A DNA stretch of 64,000 nucleotides from Lepisosteus oculatus (taxonomy: Eukaryota > Chordata > Actinopteri > Semionotiformes > Lepisosteidae). Positions 1 through 64,000 of the stretch are shown here, in pieces. The DNA is taken from positions 16,939,444 to 17,003,443 of the forward strand of contig NC_090703.1 of NCBI RefSeq assembly GCF_040954835.1, written 5' to 3'. Position numbers and translations under genes: made by a program. The notes below the pieces were generated by a model, which made no database searches, was not told the origin of the DNA, and worked only from the letters and a program-made list of their open reading frames with translations. Numbering within the stretch: position 1 is the first letter of the stretch; each line of letters begins with the position of its first letter.

Positions 1-1947
1 ATTTATATCCTTGCACTAGATAGGATTTTAAATGTCATTTACCTAAGGTTGTTAGGAGGTCACTTCTTCCTGTTTAGCTTGAAATACTAAAAGCAATTAG
101 CAAAGAAAAATGCTGCAGTGCCAATATTATTTGAAAAAAAAGTTGCAGTTTTCTTCTATTCAGATTTCATTTTTGTTTTCTATTTTTGGTATTAGAAGCT
201 GGCAAAGACTTAAACAGTACTTTTAGCAGAAAACTTGAATGCCAGAGAGTTATGGAAAAATGAGATTGTGTGGTCTTACCTTATTTTTATGGATGAATGA
301 GTGACTTTCTCATTTAATTGCTTCTTGCAAACAAATTTTGTGATAAACAAATGAAGCAGTCAACAATGTAATTAGTTTCACTTGTTATTGCAAGCACAAC
401 ACTGAGGATGGGGAAATATTATTATTAACATTTTTGGTTTATAAACTAAAAAGACAGTTAAAGGATTTTTTTTTCTTTGACAACAGGATTAAGTGTGCTC
501 TTCTATTACATCTTGCATCTGAAGCAAATAACTCAATACATTTTTGGACAAATCTTCATTCTGAAGTTAACCATTAAGAAAACAGACCATTTTTAAAATT
601 AAATAAACTCAAAATATGAACACAAAACTTGCAGTGCATTTGTATACTGCCTTCAGACTGAGATTATTTATTTTCTCTCTGGGTTTGTAATCAGAGATAA
701 TGTGACCTAGAAAATAAAAATGAGAGAAAGGACTGAATCCACACTTTAAAGGGTTGCCAGGCTTCACCTCTGGAAACACAAAAGGCCACAGTTGTCCTTC
801 AGTGAGGCCTAATTAAAGCTTTTGGACTTGTATACTGACTGATAGAATACCAGAGTTTGGTTGTCAGTGTAAATACACTGTTATAATGTACAGGGGCATA
901 GAGGGAAGACAGAGAAAATAAAACAGAGGAGCAGATAGAGAGAGAACAAGGAACATCACAATCACGCTCCTCTTCCTCAAGGCTTGTTCCATGCAAGAGC
1001 ACCTTGTTCTGATCAGTTTTGGGGACCATATGCTGGCTAGGTAATTTTACATGAACATTATGCTGTATAATATAAACATCATTATCGAGTGCTGATTTTC
1101 TGTGTTGTAGAATACTCACACTCAAAAAGGTTCTTTCCCATTCGGTTTTAGGCAATCATGTTGCAAGTCAGGAGATTTAGTTTTGTTTAGAATCCATTTA
1201 TTAGGAAAAAAGGGCTTTCTTTTTGACTTAAGTATTATAAAACATTATAACTTGCATAGAGCTTATGAATTTAGTTTTACATAATTTGAGCTGATTGACT
1301 CAGTTATTCATTCCAAATCCTAAAAGACTGTTTTTTTTTTTAGGACAGCTAAAGGAACATTCCAGAAGACAAAAGTACAGAAATCTGTCTTGTGCTGTGA
1401 TGTCAGGAGAAGATGATGTTTCATTATGAAATGCATTTAAAAAGAGTAGCAATACTGTAAATTGAGTAAGCTCTTTCCTCAGCTGAAGCCCATTCTCTGG
1501 AACGGAATTGTAAAACTCCCTGGTGAGCTCCAATCCTTTTAATCCCTTTGAACCTAGCTGAGCTGAAAATGACATTCAGGAGATTAGACACCCATATACT
1601 AATTTCCAGTGAAGATAATGTCTATTTCCACTGCTAAAAAAAGCAGTTGGTTGCTTGAGCTGCTGTTAGCTTTAAGAATGTCATAAGATTGAGCAAACAT
1701 CAGAGTTTGTTTCAAATTAGTGTCTATACTGGCCAGGTTTTCAGATGAGACTGTTCCCCTTAGTTCATTTCTTAATAATTTCACCAGGAGACAAAATCAA
1801 GTTGTGGGTCTAGAACATGTCTTTCTGTTTACCATATTTATGAATGTTCTTCTGTTTCTATCATAGCATTTCATCGCAGTCTTGTAGTTAGCTGACTTCC
1901 AAAAATTGTTTCCAGTTCTAACACATGGGATTCAAACAGTAAAAGCG
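1..1947. other. non-coding flank, nothing recognised
   Basis: AT-rich sequence with frequent stops in all frames. The minus-strand frames at 799-1155 and 1300-1575 have no recognisable domain or splice context. I see no repeat or RNA gene here. Confidence 0.6.
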
Positions 1948-2150
1948 AACAGTGGAATAGTGGTCAGGGTTTTGGACTTATAACTGGAAGGCTGTAGATT
2001 TAAAACTCAGCTGACAAACTGCTATTGCATGTTATTGCTTTGCATTAGGAATACATTTCACCTGAATGTTTGGTAAAATACACTGCTGTATAAATGTACC
2101 CAACGTATGATGCTTTGGATCAAATGTCAGCCACATAAAGTAATAAAATA
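1948..2150 (+). repeat. tRNA-derived SINE, degenerate
   Basis: The left part reads like a tRNA gene: a box-A-like TAGTGGTCAGGGTT at about 1957, then a degraded box B (TAGATTTAAAACTC) some 40 bases later. The body has the usual fish-SINE wording (CTGCTGTATAAATG near 2082). The tail at 2106-2150, with TGCTTTGGAT and GTCAGCCACATAAAG, matches the LINE-like tail of many fish SINEs that reads CTTTGGATAAAAGCGTC. It is an old copy and no clear target duplication is visible. The class is secure from its layout; the family name is not. Confidence 0.6.
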
Positions 2151-5100
2151 GTATCTAAATCGAATAACACACATTGATACACAAACTACAAATTTCTAGT
2201 GCCTTGCTAAAATACAACGTAAAATAACTCAATAATAATCAATAATAAAATTAGTTTACAAATAAGTTAAATTTAAAGAATATGTAAAGCATATCTAACA
2301 TGAAAACATTATTTAATTTAGATTTGAATTTTAGTCAGTTTCATTTTTTTTTGGTTTCTATAAGCAATGTTCCATTGCAATTTCAATCTGTGTAATTAAT
2401 GTACAGTATCTCACAGGAGTGCTATTTAAAAAAATTCAAAAAGTATTCAAATATTCTCTATCACAAACAGGGGTAAAAAAAATTAAAAACACAGGAGACA
2501 CAGGCATTCCTGCATAATGACACCGAGCAGAAGGAAACGATGAGAGATCAAGGCAGAGAATTATAGAAAAAGGAGTAATTATTATATAAATGCTGGGAAG
2601 ATTTTGTGTATGTTTAGCAACACAGGAAATGAAGAACAGTTTCAAGGAAATTGTGTAAGTAAAAAGGTTCTTAGCTGCAGTAAAATTAGAAAATAATGGA
2701 AATGTGTCTTTTTAAATTTTCTTTTTTTTCTTATAGCATGGGCACTAAAGCTTTTTAAAAGACTGCAAGGAAGCAATCTCTATCGGTAAAGACATCAGGG
2801 AGCCTGTTTACAACAGATACCAGTAGATAATATATTTCATGGCTGCTGAGCAATAAAAAAGTTTTAGGTGAATCTCAACTTCTAAAACTGGGGTATAATT
2901 TCCTGGGAGACATCTAGAAAATACATGGCTATAGTGAAATAGCATCACCAGGGGCATTCAAGAACAAGTTCTGTAGGTGAAAATCTTAAATCTATATGCT
3001 ATGGGATAAATGTGTATCCACTTGTTCCTAGCCTTGTGCTAGAGGTCTTTCCCACTTCCAGTTTAAACATTAATAAATACAAAAGAGTAAGTTCATGTTG
3101 CAGAAGAATTTAGATTGTAATAGCTGCTCATAAACATGTGATTCATTAAAAGTTTTGGTGTTTGAAGTATCCTATAGGACGAGGCTATGCTTAAGTTGAC
3201 CTGTGTTTTTTATATGCTCTTTGCATGCCCTACATAGGAGGTGAGCATAATAACTATACTTACTACACTGCCTTTAAAATAAATAGGAACATAGTCACAA
3301 AACACTAAAAGTGTACAGTTTTCAGAAATGTCAAGACAATACTCCTAAGAGATTCATTTGGCATTAACATGAGGATTGTGCCCCATGAATTCTCATTAAT
3401 AAGAAACCAGAAAAAATAGTTTTCATCACATTTCTTTAACCGTGCAGAGAACATGTTGTACTTTTTGTGATGTGCTGGTCTTTCCAAAATTATTATGTTA
3501 TAACCTGTTCACATACAAAATCTGAGGACTCTTAAGCTCGTTTTAAAGTGGGTGTACAATATAAATCTAAAGGCAAAGCATCAAAAAGTATATTTGCTCC
3601 TCACTCTCAAAGGACAGTGGTTCAAACAGATGTTTGCGTATCAGATAAACTGAGCAGATATTTATTTAGCATACTGTTTATTGACTGAAAGCTGGCATGA
3701 TTTTCATTCACAAGGTTCACCTCCGAAGAAAATGTTGAAACTTTTGTTTCTTTCCTTTCTGCAAAATGTTTCTCCAAGTGTTTTGAGATTAGTACTACAC
3801 TGAATCATACCACTGCAGAAGAAACATGGACATGACTGGTGATTGCATGCCCATCTGTGCTCTTGAGGGGGGTGCTTGTTGGTTATTTGTTTATTTAGAG
3901 AAATGTAAACAAATTTCAAACAGAAGACTAGCCATAACATGAAACATTAATTCCAAATTTGTCTTCTCTAATACACAAGAAAAAAAATAGAGGAAAAGGA
4001 AGAGGTTTACAGCAACGGTTATGAAGCCATGAGCTTCTCAATACCACGTTAGTGAGGGGACACTAACATTGCTGTTTAATGGCTCTTTCAGAAGGTAAAC
4101 TCATCAAGTTTGTTTCACTACCTGCTACTGTTCAGAGTATTTCTGGGTAAGTGTTATGTTGGGCAAGGACTTTGAAGATCACAAAAGTACCTGCCCATGA
4201 AAAAGATACTGGTATTTAAACGTATCATGTTACAAAAGGAACATGCTAATTTTCACAATGCCCTAATTTCAAGGGTGCACACAATAACCCAGCTTGAAGT
4301 GTATTGCCAATGTTACACTGTCCCTTAACTGCCAAAACCTGAACTGTTCAGCTAGAAAATGAAGTTAGATTTACCAGACTTTGTATTGTATATAAGTCAG
4401 GTCTTTCTCCGGGGTGCCTCCATGAAAGATAAAAATTATTAACATCTGTGGTACTATATTTACCTGTACATCTTTTTGCACATTAAGACTGAAAAGTTTA
4501 GAAAAATCAAGCAAATGAGCTATAAGAAGGCACACAGTGAGGTAAACGGCAACAGCTTAGATAAAATTTGCAGTGCAGGGTTTCCGCAATTCTAATGGAT
4601 TTTTTTAATGGATGAACGAAAATGTGTATACTACTAATTACTTTAGAATCACGTTATTTTGCAGCAGTGTCATGCTAGGTCAAAGCAAAATGTTCTTATT
4701 ATCAGTCGTTATATAGACCTGCTCTACATCTAGAAATGGGGATGGTTGATGTATTAGGATCTGGTCTGGTGAAGAGGAAGTTCACTTGCAGTATATGTAC
4801 AGTAACATTCATTGTCACATCCCCAGTTTGAGTTATAACCTTTATCAATATTTGTTCATTTTAAACACTTTCAATGCAATGAAACAAAACTCAATGAAAA
4901 TAACCACAAATTAGAAGTGTATTACAGTTTATACTGTTAACTTAGTTTTTAACAAGTGTTACCTACCATGTATTAGCCCACCTCTCTAAACAGGCTGCAA
5001 GATGTCCAGACATCTTGACACACAAATGTCTTTACAAAAAGACAACAATAATAGTTCTAGGGATGAGCCAGGCTCAGAGAGCAGCACGACGGTAAAGTGC

Positions 5101-6299
5101 ATCTGATAAATCCAAGCACTGAAGGGAGGCTAGCCCGACCGTTCCCTGACCCAGCTTCATTTTCAAGCTGCTTAAATGCGCAGAGCAATTCAAGCAGAAC
5201 ATGTGGAGGTGAAAAAGAGAGGGAATCACGGAATATTATCTGCCCAATTACACAATTCGTATAGAGCCCTGCTGGTAGTACCAACCTCTGCACGTTATGT
5301 TCAGTGTGTTTCTGAGCTCAAGCTAGTGGCCTTACATAGCTCCTGCAGCCTACTGGAACATACTGTGGGAAGAAGGAGGATAGAAACAGGAGACACGATA
5401 CCTGTGAAACGAAACAGGCTGTAGACCCCTAACTAAAAGATAAATGAATCACTCTTTGGCTTCAATTTAGTTCTTTGTGCGCATGCATTGTAAATCTTCT
5501 GAACTGGTTTATATGATCCTGTTTTCAAGTCAAGCAAGACCTGGCATTATGGCTGTTCTGAGTGATAGACTCAGTTTTCGTGAAAGAGCCAAAGGAATCA
5601 CGTACAGCCTCACATCAGAATGATGAATTAATTGCATCTCAAACCATCTCAACACACTTAAATAATAGAAGTGGGCCAACTTCACCTCCTACTAAATTGC
5701 TGCACCAATCTGGATGATGCGCAACAGCCATTATGCTCTTGAGATAAATACTTCAGAGAAAATGCTTTACCAAATAAATTAGGCATGAACTTTACAATGA
5801 CCATGGACCATAGACATTTTGCCCAGAATGGAAGTTAGCTAAGACAGAAGGGTTATCACCATTATTCTTTCTAAGATTTGCATTTTTCACAACCAGGTAG
5901 TCCGGACTTCAGTTTAACATCTCACCTGAAAGACACAGCTTTCCTCCTGCAGTACGTGTAGCACCTCCTACAGTTGCTTACCATCATGGGGCACTGGTTT
6001 AGAACAATGGCCTTTACTGTAGCCAGTATCCTTTTGGTTCTCCAAACTTGTTCTCACACCCCTTATCAAAACACATTGAACAAGTTCTTGAAACCCAAGA
6101 CATAGTATGTAATAACTATGAAATGAAAGAGACAGACATGCATTTTTTCAGTTGCACAGTAAAATTAAGAATACACAAAAATTACACGCATTTTGTTAAA
6201 CACCTAAGTTTAATTAAACAAAATAGTTGTACTCACGTGCCCATGCTTAACTTATGTTTTCAATGATTTATTCTCTAAAAAACTGGCTTGTTTCCACAC
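2151..6299. other. non-coding stretch
   Basis: No gene, RNA or clear repeat is supported. The segment at about 5030-5430 is less AT-rich than its surroundings and has an open frame at 5176-5424 (82 codons), but I recognise no domain, and overlapping frames on both strands suggest chance. It could be conserved non-coding DNA. Confidence 0.5.
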
Positions 6300-6358
6300 C
6301 CCCAGAAAGGACATCTTGTACCCCGGGGGGTGGATGTACCCCAGTTTAAGAACTACTG
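6300..6358 (-). mobile_element. end fragment of a hAT-type DNA transposon
   Basis: The plus strand ends in CCAGTTTAAGAACTACTG at 6341-6358, the mirror image of a hAT terminus of the CAGTGGTTCTCAAACT type. It is preceded by the C- and G-rich run (6321-6342, CCCCGGGGGG) common inside such termini. The partner terminus and target duplication were not found, so this is a fragment or an eroded short element. It differs from the element at 7129, so it is a separate family or an older copy. Confidence 0.5.
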
Positions 6359-7120
6359 GTAGAGAAATTCTGTCCTGGTTGGAGGAGTGCCACCTGTTGT
6401 ACCAAATGCAGAAGCAGGTTTTACTTAGACGTACAGTAGGTGTTCATCCTAGGACTGAACAATGCAACACAGTCAATGCAGTCAAACCATCACTACTTGT
6501 ATTAATTTCAGAGAAAGGACGATGCTTTTCTTGCATAGGACAGGTATTTTAGTATAACATTTTTCAATTTTTTAATTTTGACTGTGTCTGGACCAAAGAA
6601 AAAAATGATGTGGAAAATCAGAATATATGTATACATGGCCTTGCATCTTTGTTCATTACTGGAAAAAAAAACATATGTATAGGTAAGTCTAATGTCTTGG
6701 TGAAGAAACATATTCTAGATCTTGTTACCTTCAAAAAGGATGTCATTTATTTAAACTGATATGCACTGGAAAACTACTGCAAAGATACGGAAATGTGGAA
6801 ATAAAAACAATGAAAACTTAAGTGATGCAAAACATTTTACCTATTATTTTAATAGATTCCATTACTGTTTCCTGTTATTCTATTTAAGATTTTTTTTATT
6901 ATACTTTCACTGAAATAACTTTCCAGAATTAGCTTTATTGTAATGGGTGCTTATTATTTGAGATGCTTGCTGACTGTGAAAGTGTTTTGTTCTCAAAAGT
7001 AGGTGGCAAACCTACATTTCACTTTTTTCTAGAAAGTTGTTTCATACATGAGACATCTCATGAGCTTCAGACAATTATCCTTCAAAATTCTTGTTCTCTG
7101 TCATGTTATATGCCCATATG
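6359..7120. other. non-coding stretch
   Basis: AT-rich sequence between two hAT-type elements. I see no gene or RNA in it. Confidence 0.5.
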
Positions 7121-7128
7121 CTCTGGAT
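7121..7128 (+). repeat. left target-site duplication of hAT element
   Basis: CTCTGGAT directly precedes the transposon and is repeated exactly at 8558-8565. Eight bases is the duplication length made by hAT transposases. Confidence 0.9.
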
Positions 7129-7699
7129 CAGTGGTTCTCAAACTGTGGTACGCGTACCGGCAGTGGTACGTGGAGTCCCGCCAGGTGGTACGCCAAATGA
7201 CCCTGGAACTGTGTCGTGTGCGCTGAAAAATTGGGACGGTTTTCATATTTTGTATTTTAATACGTGTCGAATACGCAGCCTATGTACTACGATACAGTGC
7301 GCGCTAATACTTCAGTGGACACAAGAGAAACTCTGTAATTCTATACCACTCTATAGGAATGCGTGCTAGGGATGCAAGTGACCAATTGTATTTAAAAAAG
7401 CTACTGTATCTCCAGCAAATAGGGAGGTAGGAGAATATGCGTGATTTTGGAACAATGCCAACGTTGTAAACACAGGAATGCATAGAAATACGTGTTAGGA
7501 ACGCTGGTAATCTTGTGAGCACAGGAAAGCTTGATAACAGAAAAATATTTAAGAACTGTTCTAAGTTAATTTGAGAAAAATACACAGAGCGTCTCTGTGT
7601 TTCGCTCCCATGCACATGAAATAAATACGGAAATAAAAATGGAAACGCGGAAAAATGCAAGCTTGCGGGTTGCTAAAGCAGCTAAGCCACGCTATTTTT

Positions 7700-8095
7700 G
7701 AAGAACCTTATTTACTGTTGGCAAAAGAGCTGTGTGGAGAAAAAGCTGCTAAACAGCTCGACCTGCTGTCCCCCCCTGAAAGACACAGTCATTCATATAA
7801 TTATTGAAATGAAGGATGATATAAAAAGTACGCTGATAGAGTGCGTTAAGATGAGCAGATGTTTTTCACTGCAATTAAATTAGTCTGTAGTCGATTTGGC
7901 CAATTTGCTCATTTACGTTAGATACGAGTTTGAGGGTACGTCCCATGAGGACTTTCTGTTCTGTAAGCCCCTACCCACAGGAACTACAGGAGAGCACATA
8001 TTTCAGTATCTGAATAAATTTATCGAAGAGAATGGCATCAACTGGATAAAATGTGTTGGAGTTTGTACAGACGGTGCTAGAGCGATGACAAGCCG
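7700..8095 (+). pseudogene. hAT transposase remnant (ZBED5/SCAND3-like)
   Basis: Two broken reading frames resemble the RNase-H-like core of domesticated hAT transposases. The stretch at 7810-7880 reads like the segment ahead of the first catalytic aspartate, ending in a block (SLQLN) followed by a stop at 7879-7881. The frame from 7896 has LLIYVRYEFEG, then EDFLFCKPLPTGTTGE, then CVGVCTDGARAMTS, the block around the second catalytic aspartate. The N-terminal zinc finger and the C-terminal dimerisation domain are absent. Family assignment is from recognition of these blocks and is firm at the level of hAT. Confidence 0.8.
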
Positions 8096-8224
8096 ACCTA
8101 ACGGTAGTTGCACGAATTAGAGAGGTTGCACCAGAAATTAATGGACGCATTTCAACATCCACCGCTAGACCTTTGCCGTCAAGAAAATTCCTGACGATTT
8201 AAAATCTGTATGACCCTGTTGTGA

Positions 8225-8412
8225 ATTGTATCAAGGCTTGAAAAATTAATTCACACCTGCTTTGCTCAACTAAACAGGCTCACCCCTCTCACTGAAATGG
8301 TGCATTTTTATTAGTTGTTGTTACTGTTTTTTTTCTGTAAAACACTTTGAGAAGCCACCTTTAAAGGCGTTATATCAAATAAAGTTTATTATTATAATAA
8401 TATTTATTATAT
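8225..8412 (+). repeat. L2-type LINE/SINE 3' tail inside the hAT element
   Basis: The segment ends with CACTTTGAGAAGCCACC, AAAGGCGTTATATCAAATAAA and a short run of ATT units (8388-8402). Ending with a CTTTG..GGCGTTATAT block and ATT repeats is typical of fish L2-clade elements and SINEs that borrow their tails. It lies inside the transposon, so it either inserted there or was captured before the last transposition. Confidence 0.5.
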
Positions 8413-8557
8413 GTATGTGTGAATGTGTGTGTACGCGCGCTCATGTTGGTCATTGAGAATTTCTGGGGTTCCTATGAGATGATGACTTGTAGGTGGTACT
8501 TGGATGCTTTGGTTGGATCAGGGGTGGTACTTGGTCCAAAAAGTTTGAGAACCACTG

Positions 8558-8565
8558 CTCTGGAT
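8558..8565 (+). repeat. right target-site duplication of hAT element
   Basis: An exact second copy of CTCTGGAT directly after the transposon's right terminus. Confidence 0.9.
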
Positions 8566-11500
8566 AAACCCTAAAAAGAGTTTGTACACTTGCAATGCGC
8601 AGATCAAAGCAAAAGACAAACGTGTTTCAAAAATGTACTTAAAACGCTGTCTGTCGCCTGTGTATGTGTGGGAACATTTGCCTGATATGAAATACACAAG
8701 TACTGTGAAATAAACATTTTGTATATACAGGTTTTCTTTTGTAGTCAGATTAGCTTTCCCTCACTGTCCTAGCCAGCTCCATTTTGTTTGTTATTTCCAC
8801 TCTAGTTCCTTACCCTTATCGCGCTTCCTAGTCCCTCACCAAAACCCACCTGCTTTCAAAAGAATTATCCTAAATGTTACACCCCTTTACCCCTAGACAC
8901 TTGGGGTTGTAACAGCTATACTGAGGGACACCACAAGTCCTGGACAGGTAAACTGTGTGGTAGTTTGCCCAGCTGAATGGGTTGAAATTCACTGAGAAAC
9001 AGGTTTGGCCAGTTGGACCAGTGATGACAGACATTAGGACTTGGAGGACTCCAAGGCTAAGTGTGAGAAGAGTCTAGATAGCACTGCTCCTCTCAGTACT
9101 CTGGGCTATATCATCCACAGATGGGTGTGCAGCCTTACTATGAGAGAGCACAAAGTGGCTGATGTCAGGAGTGCTAGTGTTGTTGTTTGTGCAGTATCCT
9201 GGCCAAACGGGATCAGCTGGTATAGAGAGGTTGTCATAGTGATAAACATTGTGAAACGTTGAAAGAGAAACAACTGTAAAAGTGACTATTGTGACAGGGC
9301 AGAGTGCTTTGGGTAGAATACTCAAGTGTCTGAATATTAAAGAGCAATTGATGGAAACCCTGGAAGAAAAACCTAGTCCTGAGAAGACTGTGTAGACTTC
9401 CCTGAGAGGCAAACAAGAATTAGGATCCTTGAGGGGTTCCATCATTAAGAAATATGCATAGCAGACCACTTGCTAGAAGGATGGTAATTAGGGTGCTGAA
9501 AATGCTGGTTGCCACAGGGGAGCCGTTCACATGATAAAACAATAGCTACGGAACTACAGAGAAATATCCAAATTAGGTTCATTGGTGCAGTGGCCTCCTC
9601 ATTTCTGGACTTGCAATTTTTCAGCACTTTTGCAATGTGTGAATTTGTCTGTGCTAGTTTTAGCAATACTATGTCATTTATGAAGATTTGGCAGTGTAGC
9701 TGTAGAAATGCCAGACAGATAAAAAATATCCATAACTTGAACCTGGATTAGAGGTACTGTAACTAATATTATTAACTGTAACTGGCCTTTACTAGAACAT
9801 TATGACCGGAAGGCTTGAAGCATTCAGAGGGAAGGCAGATTTATATAACATTTAAACACTGAAACAGTAAAGACCTCCATCCTCAGTGCTATCTAGCTTC
9901 TATAGCATGGAAATCATGGACTTGAATTCAGGAGATTGCCTACCTATGCCAAAGCAGAGGAGAATCAAAATGGTTAAATTTACCATCTATCAGGCCAAAT
10001 CCCAAAATCTCTTGGGTGTTTTAGCTGATTGGCAGACCATTTACAGGTTGGAGAGTATGTGCATCTTGTCATCTCTGCAGTGCAGGCTAGAGTATTGGAG
10101 CAGCTTGCCAGTAATATGAAAAAGTTGCTGTTCTAAGTCTGGGGGATGATGTGATAAAGTATTAAGACTTTCTTTAAGAATAAACACGCCTAATGTAACT
10201 AGCTCCTTTCCAGTCTGTATAATCCTTCAAATATTTTTTAAAAGCCTAAATTACATGTTGTAAATATTTAAATATGAATGAATGGTGTATTTTACATGAG
10301 TGTGGTGTTAATACAAATTAAGCAGTGCTCATTAAGGATGTTTATTTCAAAGTGCTAAACCATTAAATTGCCACTTTTTACAGTATCCCAGTGGGTTGTG
10401 AATTAAATTGGATTGGCTTTTCACATGCTTATTGTTGTAATACCTCAGCAAACCTGTGATTTTTTTCTCATCCCAACTGCAACATCTCTTCCCAAGAACA
10501 TACTTCAGCTCAAACCAGAATGACTTTTGTTATGAATGGGAGCTGCTGAATACAACGTCAAACGTTTCAGAATGGAAATAAATTAGCTGGCAGTTGGTAA
10601 AACTGTTTTAAAGAATTCTATTCTTGTTTAAGTATACTCGTGTCTGACAGTTTTCTTACTTCAACTGCCTGAGACGTTTAAAGAGAAGCAAGATGGCACT
10701 TCAGAACTCGGAAATGGACCTAATTTACTTAAACATGCGCCGTTCCGTTTGTTATGTACCATTCATTTTTAAAACGCATTCAAGTTTGCCAGGTCGCACC
10801 TAAAAATATTTGATGTATTAAAACAGTCGTAGTTATTATTTTTCCGTGTGCATGAACACTTCGGATCTCGCAATTCTAGAAATCACAAAGTGGTATCTGA
10901 TTTTAAGAGCCCGTGATTAAGTGTGCCCTGCCTGGTCCATCAGCCATCAGCAGATGAGCTAACTCTGATGAAATCGGGTTCATCTGGAAGCCATTTCTTC
11001 TTTTACTTTTTTTTTCCTTCTCATTTTCATCTTAGTGGAATCCCCCACCCCCTTTTCCCTAGGGATCCCAGGGCTCAGTGACCATGATCTATGCACGCCA
11101 GGTCGGCATGGCACGCAAGCCTAGCCGCGTCCCGCTCTCAAGCACGCTAAAACCCCATGGAGGGGAACAAATAACTGTGCATAATAGATGGATCAGCAGT
11201 AGAGCACCTTATGTGAAAATGTCACGCAGAGCCACTTAGGGATGAACAGAAGTTGAAACATTTTCCCCGTCTCATAAATTACCTTTTTCTGAAAGTTTTG
11301 AACTTCTCTTTTACAACGTTTAGCTTTATGCTACTAGAAAGCATTTGTTTCAATAGACGTTATTATGATTTTCTTATGAAAGACGTTTGTCAGCGTGATG
11401 AGGTGGAGAACCCTTAAAGACACTTTGTTTAATCCTGTAAATCCAGCTGGAATAAAATTGCTGGAGTTTAGCATCAACTTTATCAACAATGTGTTGTCAA

Positions 11501-13717
11501 ACAGTTTTAACTTTATTCAAATAAATCAAAGTGTGTAAACTACTACAGTATATGCCATTTTATGATACTCTTATTTAATGTAAACCACTGTTACAATACA
11601 TCAATGCAAACCGTATTCAAATGTGAGTAGCACAGAGGTTTGTTTAACTTAAAACCACGACTTCAGAATGTATAAAAACGAACACATTACTTTATTTTAC
11701 ACAACCTGCTTTTTTCAGTTAAAGAAGTTTAATTTTACACATTCTCCTTTTGTTACTTGAAAATTAAATTCATAAAAATTAAATTAAATTCGTGTGCTAT
11801 ATGTCGTTTTTTTAACCAACTTTCTATGACATTTAAATCATACGTCAATTAATAAATATAACGGAACATTTATCTATATATAAACGTGTATCTTTTAAGC
11901 ACACATTGTTTTAATCAATCAACAATCAATAAACGTGTAGTTTCTGAGTTTAGACATGCAGAATTTGAAAAACATCGCTAGGATTCAAGTTCCGAGGGAA
12001 ATAACGTGTTAAGAACTTTAAGATTCAAAATATGACTGAAGATCGTATCTTGAACTAAAATCCACCTTGTTGCAATTGCATGTTTTCTCATAAATTATTT
12101 ACCGTAGAAAATGTTATGTAATGTCAACAGTGGTTTATTAGTAGTACGGATTCTTCTCCGCGGTTGATAAGTACTTATGGAGGTTCAGAAAAGTACAAAT
12201 AATGAAAAAGAAATTAGTCTTTTAAATTATTTAAACATTAAATAATTAGAAAAACTTGTTGCTGAATGATTGCTTTTTAAAAATGATTATCTTGCCAATG
12301 TCCTTGTTCCTTTTCTTATGAATACTATACAAATTTATTTTTCCTTGCGTGCGCAGATCTTAGTGGAATACAGTATTATTTATTATCAATACACATGTAT
12401 TTGAAAAGTATGAGGTTTTAAAGCTTTCTTTTCCGTAGAGGGCAAAACTAAACTAAACATTAGAAACCGGTGGACTATCAAAAATATACCAAAAAATCTT
12501 GTCAGTTTTATAAAGGGGAGAAAAACCGTCTCCACAAACCCTTTCCAGCCTTGGTTCCTTATAAAGTGTTAAAGACTTTAAATCGATATTTGTTATATTT
12601 GAGCTACAGTATGTGGGCTACTTGAACTTATCCAAGTGTTGGAGAGAACACAAGTATACCCAGTTTTCGTAGAAGTATGTACAGTTCCATCAAGGCAGTC
12701 AAAAGAACGAACTTAGGAAGCAAAGATATAAAGCGAAGTCACAAATTTAAATTTTATGCAGTTATGGTTCGGGCATTTTTGCGGTTTTATGACCTTGTCT
12801 TTACTTCACCAAGTTAAACACGCAGCTCAAAGTGGCACTGAAAAAATAAAATGAGCTATCCAGGGACCTGAATCTTAGTTATGTATCTAATTTAGCCAGC
12901 AGTAAATGCACTCACAGCACCAAGGCGCTATTCAGAGCACAGACATAATAACTCTTATGAAGCAATAAAAGCAAAAGCTGTCTAGAGCTGTAATGTTCAA
13001 AAATGCTTCATTTAATCCTCTATGAAAAAATAAAAGAGAATATTTCACCAAAAACAATTTCTTTCTTCATGACAAGAAAATGTGTAGCTTTAAAAATATG
13101 TCTCGGTTTTATCAGTGAATATGAAGCTACTATGTATTACATTTCTTTCAGATTGATTAATTTCTACAAGATTGTTTTAATGTCATGAATTTCTCAAGAA
13201 AACTGATTTGTCCTGATTTGTGTGAAAATAATTGAAGTATATTTTTAATTTTATTTTATATATGTTTGTGGTGTGGTTTTGTTAGTTTTATCTTGTCTTA
13301 AAAATGAGGTGCATTTTTACTCCCAATATCTGAAAATGATGACAATGCTTATTGTAGCAGTAGAAACACTATACTGTACATGTGCCCTGTACAGTACCTT
13401 TGTGTCATGAACATACCATGTTAAAGGCTACATAAGCAATACTGTCCTGGACTACAGCCTACAACTACAGAGTTGATACAGGTCAACAATACTTATCCAG
13501 TCATGCTCTATTCAACACTCTGACCTAGTTTAAATGCTCCTATAATGTTAACTATAACTACTGTAGATGCACTTTGGGAAAAAAATACTAGCCCCTGCAT
13601 TTTATTAATGATAAGGGGTCTTCACTGTAATCAAAGATATACTTCTACTCACCACAGATGTTTTCATGATCTCTGCAGTAATGCCCAGGGAGACTTTGCT
13701 ATAAAAGTGGTATAAAG
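8566..13717. other. non-coding stretch, no gene recognised
   Basis: No supported gene. The part at about 8950-10130 has several medium-length frames on both strands (for example 9074-9469 minus) without recognisable domains; it may be an old, unclassified repeat. The parts at about 10440-11170 contain lower-AT blocks with balanced composition that could be conserved non-coding elements, which only alignment could show. From 11200 to 13700 the sequence is AT-rich and featureless. Confidence 0.5.
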
Positions 13718-14082
13718 TTTATCCATTTTCTAAATGCTTCTTCCAGTTCAGGGTCATAGGGTTACTGGAGCCTATTCCAGCAAGCAACAGGCACAAAACA
13801 GGGACACAATACACCCTGCATGGGATGTCAGTCCATCACAGGGCAGACACACAAACATAGACACACACTCACACATAGGGCCAGTTTTCCGAAAAGCCAA
13901 TTAACCTGCCAGAATGCTTTTGGACTGTGACAAGAAACTGGAGCCCCTGCAGGAAACCCATATAGACACAAGGAGAACATACAAACTCCACACAGATAGC
14001 ACCCCAGGTTTGGAATTGAACCCAGGGTCCCAGCACTTTGAGAAATCAATGATAACCACTATACGACCGTGCCACCCAGTGG
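13718..14082 (-). repeat. V-SINE-like tRNA-derived SINE
   Basis: Read on the minus strand, it begins with a tRNA-like head: GGCACGGTCG, a box-A-like TAGTGGTTATC and a box B GGGTTCAATTCC near 14010. The central domain includes GTGTGGAGTTTGTATGTTCT (13974-13993 reversed) and the cysteine-rich-looking TTCCTGCAGGGGCTCC. The 3' part has CTGTGATGGACTGACATCC and ends in GAAAATGGATAAA. This layout matches the widespread vertebrate V-SINEs (the DANA/Mermaid group in zebrafish). The copy is complete but mutated, and no clear target duplication is visible. Confidence 0.8.
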
Positions 14083-17000
14083 TAGAATCTCAAAATAAAA
14101 TTTCAGAGTGGTCAGTAATTTTTCTTCAGTTGTTGTAAATGGGCTTTGCCGGTCTTCATATGACTGTCATGAGAACCACAACACTGGTTCTGTTTTGACT
14201 TCAAAGTGTTCTTTTTATTACCTCTCCCAGAGACAGCTGTAGATATATGTTCAGTATAAAAAAGAAAAAAAAGACTTAATGATTAGCAAGACACATAGCT
14301 GCATCATGTTGGAAAATGGGTCAGTATTCAGACTGACCTCTGTGTTCCTTATACATTCTTATTCAAACATACACTAACTTAATCATCATCTCACTGTTTT
14401 TAAAGTTATATAATTCACAGCAATCATTAAAGAACTGTGCAGATAATATAACCACACATTTATCATGGGAATCAGAAAGACTTTAGTTATCAGAAGGTCC
14501 AGTATCTCAAGCAGGATTTATGAGTTGATTTATGTAGGTTTTTTTAAACAATCACAGAAACTTATCAGTTATATCTGTCTTCTCTGTGTTACAGTGAAGA
14601 AAAGCAGAGGCTAATGTGATCATCATGTGAAAGCAAAGAACTGCACCAAAAATCTACCATCTACAATGAATAAGTATTAGTTTGAGTGTCTTTAATAAAA
14701 ATAATTTGTTGACTGGCAACTTAAACTGAAATTTTGAAAACTGTAGCCTTCCATAAGATCGTTTTGTTTCCAAATACCTACTTCAAAGTTTAAGGCAACC
14801 CGATGTAAAAGTAAAGCAAAATATTGTGACAGCTTCTGATTGGAAATGGGCTTCTCATGTTTTTATATCCTTTCTTTAAGGAATTGCTTTATTGCAAGGG
14901 GCCATTTCTCGAAAAAAAAAAGCCAGTCTAAGCTAATCCAAAATATGAATTCATTAATTTCAACAGGACTTTACAACAGTGATGATTCAGGATGTTATCC
15001 TTTCCCATATTACATAAGAGAACCTCCCAGGTATTAGGTAGGACTTTTCAACTCAAAAGCAGAATCCTTGTCTGGTCATTGTCTTCAGATTTTGGACCTC
15101 AGTCAACTCATCTAGCCATTAGGTTTAAATAGTGTTAGATGCCCATGGTTAACTTTAATGAAAGAGTGTCAGGAGGTGTTCTTTGTTCTTTTATTCTGGA
15201 GAACAAATATGCGTCAAATTTATTACTCCCGCTCCTGAGTGTTGACCCTGATTTATACCTCACATTACACCCCCCGCTGCCCACCTCCAGCCCCCGGCTC
15301 CTTCCATCCCTTCCTCCTTTGCGTGACAGTAGCTCAGTGAAAAGTGGAAATGAGACTAGTAAACAGTGATTAGCTCCAGAACTACAGGGCCCTGGTAACT
15401 GCAGCCGTCTCCTTCCAGTCGCCAGCTTTTACATGCAATGTTAGCTCCGAGTCAGCCTCAGGTCAAGGCCACTTTCACAGCCAGGTTATAGGAGATAATC
15501 ACCGGCAAACACAGCAGCCACACGCAAAAACACATATGCAACCTGGCTTTAAACCTGGCTCTAATTAAAGAAGATGCCAGTGTGTGTGTGACTGTGTGGA
15601 AAGGGAGGTGTAGAATTACATGCTGTGAGGGCTTTCCCACCAGGCTGTATATGATATTGCAGGCAGGAATCTGCAAATGATGCCTATAGCCTTAATATAC
15701 ACAAAGAGCCTTTAATTTTTATACCATTCAAGAGAACAGTAAGAGTCCTATAAAGACTGGATTGTTTTTGAGAGGGTTCTCAAAAATGACATGCCATTTC
15801 CCCTTGGTTCATATGATAATTGGAACTGTGGAGGAGGAACTGTTTTTATTACTTTTTAAATTGCTCAAAAGGTTTTCATTACATTTTAGTTTTAGTACTG
15901 GTAACAAGTACTGCAAAAACGACAGGTGGTACAAATGCCTACTTCCGGCACAACATTTACAGAATATCTACCACATATTGGACTTGGACGGAAATAGAGG
16001 CCTGAGGTCTTACATCTTAGTAGATAATGTATGATAGACCCTTGTAAATCGACTACTGCCATCTCTCGAACATTCCCTAAACTACACTGTTTGATTTTAT
16101 TACATTCAGTGGTATTCTTCTTATTTTCCTACTGGAACAGAACAAGAGTTTGAGGAAAAGGCTCTTAAAAAATACAAACATGAAAAAGCTCCACAGACAC
16201 AAAAAGGCAAGACATAACATGGATGAAAACTATTACTGTAATATACAGCGTCAACAGTGTCATTAGAAATACAAGAATTCTGCTAGCTTAATACCCACAC
16301 TTCAAGATCTTGTACATACTGGCGCACTGCAAAAATGGCCTTGAAAATGTTCTAATTTATTGTGTGAGCCTTTCTAAGATTTTGCTTTTACATTAACCCT
16401 AAATGATGTCTGTTATTCCCTAGAATTAACTAAAAGCTGGAAAGTAAATGCCCGCAAGAAATAAAAAGAGCATCTATAATTTATTTCAATGGTTAAACCA
16501 ACATTCCCGGGAACACTACATTAACCAGAGACAGATTACTTCAGATCTTTTGAGCATGACAAGAATGACTCAAAGATTAACAAGGGCATGAAATCTGCAT
16601 GTCAGTGGTATGGTGGAAGGGAGTATGGAATGTTTTAGTTTTTTTTAACCTTGTTTGTAACTTGCAACCTCCTGTTGTCTCAGATATTTTGAGAGTGGTC
16701 TTCCACTTTGAGCAGGGCGGAAAAGAAATGTGTTGAAAAAACTCACACTCACTGTGCACCCAATATGGATGGACATGTGTATTCAGGTTGTAGTGCTGAC
16801 ACTGTTGCATTTAGTAGGAATGTCAATGCCAATAATTCTGTTGTTGGTTTGGTAATGACTGACTATACTGACTTAAGTTAACCTTAGAGTTTGTCTTTCA
16901 GTGAAAATGAAGTGAAAGTGAAACTCATTGATTTCTTTTTTACTTCAGAGTTTCAAGAATAGCACAGACTCAAGAAGAACAGCCTTACAAATTAAATCTA

Positions 17001-19272
17001 AAACGAAGTGAAAATTATAATTGAAAAATTAATGGATTCCTTTGAATTCACAAATGGTCTGTTTTCTTTTTCCAAACCTTTTCAGAGTTCACATTTTACT
17101 AGTTTCAGAACTTAAGAATTCTCCCAAAACCGTTACAAAAAACCTCACCAAATACCAAATATCAGTAGCTTTTTAAAATACCTGGAAATACATTGAAAAC
17201 CACAAACTAATAACACAAGAGTAAAGTCTGAATATCTTGGCACTTCTTGTGAGTTCCTAAGACATTCTTGTAACATATTATTCTGATATACTGTATAATC
17301 TAAATTACCATAAATAACCCCAAATTCACAGGAACACTGAGACTCAATTAGTCATTATTTTAAAGTGACACCTTTATTACTTTATACAGTTGACTTCAAC
17401 AATGTTCAGTAAATACTTACTCCACCCAAATAATTCACTTTCATAACATTAATATTAAAAGGCAGGGTTTTTTTTTTGGAAGGGTACAAGCATATAGTAA
17501 AACAACCCCATTAAACCAACACAGATATCACACCAACTCAACTCACAGGGGTTAGGTTCCCTCGAGCCAATATGTTTTTCCTTAGGGGTTGTGGGACTCC
17601 TTTACAGGCTGATCAGAAATTCTGTGAAGCTTTTTAAAGCCGTAAGAAGTTGCAATGTCACGCCACACAGCACTCCAGGCACTTGCCTGCTGGAAGTGTG
17701 AGCCTGAGCAACCCCCTGCTGTTTCCCTGAATACACAAGCTCACTTTTCACCCCCAGCCTCAATGAAATTCATCACTAGCCCCCAAAATTCAGACTAGGC
17801 ACGGTATCGCGCCATTTCACATTTTCCATTTCTTAATGGGCCCATGGAATGAAAACCTAGTAAAATAAACACTCCATCTTGAAAGTTCTCCTCAGAATAT
17901 TTCATTCCCTGAGCTTTCTTCTAACTCCCCCTTCCCTGCAGTCCTAATCACCTCCAAATATGCTTTTTTCTCCTCCTTTGCTGAAATTTTAGTCTTCTCC
18001 TTTTGAACTTCTAACTAGACATGTCTAACTATATTAAAAACCCACCAAAGCAGCCACAATCGCCAGTAGTATTTTGTTTCTGGATTTAACAAACAGTAAA
18101 ACAAATAAAATTGTTTGTGAAACCTTTACTTGATTTTTTTTTCATACCATGAAAAATTTCTGTGAATGTAAATAGAATACTTGTACGTTTGTGCTTTATC
18201 TCCTTATCCTTTATTTTGCTGTTTCTCAAAGTACATTTACAGCTAACTGCTGTGGTATAATTAAAAGAGCCTTAGGAATATTTAATAATCATTTTACCAC
18301 AGTCTTAAGCTGAGTGATAGCAGAAGAAACTATACCTTTCCTCATACCTACTTTGCTGTTTACACATTGACTACCTTTTTGATCAATGCAATTCTGGTAG
18401 CTTTTAATTCATGCTTACCTCATGTCTTCTTCAACCTAACAGCATTGTAGGTCAAATTAGCTGTGATGACATGGACGCATACTGTTTTTATAATGATATG
18501 GGTTTGCTAATGACTTATTGAATCTGTGTACACCGGTATTTGCTGTGGGTGTTACACTATAAATGTTTAAAACCCCATCAATTATTACATGTTTTAGTTG
18601 TGGAATTTACTGTATTTGTTTATTCACAAATTCTCTTAAAGGATTGTGCTGAAGTATGTAGTCCAAGAATGGCCAGTTTCACAATTTTACATAAACGTTG
18701 AAACTAATTGTCTCTAAAATGTTGTTTTATTGCTAAATTTGGCAGCTCATGAACCAAAGTGATTGGAAGAGCCAGTGTAATACCACAACTGATGCCAAGA
18801 GCAATGGTATGCCAACCACAAGAACATACTTCGGTTCCAGTTTTTCTGAAATGAATTTCTTTCAAAAGACAGTATTGCCCAACAAACTAGTAGTCACCTA
18901 GTTTGTATGGTAAAGCTCACTGAAATCACAATGCAGCAGCAGTATGATATGAGGAAAAAACAGTAACAAGTTTGCTTGTGTTTCGGTACTTTTTCTCTGT
19001 TAGAACTATATTTCAGTTGACAAAATTCAAAGCTTTGTAAGTCATAATTCTGCATTTTCCCTCCACAAAATTTATTAAAAGCTAACATGTATGTGATTGT
19101 GAATGAGCTAAATTAAAAGATTTATCCTTCAGGTCAATTCTTAGTTCTTTGAAAAAAAAAACAATGCTCTTTAAATTAAAACTATATGAGCTGTCCTAGG
19201 AGGTCTGTGCCACATGACCTCCAATTAAGATACCTGTTCTTTTTTCTGAACTGTACACTATTTTAATTTTTC
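14083..19272. other. non-coding stretch
   Basis: No gene is supported. The block at about 15370-15690 is less AT-rich and evenly composed, with a TG-rich patch at 15579-15596, and looks like possible conserved regulatory DNA. An open frame at 15762-16034 has no recognisable domain. The remainder is AT-rich. Confidence 0.5.
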
Positions 19273-19285
19273 ATTTACATGTATA
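19273..19285 (+). repeat. left target-site duplication of SINE
   Basis: ATTTACATGTATA flanks the SINE on the left and is repeated exactly at 19572-19584. Confidence 0.85.
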
Positions 19286-19571
19286 GGTAGGTAGGTTAGG
19301 TCCCCTTTTCAGGCCATAAAGGCCCATGGGGGAATGGGGGGGCAAGGGCCACCATTTTTCTCTACCAACCGACACTGGAGGTGATGTGGTCAGCATCACG
19401 CTCCGGCTGGCTTATTACCCCCAGAAGGATTAACCCCGGTACTCAATTGGAAAGCAGGCTGAGTGGACCTGGGAGCTGTCTGGAAGGAATTAGAACAAGC
19501 TACATCGCTTGCCCCTACCTGGGATTGAACCCAGGACCTTCCAGTCAGGAGCTAGACGCCCTTGCCATCTG
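19286..19571 (-). repeat. tRNA-derived SINE with 13-bp target duplication
   Basis: The 286-bp body lies between two perfect copies of a 13-bp sequence. Read on the minus strand it starts with a tRNA-like head: GGCAAGGGCGTCTAGCTCC followed by a box B, GGGTTCAATCCC, at about 19525-19536. The 3' end on that strand is a short CCTAACCTACCTACC repeat (19286-19300). Exact duplications of 10-20 bp are the hallmark of LINE-driven insertion. I do not recognise the family name. The sharp borders suggest the copy is not ancient. Confidence 0.75.
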
Positions 19572-19584
19572 ATTTACATGTATA
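19572..19584 (+). repeat. right target-site duplication of SINE
   Basis: The second exact copy of ATTTACATGTATA. Confidence 0.85.
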
Positions 19585-21602
19585 CAGATGTACTGTATAA
19601 TTAATTAACTAAAGGGCTACCGGATATTAGTTCAAGGCACATTCATGCAGTCTTTGTCAGCCTGGGAGTGCTCATCCTTCCTCCAACATTCCTGAAATGG
19701 TTCCGACTCAACTGTACAGCATTATGGTTTTCCTTGAAAGTTTTAAAAAAGGAGACGTTAACTCCCATCCTGTAATCTGTCAGTCACGCTCTCTCTACAG
19801 CTGTCCCTCGTTGTCCTGGGGCAGCCACAAGACACAGTCAGGCACAGTCTCCGCTAAACTCATGTGTCGTGTCCAACCACTTTGCTTACTGTTGCATTCT
19901 GGGGCTGTGGGAATATCAAATTCCTTTCCTGTCATGCCTGCTCCTGTACCAGCTTGGTGGTCCTGAACCAAGTAGTTAAAAAAACCTCATCCCCTTGCAC
20001 AAACCTCTCTATGTACCCTGTGCCATCTGTATGAGTCGTGTGCCTTGTGATTAGCACTCACTCTTTCAAAATTTGATTTTTTTTTCTCCCAAGCCACAGT
20101 TTTTCTCATTCTTACTGACAGAGATGCTTCTCACATCAGTCAGTCAGGTGTCATATTAACATCAATAGATTAACCTCAAACTTGCAATTAAATATATAAC
20201 TGTCCCAAAGAGTGGATTTGTGGATCTTAATAGACTTTGATCTAAGTGGTTTGAAGGTCTTACACATGAGAGTTTTTTTAATTGTCCAATTAAAATCTCT
20301 GTAAGGCCTCTGTAGGATCTCTATAGATCATTAGAATCTATAGTTTTATAATCTGCAAAAAGGCACACGCCATTTCTCCTTAATCTCTTTTGCAATACCC
20401 CATTTTGTCCGTATTAAAAGTTTCATAATTTTCCTTCAGAAATATTTCTTAATTAAGGGGTATTCCTTTCTTCTGTTTTAGAAGTTTGATACAAAAAAGT
20501 TTCGAAATTCAGTACTAACAATCAAAACAGCCGCAGAAAACGTAAACTTTTAAAACCAGAGCAGTCATTGCTGGTGGAACATACAAGTTGGAGAATGAAA
20601 GTTAATGCCTTCTTGTCACAAGAAAATGGTTATGCTAATAGTAGTGTTTTTTCTTTGGAAAAACACTGCTCTTACCAATTACTTTCTGAGAAAAATCATT
20701 AATACGTTCTACATTATTCGCAATTGTGTGCGCAGGGTATTACTGGGAAAAGTCGGAGTACCTTTAAGTCTACGAATTTAGGAAACGTTTTAGTGTTTGG
20801 AATTAGAGTTATTATCTTCTTGCATAAATAAACTTAACCGCTGACACAGAAACCAGAAACACGAATCCCTTCTTTGTCACATGCAGAAACTTCCTTATTA
20901 AAGAAGAAGAGCAATGTCTTTAAGAACTAAAATTAGTGCCTTAGCTGAAAGGCTAATTAGAATTAATGGAATATTGTTTTCCAAGACCTTATAAATCACG
21001 CAGTGTGGGAGACTCCTGTCGTATTGTGTGCAAAGAATAACAAAGCAGTATGAAATCTTTCCTCACGTCTTTAGCTCCGGACAGACATGTTCCACTCTAG
21101 CTCAGGCAGCTGTGTATCGTTTCCATTCATCGTCAGTATAACCAAAAACACACATATTCTTATTCACAGTTTAACCAGAGACTTAAGTGTTTTTGCATAT
21201 TTGTAGCCATTTTGAAAGGCATGTTTTAGTTTTAAATATTCCAATAAACATTTGTGTTTCCTCTATGGCAGCCACAACAGCGGTATGATAGAAGAGCCCG
21301 CAAAAAAAAGCTTTGACATTACATACGCTTTAGTTCTTAAAACGATGTTGAACAATCTACTGACACAAAGATTTGTTTATTCTTGTATTAATTGTGATTA
21401 AACACTATATCTCTTATGAGATTTGATAAAGTTTACAGATTTTAAATATTAAAAGGGAAGCAAACACAAATGTGTGTAGAGAGGACAGTATTTTAGTTAA
21501 ACTTGCTGGTAAAACTGGACGGTCAGTGCATTTTCTGATTGACAATTTTTACGTTTACTACGGTATTCTCCCAGTTTTTAAAATGCTTGTATTATGCTTC
21601 TT

Positions 21603-21609
21603 TGGCGTG
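21603..21609 (+). promoter_or_regulatory. candidate AhR/ARNT response core (XRE)
   Basis: TGGCGTG fits the core TNGCGTG bound by the aryl hydrocarbon receptor-ARNT dimer, which drives CYP1 genes. It lies about 3 kb before the cyp1c1 TATA box. A 7-bp match is weak evidence and may be chance. Confidence 0.25.
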
Positions 21610-23042
21610 CCTTTGTTAAGGGGTTAGTGTATTGAACAGTTTTACAGACCTCCTAACCATGATTTTACAGTGGAATACTATATTATATCACGACGTCTAC
21701 ATGAGATACTACAGTAATCTATTAAAATGGAAAACTCAAATTACTTGAGTTTGTTTTACCAAATAATATGAATTTTGGGGTCTTTATTTTGTTGGGCAAC
21801 TGCCTGAACTTAAAACGTACAAATTTGTTTTTCAATGTCGAAGCAAGAACAAATATAAGATGCAAAATCTACAGTAGGTAGCATTTCAAACAACCAAAAA
21901 CTAGTGGGTTGGGAAATAAAACGTTTTTGTTGGGGAGGGAACACTGGAATATTTAATGAGATGTGACATTGTTATTAAAACTTCATTTTCACGAAGACTT
22001 CTTGTTTAGTATAATTGTACTCAACCTTTTCCCGTTTTATGTTACACATACAAAGAATGGTGAGGCATCATTTTCAATGCTATGCAGATGACCACGGAAT
22101 GGAAATGCGGGAGTAACTGTACTGAATCTTGATATGAAAGCTATAAATTTAATCTCCTTCACAAAACAGCCAAACCCATCCAAACAGTTTTACAGTTTTA
22201 CTACAGAATAGGTGTGTTTTGAGTTTCTTAGACAATTCCGTTAAACCAACCCCCTGAGAACACTTAACGGGAATCATTAAATCAGTCATTGTGTCGGAAA
22301 TGGGCTGAAATCCCACGAACCAAACTGCTAATTCCATTCACAAAATGTAAGCGCATACTGCCTTGGCTAGCATCACTAAGTATAAAAAGGTGCTCTTTAC
22401 TGAGATGCAGTAATTCTGTTACTCTCCGGTTTAATCAACTGGAACAAGGCATAGCTTTGTGCTAAAGCAGACGAATGTCCTTTGTACACAATAGGCAATA
22501 TACCCAGGCTGTGAGATCTGATACCTCTATACTGTACATCCAGATACCTTCTCTGATGCTCAGTGGTCCCAGTTAGATCAAAGATATCAGATAACTAAGC
22601 GGCTTTCACAATTTACTGAATGAATAAGCGAGCATCAACAGCGGAATCTTTCTATATTTACTGTATACATACAGTACAGTACATACAGAACGCAATTACA
22701 TCAGGTGAGTCATGTAACACTATTGTAGCCTACGTATAACAATTCATGTAAATTTAAAAAATATTACACGTCGAAATGAGTGTTTGTGCTTCACACCTGG
22801 ACAATTTCAAATTCCGACAAATTCTCGGTATCAGATTCTGTATGCATTTTAATGGATTATGTTGTTATGACACCTGTCTCATTACCTTCCAATCCGCAGC
22901 TGAGTTTCAAAAGGATCCCCTCAGTGTAGGCTATTTAAACAGCACTATGAAAACTCAATATGATAACAACCTTCATTCGCTTTTGTTTAAGCGAGAATAT
23001 AGATTCAAAGAAAGTGCAATATTATAATCGCGAATACTATTT

Positions 23043-23049
23043 TTGCGTG
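23043..23049 (+). promoter_or_regulatory. candidate AhR/ARNT response core (XRE)
   Basis: TTGCGTG, followed by T, fits the TNGCGTG core about 1.6 kb before the cyp1c1 TATA box. A similar core occurs about 1.4 kb before the cyp1c2 TATA box at 30707. This is a short match only. Confidence 0.3.
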
Positions 23050-23863
23050 TGTAATTTTTAACATAACCTTAGTGAAGTCCACATGGGAGGCAGATGTAAC
23101 TGCAATGACCCAAAACCTATGGCTCTTCGGAGGTATTTCATATTGCGTTACACATGAAGAAAAACAGCTTATTACATAAAACGGAGAGCAGTTAACTTTT
23201 GTGTAATAATAATGATAATTCATAAACAGAAACATTTACCGGAAGTGTTGTGCCAATATCTTTATCTGTATGCTTAAGCTGTAACATTCTCGAGGACAAT
23301 CTTAGAGTTACATCTCAGAATTGAATGCTATTTAAAACCAAATATGAAATTTGATGTGTTGCGTAATTCAAAAAGTTTAATTCATACATATACATTATAC
23401 TACATTATAGCTTAATTCATACGTGCATATATAATTCACAAAGTTTTAATGTATATCTCTGATCACCATTATTAACTATACATGTATCTATGTTCTAAAC
23501 TATAAAAATGGTTATCCACCGAACTGATCTGTCTCTTAAAGCGCTTTGAGATCATGCATAAGGGTATACAAGCTGGTGGCAAAGGAATACTTTGCAACCT
23601 GGCAAATACTTGGCTGGAATTCCGTACAAATACATAGTTTCTGGTTTTGTGCAGATTCTAAGAACATTAGAACGTAAGATAATTAGTGATCTAGTGTCGA
23701 AGTGCACAACGCCTAATACGTGCCCCTGTCCATCTGGTGTTCACCAGAAAGCCTCTCACTCCTAGTAAAGGTCGCGATATAGATGATTTTGCTTTACACA
23801 GTGTATACAATATATAATAGACTACTGCATCTATGCAGAACCTATTTTAAGATTCTAAAAAGT

Positions 23864-23899
23864 CATACGTTTTAGCATACGTTTTAGCATACGTTTTAT
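23864..23899 (+). repeat. 12-bp tandem repeat, three copies
   Basis: CATACGTTTTAG occurs three times in a row, with the last base of the last copy changed to T. It is a small local expansion about 0.75 kb before the cyp1c1 promoter. Confidence 0.85.
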
Positions 23900-24515
23900 C
23901 TTTCATTAAAAACTGTCAATATACTGTACTCCGTACTTTAATTGAAAATTGAAGCTTCATTTTCAATACATTACACAACGTACAACGTCTGGTTTAAATA
24001 ATGTTCTCCCTGTGTAACTCTAAGGAGACAGACTTTCATTAATAGAAAAAAAAATTGTGGCTCTCTGTAAAACCGACATGCGTCGTTACAAGATAATGCT
24101 GTTTGTTTTTCAGAATTTACGCACAACATTAAAAAGAAATCAGAATCATAATAATCTTTAATGTTCCTGGCATGCAAACAATACCCAAACACTTTTAACT
24201 TCAAAAGACAAATGTAAAAAAGGTTGCATTCAATTTCACTCACTTCAAACTAGCACTCACATGCGAGACAGACCGTATGAGGAGTTTGGTCCTCCAAAAT
24301 AACTCCGTAAAGATTATCCCAAATCTACATGTGAGCACATGCTTATATAAACAGTATGTACGCTGGTGATCAATCTGTTAAATTTCAAACTTTTGTTACT
24401 CCAAAATGTGTTCGCCAGAGACGTCCCTTCCTCAGTCGTTTCTACCCTTCTTCAACCTGCTGGATTCAAACACTTCACTAGCTACTGAATATTATTACCT
24501 CTGCGCACTTTCTCT

Positions 24516-24647
24516 CGCTCCTTCTCCTGGAGCGCTCTGAAACCCCGCAGGAATGAGCTCATGTAATGGGGTCTCCGGGGCTGCTACAATGGGAGGAGAA
24601 TGATAGAAAGCACAAGCCCAGCCCCTTGCACTACAAATGTATATAAG
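24516..24647 (+). promoter_or_regulatory. cyp1c1: cyp1c1 core and proximal promoter
   Basis: A TATA box (TATATAAG) lies at 24640-24647, giving an expected start near 24670. Upstream is a series of blocks shared in the same order with the cyp1c2 promoter: CTCCTGGAG (24525-24533), GGAATGAG.TCA (near 24551), GGGGTCTCC (near 24570), ACAATGGGAGGAG (near 24587) and CCAGCCCC (near 24618). The shared order shows the two promoters descend from one ancestor. No XRE core is present in this proximal part. Confidence 0.7.
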
Positions 24648-24740
24648 AGACAGTTGTAACCCTAAACAGAGCTAAGTTTGAAGCTACTCAAACATTGAAG
24701 GAGAAAAAAAAATCATACTCAAGACAGACTTCTGTACCTG

Positions 24741-24782
24741 ATGAAACTCTACAAACCACTAAATTACTGGACTGGAATCTAA
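24741..24782 (+). other. short upstream ORF in the cyp1c1 leader
   Basis: The leader predicted from the TATA box contains an ATG at 24741 that opens a 13-codon frame ending at TAA (24780-24782). It ends before the putative leader splice donor at 24797, so it would stay in the mature mRNA whether or not the leader is spliced. It could lower translation of the P450. No evidence of use can be seen. Confidence 0.35.
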
Positions 24783-24796
24783 ACCACAACTGTACA

Positions 24797-25110
24797 GTAA
24801 GAACTCTATCAGCGGACATTGCATAAGACTTTCATACAAAAAAGCACTGGACACAATTCTCAAAGATCAACCACAGATATTTTTCACAACTTTCTTGTGG
24901 ATATTTATGCAGTTGCATTTTTATTGCAAATCTTTCAGATACATTTTTTATATAATTTCAAAAGTTTAACCACTGAAGAAGCTGTGATCTTAATCCTTAA
25001 ATCAGGGAATTTTAGATCAATTATTTAAATTCTTTCTTATCCTGAGACTTCAATAGTTGTAGCAACAGCAAAATCTGTTTAAATACAGAAGAATAACGCC
25101 TACCTGCCAG
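24797..25110 (+). other. cyp1c1: possible 5'-leader intron of cyp1c1
   Basis: A donor-like ACA|GTAAGA at 24797 and an acceptor-like CTGCCAG at 25104-25110 would join a non-coding first exon to one base before the ATG. The related CYP1B1 gene of mammals has a non-coding first exon and begins translation in exon 2, so the structure is plausible. The pyrimidine tract before the acceptor is weak, and the leader may be unspliced. Confidence 0.3.
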
Positions 25111-25111
25111 C

Positions 25112-26698
25112 ATGGTGCTGTGGGATTCAGAGTTTGGAGTGAAGGGCAGCAGCAGCATCAGAGAATGGAGTGGACAGGTCCAGCCAGCTCTGGTCGCCTC
25201 CTTCGTTTTTCTGTTCTGTTTGGAAGCCTGCCTGTGGGTGAGGAACCTGAGACAAAAGAGACGTCTGCCTGGGCCCTTTGCCTGGCCAGTTGTGGGCAAC
25301 GTTATGCAGCTAGGACAAATGCCCCACATCACCTTTTCCAAACTGGCTAAAAAATATGGCAACGTCTTTCAGATCAGGCTGGGCCGCAATGACATTGTGG
25401 TCCTCAACGGCGATACTGCAATCCGGCAAGCTCTGATTAACCACAGTGCAGAATTTGCAGGAAGGCCAAACTTTGTCTCTTTTCAGATTATCTCAGGTGG
25501 CAAAAGCATGGTATTTGGCAGCTACAGCAGACTGTGGAAGGTGCATCGGAGAATTGCTCATTCATCCATCCGAGCTTTCTCTTCAGCTAACAGCCAGACC
25601 AAGGAAGCATTTGAGAAGCATGTGGTGGGAGAAGCCCTAGATCTCATCCAGGTTTTCTTGAGGCTCAGTGCAGATGGACACTACTTTGAACCTGCTCATG
25701 AATTAACAGTGGCCTCTGCAAACATTATATGTGCACTATGCTTTGGAAAACGGTATGGCCACGATGACGTGGAGTTCAGGAAGCTGCTGAGCAGGGTTGA
25801 TAAATTTGGTGAGACTGTAGGAGCAGGGAGCCTGGTGGATGTCATGCCCTGGCTCCAGGCTTTCCCCAACCCAGTGCGCAGTATCTACCAAAATTTCAAA
25901 GAGCTCAATGAGGACTTTTTTCAATTTGTGAAACACAAGGTGATTCAGCACAGGCAAACCTATAACCCAAAAATTACACGAGACATGAGTGACGCAATCA
26001 TTGGTGTCATAGAGCACGGGGTAGGCAATGAAAATGGACTGACCAAAGCTCATGTTGAAGGAACTGTCACAGATCTCATTGGTGCTGGCCAAGACACGAT
26101 TTCAACAGCTCTGCACTGGATCCTCCTCCTGCTGGTAAAATACCCTCACATCCAGGCTAAACTTCAAGAGCAGATTGATAAAGTTGTGGGCAGAGAGAGA
26201 CTGCCAAACATCGGGGACAAGAGCAACCTAGCCTACCTGGAGGCCTTCATCTACGAGACCATGCGCTTCACCAGCTTTGTTCCTGTGACAATCCCCCACT
26301 CTACCACTGCAGATGTCACAATTGACGACCTCCACATCCCCAAGGACACTGTGGTGTTTGTGAACCAGTGGTCTGTGAATCATGACGAACAGAAGTGGAA
26401 GGATCCTCACGTCTTCAACCCATCCCGTTTCCTGGACGAGAACGGAGCTGTCGACAGGGACCTGACCAACAGCGTGATGATCTTCTCCATTGGGAAGAGA
26501 AGATGCATCGGTGACCAGATCGCAAAAGTGCAGATTTTTCTGTTCACAGCCATCCTCCTTCACCAGTGCACCTTTGAGAGCAACCCTTCACAAGAAGTCA
26601 CCATGGATTGTTCTTACGGCTTAACACTGAAGCCTCTCCACTTTACTTTATCTGCCAAGCTCAGGGACAAATTCATAAGCTTGGTTTCACCAGCATAA
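25112..26698 (+). CDS. cyp1c1: cytochrome P450 1C, first tandem copy
   Basis: Predicted haem-thiolate monooxygenase of the ER membrane that, with NADPH-P450 reductase, would oxidise planar aromatic compounds, steroids and similar substrates. The frame is uninterrupted and intronless, 528 residues, as in fish CYP1C genes (about 523). In order: a variable N-terminus (1-19), a membrane anchor (about 25-43, PALVASFVFLFCLEACLWV), the proline hinge LPGPFAWP, the I-helix motif GAGQDTIS (324-331, Thr329), the K-helix ETMR (Glu382-Arg385), FNPSRF, and the haem loop FSIGKRRCIG with ligand Cys465. The start codon has A at -3 and G at +4. It matches CYP1C better than CYP1B as I recall those families. The numbering c1/c2 is by position only. 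It is expected to be induced through AhR; the sequence gives only weak support for this. Confidence 0.95.
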   Translation: MVLWDSEFGVKGSSSIREWSGQVQPALVASFVFLFCLEACLWVRNLRQKRRLPGPFAWPVVGNVMQLGQMPHITFSKLAKKYGNVFQIRLGRNDIVVLNGDTAIRQALINHSAEFAGRPNFVSFQIISGGKSMVFGSYSRLWKVHRRIAHSSIRAFSSANSQTKEAFEKHVVGEALDLIQVFLRLSADGHYFEPAHELTVASANIICALCFGKRYGHDDVEFRKLLSRVDKFGETVGAGSLVDVMPWLQAFPNPVRSIYQNFKELNEDFFQFVKHKVIQHRQTYNPKITRDMSDAIIGVIEHGVGNENGLTKAHVEGTVTDLIGAGQDTISTALHWILLLLVKYPHIQAKLQEQIDKVVGRERLPNIGDKSNLAYLEAFIYETMRFTSFVPVTIPHSTTADVTIDDLHIPKDTVVFVNQWSVNHDEQKWKDPHVFNPSRFLDENGAVDRDLTNSVMIFSIGKRRCIGDQIAKVQIFLFTAILLHQCTFESNPSQEVTMDCSYGLTLKPLHFTLSAKLRDKFISLVSPA

Positions 26699-27490
26699 AA
26701 AGCTAGGGGTTAATCAAACCTTAAATTTCTGCCTGACCTTCATTGGTAGCAGAGGCTCCTCTGTGTTAAAGACAATCGATGACACTCAACAGTGAGTATT
26801 GGCCAATGGGTTACAACCTTGTCAAATTAAACTGCACTGATCAGTACTGTTAAGGGATTTCATATTTAATATTTAATTATTATTCTACCACAAATTATAA
26901 AGCTATTATTTTTGTAAAGGGTGGTTAAATGTTATATCACATCATATTGCAGTAAAGTAAGTTATGCAGGATAGTTAAATTTAATGTTCCAAAACAGGTT
27001 ACAGAAATGTCAACTGTGACAAGTGAAAGTGCTAGTGCTAGTAAACAGGAGTCAAGGATTTTGTTAAGGTTGCAACAAAGTATTTCTGCCACAGCTATAC
27101 ATTTTCCAAAGTCTTGAGTGTATATTGATTGCTCTGCATGGACAGTAAAATGTGCGCAGCTAGTACAGAGAAAATTGTGTAAGAAATAACAGATGCCAAT
27201 GTAAGCATGCATCACATAGTGTTTATCCTGTAGTGTAAACCAATGTAAATGTGTATGGGTAAAGAGACATTTTTAGGCAAATTTAGTTTCTGAATTGAAT
27301 GAACTCATTTTTCAGTTAAACTGTTTATGCATTTCATAAGTCTTCATTGTTAAATGTATTTTTTCTGAAAATAATTACAACTTATTGTTACATTTAAATA
27401 TGTCACAAAATACCACATTTTACCTTTTTTAAAAGAATCAAAGCAAGTTTGTTAAATGTTGTAAAGTCATACTGTAATTAAATTAATAAA
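26699..27490 (+). other. 3' flank and possible 3' UTR of cyp1c1
   Basis: No coding signal follows the stop. AATAAA at 27485-27490 is a candidate poly(A) signal, and ATTAAA-like hexamers occur earlier (near 26826). A short stretch near 26785-26800 (CTCAACAGTGAGTATTG) resembles one behind cyp1c2 near 34223-34238, the only similarity I see between the two 3' flanks. Confidence 0.35.
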
Positions 27491-30400
27491 AAATAGACCA
27501 ACTACTGTAAGTAAACTAACATGACAGTGTGCTGAAGGGGATCAAAGGGAGGAACTGTTCTTCTTTTGGTACAAGCTGTTGGGATGTAGTGTTTTGTGTT
27601 GCAGAACACATTTGCTTTCAAAAACTTTAAAACTTACTGCTTCAGTTAGGAGTTAAATATCTTTCTTTTCATCCAAGCTTCGTACTGTATGAAGCAACAG
27701 CCCCAAAACAAATCATTTCCAAAAACTACTTCCACATGTTTGATGTTTGTCATTATGTACACCTCTGTTTGCATATTGAGGCCTTCAACTTATTGTTGTA
27801 AACGTTTTAGTTTATCTGCAGTGTTTTGTTACAACAATAGAGTACATAGCTCAGAAATGAACTAATTATGCACTTCGTTTTCTGAAAAACACAAACATGT
27901 GACTATCTGTTACATGTTTAAAAACACACACAATTTATAGGATTTGTTTTGTAATTGCTACAAGAAAATGACCTGTGTTGGTATGGCTGAAAGTGAGGAT
28001 CCTCGTGTCTTTCTGGCAGGTTATTTTGTGTCAGTGTAAGGGACAGTTCCCTTCTAAAGAGGGCAATGCATAGTCCTTGGTCTCTTAAAGATGTAGTCTT
28101 GAAAACAAGTTAGTATATTAAATACAATTTTGTAAATAGCTACAAGCTATTTTGTGAATGAAAAACTTGTTTATTTGGCACATCATACTTATGCCTAAAC
28201 GAATTAAATAAATACATTCCAATTTATCTTATTGTATATACATTATATGTAACACAGTAAATGGTATTACTTCTACCCTTAGAATGCAAAACAATTGCAT
28301 TATTTTCATACAATCAATTTACTATGCTCAAGTTTTATTAAACTTAGTAAACTGTGGTGAAGTGTTAGCATCACCTCAAGCCTTGCATTAGATTCATACA
28401 AACTCAAAACTGGTTTAGATCACAGGAAGGTGTACCAAGTTTAAAGGTATTTAAAGGTTTAAATACCACAGAATACCAGAGTTCTTTGTCAAACAGACCA
28501 CAAAACTACTACATATTCTCTACACATGTGTACAGTATCTGCACACACCTAAAAAGCAAACAAACTTGAATTATTTAGGTGCTGGTGACCTACAATTAGG
28601 AACTACTGTGGTGAGATTAGTGCATGGTATAAAAATTCGATTTTACATGCCAACCCACCACCTATTCTTAAATAAAGGAAACAATATAACTTAAACTTTC
28701 CAAGGCTCCCTTAAACTCTGTCCCCAATGTCATTCACAAGTGATTTTTTGTCTTTTCTATTTGTATTCTATAATAACAATGTACACAATTTTAACAATTA
28801 TGTTATCGTGTAACTTAACTGGAATATTTACAATATAACCACTCCTGTTTTTCCAAATGGATTTTCATCCAATAAACAAGGGGTTTATAAGAATAAAAAT
28901 GTATGTATAAAAAAGTACCATAAACCTTTCAAACTCCCGAAGAAAATATTGTAGCACTAGCAAAAAGCCATGCAAAACTGAAAAGTAGAACACGATTCTA
29001 AGTGCAGGTCTGCAAACTCACTAGATGATGGTTTGTATTTAATGACAAAAATTGCCATGTACTGTATAGTAAAAAACATAGCTCGACATTCAAAGCTTCA
29101 GGAAGGTCCAGTGTGCAGCACGATGTACTGTAATCTTGTAAGTGTCTCTTAAATGTTGTGAACTCTTGTTGTAGTCTTTGTGTAGTGAGTTATCAATCAG
29201 CTATAAACAAAGTGCTGCACATACAGTAGCAGTGTTCATCCTGCAGTGTACAATATCCTTTGTCCTTTGTCCTTACCACAGGAGGTACAGTATACACCTC
29301 TCCAAAGACATGAATTGATGGAATAAACAAGATGTTATAACAGGTACATTGAAATGTTCAAGGCATTATGGTTACCCAATTACAATATGGTAAGGAACAA
29401 AAAGCAAGCCTACATGGTCCAGCAGGTCTGACCTTTGGCTTAAATACACAACCAGGTTAGAGTTTAAAACCAATATATCCATGTACTCTACCACCTACAG
29501 ACATTTTTTATTTCTTAGTTTTTAATATGGCTAGGAGTTGATTAGGGATTAAAATTATCCTTTAATAAAATATCTTCCCCTACTCCTTCCTGGCAAAAAA
29601 TAAAAAATTCAGAATCATTCAGGAGAAAAAGTTTTATTACCCGTAAGCCTCGTTCCTACTATTGCAGAGAGAATCTCTGCATTTATAGTCTTTAATTTTG
29701 TGCTTGATTGTAACTTCTCTTTTTCTAAAAGATTACCATTTTCTCCATTATCTCATGTATTAAATGTATACCTTAAGCTATTCTAAAGTAACATTGTTAG
29801 ACATGTTAACATATTTATAAGTAGGCTTTGCATTTATTTTTCTTTATTTTTTAATAATGTAAACTTAGCTTTTTGATATATTTTTGTTCCTTTGTTGTTT
29901 ATCAACCAAAATGTGAATTCAATTTAAAGTGGATGTTTCCGAAGGATGAAAAATCACTTTCTTTTGTTTGCACAAATCAGCACACTAATAAATACATAAA
30001 AATAAAAAAATGAACAAAAGTAACTGAATTAGGCATCTGCTTAAGTACAGTATTTACACATTTCTTATGACTCTTAACAGTTAAACAGGGATTAGGTTTC
30101 TCCCTGGCTTCATTCAACTTTAACAAATTTCAGAGGGAACAAGAAGGCATCAATTAAGTCAATAACCAAGCATACTCTGTCCACCTGGAAACATGCATGT
30201 TAAAAACCATCTTATTACAGGTTCATCCCCATGGAAGAATATACAGTATACAGTGCAGGAGTACACCACACACAAGGGCAGAATTCTGCAGCAATGTTTG
30301 CTGCATGCAGATCCCAATATCTGAATCTCTGTGATATGTTTCCCTGCAGTTTTAGTCATTTCACTTCAGATACATCTTAAATCTCAAAGGCGTATTTAAA

Positions 30401-31995
30401 TCTTTCCTCAGTTGTGACATATTTGTAATTAAGAAATTTCAAAATGTCTCAGCTTTCAAAAAAGTGAAGAACGACAGGGCCAAGGTCTTTACTTAAACGC
30501 CAGATTGATTCCTTAAGATTTTATTATAAACTTAAAAGTTCATATTGCTCAATAAAGGACGATTCTGACACTTTCAATGTACTTCATTACCTAAAACCCA
30601 ATTTCTCCTCTTACAACAAACTGTCAATTGAATTTAGAATAATTCAGATTTCTCTGAGGAACTATCATATTCAAACTCAATCATTTCATATTGCAACCAG
30701 CCCGTTTGCGTGGACATCATCAGTTGTTTTGAATGAGTAACCTGCCTGAACCCTGGAGCCACAAATGCAGTTCACGTTATTAAACACAAAATAATATTTA
30801 ACTTCATATTTTCTGTTCAAAGCTACAGTATATAAAATAGACAGGCCTAAATAACCTTATATAAATAAGCCAAAATGTATGAAAACAACACCCCCACTTA
30901 CAATACTGCAGCATTTTAGAATTTGAAGCTGCAGCTTTATAGAACATCAGCCCTCAAATATACAGTACACAGTACACAATTACAAATCAATTGCAAGATC
31001 CATACACAAGTCCGGGGTTCCATAACTAAGAGTATCAAGTAACTGATTTTCGAAAATGTTTGCTACAAAGAACAATAAAGTTAATGTTTTTATTTATTAA
31101 ATTGTTTATCACTCAATTGGCACAGCAAGAAGTTTAGACAGTTGCTTATGAATGGATACCAGCTTTCCTGATATGGCAGGTTGCAAATCTAGCCATCACA
31201 TTGCCCAAACATACCATCTGTTACACTACAGGCCAGTGAAGCAAAACATATCTAATAAATGATTTAGAAAGTAGGGACTTGCTCCAACCAAAGAAAAAAA
31301 ACCCCAACATCAGTATTCCAAAATTAAAAAAGGCCACACTCCCCAGATCTATCCTCCATAAAAGCTTGTAGTAAAAATATCTAATTTCTCTAAACCACAG
31401 TGCTAACCAATCCACCTAATTTTAATTCATATGACAGTTCAATGAAAAAATGTTTCGGTAGTGTGTTCACCCTGGTATATAAATTCAGAATATACACAGA
31501 AAATATGTATATATTATATTGGCTATATATTATTTATGTTAACATCTGTTATAACCATGTACAGTTTGATAAACAGGTAATGGTAGATGATTAAACTGTT
31601 CTCCTGGTGAAAAATAAAGGTAACGTACAGCATAAAATGATGGAAGTCGTAATCTTATTTAACTTCCTGGAAATATGTCAGAGAGGTAGGATTTTAGCAT
31701 TAAATGAGTTAAATCTATTTTACTCCCTGTCAGAAAGTATCCGTCTTAAAAAAATGAAAAGTATATGCCAAAATACATTTTAAATACAGATCACAGGAGC
31801 TATTCTCATTTTACCTAAATGCTGATTTTACCTAAAATAAAACAGGCATTTAATCAGTAAAAAAGAGATTTGTATGTGTTTTTTATGACATCAGAACTGT
31901 AGTTACATCCTTTACAACAGCTGGCATTTTTTTCAGTTCAGCAATAGCTACTATTGCACTATGACCTCCCTGGTTTGCTAAGATTTACTTCAACA
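27491..31995. other. intergenic spacer between cyp1c1 and cyp1c2
   Basis: About 4.5 kb of AT-rich DNA with no recognised exon or transposon. A small TGTCCTT triplication lies near 29260-29280. A TTGCGTG core at 30707 is listed separately. Open frames such as 30159-30359 and 31221-31415 on the minus strand are short and unremarkable. Confidence 0.5.
30707..30713 (+). promoter_or_regulatory. candidate AhR/ARNT response core (XRE)
   Basis: TTGCGTG, followed by GACA, fits the TNGCGTG core about 1.4 kb before the cyp1c2 TATA box. It is the only such core I noticed in the intergenic spacer. Weak by itself. Confidence 0.3.
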
Positions 31996-32135
31996 CTACT
32001 GAGTGATGATCTCCTGGAGGAATGAGATCAAGTTGTAAAGTTCAGTAGGGATACTGGGGTCTCCACAGTGGCCACAATGGGAGGAGTAAGATAATAAACC
32101 AAGTTCCAGCCCCCAAAACTAAACAGATATATAAG
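31996..32135 (+). promoter_or_regulatory. cyp1c2: cyp1c2 core and proximal promoter
   Basis: A TATA box (TATATAAG) lies at 32128-32135, 447 bases before the ATG; the cyp1c1 spacing is 472. Upstream it shares with cyp1c1 the blocks CTCCTGGAG (near 32010), GGAATGAG.TCA, GGGGTCTCC (near 32057), CACAATGGGAGGAG (near 32073) and CCAGCCCC (near 32107), in the same order. Between blocks the sequences differ by substitutions and small gaps, unlike the near-identical coding regions. Confidence 0.7.
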
Positions 32136-32309
32136 GGAGAGTGGCAAGGCTAAATACAGCATTTCTAACCTCATCTACTCAACAGGACTGAAACAGAGCA
32201 AACCTTTGAACCTGTGTTGGAGTATTAGGAAAAATTATTTAGAAGAAACCAAAGCACATGGGCTTATTACAGCAATACCTTGTCATCGTCTAGATTTACA
32301 GTACCAGCG

Positions 32310-32390
32310 ATGAACAGTTTGAATGGATTTTATTTCAGATTTAGAGGTATGTCCATTAATCAAATGTTGGGCAAAAATGAAGCACACTAA
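32310..32390 (+). other. short upstream ORF in the cyp1c2 leader
   Basis: An ATG at 32310 lies in the predicted leader and opens a 26-codon frame on unspliced RNA. If the candidate leader intron (32347-32524) is removed, the frame still ends quickly, a few codons into the next exon. It does not resemble the cyp1c1 upstream frame. A role in translation is only a possibility. Confidence 0.3.
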
Positions 32391-32524
32391 AACCTTGCTG
32401 TCAGACGGAAGAGGTGCTTTAACATTTTACATCTCATAAATAGTATGTGAATGGAAAAACCCTTTAAAAAGACACTTTAACTGGGCACCTGTGAAAGAAG
32501 ATTTAACTTTTTTCCACCACACAG
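32347..32524 (+). other. cyp1c2: possible 5'-leader intron of cyp1c2
   Basis: A good donor, AGAG|GTATGT at 32347, and a good acceptor with a pyrimidine tract, ACTTTTTTCCACCACACAG ending at 32524, would excise 178 bases and leave 50 bases before the ATG. A non-coding first exon is known for the related mammalian CYP1B1. There is no transcript to confirm it. Confidence 0.4.
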
Positions 32525-32574
32525 AGCAGCATCAACGTTAAAAAAAAATCAGAAGGAGTTGTGGATAATTCATC

Positions 32575-34152
32575 ATGGCACAGAGCAACACAGACTTTAG
32601 AGTAAAAGAAGGCACTGCAAAAGACTGGAGTGGACAGGTGCAGCCAGCTCTGGTCGCCTCCTTCATTTTTCTGTTCTGTTTGGAAGCCTGCCTGTGGGTG
32701 AGGAACCTGAGACAAAAGAGACGTGGACCCTTTGCCTGGCCAATTGTGGGCAACGTTATGCAGCTAGGACAAATGCCTCACCTCACCTTTTCCAAACTGG
32801 CCAAAAAATATGGCAACGTCTTTCAGATCAGGCTGGGCCGCAATGACATTGTGGTCCTCAACGGCGATACTGCAATCCGGCAAGCTCTGATTAACCACAG
32901 TGCAGAATTTGCAGGAAGGCCAAACTTTGTCTCTTTTCAGATTATCTCAGGTGGCAAGAGCATGGTATTTGGCAGCTACAGCAGACTGTGGAAGGTGCAT
33001 CGGAGAATTGCTCATTCATCCATCCGAGCTTTCTCTTCAGCTAACAGCCAGACCAAGGAAGCATTTGAGAAGCATGTGGTGGGAGAAGCCCTAGATCTCA
33101 TCCAGGTTTTCTTGAGGCTCAGTGCAGATGGAAACTACTTTGAACCTGCTCATGAATTAAAAGTGGCCTCTGCAAACGTTATATGTGCACTATGCTTTGG
33201 AAAACGGTATAGCCACGATGACGTGGAGTTCAGGAAGCTGCTGAGCAGGGTTGACAAATTTGGTGAGACTGTAGGAGCAGGGAGCCTGGTGGATGTCATG
33301 CCCTGGCTCCAGGCTTTCCCCAACCCAGTGCGCAGTATCTACCAAAATTTCAAAGAGCTCAATGAGGACTTTTTTCAATTTGTGAAACACAAGGTGATTC
33401 AGCATAGGCAAACCTATAACCCAGAAATTACACGAGACATGAGTGACGCCATCATTGGCATCATAGAGCACGGGGAAGGCAATGAAAATGGACTGACCAA
33501 AGCTCATGTTGAAGGAACTGTCACAGATCTCATTGGTGCTGGGCAAGACACGATTTCAACAGCTCTGCACTGGATCCTCCTCCTTCTGATAAAATACCCG
33601 CACATCCAGGCTAAACTTCAAGAGCAGATTGATAAAGTTGTGGGCAGAGAGAGACTGCCAAACATCGGGGACAAGAGCAGCCTAGCCTACCTGGAGGCCT
33701 TCATCTACGAGACCATGCGCTTCACCAGCTTCGTTCCTTTGACAATCCCCCACTCCACCACTGCAGATGTCACAATTGACGACCTCCACATCCCCAAGGA
33801 CACTGTGGTGTTTGTGAACCAGTGGTCTGTGAATCACGACGAACAGAAGTGGAAGGATCCTCACGTCTTCAACCCATCCCGTTTCCTGGACGAGAACGGA
33901 GCTGTCGACAGGGACCTGACCACCAGCGTGATGATCTTCTCCATTGGGAAGAGGAGATGCATCGGTGACCAAATCGCAAAAGTGCAGATGTTTCTGTTCA
34001 CAGCCATCCTCCTTCACCAGTGCACCTTCGAGAGCAACCCTTCACAGGCAGTCACCATGGATTGTTCTTACGGCTTAACAATGAAGCCTCTCCACTTTAC
34101 TTTATCTGCCAAATGCAGGGGGAAATGTTTAAGTTTAGACACTCAAGCATGA
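32575..34152 (+). CDS. cyp1c2: cytochrome P450 1C, second tandem copy
   Basis: Intronless frame of 525 residues, the same predicted ER monooxygenase as its neighbour 5.9 kb upstream. It keeps all catalytic motifs: GAGQDTIS in the I-helix (321-328), ETMR (Glu379-Arg382), FNPSRF, and FSIGKRRCIG with haem ligand Cys462. By hand count about 18 residues differ from cyp1c1 between residue 19 and the last 14 residues, while the first 17 and last 14 codons differ strongly. A 6-bp loss removes Leu-Pro from the proline hinge, leaving RRGPFAWP in place of RRLPGPFAWP. The ATG has A at -3 and G at +4. Its own TATA promoter shows it is not a retrocopy. Conversion with cyp1c1 is likely. Confidence 0.95.
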   Translation: MAQSNTDFRVKEGTAKDWSGQVQPALVASFIFLFCLEACLWVRNLRQKRRGPFAWPIVGNVMQLGQMPHLTFSKLAKKYGNVFQIRLGRNDIVVLNGDTAIRQALINHSAEFAGRPNFVSFQIISGGKSMVFGSYSRLWKVHRRIAHSSIRAFSSANSQTKEAFEKHVVGEALDLIQVFLRLSADGNYFEPAHELKVASANVICALCFGKRYSHDDVEFRKLLSRVDKFGETVGAGSLVDVMPWLQAFPNPVRSIYQNFKELNEDFFQFVKHKVIQHRQTYNPEITRDMSDAIIGIIEHGEGNENGLTKAHVEGTVTDLIGAGQDTISTALHWILLLLIKYPHIQAKLQEQIDKVVGRERLPNIGDKSSLAYLEAFIYETMRFTSFVPLTIPHSTTADVTIDDLHIPKDTVVFVNQWSVNHDEQKWKDPHVFNPSRFLDENGAVDRDLTTSVMIFSIGKRRCIGDQIAKVQMFLFTAILLHQCTFESNPSQAVTMDCSYGLTMKPLHFTLSAKCRGKCLSLDTQA

Positions 34153-34699
34153 GGAATTTAGTACTTGTCAACACTGGTCCTTGGGATCTATGTTTGAATC
34201 AGACTTGAGGAAGCCAATAACATTCAAGTGAGTATTGCAATTGTTAAAAGATTCAGAAATATTTATGAAATATAAAATATGTCTTGTTTAGTGTGCCCTG
34301 AAAAATAACAGTGACCAGTAAGATTACATCAAAGATGTTGGCATTTTTAAACCCATAAAATAGATAATGCCATAAAATGTTTGAATTTTTTCAGTATTCT
34401 TCATATTTTGTTGGAAGAAGAAAAGCCTAACTTAGATATGAAGTATAAACGAACTACACTGTCAGAATTAATGCAAATCAATATTTGCTTTTTTACCATT
34501 CTTTAGCAATTACAAATAACATTCATATATTACTGTTTGTATACCTTTGGATAAAAAAAGAGGTTAAGCACTCTTTTTGCAAAAAAAATCCCTTTATTAT
34601 GTTAGCCAGCAATTCATGAGCAATGTTAATGGTGATGAAAAAGAAAAGATCTCAGATCTCTTTGTGGACTATGGTAATTATGCTGTAAAAGAAATGTGG
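34153..34699. other. 3' flank of cyp1c2
   Basis: AT-rich sequence with no clear nearby AATAAA in the first 500 bases, so the 3' UTR may be long. Candidates occur later, the cleanest being CCAATAAAGTCTTC at 36827-36840. Confidence 0.35.
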
Positions 34700-34995
34700 T
34701 TGATGAAAAAGTAAAGCTTGTTGTGGTTTATTCAGACCACAATTTTAAAAAGACATTGAAAGGGCACAATAGAAGTATATTATTTGGCTACTCAAAGCTA
34801 GCATCTACATAGGCACTGTTAAGAAGTGCAACGTTTTGGCCGTGGAGCCTTCTTCAGGTGTGAGAACACCTGAAGAAGGCTCCACGGCCGAAACTGTGTT
34901 TTCTTTCTTCTTTTTTTCAGCATGGAAAAAACCTATTACTTGTTCCTTTGCAGCCTACGCATGTTGACGCAGCTACCCACCTGAACTGTTAGGAA
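34700..34995. mobile_element. remnant of a repeat with inverted termini (Penelope-like?)
   Basis: Centred on a perfect inverted repeat, both arms carry a copy of the block CCTGAAGAAGGCTCCACGGC followed by CCGAAAC or CCAAAAC. After the right arm the text runs TTTCAGCATGG, AAACCTATTACTTGTTCC, GCAGCCTACGCATGTTGACG, wording I recognise from an abundant fish retroelement whose class I cannot fix. CTGAAGA...GAAAC loosely resembles a hammerhead-ribozyme core, which Penelope-like elements carry, but the stem II fit is imperfect. Two copies in head-to-head orientation suggest an inverted insertion. Confidence 0.4.
34838..34889. repeat. perfect 24-bp inverted repeat with 4-base loop
   Basis: The left arm 34838-34861 and right arm 34866-34889 are exact reverse complements around the loop GAGA. 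With one wobble pair the stem extends five more positions on each side (34833-34894). It is far too long and exact for chance. Confidence 0.95.
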
Positions 34996-37054
34996 GTGTA
35001 CCATTTGAAATATGCTGTTGATTTTGTGACATGGGTAATTTACTCATTTCAAGTAAGCTCCATCCATGGTGAACCACACCAAAGCTAATGTCATGAAATG
35101 TTTTCATTCCAGTCCATTGATTCGCAGCTCATCTACTCTCTATTTTCTTTATCTGTCAACACACTTGGCAGGCAGATATTCAAACATTTGAGAAACATAT
35201 TTGTTTTTACCACATCTCATTAACACCATCATTAGTGCAAAGCAAAATACCACAAGGCCTTGTGGTTTTTTCCTACAATTTGAAAAATAGGAAAGGTAAA
35301 AGTAGTAAAAAAAGGTTTCTCAAAGAATTTCTAATGCAGAGACAAAGTTACAGTAAAACAGGGTACAGGAATTAGTTTTCTTCATGTGTACTTTATTAAT
35401 TAGAAAGGGATACGAAGGATTATTTTAAAAACCAAACTCCTCCAACATGTGCACACAGTTAACTGCTTTAGGTCATGATAAAATGACTTCTGGGTCACCA
35501 TGTGCTCGGTGGTCACCCGTTCATGACCCCTGTCCTTACTAAATATAAATTCATGTAGAAATAAAAGATCAAAAGTAAATGTGCACTGAAATGAGAAAAA
35601 GTAAAATTAAAACGTAAATTCAACAGAAAACCTTAAAAGACATATTTGTGAAAAAATAAAAATAGAAAAAAGTAAACTGTAAAACCCCTTAAAAAGTTTT
35701 AGTCAAAAAATACCACACGTCACCTTTACACCTACCTTTCAGTTAAAAAAAAATAACACTTTTTCCCAGCATTTCTAAAATTCTTACAATAATTATCATA
35801 CATCTAGATGACATCTAGACATCTAGAGACTTGTGTCTTGCTAAAACTGAGACTTCTTACACTCATAGTAACTCATTTATTTTAGAATTGCGGTTCTTAA
35901 TAAAATATATCAGACATGAATCTTTTTCTTATATTTGGTTTAACACAATAAATCATTTTGAATTGAGCTAAAATCAGTAAAAGCACAGTGCAACTTCCAA
36001 AAAGCACAAACCGTTATCAAACACAATGCAGAATCTTACTGTGTTCACCTTTTTTGAAAATAAGATTTAAATGTAAGATAAGTTCAAGTTGCTTGTATTT
36101 AAGGCTATTTTGTTACTGAGAAATTAATGTGTTTTAGCCATTAAGAATTGAAGCTATCAGACAAGATGCAAAGCAGTCTATATACTGTATGTAGGTCACT
36201 GGCCAGATTTATGATACAGGCGTACAAATAGAACTTAAGCCGTAGTGTATAGTCTTGCGATATACATAAACTTTTAGCAATTCAAAAATGCAAGTCAGTT
36301 TTTTTTTTACATTTTGTTCACATTTTCATCTTTTCTAAATCATTCCTTATAAACATGAAATCAATTACTTTTGGAAGTTCTAGCAACAAAAACATTTTCA
36401 CAAAGGTAAGGAATGTCCAAACAACTCTCTTGTAAAAAATGTGATGATAAAAATAATTAAAGACAAATTGAATATTAATATAATATGTGGGTATATTTGT
36501 TCTTTACTGGAAGAATCATAGAAACCAATTATGAATGAAAAAATCACAGCTGGTACAAGTCTGTCACTAGTAAATGACAATCAGCATTTTAGAATAGAAT
36601 CCTTGTCATGTTCTGTAATAGATTGCTGCAATGCATATAATTGATTTCAATTTTTAATGGGCCCCTGTAATGTACGGTTATAAGAATGTTTTATTTCTTG
36701 ATTAATAAGTATAAACTATGATAATCAAGGTCCTATATGCATTACACATTATTTTTAATGCATATTAATTTTCATTTTGTCAACATTTATGTTTTGCATG
36801 TTATTTTATGATTCAATACCAGAAAACCAATAAAGTCTTCATTGAAAAAATGATGCATTGTCTATTGTTCTTCACTCAGAAAAAAAAACATTCAAAATAA
36901 ATACAGAAATAAATAAACCTGAGGTCTGGGAAGCTTCACGACACAAAAGTAAATCTGAAAAGGTCATTTCTAGTTACAATATAAGAAGATAACAAAAGTC
37001 TGCAACAGAGAGGGGGTCATTCCCTTCTTGCTTATTTGGTAGTTTAATAGCTGA
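34996..37054. other. intergenic, AT-rich; possible poly(A) site at 36829
   Basis: No gene is recognised. AATAAA at 36829-36834 followed by a G/T-poor stretch could end a long cyp1c2 transcript, about 2.7 kb after the stop; this is unproven. Other AATAAA hexamers occur near 35560, 35886 and 35948 in AT-rich context. Confidence 0.4.
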
Positions 37055-37575
37055 GTGAATCTAAAAATTCATCCAGCTGTTTCTGAAATGTGCCCCGAGT
37101 TTGGCCCTCCTGGCCGGAATTTGGCTGGAACGCCTGTTCCAGAAACCCACAGATCTCTGAGCAAAGAAATGTTTCATATTCTCTGTTCTGAATGTATTCC
37201 CCTTAATCTTTCAGTTGTGATCACCATGCTCTTGTTTCAATACTGAGTGTGAAAAAGTCCCCTTAGTTAAACCTAGCTATAACCCTTAACCCTATAATGA
37301 TTTTTATACCTAGATCAAATTTGATCTGTTTTAGATTAAAGAGATTTACTGTAGTTCCCTCAATCTGTCTAAATATATGACACTCCCCTGACACTAGGAT
37401 TAATTTTGTTGTACTTCTTTGCACTCTTTCTAAGGCTATATCTTTTTTGAGGTATAGTGACCAAAACTGAAATGATCTCCAGACTTGTCTTATTAGTGCA
37501 TAACTTCCCAAAGATTTAACTTCCCAGGATTTAAATTCCACACTTTGTGCTCTCCACCTTTCTCTACAATACACT
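37055..37575 (+). repeat. degenerate interspersed repeat, class unknown
   Basis: Wording such as CTGTTCCAGAAACCCACAGA, AGTTCCCTCAATCTGTCTAA, TTGCACTCTTTCTAAGGC, TTTTTTGAGGTATAGTGACC and CAAAACTGAAATGATCTCCAG follows, in order, a repeat common in non-teleost and some teleost fish genomes. I recognise the family but cannot name its class. The copy is old and has gaps. Confidence 0.5.
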
Positions 37576-38280
37576 CCATTTCAAACTTTAATTTTATGCA
37601 CAGCATTTTGGAAGGCAAAATTCTCTTCTTCATGAAAGTTTGTAACCCTCAGAATTGTGGATGTCCTCAAATTCACATAAGCTTCAAAAAGCTACCTGAT
37701 ACTTAAACAGGATAAGTCTTAGCATTGCCAGGTGGTTTTTGAGGCTTCTTTACTTAAAACATCTATTAAATATAATAGTTGTGTTAACCACCCCACAAAC
37801 ATTGCAATCCAGCAGTTACTGTAGATGTACAGTTTAATGCATAAGTGAAACATAAACCTAGGAGAATAAATAAAATCTGCAAAATAGTTGCTTTCACAAG
37901 GTTAACGGCAGAGAAGGCTCAGGCAGTATAACGTTTTCACTGTTCACATTTTGTCTCAACTCTGGCCCTGTGGATTTCTCTCTGACTTGTGGAGGGAGAG
38001 AGGAGTCAGGAGGTGGGCTGGTAGCCACAGTACGTGCCTTCAGTTCAATTGCCAGTGCATACAGCACACCACAGAAACAGAGTAGCTGAAAGGGCTTCTT
38101 TTAGAAGAAAGGTCAGCCATTCCTCTAGGAGGCCTACACCTCCCTGAACATTTAATAGGAAAACAAATCTTGCATGTTCTACTGTATATCTGTACACAGA
38201 CCCCACCATGTGTCCATTTGTAAACTAATGTTGGGACTCTGCAAATTCAGGAGATTTGATACTGTTCACACTTCTTCTAA
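37576..38280. other. intergenic, nothing recognised
   Basis: No gene, RNA or repeat that I can support. Confidence 0.5.
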
Positions 38281-38340
38281 AAAAACATAAGAAACGTATA
38301 AAGTTAGAGCAGACCATTTGGTCCTTCTTGCGGATATGCC
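38281..38340 (+). repeat. short copy of the same interspersed repeat (head)
   Basis: ACATAAGAAACGTATAAAG followed by AGACCATTTGGTCCTTCTTG matches the start of the repeat seen at 37055-37575 (usually CATAAGAAA...GGCCATTCGGCCCATC). It is downstream of that copy in the same orientation, so it is a separate insertion, heavily truncated. Confidence 0.5.
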
Positions 38341-38899
38341 TTGAATTACCAATAGGAAAGAATAGGAAAGCTGAAAAGCAGCTCCATGATGCTTTTCTTC
38401 ACATGACATGAGTTCAAGTTTTGTATCTGTTGTGAAGAAAACTCATTAATATTAACTTGCATCATCGTCATTGAATTAGCAGTGTGTAGAAGTGAATAGT
38501 GTTACTGTAAAATCTTGAATGAAGCACTTTTGCTGTACCCTGAACCAAGGTACTTCCTGCCCTGCTGTATAACTGGGTACTCTACACATTGTCATTTTAA
38601 ATAGTAATTTGCTCTTAACTGACTAACCTGATTTTTAGATAAATGAATATTATTAGGCAGTCCCCATACAATTAAAGGAAGGATGAGGACTAAGCACCCT
38701 TCTCTAGTTTTCTGGTCATTGCTTGTACTACAAGTCCCAAGATGTCCAAAGAAGATTCAGCATCGAGTGGAGAAAGACGGGTAACTACGTTCACAGGCTC
38801 TTTAAAAAAGTTATAGATGTCACAGTTATGCCACAAGCTGTGAATATGACAGTTGATTAAAATACAAGAAAACCCAAGCAGCACTAACCTTACTGTGTG
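38341..38899. other. intergenic, nothing recognised
   Basis: A short imperfect duplication, AATAGGAAAG twice near 38351-38370, is the only pattern seen. Confidence 0.45.
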
Positions 38900-39075
38900 C
38901 CAACACCTGGAGGAGTAGCACTCAGAATTAAGCTCATAATATAGCCCAGACTTGAACTGGACACATCTGGACTAAAGGGTACAACCTGCAATCCAAATGA
39001 CCATTTACGGATTGAGTCACTCCAAGGCCCTGAACTCTGCTTCTCACAGCAATGAGCATAACACTTTAACCTGAG
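38900..39075 (-). repeat. probable tRNA-derived SINE
   Basis: Read on the minus strand there is a box-A-like TGACTCAATCCGTAAATGG (near 39003-39021) and, some 50 bases later, a good box B inside GTCCAGTTCAAGTCTGGGC (near 38944-38962). The text resembles a fish SINE reading GTGTCCAGTTCRAGTCTGGG. The borders are not clear. Confidence 0.45.
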
Positions 39076-42000
39076 CTAGCATCTGGGCGGCCAAGGGGTG
39101 TTTCTTTATTGTTTGTTACTTAAAGCGTAGATTTGTTTAGCAACACAAGTGAAAATTAGCAACAGAAGTTAAAAATAAGGCAGGGTTTTTGCCATGGAAG
39201 TCGACTCCTTCAGTTTCCCATGGTCTTTCATTCACTTCAAATGCAACTGTGAAAAGGTCAGCAAGTCTGGAAACACAAACCACGCTCAGACCCAGTCTGT
39301 CACCCCAGAGCTACTTCTTTCTCACCACTAGCAGGAAATCAAACGAGAGAGAGGCAGGAATGCTTGTAAAGGATTATCCACTTTATTAACTACATGATTT
39401 TTATTTTCCATCACAACCACATATTAAACACAGCGTACACCACAGCTGTTCCAAATTACACTTCACATAAGAGCAGGGAATATATGAACTTATTAAGATA
39501 CAATAGGTGGAATTAACAAATCAAGCCAATAAAACTAAAGTTTGAATGAAGGCAATTCAATAAGGCAGACTTTAAAACTCAGGTTTGTATTTCTAAAGAC
39601 AGTGAAGGAGACTAGTGGGGTTTTGAAAGATAGCAGTCTTTAATGTAGATCCATATCTATTTAAAAGTTAATGACATTTGTAGTACAGTACTTGAAACCT
39701 TTTCTTCTATTCCCCAAATTCCTATAAGTGGTTTAATAAGCATTCCTAATATCTATACCAATAAGCAGTTTCACAGCTTACAATTTTGAGAAAAATACAT
39801 GTGTTTTACAGGTCAGACATATTAAATTCTGTTTCCAGTCTACTTTAATTAGTTATTTTTTTATGTAGAAGCAACAGAATTTCATAGACATCAGACAGAA
39901 GAGATTTCTGGGTAAAGCATTTATAAACATAAAATAAAATGGCAATTTGACAGAAAAAAACACTAAAATGTAGCAAAAGACTAGTCATTTTTGTCAGTGC
40001 ACTTCTTTTAAAATCCCAACAACACATTTTAAAGTTAGACATGGCTTATTTGTCTATATGATTAAGCCTATATGGCTTAATTGTAAACACTATTATATTT
40101 ATTATTATATTAACAAGGCAAAAACAAGTTAATAGTTTATACTACTATTGCATATGTTATTTATATTAAAATCTGTTTAGATTCAATGACTTAAATTTTA
40201 AACTCTGAAAACAACCTTATTCTGCAAATATTCTCTGTTTATCTTTTTTACAAACTGCAGTGTCTTGAAACGGTCAGACAATAGGGAGTCCAGGATTTGA
40301 TTTAGGCAAGTTGCAGCTACATTCAGTGCAAGTACCCTTTCTCATTATCCAAAAGTACTGTGATTTTAACTTAAACGACTTCTACTTTATTATGAGATTG
40401 GTAGCGTAGTACATTGTATACTGTATTTGTATATTTGTATATTTTTAAACACTTTTCTAGTGTTAACATTTTTTTTAAAGAAAAATGTACCGGGTTGATC
40501 TCAGCTTCTAGTACTATATACCAAATAGTAAAATTTAATATTTTAATCTGAAAGGAACCAAAATGGCAAAAATGTCATCAAAGCAGTTTAGTTATTGCCC
40601 TCTTGTCACTGTGTCTGAGAGCCTAGTGAGATCATGGACTAAAAAAAGCTCTGTAACTGCTCCATCCAGTGTGACTCTCACTGTTATTTCTGTTTCCAGA
40701 TCCACAGTCCCATCTCCTACCCATTGCAAACTGGTTTACTGGACTTTTGGATGTGTTTAACTGGAAACAGATAAAAGAGGTAAGAGATTCTAATCTGTTC
40801 AACCACTGAGAAATGCGGTTTCTGTATAACATTCATAAAACAAGTCAAAGTCAAAGGTCTCTTTGAAATGATCCTATTCTTTTCCCCACTTCTTTTTACA
40901 ACTTGGTCTCATGCTCTTCTGAGACTCATTATCATCTTGTGCTTCCCAGAGGAGGCACCTCATGATTGATTACTGTTGTCCTTCTTATTTAGAAAAAAAA
41001 GAGTAAACTTTCTTAACAAGAAAAATGAACCTCAACCTCAACAAAACACAAGATCAGATGTGGTTGCTTAACGATCTAATTTGCCTTTTAAACATCCCAG
41101 TATTCCTCGGCCGCTACCATAGAAACCAGACTGTAGCACCTTTCACAGATCTTGAACAACCGGATTGATTTTTATGTCACTTGTTTTCCTCTTCAAAGAC
41201 AACATTTTCCTCCTATAGCCACATCATAGAAAACCCCAAAGAAACCACAGCCACTTCAAATCATCTACAAAAAGTCTGTGCGTCAACAGTTCTAAAAACT
41301 AAAAAAAAGGAATACAAAGAACAATAAATTGTTTCATTATGAAAATAAAAAAACAAGTTAAGTGATGCCTGGATTCCTCGTATCACCGTTTATGCTATCA
41401 TCTGTTTCTGCCTAATTGACCAGAATGCAGGTCATTCTCAACATGTGCAGTTCACAGTTCTGTGCTTCACATCTGGGCAAGGGAACGCCTGCTGTGTGTA
41501 TTAAAATTCCTAATAGGATAACATGTCAAGAGCTGTGTAGCCCTTCGTTACACAACCCACGGATTACTGACATCTTAAGAAAATAGATGGCTGTATCACA
41601 TTCTCCCTGCCACCCAGTTCCGAAAGCTGTTTCTGTATAATTGATTTTATTAATATTAGGAATAGTCCAATTCAGCATTGTTTACAAACTACACTGGAAC
41701 ACCTGGTGTCTCTCTCTGGCTCCAACATTCTTTTGTTTCAGTTAAATTATTTGGACCTATGCCAGGATGGATTAGTTCCATCGCAGTCAACAGTGTTCCC
41801 TGGTACAGACTCCCAGCCCACAACAGTCCTAAACCTCAGAGCTTATGTGCGAGAAACACTTCTTCAGAAGACAGTTGATAGGACATAGGAGAGAGATGGA
41901 CAAGGCAGCAAGAAGTAGGGTGTCTAGGTACTGTATGAGTTACTTTTTGTTTTAAGAGAATGAGAGGTTTTATCTGAAACATTCAGGAGCTCCATTTTGA

Positions 42001-43454
42001 TTTTGATTTAAAAGTGCTTGAAATTTATAGAGACTGTACAAAATGCTAAATATGCTATTTAGCTTTAATATGATGAGTTTTTAAAAGAGGGAGTTTGTTT
42101 AATTCAGTATTACAGTTTTTCTTTTTTATCTCTTCCTTTAATAAACAGATAATTAAAAGCTGAACAAGCTATGTCTGCCTCCCTTTTCAAGTCTGAAAAT
42201 TATATTTGTCAGGGATAAAATATTTTACTGTTTGTACATTTGTAACTGCCAGGCTTTAGAATAAAAGATGTTCTCATTAAAATGAGAAGTACAGTATTCT
42301 GACAATTCTACTTGTTAAAACAATCATCTGTAGAAGTATTTTAGCGGAGTTCAAAATTAGTTTATTTAACTTGTCAAATCTATATTGTAACATATGAGTT
42401 TGAATTCCTTTACTATTGCAGAAGAGCACAGACATCACAGAAGTCAGCATTTCTAAGCATTATTCAAAAGCATAGTAAAGTTCCTAAAGGTAGTATTGCT
42501 ACACCTGTTCTAACACACTTAGTTATTCTGGATTTTCAAACACAATTTGTTTCTAGAATTTCATGATGTACTATGTGTATTGACAAAATGGTAAAATAAT
42601 GTTCAACTAGGTACGTTTTCATCAAATCATTCTGAGGGTCTACAGAGCAATATTGAATGTAAAGTAAAACAGCATGTCACTTTCCTCTGTGGTATGCACT
42701 GTATGCATCTTTATGTAATGCAGATATATATGTTGTTTACAGCATTGTATGATATACACTCAGGTATCTCTAACGTAGCAGTAATTTCAACAAAACTCTA
42801 AGTCTAAGTAACGGCAACAGAAACTTACAACCCCTCCTGCCAACCCTAAACATTTGCCTGACCACTAAATGATAAGCAGGTTGAGCACCACTTGCCAAAC
42901 ATAATACAAATATTTTACAAGTATCTTGTAATGTATTAAACTCATTGGATGTAGAATAAAAGACCATTGTATTGTCTTTGTGTTTTTCCCTAATGTAGCA
43001 TGACACTTCATTTCAATTTTTAGCTAGTATTTTAAAAACAATGCAACACCCTCACAAAACATCCCCACACTTCAGTGTAATGCAAAACATCTACCAATAT
43101 ACAAATCATTCTGTCACGTACCGGAATAAAGTACAGATAATGTCCAAAGAGCATCAGTGCACGCATCAAGTATAAATATGAAATATCTTTAGCAAAAATA
43201 AGTAAGAATATTCCACAGTCAGTACATACAGAATATTTAACACAAAATGTAAAACAAAACATTGGTTATGAAACTAGGCAGAAGGAATAAACTCTTCATT
43301 CAAAAGCTTAAAAAAAACAAAAGCTTAAAAAAAAGAATGTTAGCTGTTTTGTTATACTTAGTTGATTGTTTATCTTGAAGGACTGACTATATTAAAAGCT
43401 AAATAGTCTTAATTAATAATATCTTTATCAACAGATCATAATTCTTTAGACATT
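39076..43454. other. intergenic spacer between cyp1c2 and rmdn2
   Basis: Mostly AT-rich. Plus-strand frames at 40563-40760 and 41706-41888 have no recognisable domain. No exon, RNA gene or transposon that I can support. Confidence 0.45.
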
Positions 43455-43603
43455 TAACAATATCCATATTGGTGAGAATTTAATTCATATCTACATATTG
43501 CATAATATCACAATTAATGGGACCATATTGGATATAACAATATCCATATTGGTTAGAATTTTATTTATATCTACATATTGCATAATATCACAATTAATGG
43601 GAC
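43455..43603. repeat. 80-bp period tandem duplication
   Basis: The 69 bases at 43455-43523 recur at 43535-43603 with only a few changes (for example GGTGAGAATTTAATTCAT against GGTTAGAATTTTATTTAT), separated by an 11-base non-repeated link. It lies about 330-480 bases past the rmdn2 stop, so it may be in that gene's 3' UTR. Confidence 0.9.
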
Positions 43604-43929
43604 AAAATAAAATCTTTCCTTCAGGTGTTCACTCAATAGCCTGTAGTAATTAATCTTCATTTCAATGTAAATGTATGGGTTAGGAATGGATTAGGCTGTT
43701 ACAGTATATTCAAATCCTTGTATCAAAACACACCTGCATCTGCAAAGAAGTTCGTTTTTCTTTGAATGGATTCAGATATACTTTTTGGAAAATGTTTTCA
43801 AATCCAAAAAAAATAAAGTGACGAGACAGAGCAAACAATGGCCAATGTTTAGACTTATAAGGGTTTTCTTCATTTTCTTCCAAAATTTGTTACCGTTGGC
43901 CAATACTTGCAAGTGAATCAAAATGTTGG

Positions 43930-43986
43930 TCACTGTTCTATCAAGCTCTGCAATCTTTTTTCAGAACCAAAATGTTCTGGATCTCT
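43930..43986 (-). CDS. rmdn2: rmdn2 last coding exon
   Basis: Acceptor TTTTTCCTTTAG ends at 43987; the exon continues in phase 0 for 18 codons to TGA (43930-43932). The encoded end is charged and helical in look ([11 protein letters not shown]), as expected for the end of RMDN proteins, but the similarity is weak. The call rests on phase, splice site and position. Confidence 0.6.
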   Translation of the reverse strand, partial: RDPEHFGSEKRLQSLIEQ

Positions 43987-46900
43987 CTAAAGGAAAAAGA
44001 AGAGGAGAAAGGTACAGTAGATGCTGTTTGATACCAAGGACTTGATTGATCACTTGGTCAGCCAATAGCATGCTTTTGAATGCATAGTGGAAGCAAAATC
44101 CTTGTGTTAATGTTGTGTGCATCAGTTTTATGAAAGACAAAGTGTGTCATCTCTTCTGGTTTCCTACTGAACCTTGTTAATTTGCTTCTTAAAGACCTTA
44201 AATCAAACTGATCTGTACGTTTACAATCCCTCCAGTTCTTAATTAATAAAACAAGGTTAGAAATGAGCATGAAACATGTCATAAATGCCAGGTTTCAGCT
44301 CTGCTCTTCCTTATGTTTATTCTTTCAAGACATCATTGAATTTTAGGTCCATACTGCACTAAGAAAACATGGCTGTATTTGACAGTGTCAGTCCCACCTG
44401 GATTTGCACATCATTAAAAAAACTCTTATAGCTTGTCAGTACGAAAGCTGTAAGAAAGCATCCAAGATTTAATAAATTTCAGTTCAATATATTACTTGGA
44501 AGTCATACAAGTAAAGGAAATTATCTGGGAGAAAAAATCCTGAGTGCAGAGAATGGTTAAAAATCAATCCACTGCGTAATTTCCAGATTAAATCAATTTA
44601 ACTAATTAGGAGCTCAACTGGAATGAAAACCAGAAAGAACTTTTTAGGACCAAGACTGGGAAACACTGCTGTCAGAGTACAAAATAACAATTTTCAGTAT
44701 TTTCCAAAGATGATGGAATGAAATTAAAAAATCACATTAGTTACAAACAAAACTCTTAAATTAAAAATTATCTTCAATAAAAAAACAATATTTAAATAAA
44801 AAAAAATAAGACAAACATACTTCCATAATACCAGATATTAAACCACAATCATAAATAAAAACTATGTTTGAAAACACTTCAAAAGGACCTACTGAGAATG
44901 TGCCTGGTTTGTACTGTACTGGCAGTAGTCTTTGGAATGATGATGAAAGCTGTTAGCTCCTCACTGTCAGTTTGATGAATATACTCCTTTTTCATACATC
45001 CTTCACTACACAGAGAACGTACTTATTTCCATGCTTTAGTCACAGAAATAAGCAATCCAATGCTTTGAGAGACCCAAATGGAAAGTGTACTAAATTATAT
45101 TTTAATATTTATGTCCCTCTGGCTATTGTGGTTTGCCCTGACGAAACCTTTTCCACTGGAGTCTTAAGCCCACTTTGAATGATGATATACAGATATCATT
45201 TATGCCAGAATTACACCATTGCTTCAGTTGAGTACAACATAAATCTTACTTATTTATTTATTTTTGGGATGGGAATGAGTAAATTAACCAAGAAAATGCG
45301 GACTTCAAAATTAATGTGAATTATGTTCTTACCACACTAAGTCCAAAAAGAGAGGTTTTGGTAACACGGAGTTCTCAAAATAAATTTTATCAGTAGAAGT
45401 GACACAATACTTACTATGTGCAAATTGTAATAATTGTAAATACAACAGTTTATACAAGGCATGTTTTAATCAATAATCTGCAATTATCTGCACTTAGAAT
45501 TATGTTTTCTTTTTTATCCCTGCTCATGTGGTTTGGAGTTTTTGTAACTATGAGAACAATGTATTTGTTGGGAAGAGCATTACTTTTTTATGAATTAATG
45601 AAATGCAGCTATGTTCAGAAATAGTCATAAACTTCTCACTTATTATATTTGCATTCTAGATTTTCACGGTTAAAGAATGACAATTACACTGTTCAATGCA
45701 CCGTAGAGCATATATCTTAGTCGTTACCTATGTAATGTTCAAACATAATAAAAATAAACAATAATTTGTTTCATATTAAGACATATACAGCATAAACTTC
45801 TTTTACATTTGGTATATGTAGGATTTCGGAGTTGCCGTTAGTTCCAGACCAGAGTGGGTGAGTACAGCGAGAGAGCACCAACACACGCAGACACTGTGAC
45901 TCCCTGCTTGACGAAGGATGGAAGTGTGATTTAAACACCCACAGAGACCTTCCAGACATTCTGACTCCCAGTGCCCCACCTGTGTGTCCTAGTTGTTTTC
46001 CATCTCACATGCAGTACAAGGTTTACATGGAATTCTCCCTCAGCGCCTCTAGTGTTTCTTCTAGGCTTGTGCTGTTAATGACCTGATGGGACAACGGGAC
46101 AGTGTCGAAGTTATTTCTGGATTTATAATGTTACACCTCATACTTTTGTGTTTTTTTTCTAACTACCATGCATTGGAGAGCCCAATGGTATGGCACTATG
46201 TATTTGTACAAGAAGAAACCTCCCCACATTAGTTGCATGTCCCCGCATGTACGTACCTCGTATGACATGTTGGGCATTTCAGATGCCAATTCTACCCACT
46301 TCTTGACTTCTGTGCTGTTGCCCAGATCCCTGTAGCACTATGAACAAAAATATATTAATAGTTTAAATCATACTTCAGCTTTTGGCATACCTGTACATGT
46401 TTGTGATGAGTAACTGTTATTTTCTTTCCTAAAAAGGAATACAGTATGTACAAAAAAGCGGTTGAAGTATCATATTTAGAGATATTAATGTGTAGGGGGA
46501 CAAGGAAGCAAAACCTGGAGCCTTATAAACACTGAATTAATGTGGGGAATCTTTGCTTCCCCATATGCTTAAAACCAAGGTCAATAGGAAAATGGAAACC
46601 ATCGCATATCTTCTTTAAATTTAAGAGTGCTCCATTAACCTTTGTCCTTGTCAAAGAGAATTATGTTTCCCAATGACCACTTTTCAGTTTGTTCCAAAGT
46701 AGTCTCCATTACTGCTTCGAGCAGTCAACAAAACAGCCTGCAAAGACGACTTTCGGAGTCCTTAGAAGTGAAGCAGCTGAAATCAGTGCTTCAAGACTCA
46801 CTGAACCAGCACGGAGACAGTAGGCCTTTCACTACTGGAACACTAGTATCCATTAGGGAGGAAATGTGTTTGTGTTGACTGTCTTCCCAGACCAATGTTT

Positions 46901-47565
46901 CTGTGGTTAGCCTTAACTCCTGAAAAACACGGCTACAGACAACATAGCTGTGCTGTGTAGGAAAAGCTAAAAAACAGAACAACACTCAGTAAACTGGGTT
47001 AAGGGTTACCTATAAACGCACATCAAACCTTTAGGTTTCCGAAATGTATTTTCAAATGTCTTTTTTACCTTTACAGTAAGCTTTTCTAAATCAAATCACA
47101 TGATCTGATTGAGATTTCAATGGCTGCATAAATAATGCAGCGTTACACTCATACCCCAGTATAAGAATGTTCAGTATTTGAATTTTCGCTAATCCAAACA
47201 TGAAGAATTTGTACCTTGTAATGCGTTATAAGAACGAAATTTCGCAAATCTGAAATTTGAAGTTCGAAAGTGACTGACTTTGGCCAAGAACCTTCTGTGA
47301 ACAGCTGTTCGCGGGTGCAAGGCATTATGAGTAAGGACGCCATGAGGCAGCATCGCTTGTTTACGATCACAGCGAAAGCTTGTGCTTTCTTAAAGTGTTT
47401 TTCTGTGTTTGTTTGATAGTTGCTATTCATTATGGCTCTAAGGAAGAGTTTGCTTGTTTCACATATTTTATTTAATTCTGACTAGGTTTTTTCATTTTTC
47501 TTGTCAATTACTTTAGTGTAATAGTTGACAATAGTATATCCAATTGGGGTGCTGCACATTGGTGA

Positions 47566-47610
<45 letters not shown>

Positions 47611-50600
47611 CATAATAGACAGTCTTCCTTCTAGGTGTATTAGGGATGAATGATTTGCCTCATCATGGCTAACCAATCAAGAGTTCACAGGCTCTCTGGT
47701 GATGCCTGGTGGAAAGCAGGCATGTAAAGCTCTATATTTCAGATCCCAAAAACTCAGAAGGCCATGCTGATTAGGCACAGCATGCCTGATGAAAACAGAA
47801 TCTCTCGAAAAGGTGATACCACCAATCATTTGGCTTTGGTTTCCCTCACTCACCTTTCATTAGAACAGCATGTCAAATAATAACAATCAATATAGGATGC
47901 TATTCCAATACATGATGTTAATCCAATATAGCATGGCTATAAGGTTGTATACCACTTACAAATCATAAACATAACGACACTGGGAAATATAATTTGTGAT
48001 TCACAGCACATTTAAAAAGATCTAAAATAAAATTCCCAAATTGTCCTGTGATTCAAAGTACTGAATTGCAACAAAAAATCTCATTACAGCGTATACATTT
48101 TTTTTCCTAATATGGATGTGCACAACTGTATGCACGCCTGTAGCATTTTTTTTTTTAGGAACTAGTCTAGGATGCAATTGGGCTGACCACCTGAAGACAG
48201 ACTGTGCTGTCTGCTTGAGGCCATGAGAACTTCAGTCAGGTTCACTCCAGAGTCGCTTCATCTAAGCCACATCTCTTATCTTTGGCTTTCCTTTTCCCTG
48301 CTGCACTTATAAACATTGCAAAGTTTGCTCTCACACAAAAGGCTGTTTCTGATCAGTGCTGCTTTATGTCTGTGTTTCTGTATAGTAAACGTACTTAAAT
48401 ACGTTTATATTCTTGAAAATGTTCTGGACTTTTAGTAAAGATATTTTACAACTGTCATAAATACACAAACTTTCTGTTGAACACTTTTACAAACGCTGAA
48501 GTGTGTTGAATTGAGTCCAGTATCTAATTTTATAAACCAGTTGTATACTTGGTTATCCATTGTACTAGTCTCTGGACTCTTACTAACTTGTACAGTATTC
48601 ATCTTGAAATAAATTTGTTGAAAACTGATTGTCTTTAGGTAAAATGGGTCTGGTCATGTGTTCTGAGACAGTTTTATCATAAAGCAGTTAACAAAAATGA
48701 CCAGAATAGTATTCTGTTCTCCAAAAAATATTTTCAAAAACCATTCACATACTGTTGGAAAACCCATGAATCTACTCATCCAGTCCCCTTAGAGACATAT
48801 TAAACTTTTATATTCCTTGAAATGACAGCAGCATCAGACTCTGCCTCAAGACAAACTATCCAAACCAAACTTTCAATTGGCAAAGACTTTAATCAGCCCA
48901 TATGGAAATGGCTCTGAACAATACAACAATTGCATGTGCTTGTTTTTTTGCAAAACAGGCAGAATGGATTTCTTTCTTCCTTTGTTTATTTTTTTTTAAA
49001 CAACAAAAGAAAGACAGAGAGAAAAACAGGCCATATTCCCGTGAGAAGTTATGGAATGAGGAAATCGATAGCTATTGAGATATCAAGTCTGCTAGCAACT
49101 TATGATTAAAATGAGATACAGATCGTTATCGGTGGGGGGTAGAGGGGGATACAACAACAAAATGATTCAAAATTCACCATTGTGGGCAGGAAGACACACA
49201 CTCAAATTACAAAAAGTAACCTCTGATGCCCAAGACTATACAAACATTTGTTTTATGATGGTTGAAATGAAGGATCAAAATAATGTCATCTTCTGTTTCA
49301 TGTTCCACCTTAGTTCTAAGGCCATGTGCATCCCACACAAGCCGAGCACATAAATGTTTTACAGATGTGCTGTTTACCACTTTTGTGAAAAAGGCTCTCC
49401 TAATTCACATCACACCAATGAGATCATGGGAAACAAAGGCACACCCTGATGTATGTTCTGCCCTATTTCATGGGCATTTCACTTGCTGCTCTTCATCACT
49501 TCAGCTGGAACAGCTTCAGGCACCAACAAGTTTGCCCAATCAAGTGGACAGCAGCTCCTGTTTGGCTGGCAGATCGTTTCTTTCTAAGGTGACCGATCAA
49601 GCCGAAGCAGTGACAAAAAGGTCAGAGGCAGGCCCCGGTCAATGTGAACGGGGATTGATCAAATAAAAAAAAGGAATGACCGATTTTACTGGTATCATGG
49701 ATTTTCATGCAGGCTTCTGTAAAGGGCCTCATTATAAATTCCGAGAGCTGTTCTCTGAAAAATGTCTTAAGCAACACAAAAACTTATATAGATAAAACCA
49801 TAAATTTGCCACTAAGCCACACCATTCCTTAGACAAGGTCATTTTAATCCACCAAATAACAGAAGAATAACACTTCCTCTCTGAAAACGATTAATGGCCT
49901 TGTCCTTGAGAACACTGAGCTTTCAAAATGAGGAGCCTGTCAGGAAAACCAAGTCAGCCATCCCATTTCAGCTAACCCCAAGACCACTGTACTGTCAGCA
50001 GCATCTCTGAACATTTTATTTCAGAAACACTCACACATCCTACTATTTGTGCGATTCTCTGCTGTTTTATTCTGCTTTAAAATGTTTGTTGCTCCTGAGT
50101 GGAGCAGCTAAGCAACTTGTCAGAGCCAGATTGAGCCATATTTTCTAGGCATCATGGGTTTGAACTTGGGCCATGTGATTAATTACTTAAGAAGGGTCAA
50201 AGCCTGCTGAACATGTCTTCAAAGACCTGTCAATGAGGACTGTTTCAGTTTTTCTGCTGACGCCGGTTCATTTATGAGCACCTTGGGGCTCACAGCTCTA
50301 AATAAACAGATGGCTCCAGGATGCAGTGGATTATACGTTGTGTTTATCCCCCTGCCAGTGGTCTGAGGGTGATAGTAATGAGCCAAGAGGGCTGACATTT
50401 TGGGATTCCAAGTTGGAGTCTTATAATAATAAAAAATATTGGCGGTTCTGAGGTTTTTAGAAAAAAAAGAGAAAACTTAATTTCTTTATGAGGAAAATCA
50501 TTCCAAACCAAAAATCAATAACTTAAAGGCCTCAATATGCAAATGAAGGTGTATAAAATGCTAAACATAAAATATGTAGAAGCAGTTTTTAGAAATTGTT

Positions 50601-53600
50601 TGGGGCACTTGTTTCATAAGAAGTAAGAAACTGCTTTGACACCATAAATAAATAACTCATCCTAACTCAAACTAAAACCAAATAAAATTATAAACATTTG
50701 AGTTTATATAAAGGGTTAGGAATAAAGTGAACTTAAGGTCTGCTTCTTAGCCTTTCTATTATACTGAAGCTACTTTGACTATATTTATTATATTACTATC
50801 AGAGACTGTGCTGTGCTTGTGCTAACCAATTCTTCAAGTATTCTGTTAACTAGAGAAGCAAACAACAACAGTAAGACAAGTGAGGTGTAATAGTAGTACA
50901 CACACTACTAGTGCAAAATACTGAAAAAGTATGAAAAATAAATCCCAAAATAATAATAGGATAATTTTATACATAAGACTAGTGCATAGTCCTATTACGT
51001 GTTTTTTGTATAAATGAAAAACCTTTGCCTTTTTTCATATTTTATTTAGTCCAGAGTTTCTATGGCTACACATTTAAGCCAGCCAAGCATTCTCCACATC
51101 TGTCCCTTTTAAATTTCCTTTTGGGTAGGTATTGATTAGACAGGAGGGCCTATTAAAAGAAATATTCCATTTACCTTGGCTATATAGACTCTCACAGCCT
51201 TGGAGAAACCAGGGCTCAACTCTTCAGCCTAGAACAAATAAAACATTCAATTAATTACTATAAGCATATCAAAAGTATTTACATATAAAAGTATACATTT
51301 TAAAGTAATATGTAAAAGATTGCTTATTTTCGTTTTGAACCTACAAGCCTTCATTTCAAATAACAGCAAAATATCCAAAGTAAAAGTAAGCCTACTGCTC
51401 ATTCATTGTATACAGTATTTTCAATTTTGTTCTGCCAAACAGTTGTGGAAATATAATACTAGCACTAACATTTGAAAGAAAGCAAAAACAAGATGCTTCC
51501 TTGGACTGCAGCTGTTAAAATTCAAATAGCTATGCTACAACCAACTCAAATACAGTACATTAAGCCAGATAAATTGCAAAACAGTGCAGCACTAAAATAT
51601 TTGTTAGCAATTCCATAAGCCATATTTTACTTGAGGCATGCATCCTTTTTGATAACTACTGTTCATTTAGCAGATTTGGATTTGATGAGCAAAACATGGT
51701 GAATTTTCTTTCTTTCAATGGACAGTCTACTGTAGATCACCTCTGTGAAACCCAGAGGAGTATGCATAACAAAGATCAAGCAGGGACTTGATGCCTTTCA
51801 GTTGACAAGAGAAGTTTACTCAGAGCCTCAACGGGTGAAGCAGCAGGTAAATAAAAGGAGGCATAAGAAACATGTTTCCGAGCTCGGTGCTAATCATCTC
51901 CAGAGCGAGCAGAAGTAATACCTTGAGAAAGTTCTCCAGGGCCTCTTGTACAGTGGCCACGGGGGGGCTCTCGTACAAGGCAGCAGCAGCCTTCTTCTCC
52001 AGCCACCCGAGACTGGACACCTGCAGGAAGCACAAGAAACCACAGCGTTGGACAAGATGGAACAGGCCCGTTTTCACTTTCGCTTGCTCTTCAGTTTTAG
52101 CAGAAATGTCCTGCCACGTTTTTCTTCAACGTCTTCTGTAAAGCAAACTGTGACTTGTCCAGAGTTCTGCTCATGGGCTCCTACCGTCAGCTAGAGACAT
52201 CAGTACTATTGATGGCAGCGAGGAAATTAAAAAAAGATATCCATGGAACCCACTGCCCAGATCCAATAGAGTGATTGTATAATTTAGTTTAACTCCTGAT
52301 TTTACAGGTTAATCTTTTGTGTTCTTTTTGGCTCTTTGTACGTGTGTTATGTGCACAATATTGTTTCAGTTTTGCATAAAGCACTTAGAAATAAAATGCT
52401 TTGTTTCATATGAAAGCCATGTTTTTCTCATGTTCTGCTGATAATGATAACTTCTAGTTGCTGAGTTCATTTACTGAAAGCACCATCTGGTCATCAATAG
52501 AGGAGTGTAGAAATTAATATTTCTAAAAGATATTAAAAAAACAATTTTAATGACTTCACAGTCATTGTGCTAAAACTGAATCTCACTGCATAATTTAATT
52601 TTATTTTTACTAAACCTTCAAGAAAATGGATAGTTTGGAAAGAATCCTGTAATGTGCATTTTGTCACAAATTCAATTTCACATGGCAAAGACAAGGTGGG
52701 GGAAGAATTAGTCCTTAAAAGTCATTTTCAACAAAATTAGTGCTGTCGTGAATTCCATAATGAAAGGCCAACTCTTTTTTACTTTTATCATCTTTCATGG
52801 GATGGGACACAGCTTTTTATATGGTATTATGCCACAAAAGGATGGTTACCACAGGCAAACACTGACTTGCTACATTATCTCAGTGGGAGTAGGCCAAATA
52901 TGGGTATGACATAAAAAAGACACAATATTGCATAATCATAAAATGGTTATACACAGAAGCCATTATTCTATCATTATTTAGCTGATGTGATCCAGGCCAT
53001 ACAAATTAGTTCTGTGCATACATAAAACTGGAAGGAATCAATGACAAGAACAATCAAAATAAAAAAAGTCTCTGTGAGCACAAACGGTTTATCGCAAAAT
53101 GTAATGGTCTAGCTTTGTGTACTGCAAAGATGCCCCCCCCCTCCGAAAAAAAAACTTCCAAGATAACAGTGGCAGAGTGGTAAAGGCAGCATTTTGACTG
53201 TTTTCTCTGAATGTCTGCCCCAGACATGATAAAAACTACTGTGGCCATTAATGTTACTTTGATACTTACACAATGAGAATATCTATTTAATGCCAGTCTT
53301 TCCACATTTTTGAAAAGATTAACAGATATAAGCAAGCTGCTTCCAACAATGCTATTGCAATAACTGTCATTTAAATCTCTATATGAAGTTATCCTCATTA
53401 TTGCTTCTGAGATAAACCCAAACCATGACATTCCCAGAACAGGGTGATCCTGAAAATTATTTATCTGCAGCTTTAAATTAGCCATATTTTATCATGATGT
53501 ACTAGAAAATACAATCAGCCTGAGTCCACAAAAGACAAATACTCTTACTGGAGCCACGGTTTATCACAGTACATCTAGAGGATAATTTTCACTTGCCTGT

Positions 53601-56600
53601 TAAAATACATGTGATTTGGCAGATTTAGGATCCTTACTTGACTATAAATGTTTATTGAAGTCATATAAAAACAAGCGCTTCACCATATTCTCATGTACTC
53701 CCTCTATACACATGCAATGTTTCAGTATTTGTTTTTACTTGGCTTAAGCAATGTCTACAAATTCTCCAACATTCTTTCTGAAAGTTTCTACTCTGCTGAA
53801 TGTTAAAGCACAAGACATATGAATGTTCATGCAAATTTTCATTTCTATGTCATAATTGTAGAGTATACTGGTGCATGCCGTCATTTTTCATGAAACGTAT
53901 GGATTGTATCACTAAACACATAGTCTGTTTAATAACTTCAAAAAAAGGAGAAAAGCAACTTCAAAACCCTTTTGGCTCAAAAACCTAAAAACGTATTAGG
54001 ATGTCATTACAAACATTATCCAGCTGGGAATCAACCACAGACAAGTTTTCACTTCTTGAGTGAACTGTCACCACAATCTGTTATCATTAACCATATTGTA
54101 CTACATTTTATGCCAAACAGGTATTACGTTTAGCTATTTCAAACAAATGTAACATAAAGGAAGCACAAGTAACATACAATAACATATACTGTATATGTAT
54201 ATATCAACATGTGCAGTCGCCTACACATTTAGACCACAGAGAATTCAATTAAAAAGCTGAAACGCTGAAAAGCTGCTGCCTGGCTATATGCTGATTGCAT
54301 TTCAGTAGCACTGAGAGAACAGTGTGAGTACTGGGCACTGTGGTAGGGATAGCGTGTGAAATCAAAGCGCTCCAATGGTCAAATTGCAGTGAAATTGATT
54401 CCAACTGTCACGCGTAGGTGGGGGGTGAGGGGTAGAAAGTTAAGAGGGGCCTTCCTATCTTCAGAATGGAGCAACAATACCACCCCACCTCCTCCTGCCT
54501 TTTGTGGTCAGAGGAACATTCAGCCCTACCTGATGAGGAAAAAAGTCAGCATTTTGGTGTAAGATAATAGTTCATCATTAGGCCTTTCCTTCCCAAACAG
54601 ATTTGAGGAATGTGCATGTAAAGTTGATTCAGACTGCAATCACTTTGTTCTTCAAGATCAGACATGTGTAAGAAGTTGCCTACAATACAGATAATTAGGG
54701 TATTTTTGAAGAATGTCACATGGAGAGATCGGCTTTTGGTTACCAAGGAGACAAGTGAGAAACCTGCTATACTCCCGAATATGTCCCTCAAAAGAAAAAA
54801 ATAAAATAAAAGTAGAGGATCCACTATTAAAAGAAATTTGTACATCATTCTTTAGTATTTTTTAAGTAGTTCATAGGCCATCCCAAATTAATAAGCAATT
54901 GATTCTTAAATGATCAAGCAATAATACGATGAGTGGAATGTAAAGCAAAGACAGCTTGATTCTTCAGTCTGTATTCTTCAGTATTTATTTTTACCAAGAA
55001 TATTCAAGAGAAAATTACCAAATACACTACTGTCTGACTACTGTTAAAAATGTTTACATTTACCAACTCAGACAGAGGCATGAAAGACTACGGTTGTTCT
55101 TTAGTACAAATAATAAATAAAATAATATACCTTTGTACAGAACAGATTTATTTTTCTGATTTTTTTAATCTTTCACTCAACCATTTAAGAGTTCATGTCA
55201 GTGTTTCACAGAAACTGGAAGAACTGAATTATTCCTTCAGCTGTTGATTCATGCAAAGGTGGATGGAAATCTGCTTATAATAACCATCTTGCAGAGCTGT
55301 AAGAATGATCCTGATTGTCTGAACCTGGCAATGTGCAGTGTGGTTAAAGTAAAAAAAATACTTCACTGGAATATTTATTTCCTGACTCGCTATTCCAGTT
55401 ATATAAATTAAAACTGCAATAAATCAATTAAACAAAATATGCCAAACTATTATTGCACTTAATGAGAGGTACAATAAGTACTAAGTACAGTACAGGACAG
55501 ATCTAAGTTACAATATTAAAAAGGCCAAATGTCATGTGACAAGACTTATTTATTTCTTATTTCAAATACAGTGCCTTCCTAAATTATTCAGATTCTTGCA
55601 CAATTTTCACATTCTGTTGTGTTAAACCTTGAAGTAGCAATTAAAATTTCTTATATACACAACCTACTTCACATATTCAAAGCAAAAAAATAAAAAGAAA
55701 GGAGAAAACAGACAATATGAAAGCAGAATGGAAAAGTCATGATGTCTTAAGTATTCAAGCCCTTTGCTGTGGCAAAACTAAATTGATTTAGATGCACAAA
55801 ATTACTGTAATGGCTCACATCATTAGGTGAATAGCCCTTGTCTTTGTGCCCTAAAAGGAGTTTTCATGATTTCTGAATATATACTCCTGTTTCTGTTAGG
55901 TTCCTGAGTCAGGCAGATTTCAAGCATAGATTCATACATAGAAATGTTGTAGCACCCAGATGCTGTCTAGATCTGGCTGTCCCTTCAAACTGAGCAACTG
56001 GGCAAGGAAGAAACTGGTGTGGGAAGCTGCTGTGAGGCCAAAGACAACAATTTTGAAAGAGCTTCAGAGTTTAACGACTGAGATGGGAAAAAAGAGTATC
56101 CTTGTCACCCCACAAATCTGGCCTATATGGCAGAAAGGCAACCCCATCTCAAACCCCATATGCCATTTGTGACAGAGCACAGGTAAGTAATATTGCAAAC
56201 ATGGCAAAGGGTTTGTGGTCGGATGAGGCTGACATTTTGGTACAATCTGGCGCAAAAAGCAGCAGAGTCCATCTCTCACTCACTCACCCCTAAAGTCAAG
56301 CATGGTGGCAGCATCATCACCTCAGCAGGGACTGGAAATTTAGGTAGGACTGAAGGAAAAATTAACAGATCAAAGTAGAGGAAAACCCATTTCAGTCTGC
56401 TAAAGACTTAAAACTGGGGCAAAAATTCTCCTTCCACAGGACAAACATCAAAGGCCCAAGGTGGAAACTACACTGAAGTGTCTTAAGAAGAAGACAGTGA
56501 ATGTCCTTGAGTGGCTGACTTGTCGTGACTTGGATTCCATCTGGACTATGTGGAAAGACTTGAAAACTGCTGCTCATAATTGAATGCCAAGCACCTTGAG

Positions 56601-59600
56601 AGAGTGTGAGGAAATCTGTGCAGAAGAGTGAGTAAAAAGTTAGCAGAGACTCACTCAAAAAGACCTGTGGCTGGGAAAGACGCTTCTTCCGAATACAGAG
56701 TTCGCAGTTCTGAAAACTTACACAATCACCACACAGTAGTTCAATTTTTCTCTTTAGGTTTTGTTGACATTGTCTGTGTCAGCCTTAGAAGTCTTTAGAT
56801 TGAACATTCAGGTTTTGAATAAAATGTTAAGTTGATGAAAATATGTATGCATTATTTTGCAATTTCACAGAATGGGATACCACAGGAGGGTCTAAATACT
56901 TTCGCATGGTGCTATACCTGCATACAATTTATGAAGGATATTAATACAGTAAGAATGAAAAAAAACAGAAACAAGATTAAACAAGTCATAAGCATGCAAA
57001 GAAAAAAGCAAAATGTGAGGCCGAAATTATCAATATTTAAGGTCACTGCCATAATTCCATGTAGCCCATTGAAAGTAAATGCAAACTAACTAAATTACTG
57101 TTGTCGCTGTTATTTTCTTCTACATACCTCACTCTTTAACAAACAAATATGTGAAGCAACATAGTAGCCCATACTACTGCTTCGTTGTGTTTTATTTTTT
57201 TGTGCTTAAACAACCAGATACAACAAGGCTGAAGTCTTAAAACAAGATCAATTAAGGGGAGCAGAAAAAAAAAATGTTTTCTTCTTGGATTTTTTTCAAT
57301 GCTGCTCCAAAAGAACTGTAAATGCTTATCTAGATCAGATTAAACTTTCAACAAGTTTATTGATTTGGCAAGGGCTGCAAAAATGTTCTGTGCATACGCT
57401 ATTTCTTAAAAATTCATTTTGCTTGATTAAGCTATAAGCGAATTTTCATCTGCAGTCTCTGGGCAGGTACTAAATGTGCTGTAGTCAGCCTGTATTTGCA
57501 TCTCTGAAAGGAGTCAAACCTGTAACATAGTGCATACTCTTGAAAACATTGTCTACTTTGTCTACAAGTAAAGTAATTACTAGACACAGATGACAGGGAA
57601 TTTTGTCTTTGGGCCTAAATCCATAATGCTTGTTAAAGGTACTATGCTCATTTGTAACACACAATCACATCATTGTAATGCCCAAAATATATGTTGCATG
57701 CATTAAGAATCCCACATTAAAAAGACATTTCCTTATATCTTATAAACTATGCACTGGCAGCTGCAATTTACTGATCTGTTTCATCTTATTATGTCTTCAT
57801 TAGTCTAAAAAATGTGCAACTGGTTTTAATTTATATTTCTTCTTCAAATTCTGTGATGTTTGAGTAATGACATGAACTTTAAAAATAGAGATCACTGATT
57901 AATAATAATTGGTCTTCGTTTATCGTTTGAAAGAAAATTAAATTTAAAAGCTCTGCACAATAGTTCACAAAAGAGTTTTGTATAGAACCTAAGAGTTACA
58001 CAATGTGGAAATTAAAGTCAAGGCAATGAAAACAGATTAAACTCTTTCCAATTTATACCCTCTTTACTTTAGACCAAAAGGATACTTTATAGTGATGAGA
58101 GTGATAAGTCTCTGACACTCTGGTAATTGCACTGGCACTGGTAATTCATTTTTTAAGTAATTAAATCAAATTTTCATTAAATCACTTGACTTTTGGTACA
58201 CTTTTGCATTATCAAGACTGTTGTATTGCTTGTTTCTTGGGTTACACAATTGCCTCTTCCCACTACAATGAACTGGTATGTTAGTAGCCTGTGAAATGTA
58301 TTAATATAAGCATGTTTCCTGAGAGGCTCGCATGCTGTTCGTGTAATAAAACAATTGTGTAAATCCCAGGCTGCCTCTCAGCACTGAGGCCAAGGAAGAC
58401 CACATAGGCTGACCCGGAGGGGCAGATTGCAAAGAAAAACAGGAGGGGATAAAAACAGCTTAAGAGAATGTTTGTGTTAACAATGAGCTCCGGAATAGTT
58501 GTTTACACAGTCTTTTAGCATTAAAGGTATTTTCCTGCAGTTCCTTTTTGTATTTTCAGAACTAAACTGCCTGCACACAAGGTATTACCAATAATTTATT
58601 TTTTTATTCCACAAAAATATCCTAATATGGGAAATACAATCCCATTTTTTTTTAACAATGGGGTATACAATTGATAAGAAGAGCATGAAGGTCCTCCAAA
58701 TTCTGCTGAACCTGGATCAATCCCCACCTTATTTTTAATGAAATATTTAAATGAGTCTGGCAGTTCTTATCCAGAACCTTTCATGGTTCAGGTCAGCCAA
58801 TGACCTGATAAAATTTGCAGAGGTTCCTGTTGACAATCTGGATAGATCTAGTATTGTAAGTGCTGCGATGATATTACCCTACAACAGTCTGACAAAAAAA
58901 AGTCTCATTACATTACATTGCATTACATCCAAACGGGATATAACCCTAAAACTGAAGTGAAGATAAAATGATTTGAAGGTCCTTTGTACTGGACCTCAAC
59001 TTGATTGCATAGACATAATTTGAATAGACCTGTAGAATACTGAAAATGTACAATAAGTCAGAGGTACACTAGTTCATGCTTTATGGATCTGTCCTATAAT
59101 TCAGGAATTGTGGTCAGAAATCTCTAAGACCTCACACAACAGTCTAAAAGTTAACCTTCAGTTTTGTCCTTATTTGTACACTGAGCATTGAAATAAACTA
59201 CTGTACTTATGCATGCATATTTTTATAAAATTAAATCATTTTGATTTTGGACAGTAATTAAATGTTTCTGGCATCATTTTGATTAAATGGTTGTTTATGA
59301 CTGATTGTAAATGAGTCACTGAAGTGATTGTGATGGTTCCATAAGCACTAAATCCCTTAATTACTGAGAGAATTAATTGGGCACAGGTGCTGAAATGTTT
59401 TGACCCTTTTCATGTTAAGCCCAGAGAAAATCTAAAAGAAAAATCAAGGAAAAATCAACATCCCCTGCTTGTCAAGAAAATGTACAACAATATCCAAGCC
59501 CAAGACACCCTCATTACCTCCTTGTGTAGACTGCTTGTGTAACAGTGGCTATCATGAGGGACAAGATATGATAATTATGACATGGATGCTCTTCTTGCCT

Positions 59601-62600
59601 TAATTGAGTGTTTGTGGGACTTTTGGGATGAGCTAGCTGGAACACACACAACTCTGAGCCCTAGATGACTGAACAGACACATGATAATCCAAGCTCGATG
59701 AGAGCAATGGGAACAAGACAGCACCTGTAACCTGTTGTTGGTACACACACTAACCCGTGATGTTCACATTAGAGCACCCATTGAATAAAGTACAATAAAA
59801 TGTCAGTGCAACATTGTGAATTTGTTTAAGTTATAAGTGATACGTTTCTCAAGATTCTCAGCACATATTATGGAGGATCCTCAAAATGTATTGGTTCTAG
59901 ACCAGCCATTATGCTTGGGAGAAACCTGACGTGAGTTTCACACAACCAGGACAAACAGCTATTAAAATTTCACACTCTGTATGAAGATCAAGTGGCACCT
60001 AATATCAAATAATAATTAATATCAAAATGATATTAAAAAATGAAACATAGCATAAAAGGTGAAGAGTAACTGGAGAACTGAAATAAATATGCTGCCCCAC
60101 ACATTTTTACCTTTTTTAACTTCTATTTACCTTTTCTGTTATTTCCATTTTATATTCAATGTGTACTTAACATTAATGTTGTGCATAATGAAAATCCATA
60201 AAACCTTCATCACAAAAAATAAAAAGGTAATATGACTGCAGAATGTCTTATTTATATAAGTCTTATAACGAACGTCTCATTAGTTAAATCTCTGAGGTGA
60301 TCTGAAGAAGTAAGCCTACACATGCTTTTCATAAGTGCTTAGTTCCATGTCACTTAAAGTACTTTGATACCTCTGATGACCTGTATTTACTGTTTTCTGC
60401 TGGTCCATAATTGCTCCCATGTTAAAACAACAAAGAGAGACCTACCTCACACTCCAGTGCATGTCACTGTTCAACTTCCATATATACAGCAAAGCAAATA
60501 CTTTATCTTATGTGGTTAGCTACTAAACTTTATTTGTTTTCATACGGTATTGTCAAATTATTATGCAGTGTTTAAATTAGAGACTGACCTAAACAGGAGA
60601 ATAAACAAAGGCATAGACTTCAAGCCTGGTGTTCTTGGAGTCTGTCAGAAATGCATGGAAAAACCTACAAACTTTGTTAAAGCGTCTCTGCAACACTGCC
60701 ACCAAGCCAAGTCTGTCTTGTGTTCCTGTTGTGGAACTGATTAAAGGCCAAATGTTCACTCTCAACCTCAAATTATTCTGAAAAATGGACCAGATATAGT
60801 TGAACTCTGCTGTGTAAATGCTTAATGGTTGAAAGCTACAATGTAGTAATTGTATATCTTCTGTTAACCACTTCATCTCATCTATACAGTACCTCAATCA
60901 CTAAATCAGGAAATCAAGAGAATACTGAAAGGACCTACTATACAGCTGGTATTAAATAGCTTTGGAACTCGGGAGCAATAAAGTTATCATACATTTCAGG
61001 AAGCATGGTTTGACAAATATATCTTGATAGCACCATAAGTTCTCAATCACATAAATACACTTTGTATAATTTTAGTAATATTAAGAGCATGACTTAAGCA
61101 TAAGAATTTATAGAGATGATCATAGGGTGTATATAAAATTGTACTAGAGATAACCAGGGATTATATAAAGTTTAAGATAAAAAGTTCAATTTGTTTTCTG
61201 GGGGATCCAGAGTATCTCAACCTCTCAATATAGTCATTTTGAGTGCATCTTAGAAGCTGCTGACTCACACCTGGGTGACATCAGTGCCAGTTATAACTAA
61301 GATGGCCCAATCGGCAGCACAGCACTGTGTTCTGGTAGGACCACAGAATTGTTTCAAACTGAGAATAGGAGGCACTCCTTTACGCAAAGGGCTGTGGGAG
61401 TCTGGAAGCAGCTGCCTAACTATTTTGATGATGCTGGTAACCTGGCTTTCTCCCAGGAAATGGCTGGATGAGATCTTCGGATCAGTAGACGACGAAAAAA
61501 AACAGTAAGATAGACGGGACAAATTGTATCCCCTAGTTTATAACCTTTTTTAAGTTCTTGATTGGCAGACCACAACTGTAGCACATTCCTGGGACCCTTG
61601 AAACACCTGTGATTTGCACCTCTGACATCAGGGAGAGACGCGACAATCCAATCCTCAAATCAGTGCTAACTTGCCTACTAAGATCCTGTGGAGCTGCAGT
61701 AGGTCAAAAGTGAAATTATTCTGACAGGTGAGCATGTCTAAAAGTGTTCAATCTTCCCACCCAGGCTAGAAGTCATAGATATTAAAGGACAGCTTTTAAG
61801 CAATTTCAGACTGAATGTTTCTAACAACAAGTGTTTTTTTTTAATATATAAGACTTGGTCACAGTCTTAGACAGAACAAGTACCCTGGATATTAGAATAG
61901 GTTCAGAATTGTTTAAAATGATTATATGCAGCAGTGTCCAAGGATTGTGTAGTTACTTTAAAATATAATACATTTCCTGTGATCCAGAAGGGTCTAATCT
62001 TAACATTTCTAATTAAATGACTATTGGGTCATCCCCATTTTTACTTCCTTCAGTTTCTCAGAATATAGTAAACATAATATCAGCTCACCTCATAGCACCA
62101 TCTTCCAAGCATATAGTAACACATTGCATCGTTGGGCTTCAATCTGATTGCCTTATCAATATGTTTCTGTACAAATGGGGAAAAAAACAGAAAATGTTAA
62201 GAATGTTATGTGAAAGCAAACCACAAAATTATTTTTTCTGAACCATTTGGTTAATCAATGGCAAAACCTTTTAGTTCAAACTAAAAGTATGTGAGATTTA
62301 GATTGATAGTGGAAAACATCTAAATGTGGTGGGAATGAGGTTTCACAATCTTAGTGAGCAACCGTAGTCTGTTTTAAAAATAAAACATGGTTGACATGAA
62401 TTAATAGCACAAGATGGACTGTTTCAAATACACAATGTTTGCTATTTAAAACAAATTGCTTTAAATGCATTGCAAGGGCAAAATTTGGTTTCGGTACCAA
62501 TCAACTTATTATTTCTGCATATATAATATAAAAACACTCCTTTTAAAAAAAACTTTTCCACAAAACATAATTAACACACACAAGGTTTCCACAATATTAA

Positions 62601-62757
62601 ACTATTAATTTATCAAAAAATTACTAGTAAAAATGGCTTCAAAAGCAGATAAAGTAGAAATTATCCACAATGAGGAATTACCTTAAAAATGTGTCCACTC
62701 TTCAGCCGTCCATGGATACCCTCGTAGTGCGAAGTAATCCCAGTGAGAACAGCAAAC
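43930..62757 (-). CDS. rmdn2: regulator of microtubule dynamics protein, C-terminal part (six exons)
   Basis: Six exons joined at GT/AG borders give one open frame of 147 codons plus stop: 62757-62682, 62166-62089, 52020-51922, 51228-51175, 46337-46257, 43986-43930. Exon lengths 76, 78, 99, 54, 81 and 57; all internal junctions are phase 0 and the upstream border is phase 2. The product carries the conserved RMDN (FAM82) C-terminal TPR-like region, with [49 protein letters not shown] and SPGFSKA. The family binds microtubules and, in RMDN3, tethers ER to mitochondria. The paralogue is chosen by synteny, since human RMDN2 converges on CYP1B1 just as this gene converges on cyp1c2. The 5' exons lie outside the window. 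Confidence 0.85.
43987..46256 (-). other. rmdn2 intron
   Basis: Begins GTACGT and ends CCTTTAG on the minus strand. AT-rich, with a lower-AT stretch near 45830-46100 that I cannot classify. Confidence 0.5.
46257..46337 (-). CDS. rmdn2: rmdn2 exon encoding CYRDLGN...MSYE
   Basis: 81 bases, 27 codons in phase 0, between acceptor ...CATAG and donor GAG|GTACGT. The opening CYRDLGN and the following [11 protein letters not shown] match the RMDN family block (CYRELGK...WMKLALELP) directly after the segment encoded by the preceding exon. Confidence 0.85.
47140..47450 (+). mobile_element. possible 5' part of a pogo/Tigger-like transposon
   Basis: The text ACTCATACCCCAGTATAAG, the following stretch full of TTCG and TTCGC units, and an ATG near 47432 after GTTTGATAGTTGCTATTCATT resemble the untranslated leader and start of Tigger-type elements. 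No right end was found. Recognition is by texture only. Confidence 0.3.
47567..47610 (+). repeat. (ATT)n microsatellite
   Basis: About fifteen uninterrupted ATT units, likely variable between individuals. It may be the tail of a lost LINE or SINE copy. Confidence 0.95.
51175..51228 (-). CDS. rmdn2: rmdn2 exon encoding [11 protein letters not shown]
   Basis: 54 bases, 18 codons, phase 0, between acceptor TTGTTCTAG and donor AAG|GTAAAT. It encodes [18 protein letters not shown], nearly the family consensus (AEELQPGFSKAGRVYISK as I recall it for RMDN3). Confidence 0.92.
51229..51921 (-). other. rmdn2 intron
   Basis: Short intron (693 bases) starting GTATTA and ending TTCTAG on the minus strand. 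No repeat seen. Confidence 0.6.
51922..52020 (-). CDS. rmdn2: rmdn2 exon encoding [15 protein letters not shown]
   Basis: 99 bases, 33 codons, phase 0, between acceptor CTTCCTGCAG and donor AAG|GTATTA. The block [18 protein letters not shown] followed by [11 protein letters not shown] is the strongest family match in the gene and fixes strand and frame. It is markedly richer in G+C than the flanking introns. Confidence 0.95.
55569..56914 (+). mobile_element. Tc1/mariner-family transposon, degraded
   Basis: The left end, after TA, reads CAGTGCCTTCCTAAATTATT; the right end reversed reads TAGCACCATGCGAAAGTATT, an imperfect inverted repeat, and TA follows it. Inside is a decayed Tc1 transposase in plus orientation: AACTGAGCAACTGGGCAAGG (55990), CCACAAATCTGGCCTATATG (56111), GTCGGATGAGGCTGACATT (56218), CATGGTGGCAGCATCATCAC (56302), GGACTATGTGGAAAGACTTG (56543). 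These follow the order of fish Tc1 elements. Stops, frameshifts and a loss around 56540 make it inactive. The spacing to the full family (about 1.6-2 kb) indicates deletions. Confidence 0.8.
55960..56665 (+). pseudogene. Tc1-like transposase pseudogene
   Basis: The frame at 55960-56172 keeps part of the DNA-binding region and the block ending in IWPIWQKG. Later pieces lie in shifted frames, including [15 protein letters not shown] (the usual VKHGGGSIMLWGC region) and, near 56540, the block that normally holds the second catalytic acid before LWKDLK. Stops and shifts prevent any full protein. Confidence 0.7.
59590..59730 (+). pseudogene. remnant of a Tc1/mariner-type transposase C-terminus
   Basis: ATTGAGTGTTTGTGGGACTT then TGGGATGAGCTAG encodes [11 protein letters not shown], like the (P)IEHLWDELE signature just after the third catalytic residue of Tc1/mariner enzymes. 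About 90 bases later ATCCAAGCTCGATGAGAGCA and ATGGGAACAAGAC resembles the helix LIQARxEQWEQ. No termini were found. Confidence 0.4.
61290..61515 (-). repeat. copy of the interspersed repeat also seen at 37-38 kb
   Basis: Reversed, it includes CTTCCAGACTCCCACAGCCC, TTTGCGTAAAGGAGTGCCTCC and CATCCAGCCATTTCCTGGGA, which occur in the same fish repeat family near its middle. It is in the opposite orientation to the 37 kb copy. Confidence 0.5.
62089..62166 (-). CDS. rmdn2: rmdn2 exon encoding [13 protein letters not shown]...LGRWCYE
   Basis: 78 bases, 26 codons, phase 0, between acceptor ATTTGTACAG and donor GAG|GTGAGC. It encodes [15 protein letters not shown] and [10 protein letters not shown], the TPR-like helix pair that in RMDN proteins reads EHVDKAIAL..NPxxxxxHFLLGRWCYQ. 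Confidence 0.95.
62167..62681 (-). other. rmdn2 intron
   Basis: 515 bases, starting GTAATT and ending TACAG on the minus strand. AT-rich without recognised repeats. Confidence 0.6.
62682..62757 (-). CDS. rmdn2: rmdn2 exon encoding [13 protein letters not shown]
   Basis: 76 bases between acceptor TTTTCCACAG and donor AAG|GTAATT. Its first base completes a codon split with the next exon upstream (phase 2). It encodes [16 protein letters not shown] and KSGHIFK, matching the family block FAVLxGxxxxxEGIQxRIxSGxxFK. It is the most 5' coding exon I can find in the window. Confidence 0.93.
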
Positions 62758-64000
62758 CTGTGGAAAACACTCACGGTCAGTGAATGATTAAGTAACACTT
62801 TCTGAGTTTATAGGAGACACACTTCTGAACATAATGGTTTTTTTTTCAGAAACTGAACACCAACTGTCATTGCTGGGTAAATGTTTTTTTGTAGATAGTA
62901 CACACTGAGCCTGTCAGTCTATACAACTAATATCCGGTCGGTTTTATTCCCCAGATATAATCAGCAGTCAAACCGGATATACTGAGGAAAACCAAGCATG
63001 CCTTCACACTCTGTTGAAAGACTTGTCATGACAGCAGCACACACTGGTCATTTCTAAAACGTGGACTCTATGGTCTTTGGTGGTTTCAAATACACCATTA
63101 AGAACAGATATTGTACATAGACAACCCTATATACTAATGTTCCAAGGAAGGCATAGCTTTACATACACTTTTTGTTGCAAGTGATACAGAAAGACGTCAG
63201 CTTCCTTGAAGTCCAATCTAATCAGACCTCAAAAGCAAAGCAGGAAAAGGGCTGTTCACTATTTGGATGGGAGTTCACTATTTGAATTAGGTTTACCTCA
63301 GCATTGATTTTATTGGACCACTAATTGTTACTACTCCCTCTGGGCCCAAAAATTATAAACCCATGGTGACAAGGCACACAGTGCAGTGGCAGGAATCAAT
63401 CACCCCCATTTGAAAGAGTAGAAATCTGAGCCCAGTGCGCTGGTCAAGGACCAATTCAATTGAATTTAATAGTGAACAAAAGGTTATTAATTTCATAAGC
63501 TTTCAAAACAAGAACAATAGAACAAAAACCATATAACATTTAAATACCAGCCCACCACCATCACTGGTACCCTGGTAAGTCCCCTAAAACAAGAATAGAC
63601 ATCCACAACAGAAGCAGTAGCATGCCAGGTTTTTACTATTCCATCCCCGGAATCATGGACCTGAGCAGGAGATATATAAATAAGACAGACCAGGATCCAA
63701 TGTTGTCAGTGATTTTAAAAAAAAATTAGTTGCCCTCACTTTTTTATATTTTACACCTTCCACATTTGCAAACCCTAATTATTGATCAACAACTACAGTA
63801 CATTGCTACAGCCTCCAACCAAGATAGGAGGAACAATTTTACTGTTTTACCACAACCTCAGCAACTTGCCATTTGACATTTCAACATGGCACTACAGGTG
63901 AGTTAGGGCTAACTGGGAGAGCAACGTGTCACCCTGACATCAGGGCAAGCTCACAGGTACTGGGCGAGTATTATGGTACTGTAAGTACAGGAATTCACAA
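62758..64000 (-). other. rmdn2 intron (partial), running off the window
   Basis: I could not find the preceding exon, which should end in a block rich in Lys, Glu and Ala before the FAVL segment. A 5S-derived fragment lies inside. Confidence 0.5.
63201..63275 (+). repeat. 5S-rRNA-derived fragment (SINE3-like or pseudogene)
   Basis: The segment reads in 5S rRNA order: CCAATCTAATCAGACCTC (5S: CCGATCTCGTCTGATCTC), AAAGCAAAGCAGG (5S: GAAGCTAAGCAGGG), then CACTATTTGGATGGGAG (5S: AGTACTTGGATGGGAG, the C box). The 5' third of the 5S gene and the 3' end are missing or unrecognisable, so it cannot be a working gene. SINE3-type elements with 5S heads are known in fish. Confidence 0.6.

Follow-up and report, generated by a model that had tools for sequence, protein, structure and literature searches.

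Probable interlocus gene conversion between the coding bodies of tandem CYP1C-type genes in Lepisosteus oculatus

Two complete P450 reading frames lie head to tail on the plus strand of the 64,000-nt stretch of the Lepisosteus oculatus genome analyzed here (the window). They are nearly identical over most of their length, yet their first and last codons and the DNA around them are not. A sequence-only reading had attributed this pattern to gene conversion between old tandem copies. The question raised by the locus is whether the likeness was produced by conversion or was left by recent duplication, by selection or by genome assembly. The features discussed are listed in Table 1.

Table 1. Features of the tandem gene pair, in window coordinates.
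Feature	Position	Strand	Remarks
cyp1c-type gene, copy 1	25112..26698	+	single-exon intact ORF, 528 aa
cyp1c-type gene, copy 2	32575..34152	+	single-exon intact ORF, 525 aa
Conserved proximal promoter, copy 1	24564..24672	+	TATATAA at 24640
Conserved proximal promoter, copy 2	32052..32160	+	TATATAA at 32128
Leader, copy 1	24690..25111	+	no detectable similarity to copy 2 leader
Leader, copy 2	32180..32574	+	no detectable similarity to copy 1 leader
Putatively unconverted N-terminal codons, copy 1	25112..25165	+	22/51 aligned sites differ
Putatively unconverted N-terminal codons, copy 2	32575..32625	+	same alignment
Putatively homogenized body, copy 1	25166..26658	+	change-point fit
Putatively homogenized body, copy 2	32626..34112	+	mapped from same alignment
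6 nt (Leu-Pro of LPGPFAWP hinge) in copy 1, missing from copy 2	25264..25270	+	placement alignment-dependent
330-nt stretch with single silent difference	25349..25678	+	between differences at 25348 and 25679
Putatively unconverted C-terminal codons and stop, copy 1	26659..26698	+	16/40 sites differ, no indel
Putatively unconverted C-terminal codons and stop, copy 2	34113..34152	+	length equal to copy 1 segment

Family identity of the gene pair

The predicted proteins were identical at 488 of 525 aligned residues. A Pfam p450 domain was found at residues 53-512 of copy 1 (E 6.2e-109) and 51-509 of copy 2 (E 7e-110). The nearest solved relatives of copy 1 were CYP1B1, followed by CYP1A1 and CYP1A2, with phmmer matches to CYP1B1 stopping at residue 519-521, and copy 2 likewise aligned to CYP1B1/1A. 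None of the 56 solved sequences listed with copy 1 as the query (E up to 1e-30) was labelled CYP1C. Pattern scans for related loci in viral and genome contig collections, which cover viruses and prokaryotes, matched 7 and 22 stretches, none of which was confirmed, a result without bearing on fish. The uninterrupted frames of 528 and 525 codons are predicted to be single coding exons, as for CYP1C; in zebrafish and killifish, by the gene structures given in PMC3012610 and PMC5751882, CYP1B1 has two exons and CYP1A and CYP1D1 have seven. At the sequence level, the P450 domain, the CYP1 nearest relatives and the single coding exon point to a CYP1C-type pair.

The c1 and c2 labels of the sequence-only reading were not taken as orthology because published coordinates put CYP1C2 upstream in zebrafish (PMC3012610) and place CYP1C1 there in mangrove killifish (PMC5751882). 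Primers for zebrafish cyp1c1 and cyp1c2 given in PMC3252317 and PMC6321216 were tried as orthologue probes and rejected as too weak, the best matches covering 13-16 of 18-23 bases; one of the four matched different places in the two copies. No morpholino directed at a cyp1c start codon turned up in the literature consulted. PMC3229566 gives the identity of chicken CYP1C1 as 51% with zebrafish CYP1C1 and 47% with zebrafish CYP1C2, and the two zebrafish proteins are therefore not the same.

Similarity inside and outside the reading frames

Alignment of the two reading frames gave 1578 aligned sites with 74 differences, to which a three-segment change-point model was fitted. The central body differed at 36 of 1487 aligned sites (97.6% identical) and by one in-frame 6-nt deletion in copy 2. 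Both borders were narrow, with 2-log-unit support intervals of 25162-25169 at the 5' side (8 positions) and 26655-26659 at the 3' side (5 positions). None of 2000 full-grid permutations, nor any of 300 on a coarser grid, reached the observed likelihood, and the difference rates of ends and body were clearly distinct (Fisher p about 7e-31). The borders were thus abrupt and inside the reading frame, as had been claimed, although their positions required correction to codons 17-20 and to codon 516 of 528. The final codons were indeed diverged, from a border 12-13 codons ahead of the stop rather than the 14 first proposed.

The ends remained alignable: identity was 57% at the N end (29/51), where one codon was gapped, and 60% at the C end (24/40), where there was no gap. 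Their silent divergence, imprecise in such short segments, was about 1.6 at the N end (9.3 silent sites, codons 1-17) and about 2.5 at the C end (only about 9 silent sites), as against a dS of 0.060 in the body, where 10 of 207 fourfold sites had changed. Both borders fell outside the Pfam p450 domain (residues 53-512), and constraint probably ends near them, outside that domain.

The near identity that had been claimed for the block was correct overall but did not hold throughout, there being 19 silent and 18 replacement changes (codon 18 counted) besides the deletion. Replacement changes were rarer per site than silent ones (dN/dS about 0.26; p 8e-5), and the silent changes were spread evenly over five body segments (p 0.61). 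Transitions numbered 22 and transversions 14; as to biased conversion, copy 1 carried G/C against A/T in copy 2 at 14 differences, and the reverse applied at 19, a count from which no bias follows without an outgroup. A single silent change had been noted at 25370-25670, and this was exact: A/G at 25504, in a Lys codon, was the sole difference in the 330-nt stretch. A run of that length with at most one difference had a permutation p of 0.037, and by site class the signal was weak (silent alone P 0.052, replacement alone P 0.011). The stretch possibly reflects a later short conversion or stronger constraint.

At the hinge position of the Leu-Pro deletion, two CYP1B1 chains read PPGPF. Polarization by eye on CYP1B1/1A suggested likely derived states in both copies, among them residues 73 and 205 of copy 1 and, in copy 2, residue 392 and the loss of Leu-Pro. 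Most replacement sites were uninformative, and the comparison pointed to no donor copy.

Upstream of the reading frames, similarity reappeared in the proximal promoters, which were identical at 79 of 110 positions (72%), consistent with the many promoter changes described earlier; over a 250-bp promoter region, none of 200 shuffles reached the observed score. The TATA-ATG spacing was 472 nt in copy 1 and 447 nt in copy 2. Given the common promoter and these similar spacings, the leaders are taken to be colinear, and the promoter and leader to have been within the duplicated unit. A second TATATAA occurs at 24949, inside the unaligned copy 1 leader.

The flank comparison covered the leaders and 2 kb either side of the genes, with 200 shuffles per test. 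The leader-leader local score of 12.0 was matched by 161/200 shuffles, and the scores of the upstream kilobases by 35/200 and 85/200. For the 3' stretches the counts were 4/200, 88/200 and 31/200, the first being one weak signal that was lost after correction for seven tests. The leaders and 3' flanks, described in the sequence-only reading as strongly diverged, and the upstream kilobases were thus not clearly above shuffled sequence. Divergence was then simulated with an assumed indel rate (100 runs per distance). Scores as low as those observed were obtained at 0.6 substitutions per site in 1 of 100 runs for the leader, 6 for the first 3' kilobase and 2 for the first upstream kilobase, and at 0.8 in 30, 84 and 62 runs; under the assumed indel rate, the distance between the copies in these regions is therefore about 0.6 or higher. 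A leader of the body's age scored about 350 in simulation. Flanks as alike as the body, one of the findings that the sequence-only reading had named as refuting conversion, were looked for by shuffles, promoter alignment and simulation and were absent. By these sequence comparisons the flanks are homologous, yet separated by a distance roughly ten times that of the body, or more.

Dioxin-like compounds switch on a set of genes in fish that includes CYP1C1 and CYP1C2, as described in PMC3252317. The dioxin-response element TTGCGTG occurred once upstream of each gene (23043 and 30706); the two contexts did not align by eye, and a conserved element was rejected.

Origin of the near-identical bodies

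The sharp borders, the low silent divergence between them, the divergence of the ends and the lack of alignment in the flanks, all from one genome, agree with the claim of the sequence-only reading. Very probably, old head-to-tail duplicates were later homogenized by interlocus gene conversion over ~1.5 kb of coding body. A single-exon CYP1C-type gene would have been duplicated head to tail long ago, together with its proximal promoter and leader at the least, and the copies would have diverged strongly outside constrained coding sequence before interlocus (non-allelic) conversion replaced about 1.5 kb of one with sequence of the other. The border sites may have been set by the need of homologous pairing for long near-identical stretches: purifying selection would have preserved the likeness of the membrane anchor and the P450 domain, and the end codons and noncoding flanks would have been too diverged to sustain heteroduplex. 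The even silent divergence from end to end of the body calls for no more than a single long event, or the final one of a series. For one conversion event in a vertebrate, however, a 1.5-kb tract is long, which counts against this history. Each copy would afterwards have acquired its own share of the silent and replacement changes and the two-codon deletion, with replacements held down by purifying selection.

A recent tandem duplication, with flanks that insertions and deletions later replaced or scrambled so that the coding body alone was left alike, is very unlikely. The noncoding DNA is AT-rich, and insertions in it are neither findable nor datable without a relative; nevertheless, similarity would have to vanish on either side of each gene, right into the reading frames, and the leader score to fall from that simulated for the body's age to that observed, while homologous diverged end codons, the promoter similarity and the TATA-ATG spacings were kept. 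Purifying selection alone on old duplicates, in keeping with the rarity of replacement changes, is the least credible of the alternatives. The low dS of the body set against diverged ends and unalignable flanks argues against it, as the silent and fourfold sites are alike too and extreme silent-site constraint would be required across 1.49 kb.

Copies of this length and similarity allow cross-mapping, and the 330-nt stretch could be a polishing patch, so that the reads of one copy might have overwritten the other in assembly. The leftover silent differences are nonetheless spread evenly, and the transition/transversion counts, the excess of silent over replacement change and the in-frame deletion are like real evolution; an artefact contributing part of the likeness is given as little credence as recent duplication. 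Slightly less probable again is a template of reverse-transcribed mRNA instead of direct DNA-DNA repair. The block does lie entirely within intronless coding sequence, but it ends inside the reading frame on both sides, without leader or 3' UTR, and an intronless gene would leave no diagnostic mark of such a template.

Interlocus conversion has a precedent in the same P450 family. CYP1A conversion is published, for birds by Goldstone and Stegeman 2006, as cited in PMC3199271. By the account there, the CYP1A genes are likewise linked old paralogues with coding sequence homogenized in part and diverged elsewhere; they differ in being head to head with several exons, and their human-mouse signal comprises the first 500 bp of exon 2 and exon 5 instead of one block over almost all of the coding body. 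In great apes, CYP21A2 and its pseudogene are also duplicated P450 genes described as evolving in concert by non-allelic conversion (PMC3843699), but one member of that pair is a pseudogene and its conversion leads to disease, whereas both gar copies are intact. The CYP1C1/CYP1C2 genes of zebrafish and mangrove killifish resemble the gar genes as linked single-exon pairs on one strand, although the descriptions of those pairs in PMC3012610 and PMC5751882 report no conversion between copies. A search of the open-access literature found no published report of conversion between CYP1C copies; the case would be a known process, interlocus conversion, newly placed at the CYP1C pair.

If the bodies were homogenized while promoters and leaders diverged, the copies may differ mainly in regulation and not in enzyme activity, orthology labels from coding trees would be unreliable, and expression probes would be best placed in the ends, leaders or UTRs. 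The pair would also offer a clean one-locus example of conversion stopping at the limit of constraint.

Genomic neighborhood and deeper history

Ten of the window's ORFs of at least 75 codons were run against Pfam; one scored above the cut-off, two below it, and seven had no match. The one was an RMD1-3 exon at 51922-52020 on the minus strand (Pfam E 6.7e-9; solved RMDN3 E 2.3e-7). At two further stretches an RMDN3 piece matched better than an RMDN2 piece, but RMDN2 (FAM82A1) adjoins CYP1B1, and a comparison of this kind is not decisive. CYP1C is described as syntenic with FAM82A2 (RMDN3) in chicken, Xenopus and anole (PMC3229566). No convincing RAD51 exon was found with two RAD51 pieces as queries (best E 0.71).

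A wider history is conceivable, though we consider it improbable: the CYP1C tandem pair would be far older than its gene trees imply, predating the teleost genome duplication at the original RMDN3 locus, and its bodies would since have been rewritten by conversion in separate lineages. Trees of the body would then give a misleadingly recent duplication in each species, and a record of the actual history would remain just in the first 17-18 codons, the final 13 and the promoters.

Rfam returned no matches in 22000-38000. The noncoding DNA around the genes was AT-rich, and tandem repeats in 22000-37000 amounted to one short array.

A probably homogenised coding block between diverged ends

The two cyp1c-type genes lie head to tail with a spacing of 5.9 kb, and both reading frames are intact (528 codons in copy 1, the upstream gene, and 525 in copy 2). 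Their proteins are identical at 488 of 525 aligned residues. The coding alignment contained 74 differences in 1578 sites, and these were unevenly distributed: 22 in the first 51 sites, 36 in the 1487 sites of the central block (the body) and 16 in the last 40. A three-segment fit raised the log-likelihood (2 × gain, 134.7), a fit reached by none of 2000 full-grid permutations, and fixed the borders of the body to 25162-25169 (5′) and 26655-26659 (3′). The sequence-only reading had described alike coding bodies with abrupt borders within the frame. With codon 18 counted in, the body carried 19 silent and 18 replacement changes (dS 0.060, dN 0.016), and 10 of 207 fourfold sites were changed. In the ends, dS was about 1.6 and 2.5, from only about nine silent sites each. 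All results derive from one haplotype of one genome.

Positions of the cyp1c-type genes, their parts and the neighbouring exons
Feature	Position	Strand	Remark
Copy 1	25112-26698	+	
Copy 1 leader	24690-25111		between promoter and ATG
Copy 1 body	25166-26658		
Copy 2	32575-34152	+	
Copy 2 leader	32180-32574		between promoter and ATG
Copy 2 body	32626-34112		
RMDN-type exon	51922-52020	-	RMDN3/FAM82A2 by best match; splice sites clean
RMDN-type exon	51175-51228	-	RMDN3/FAM82A2 by best match
RMDN-type exon	46257-46349	-	RMDN3/FAM82A2 by best match; match crosses stop at its edge

Flanking divergence and probable gene conversion

The strong divergence claimed for the flanks was also found. Local alignment of leader with leader gave a score reached by 161 of 200 shuffles, the two upstream kilobases gave scores reached by 35 and 85 of 200, and the three 3′ stretches by 4, 88 and 31 of 200, the first being a weak signal that was lost on correction for seven tests. 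At the age of the body, the leader would be expected to score about 350 and a 1-kb stretch about 840, whereas the observed scores were 12 to 20; in a simulation under an assumed indel rate, scores this low were common only once divergence had climbed to roughly 0.6-0.8 substitutions per site. In the seventh test, that of the promoter region, no shuffle of 200 reached the local score, and blastn of 18000-29500 against 29500-40000 (E up to 1e-3) recovered the coding block and promoter only. The 110-bp TATA-box promoters, said earlier to differ by many changes, aligned with 79 of 110 positions identical, and the TATA-to-ATG distances were 472 nt and 447 nt. For these two reasons the flanks are homologous despite their divergence, and the duplicated unit therefore took in promoter and leader.

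Interlocus gene conversion, as originally proposed, accounts for the alike body, the diverged ends and the colinear but unalignable leaders together, and the low silent divergence of the body against that of ends and leaders favors it. A recent duplication would not be expected to leave leaders that are colinear yet unalignable. Nor would selection alone, without conversion, be expected to keep silent sites alike in the body while leaders and end codons became so diverged.

The borders of the body fall at the probable limits of constraint: starting near codon 18 and ending in codon 516, the body takes in by eye a hydrophobic anchor before the Pfam P450 domain (residues 53-512 in copy 1), and phmmer matches to CYP1B1 stop at residue 519-521. 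Pairing and heteroduplex would end where the copies were already too different. Silent changes were even across five body segments (p 0.61), so one long conversion event or last sweep suffices. The nearly unchanged stretch chosen beforehand in the sequence-only reading was recovered as 330 nt containing a single difference; its permutation p was 0.037, with P 0.052 when silent sites were considered on their own and P 0.011 for replacement sites. At most this hints that a shorter event followed later, and stronger local constraint could produce it too.

Changes after the proposed conversion

Per site, the body showed fewer replacement than silent changes (p 8e-5), indicating that purifying selection acted after the proposed conversion. 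Copy 2 alone has lost Leu-Pro in frame (32723-32724, against 25264-25270 in copy 1, where the hinge reads LPGPFAWP). The loss sits in the proline-rich hinge behind the membrane anchor, and two CYP1B1 chains align there as PPGPF. Such hinges are important for P450 folding, and the loss may alter the stability of copy 2. Codon 392 (Val to Leu) aligned two residues past the position occupied by Val in CYP1A1 and Leu in CYP1A2; that position presumably corresponds to residue 382, part of substrate recognition site 5 (PMC3199271).

Gene identity, neighborhood and published record

Both copies contain a P450 domain (Pfam), and their closest solved relatives are CYP1B1, followed by CYP1A1 and CYP1A2. 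In the accessible sections of PMC3012610 and PMC5751882, CYP1C1 and CYP1C2 of zebrafish and mangrove killifish have one exon, CYP1B1 two, and CYP1A and CYP1D1 seven; the lone coding exon of both copies agrees with CYP1C. The predicted CYP1C identity thus fits the domain, the CYP1B1/CYP1A relatives, the single coding exon and, if it is RMDN3, the RMDN-type neighbor.

Exons of this neighbor lie 12-18 kb downstream of the pair on the minus strand, and FAM82A2 is taken here as a synonym of RMDN3. According to PMC3229566, FAM82A2 adjoins CYP1C1 in chicken, Xenopus and anole, and in zebrafish it lies on a different chromosome from the CYP1Cs; the order of cyp1c pair and RMDN-type gene is one described there from tetrapods but not from zebrafish or stickleback. 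The host may be a fish outside the teleosts or a teleost whose locus was resolved in another way.

Conversion between CYP1A1 and CYP1A2 is already published (PMC3199271), and the zebrafish P450 survey, in its available sections, treats conversion of linked paralogues in general terms only, citing the CYP1A work (PMC3012610). No description of CYP1C conversion was found in the literature searched, including the accessible text of PMC3012610, PMC3229566 and PMC6988351. Zebrafish has CYP1C2 as the upstream copy, whereas in mangrove killifish CYP1C1 takes that place (PMC3012610, PMC5751882); the names therefore do not track position. Conversion could lie behind this mismatch, as could naming by discovery order.

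The motif TNGCGTG occurred 13 times in the window, a number reached by 2 of 100 shuffles, where 6.3 occurrences would be expected. Three sites cluster at 11094-11149, and each gene has one roughly 2 kb upstream (23043-23049 and 30706-30712); these are possible AHR response elements. An open stretch of 78 codons (7884-8117, +) was without Pfam match and by eye resembles a hAT-type transposase fragment.
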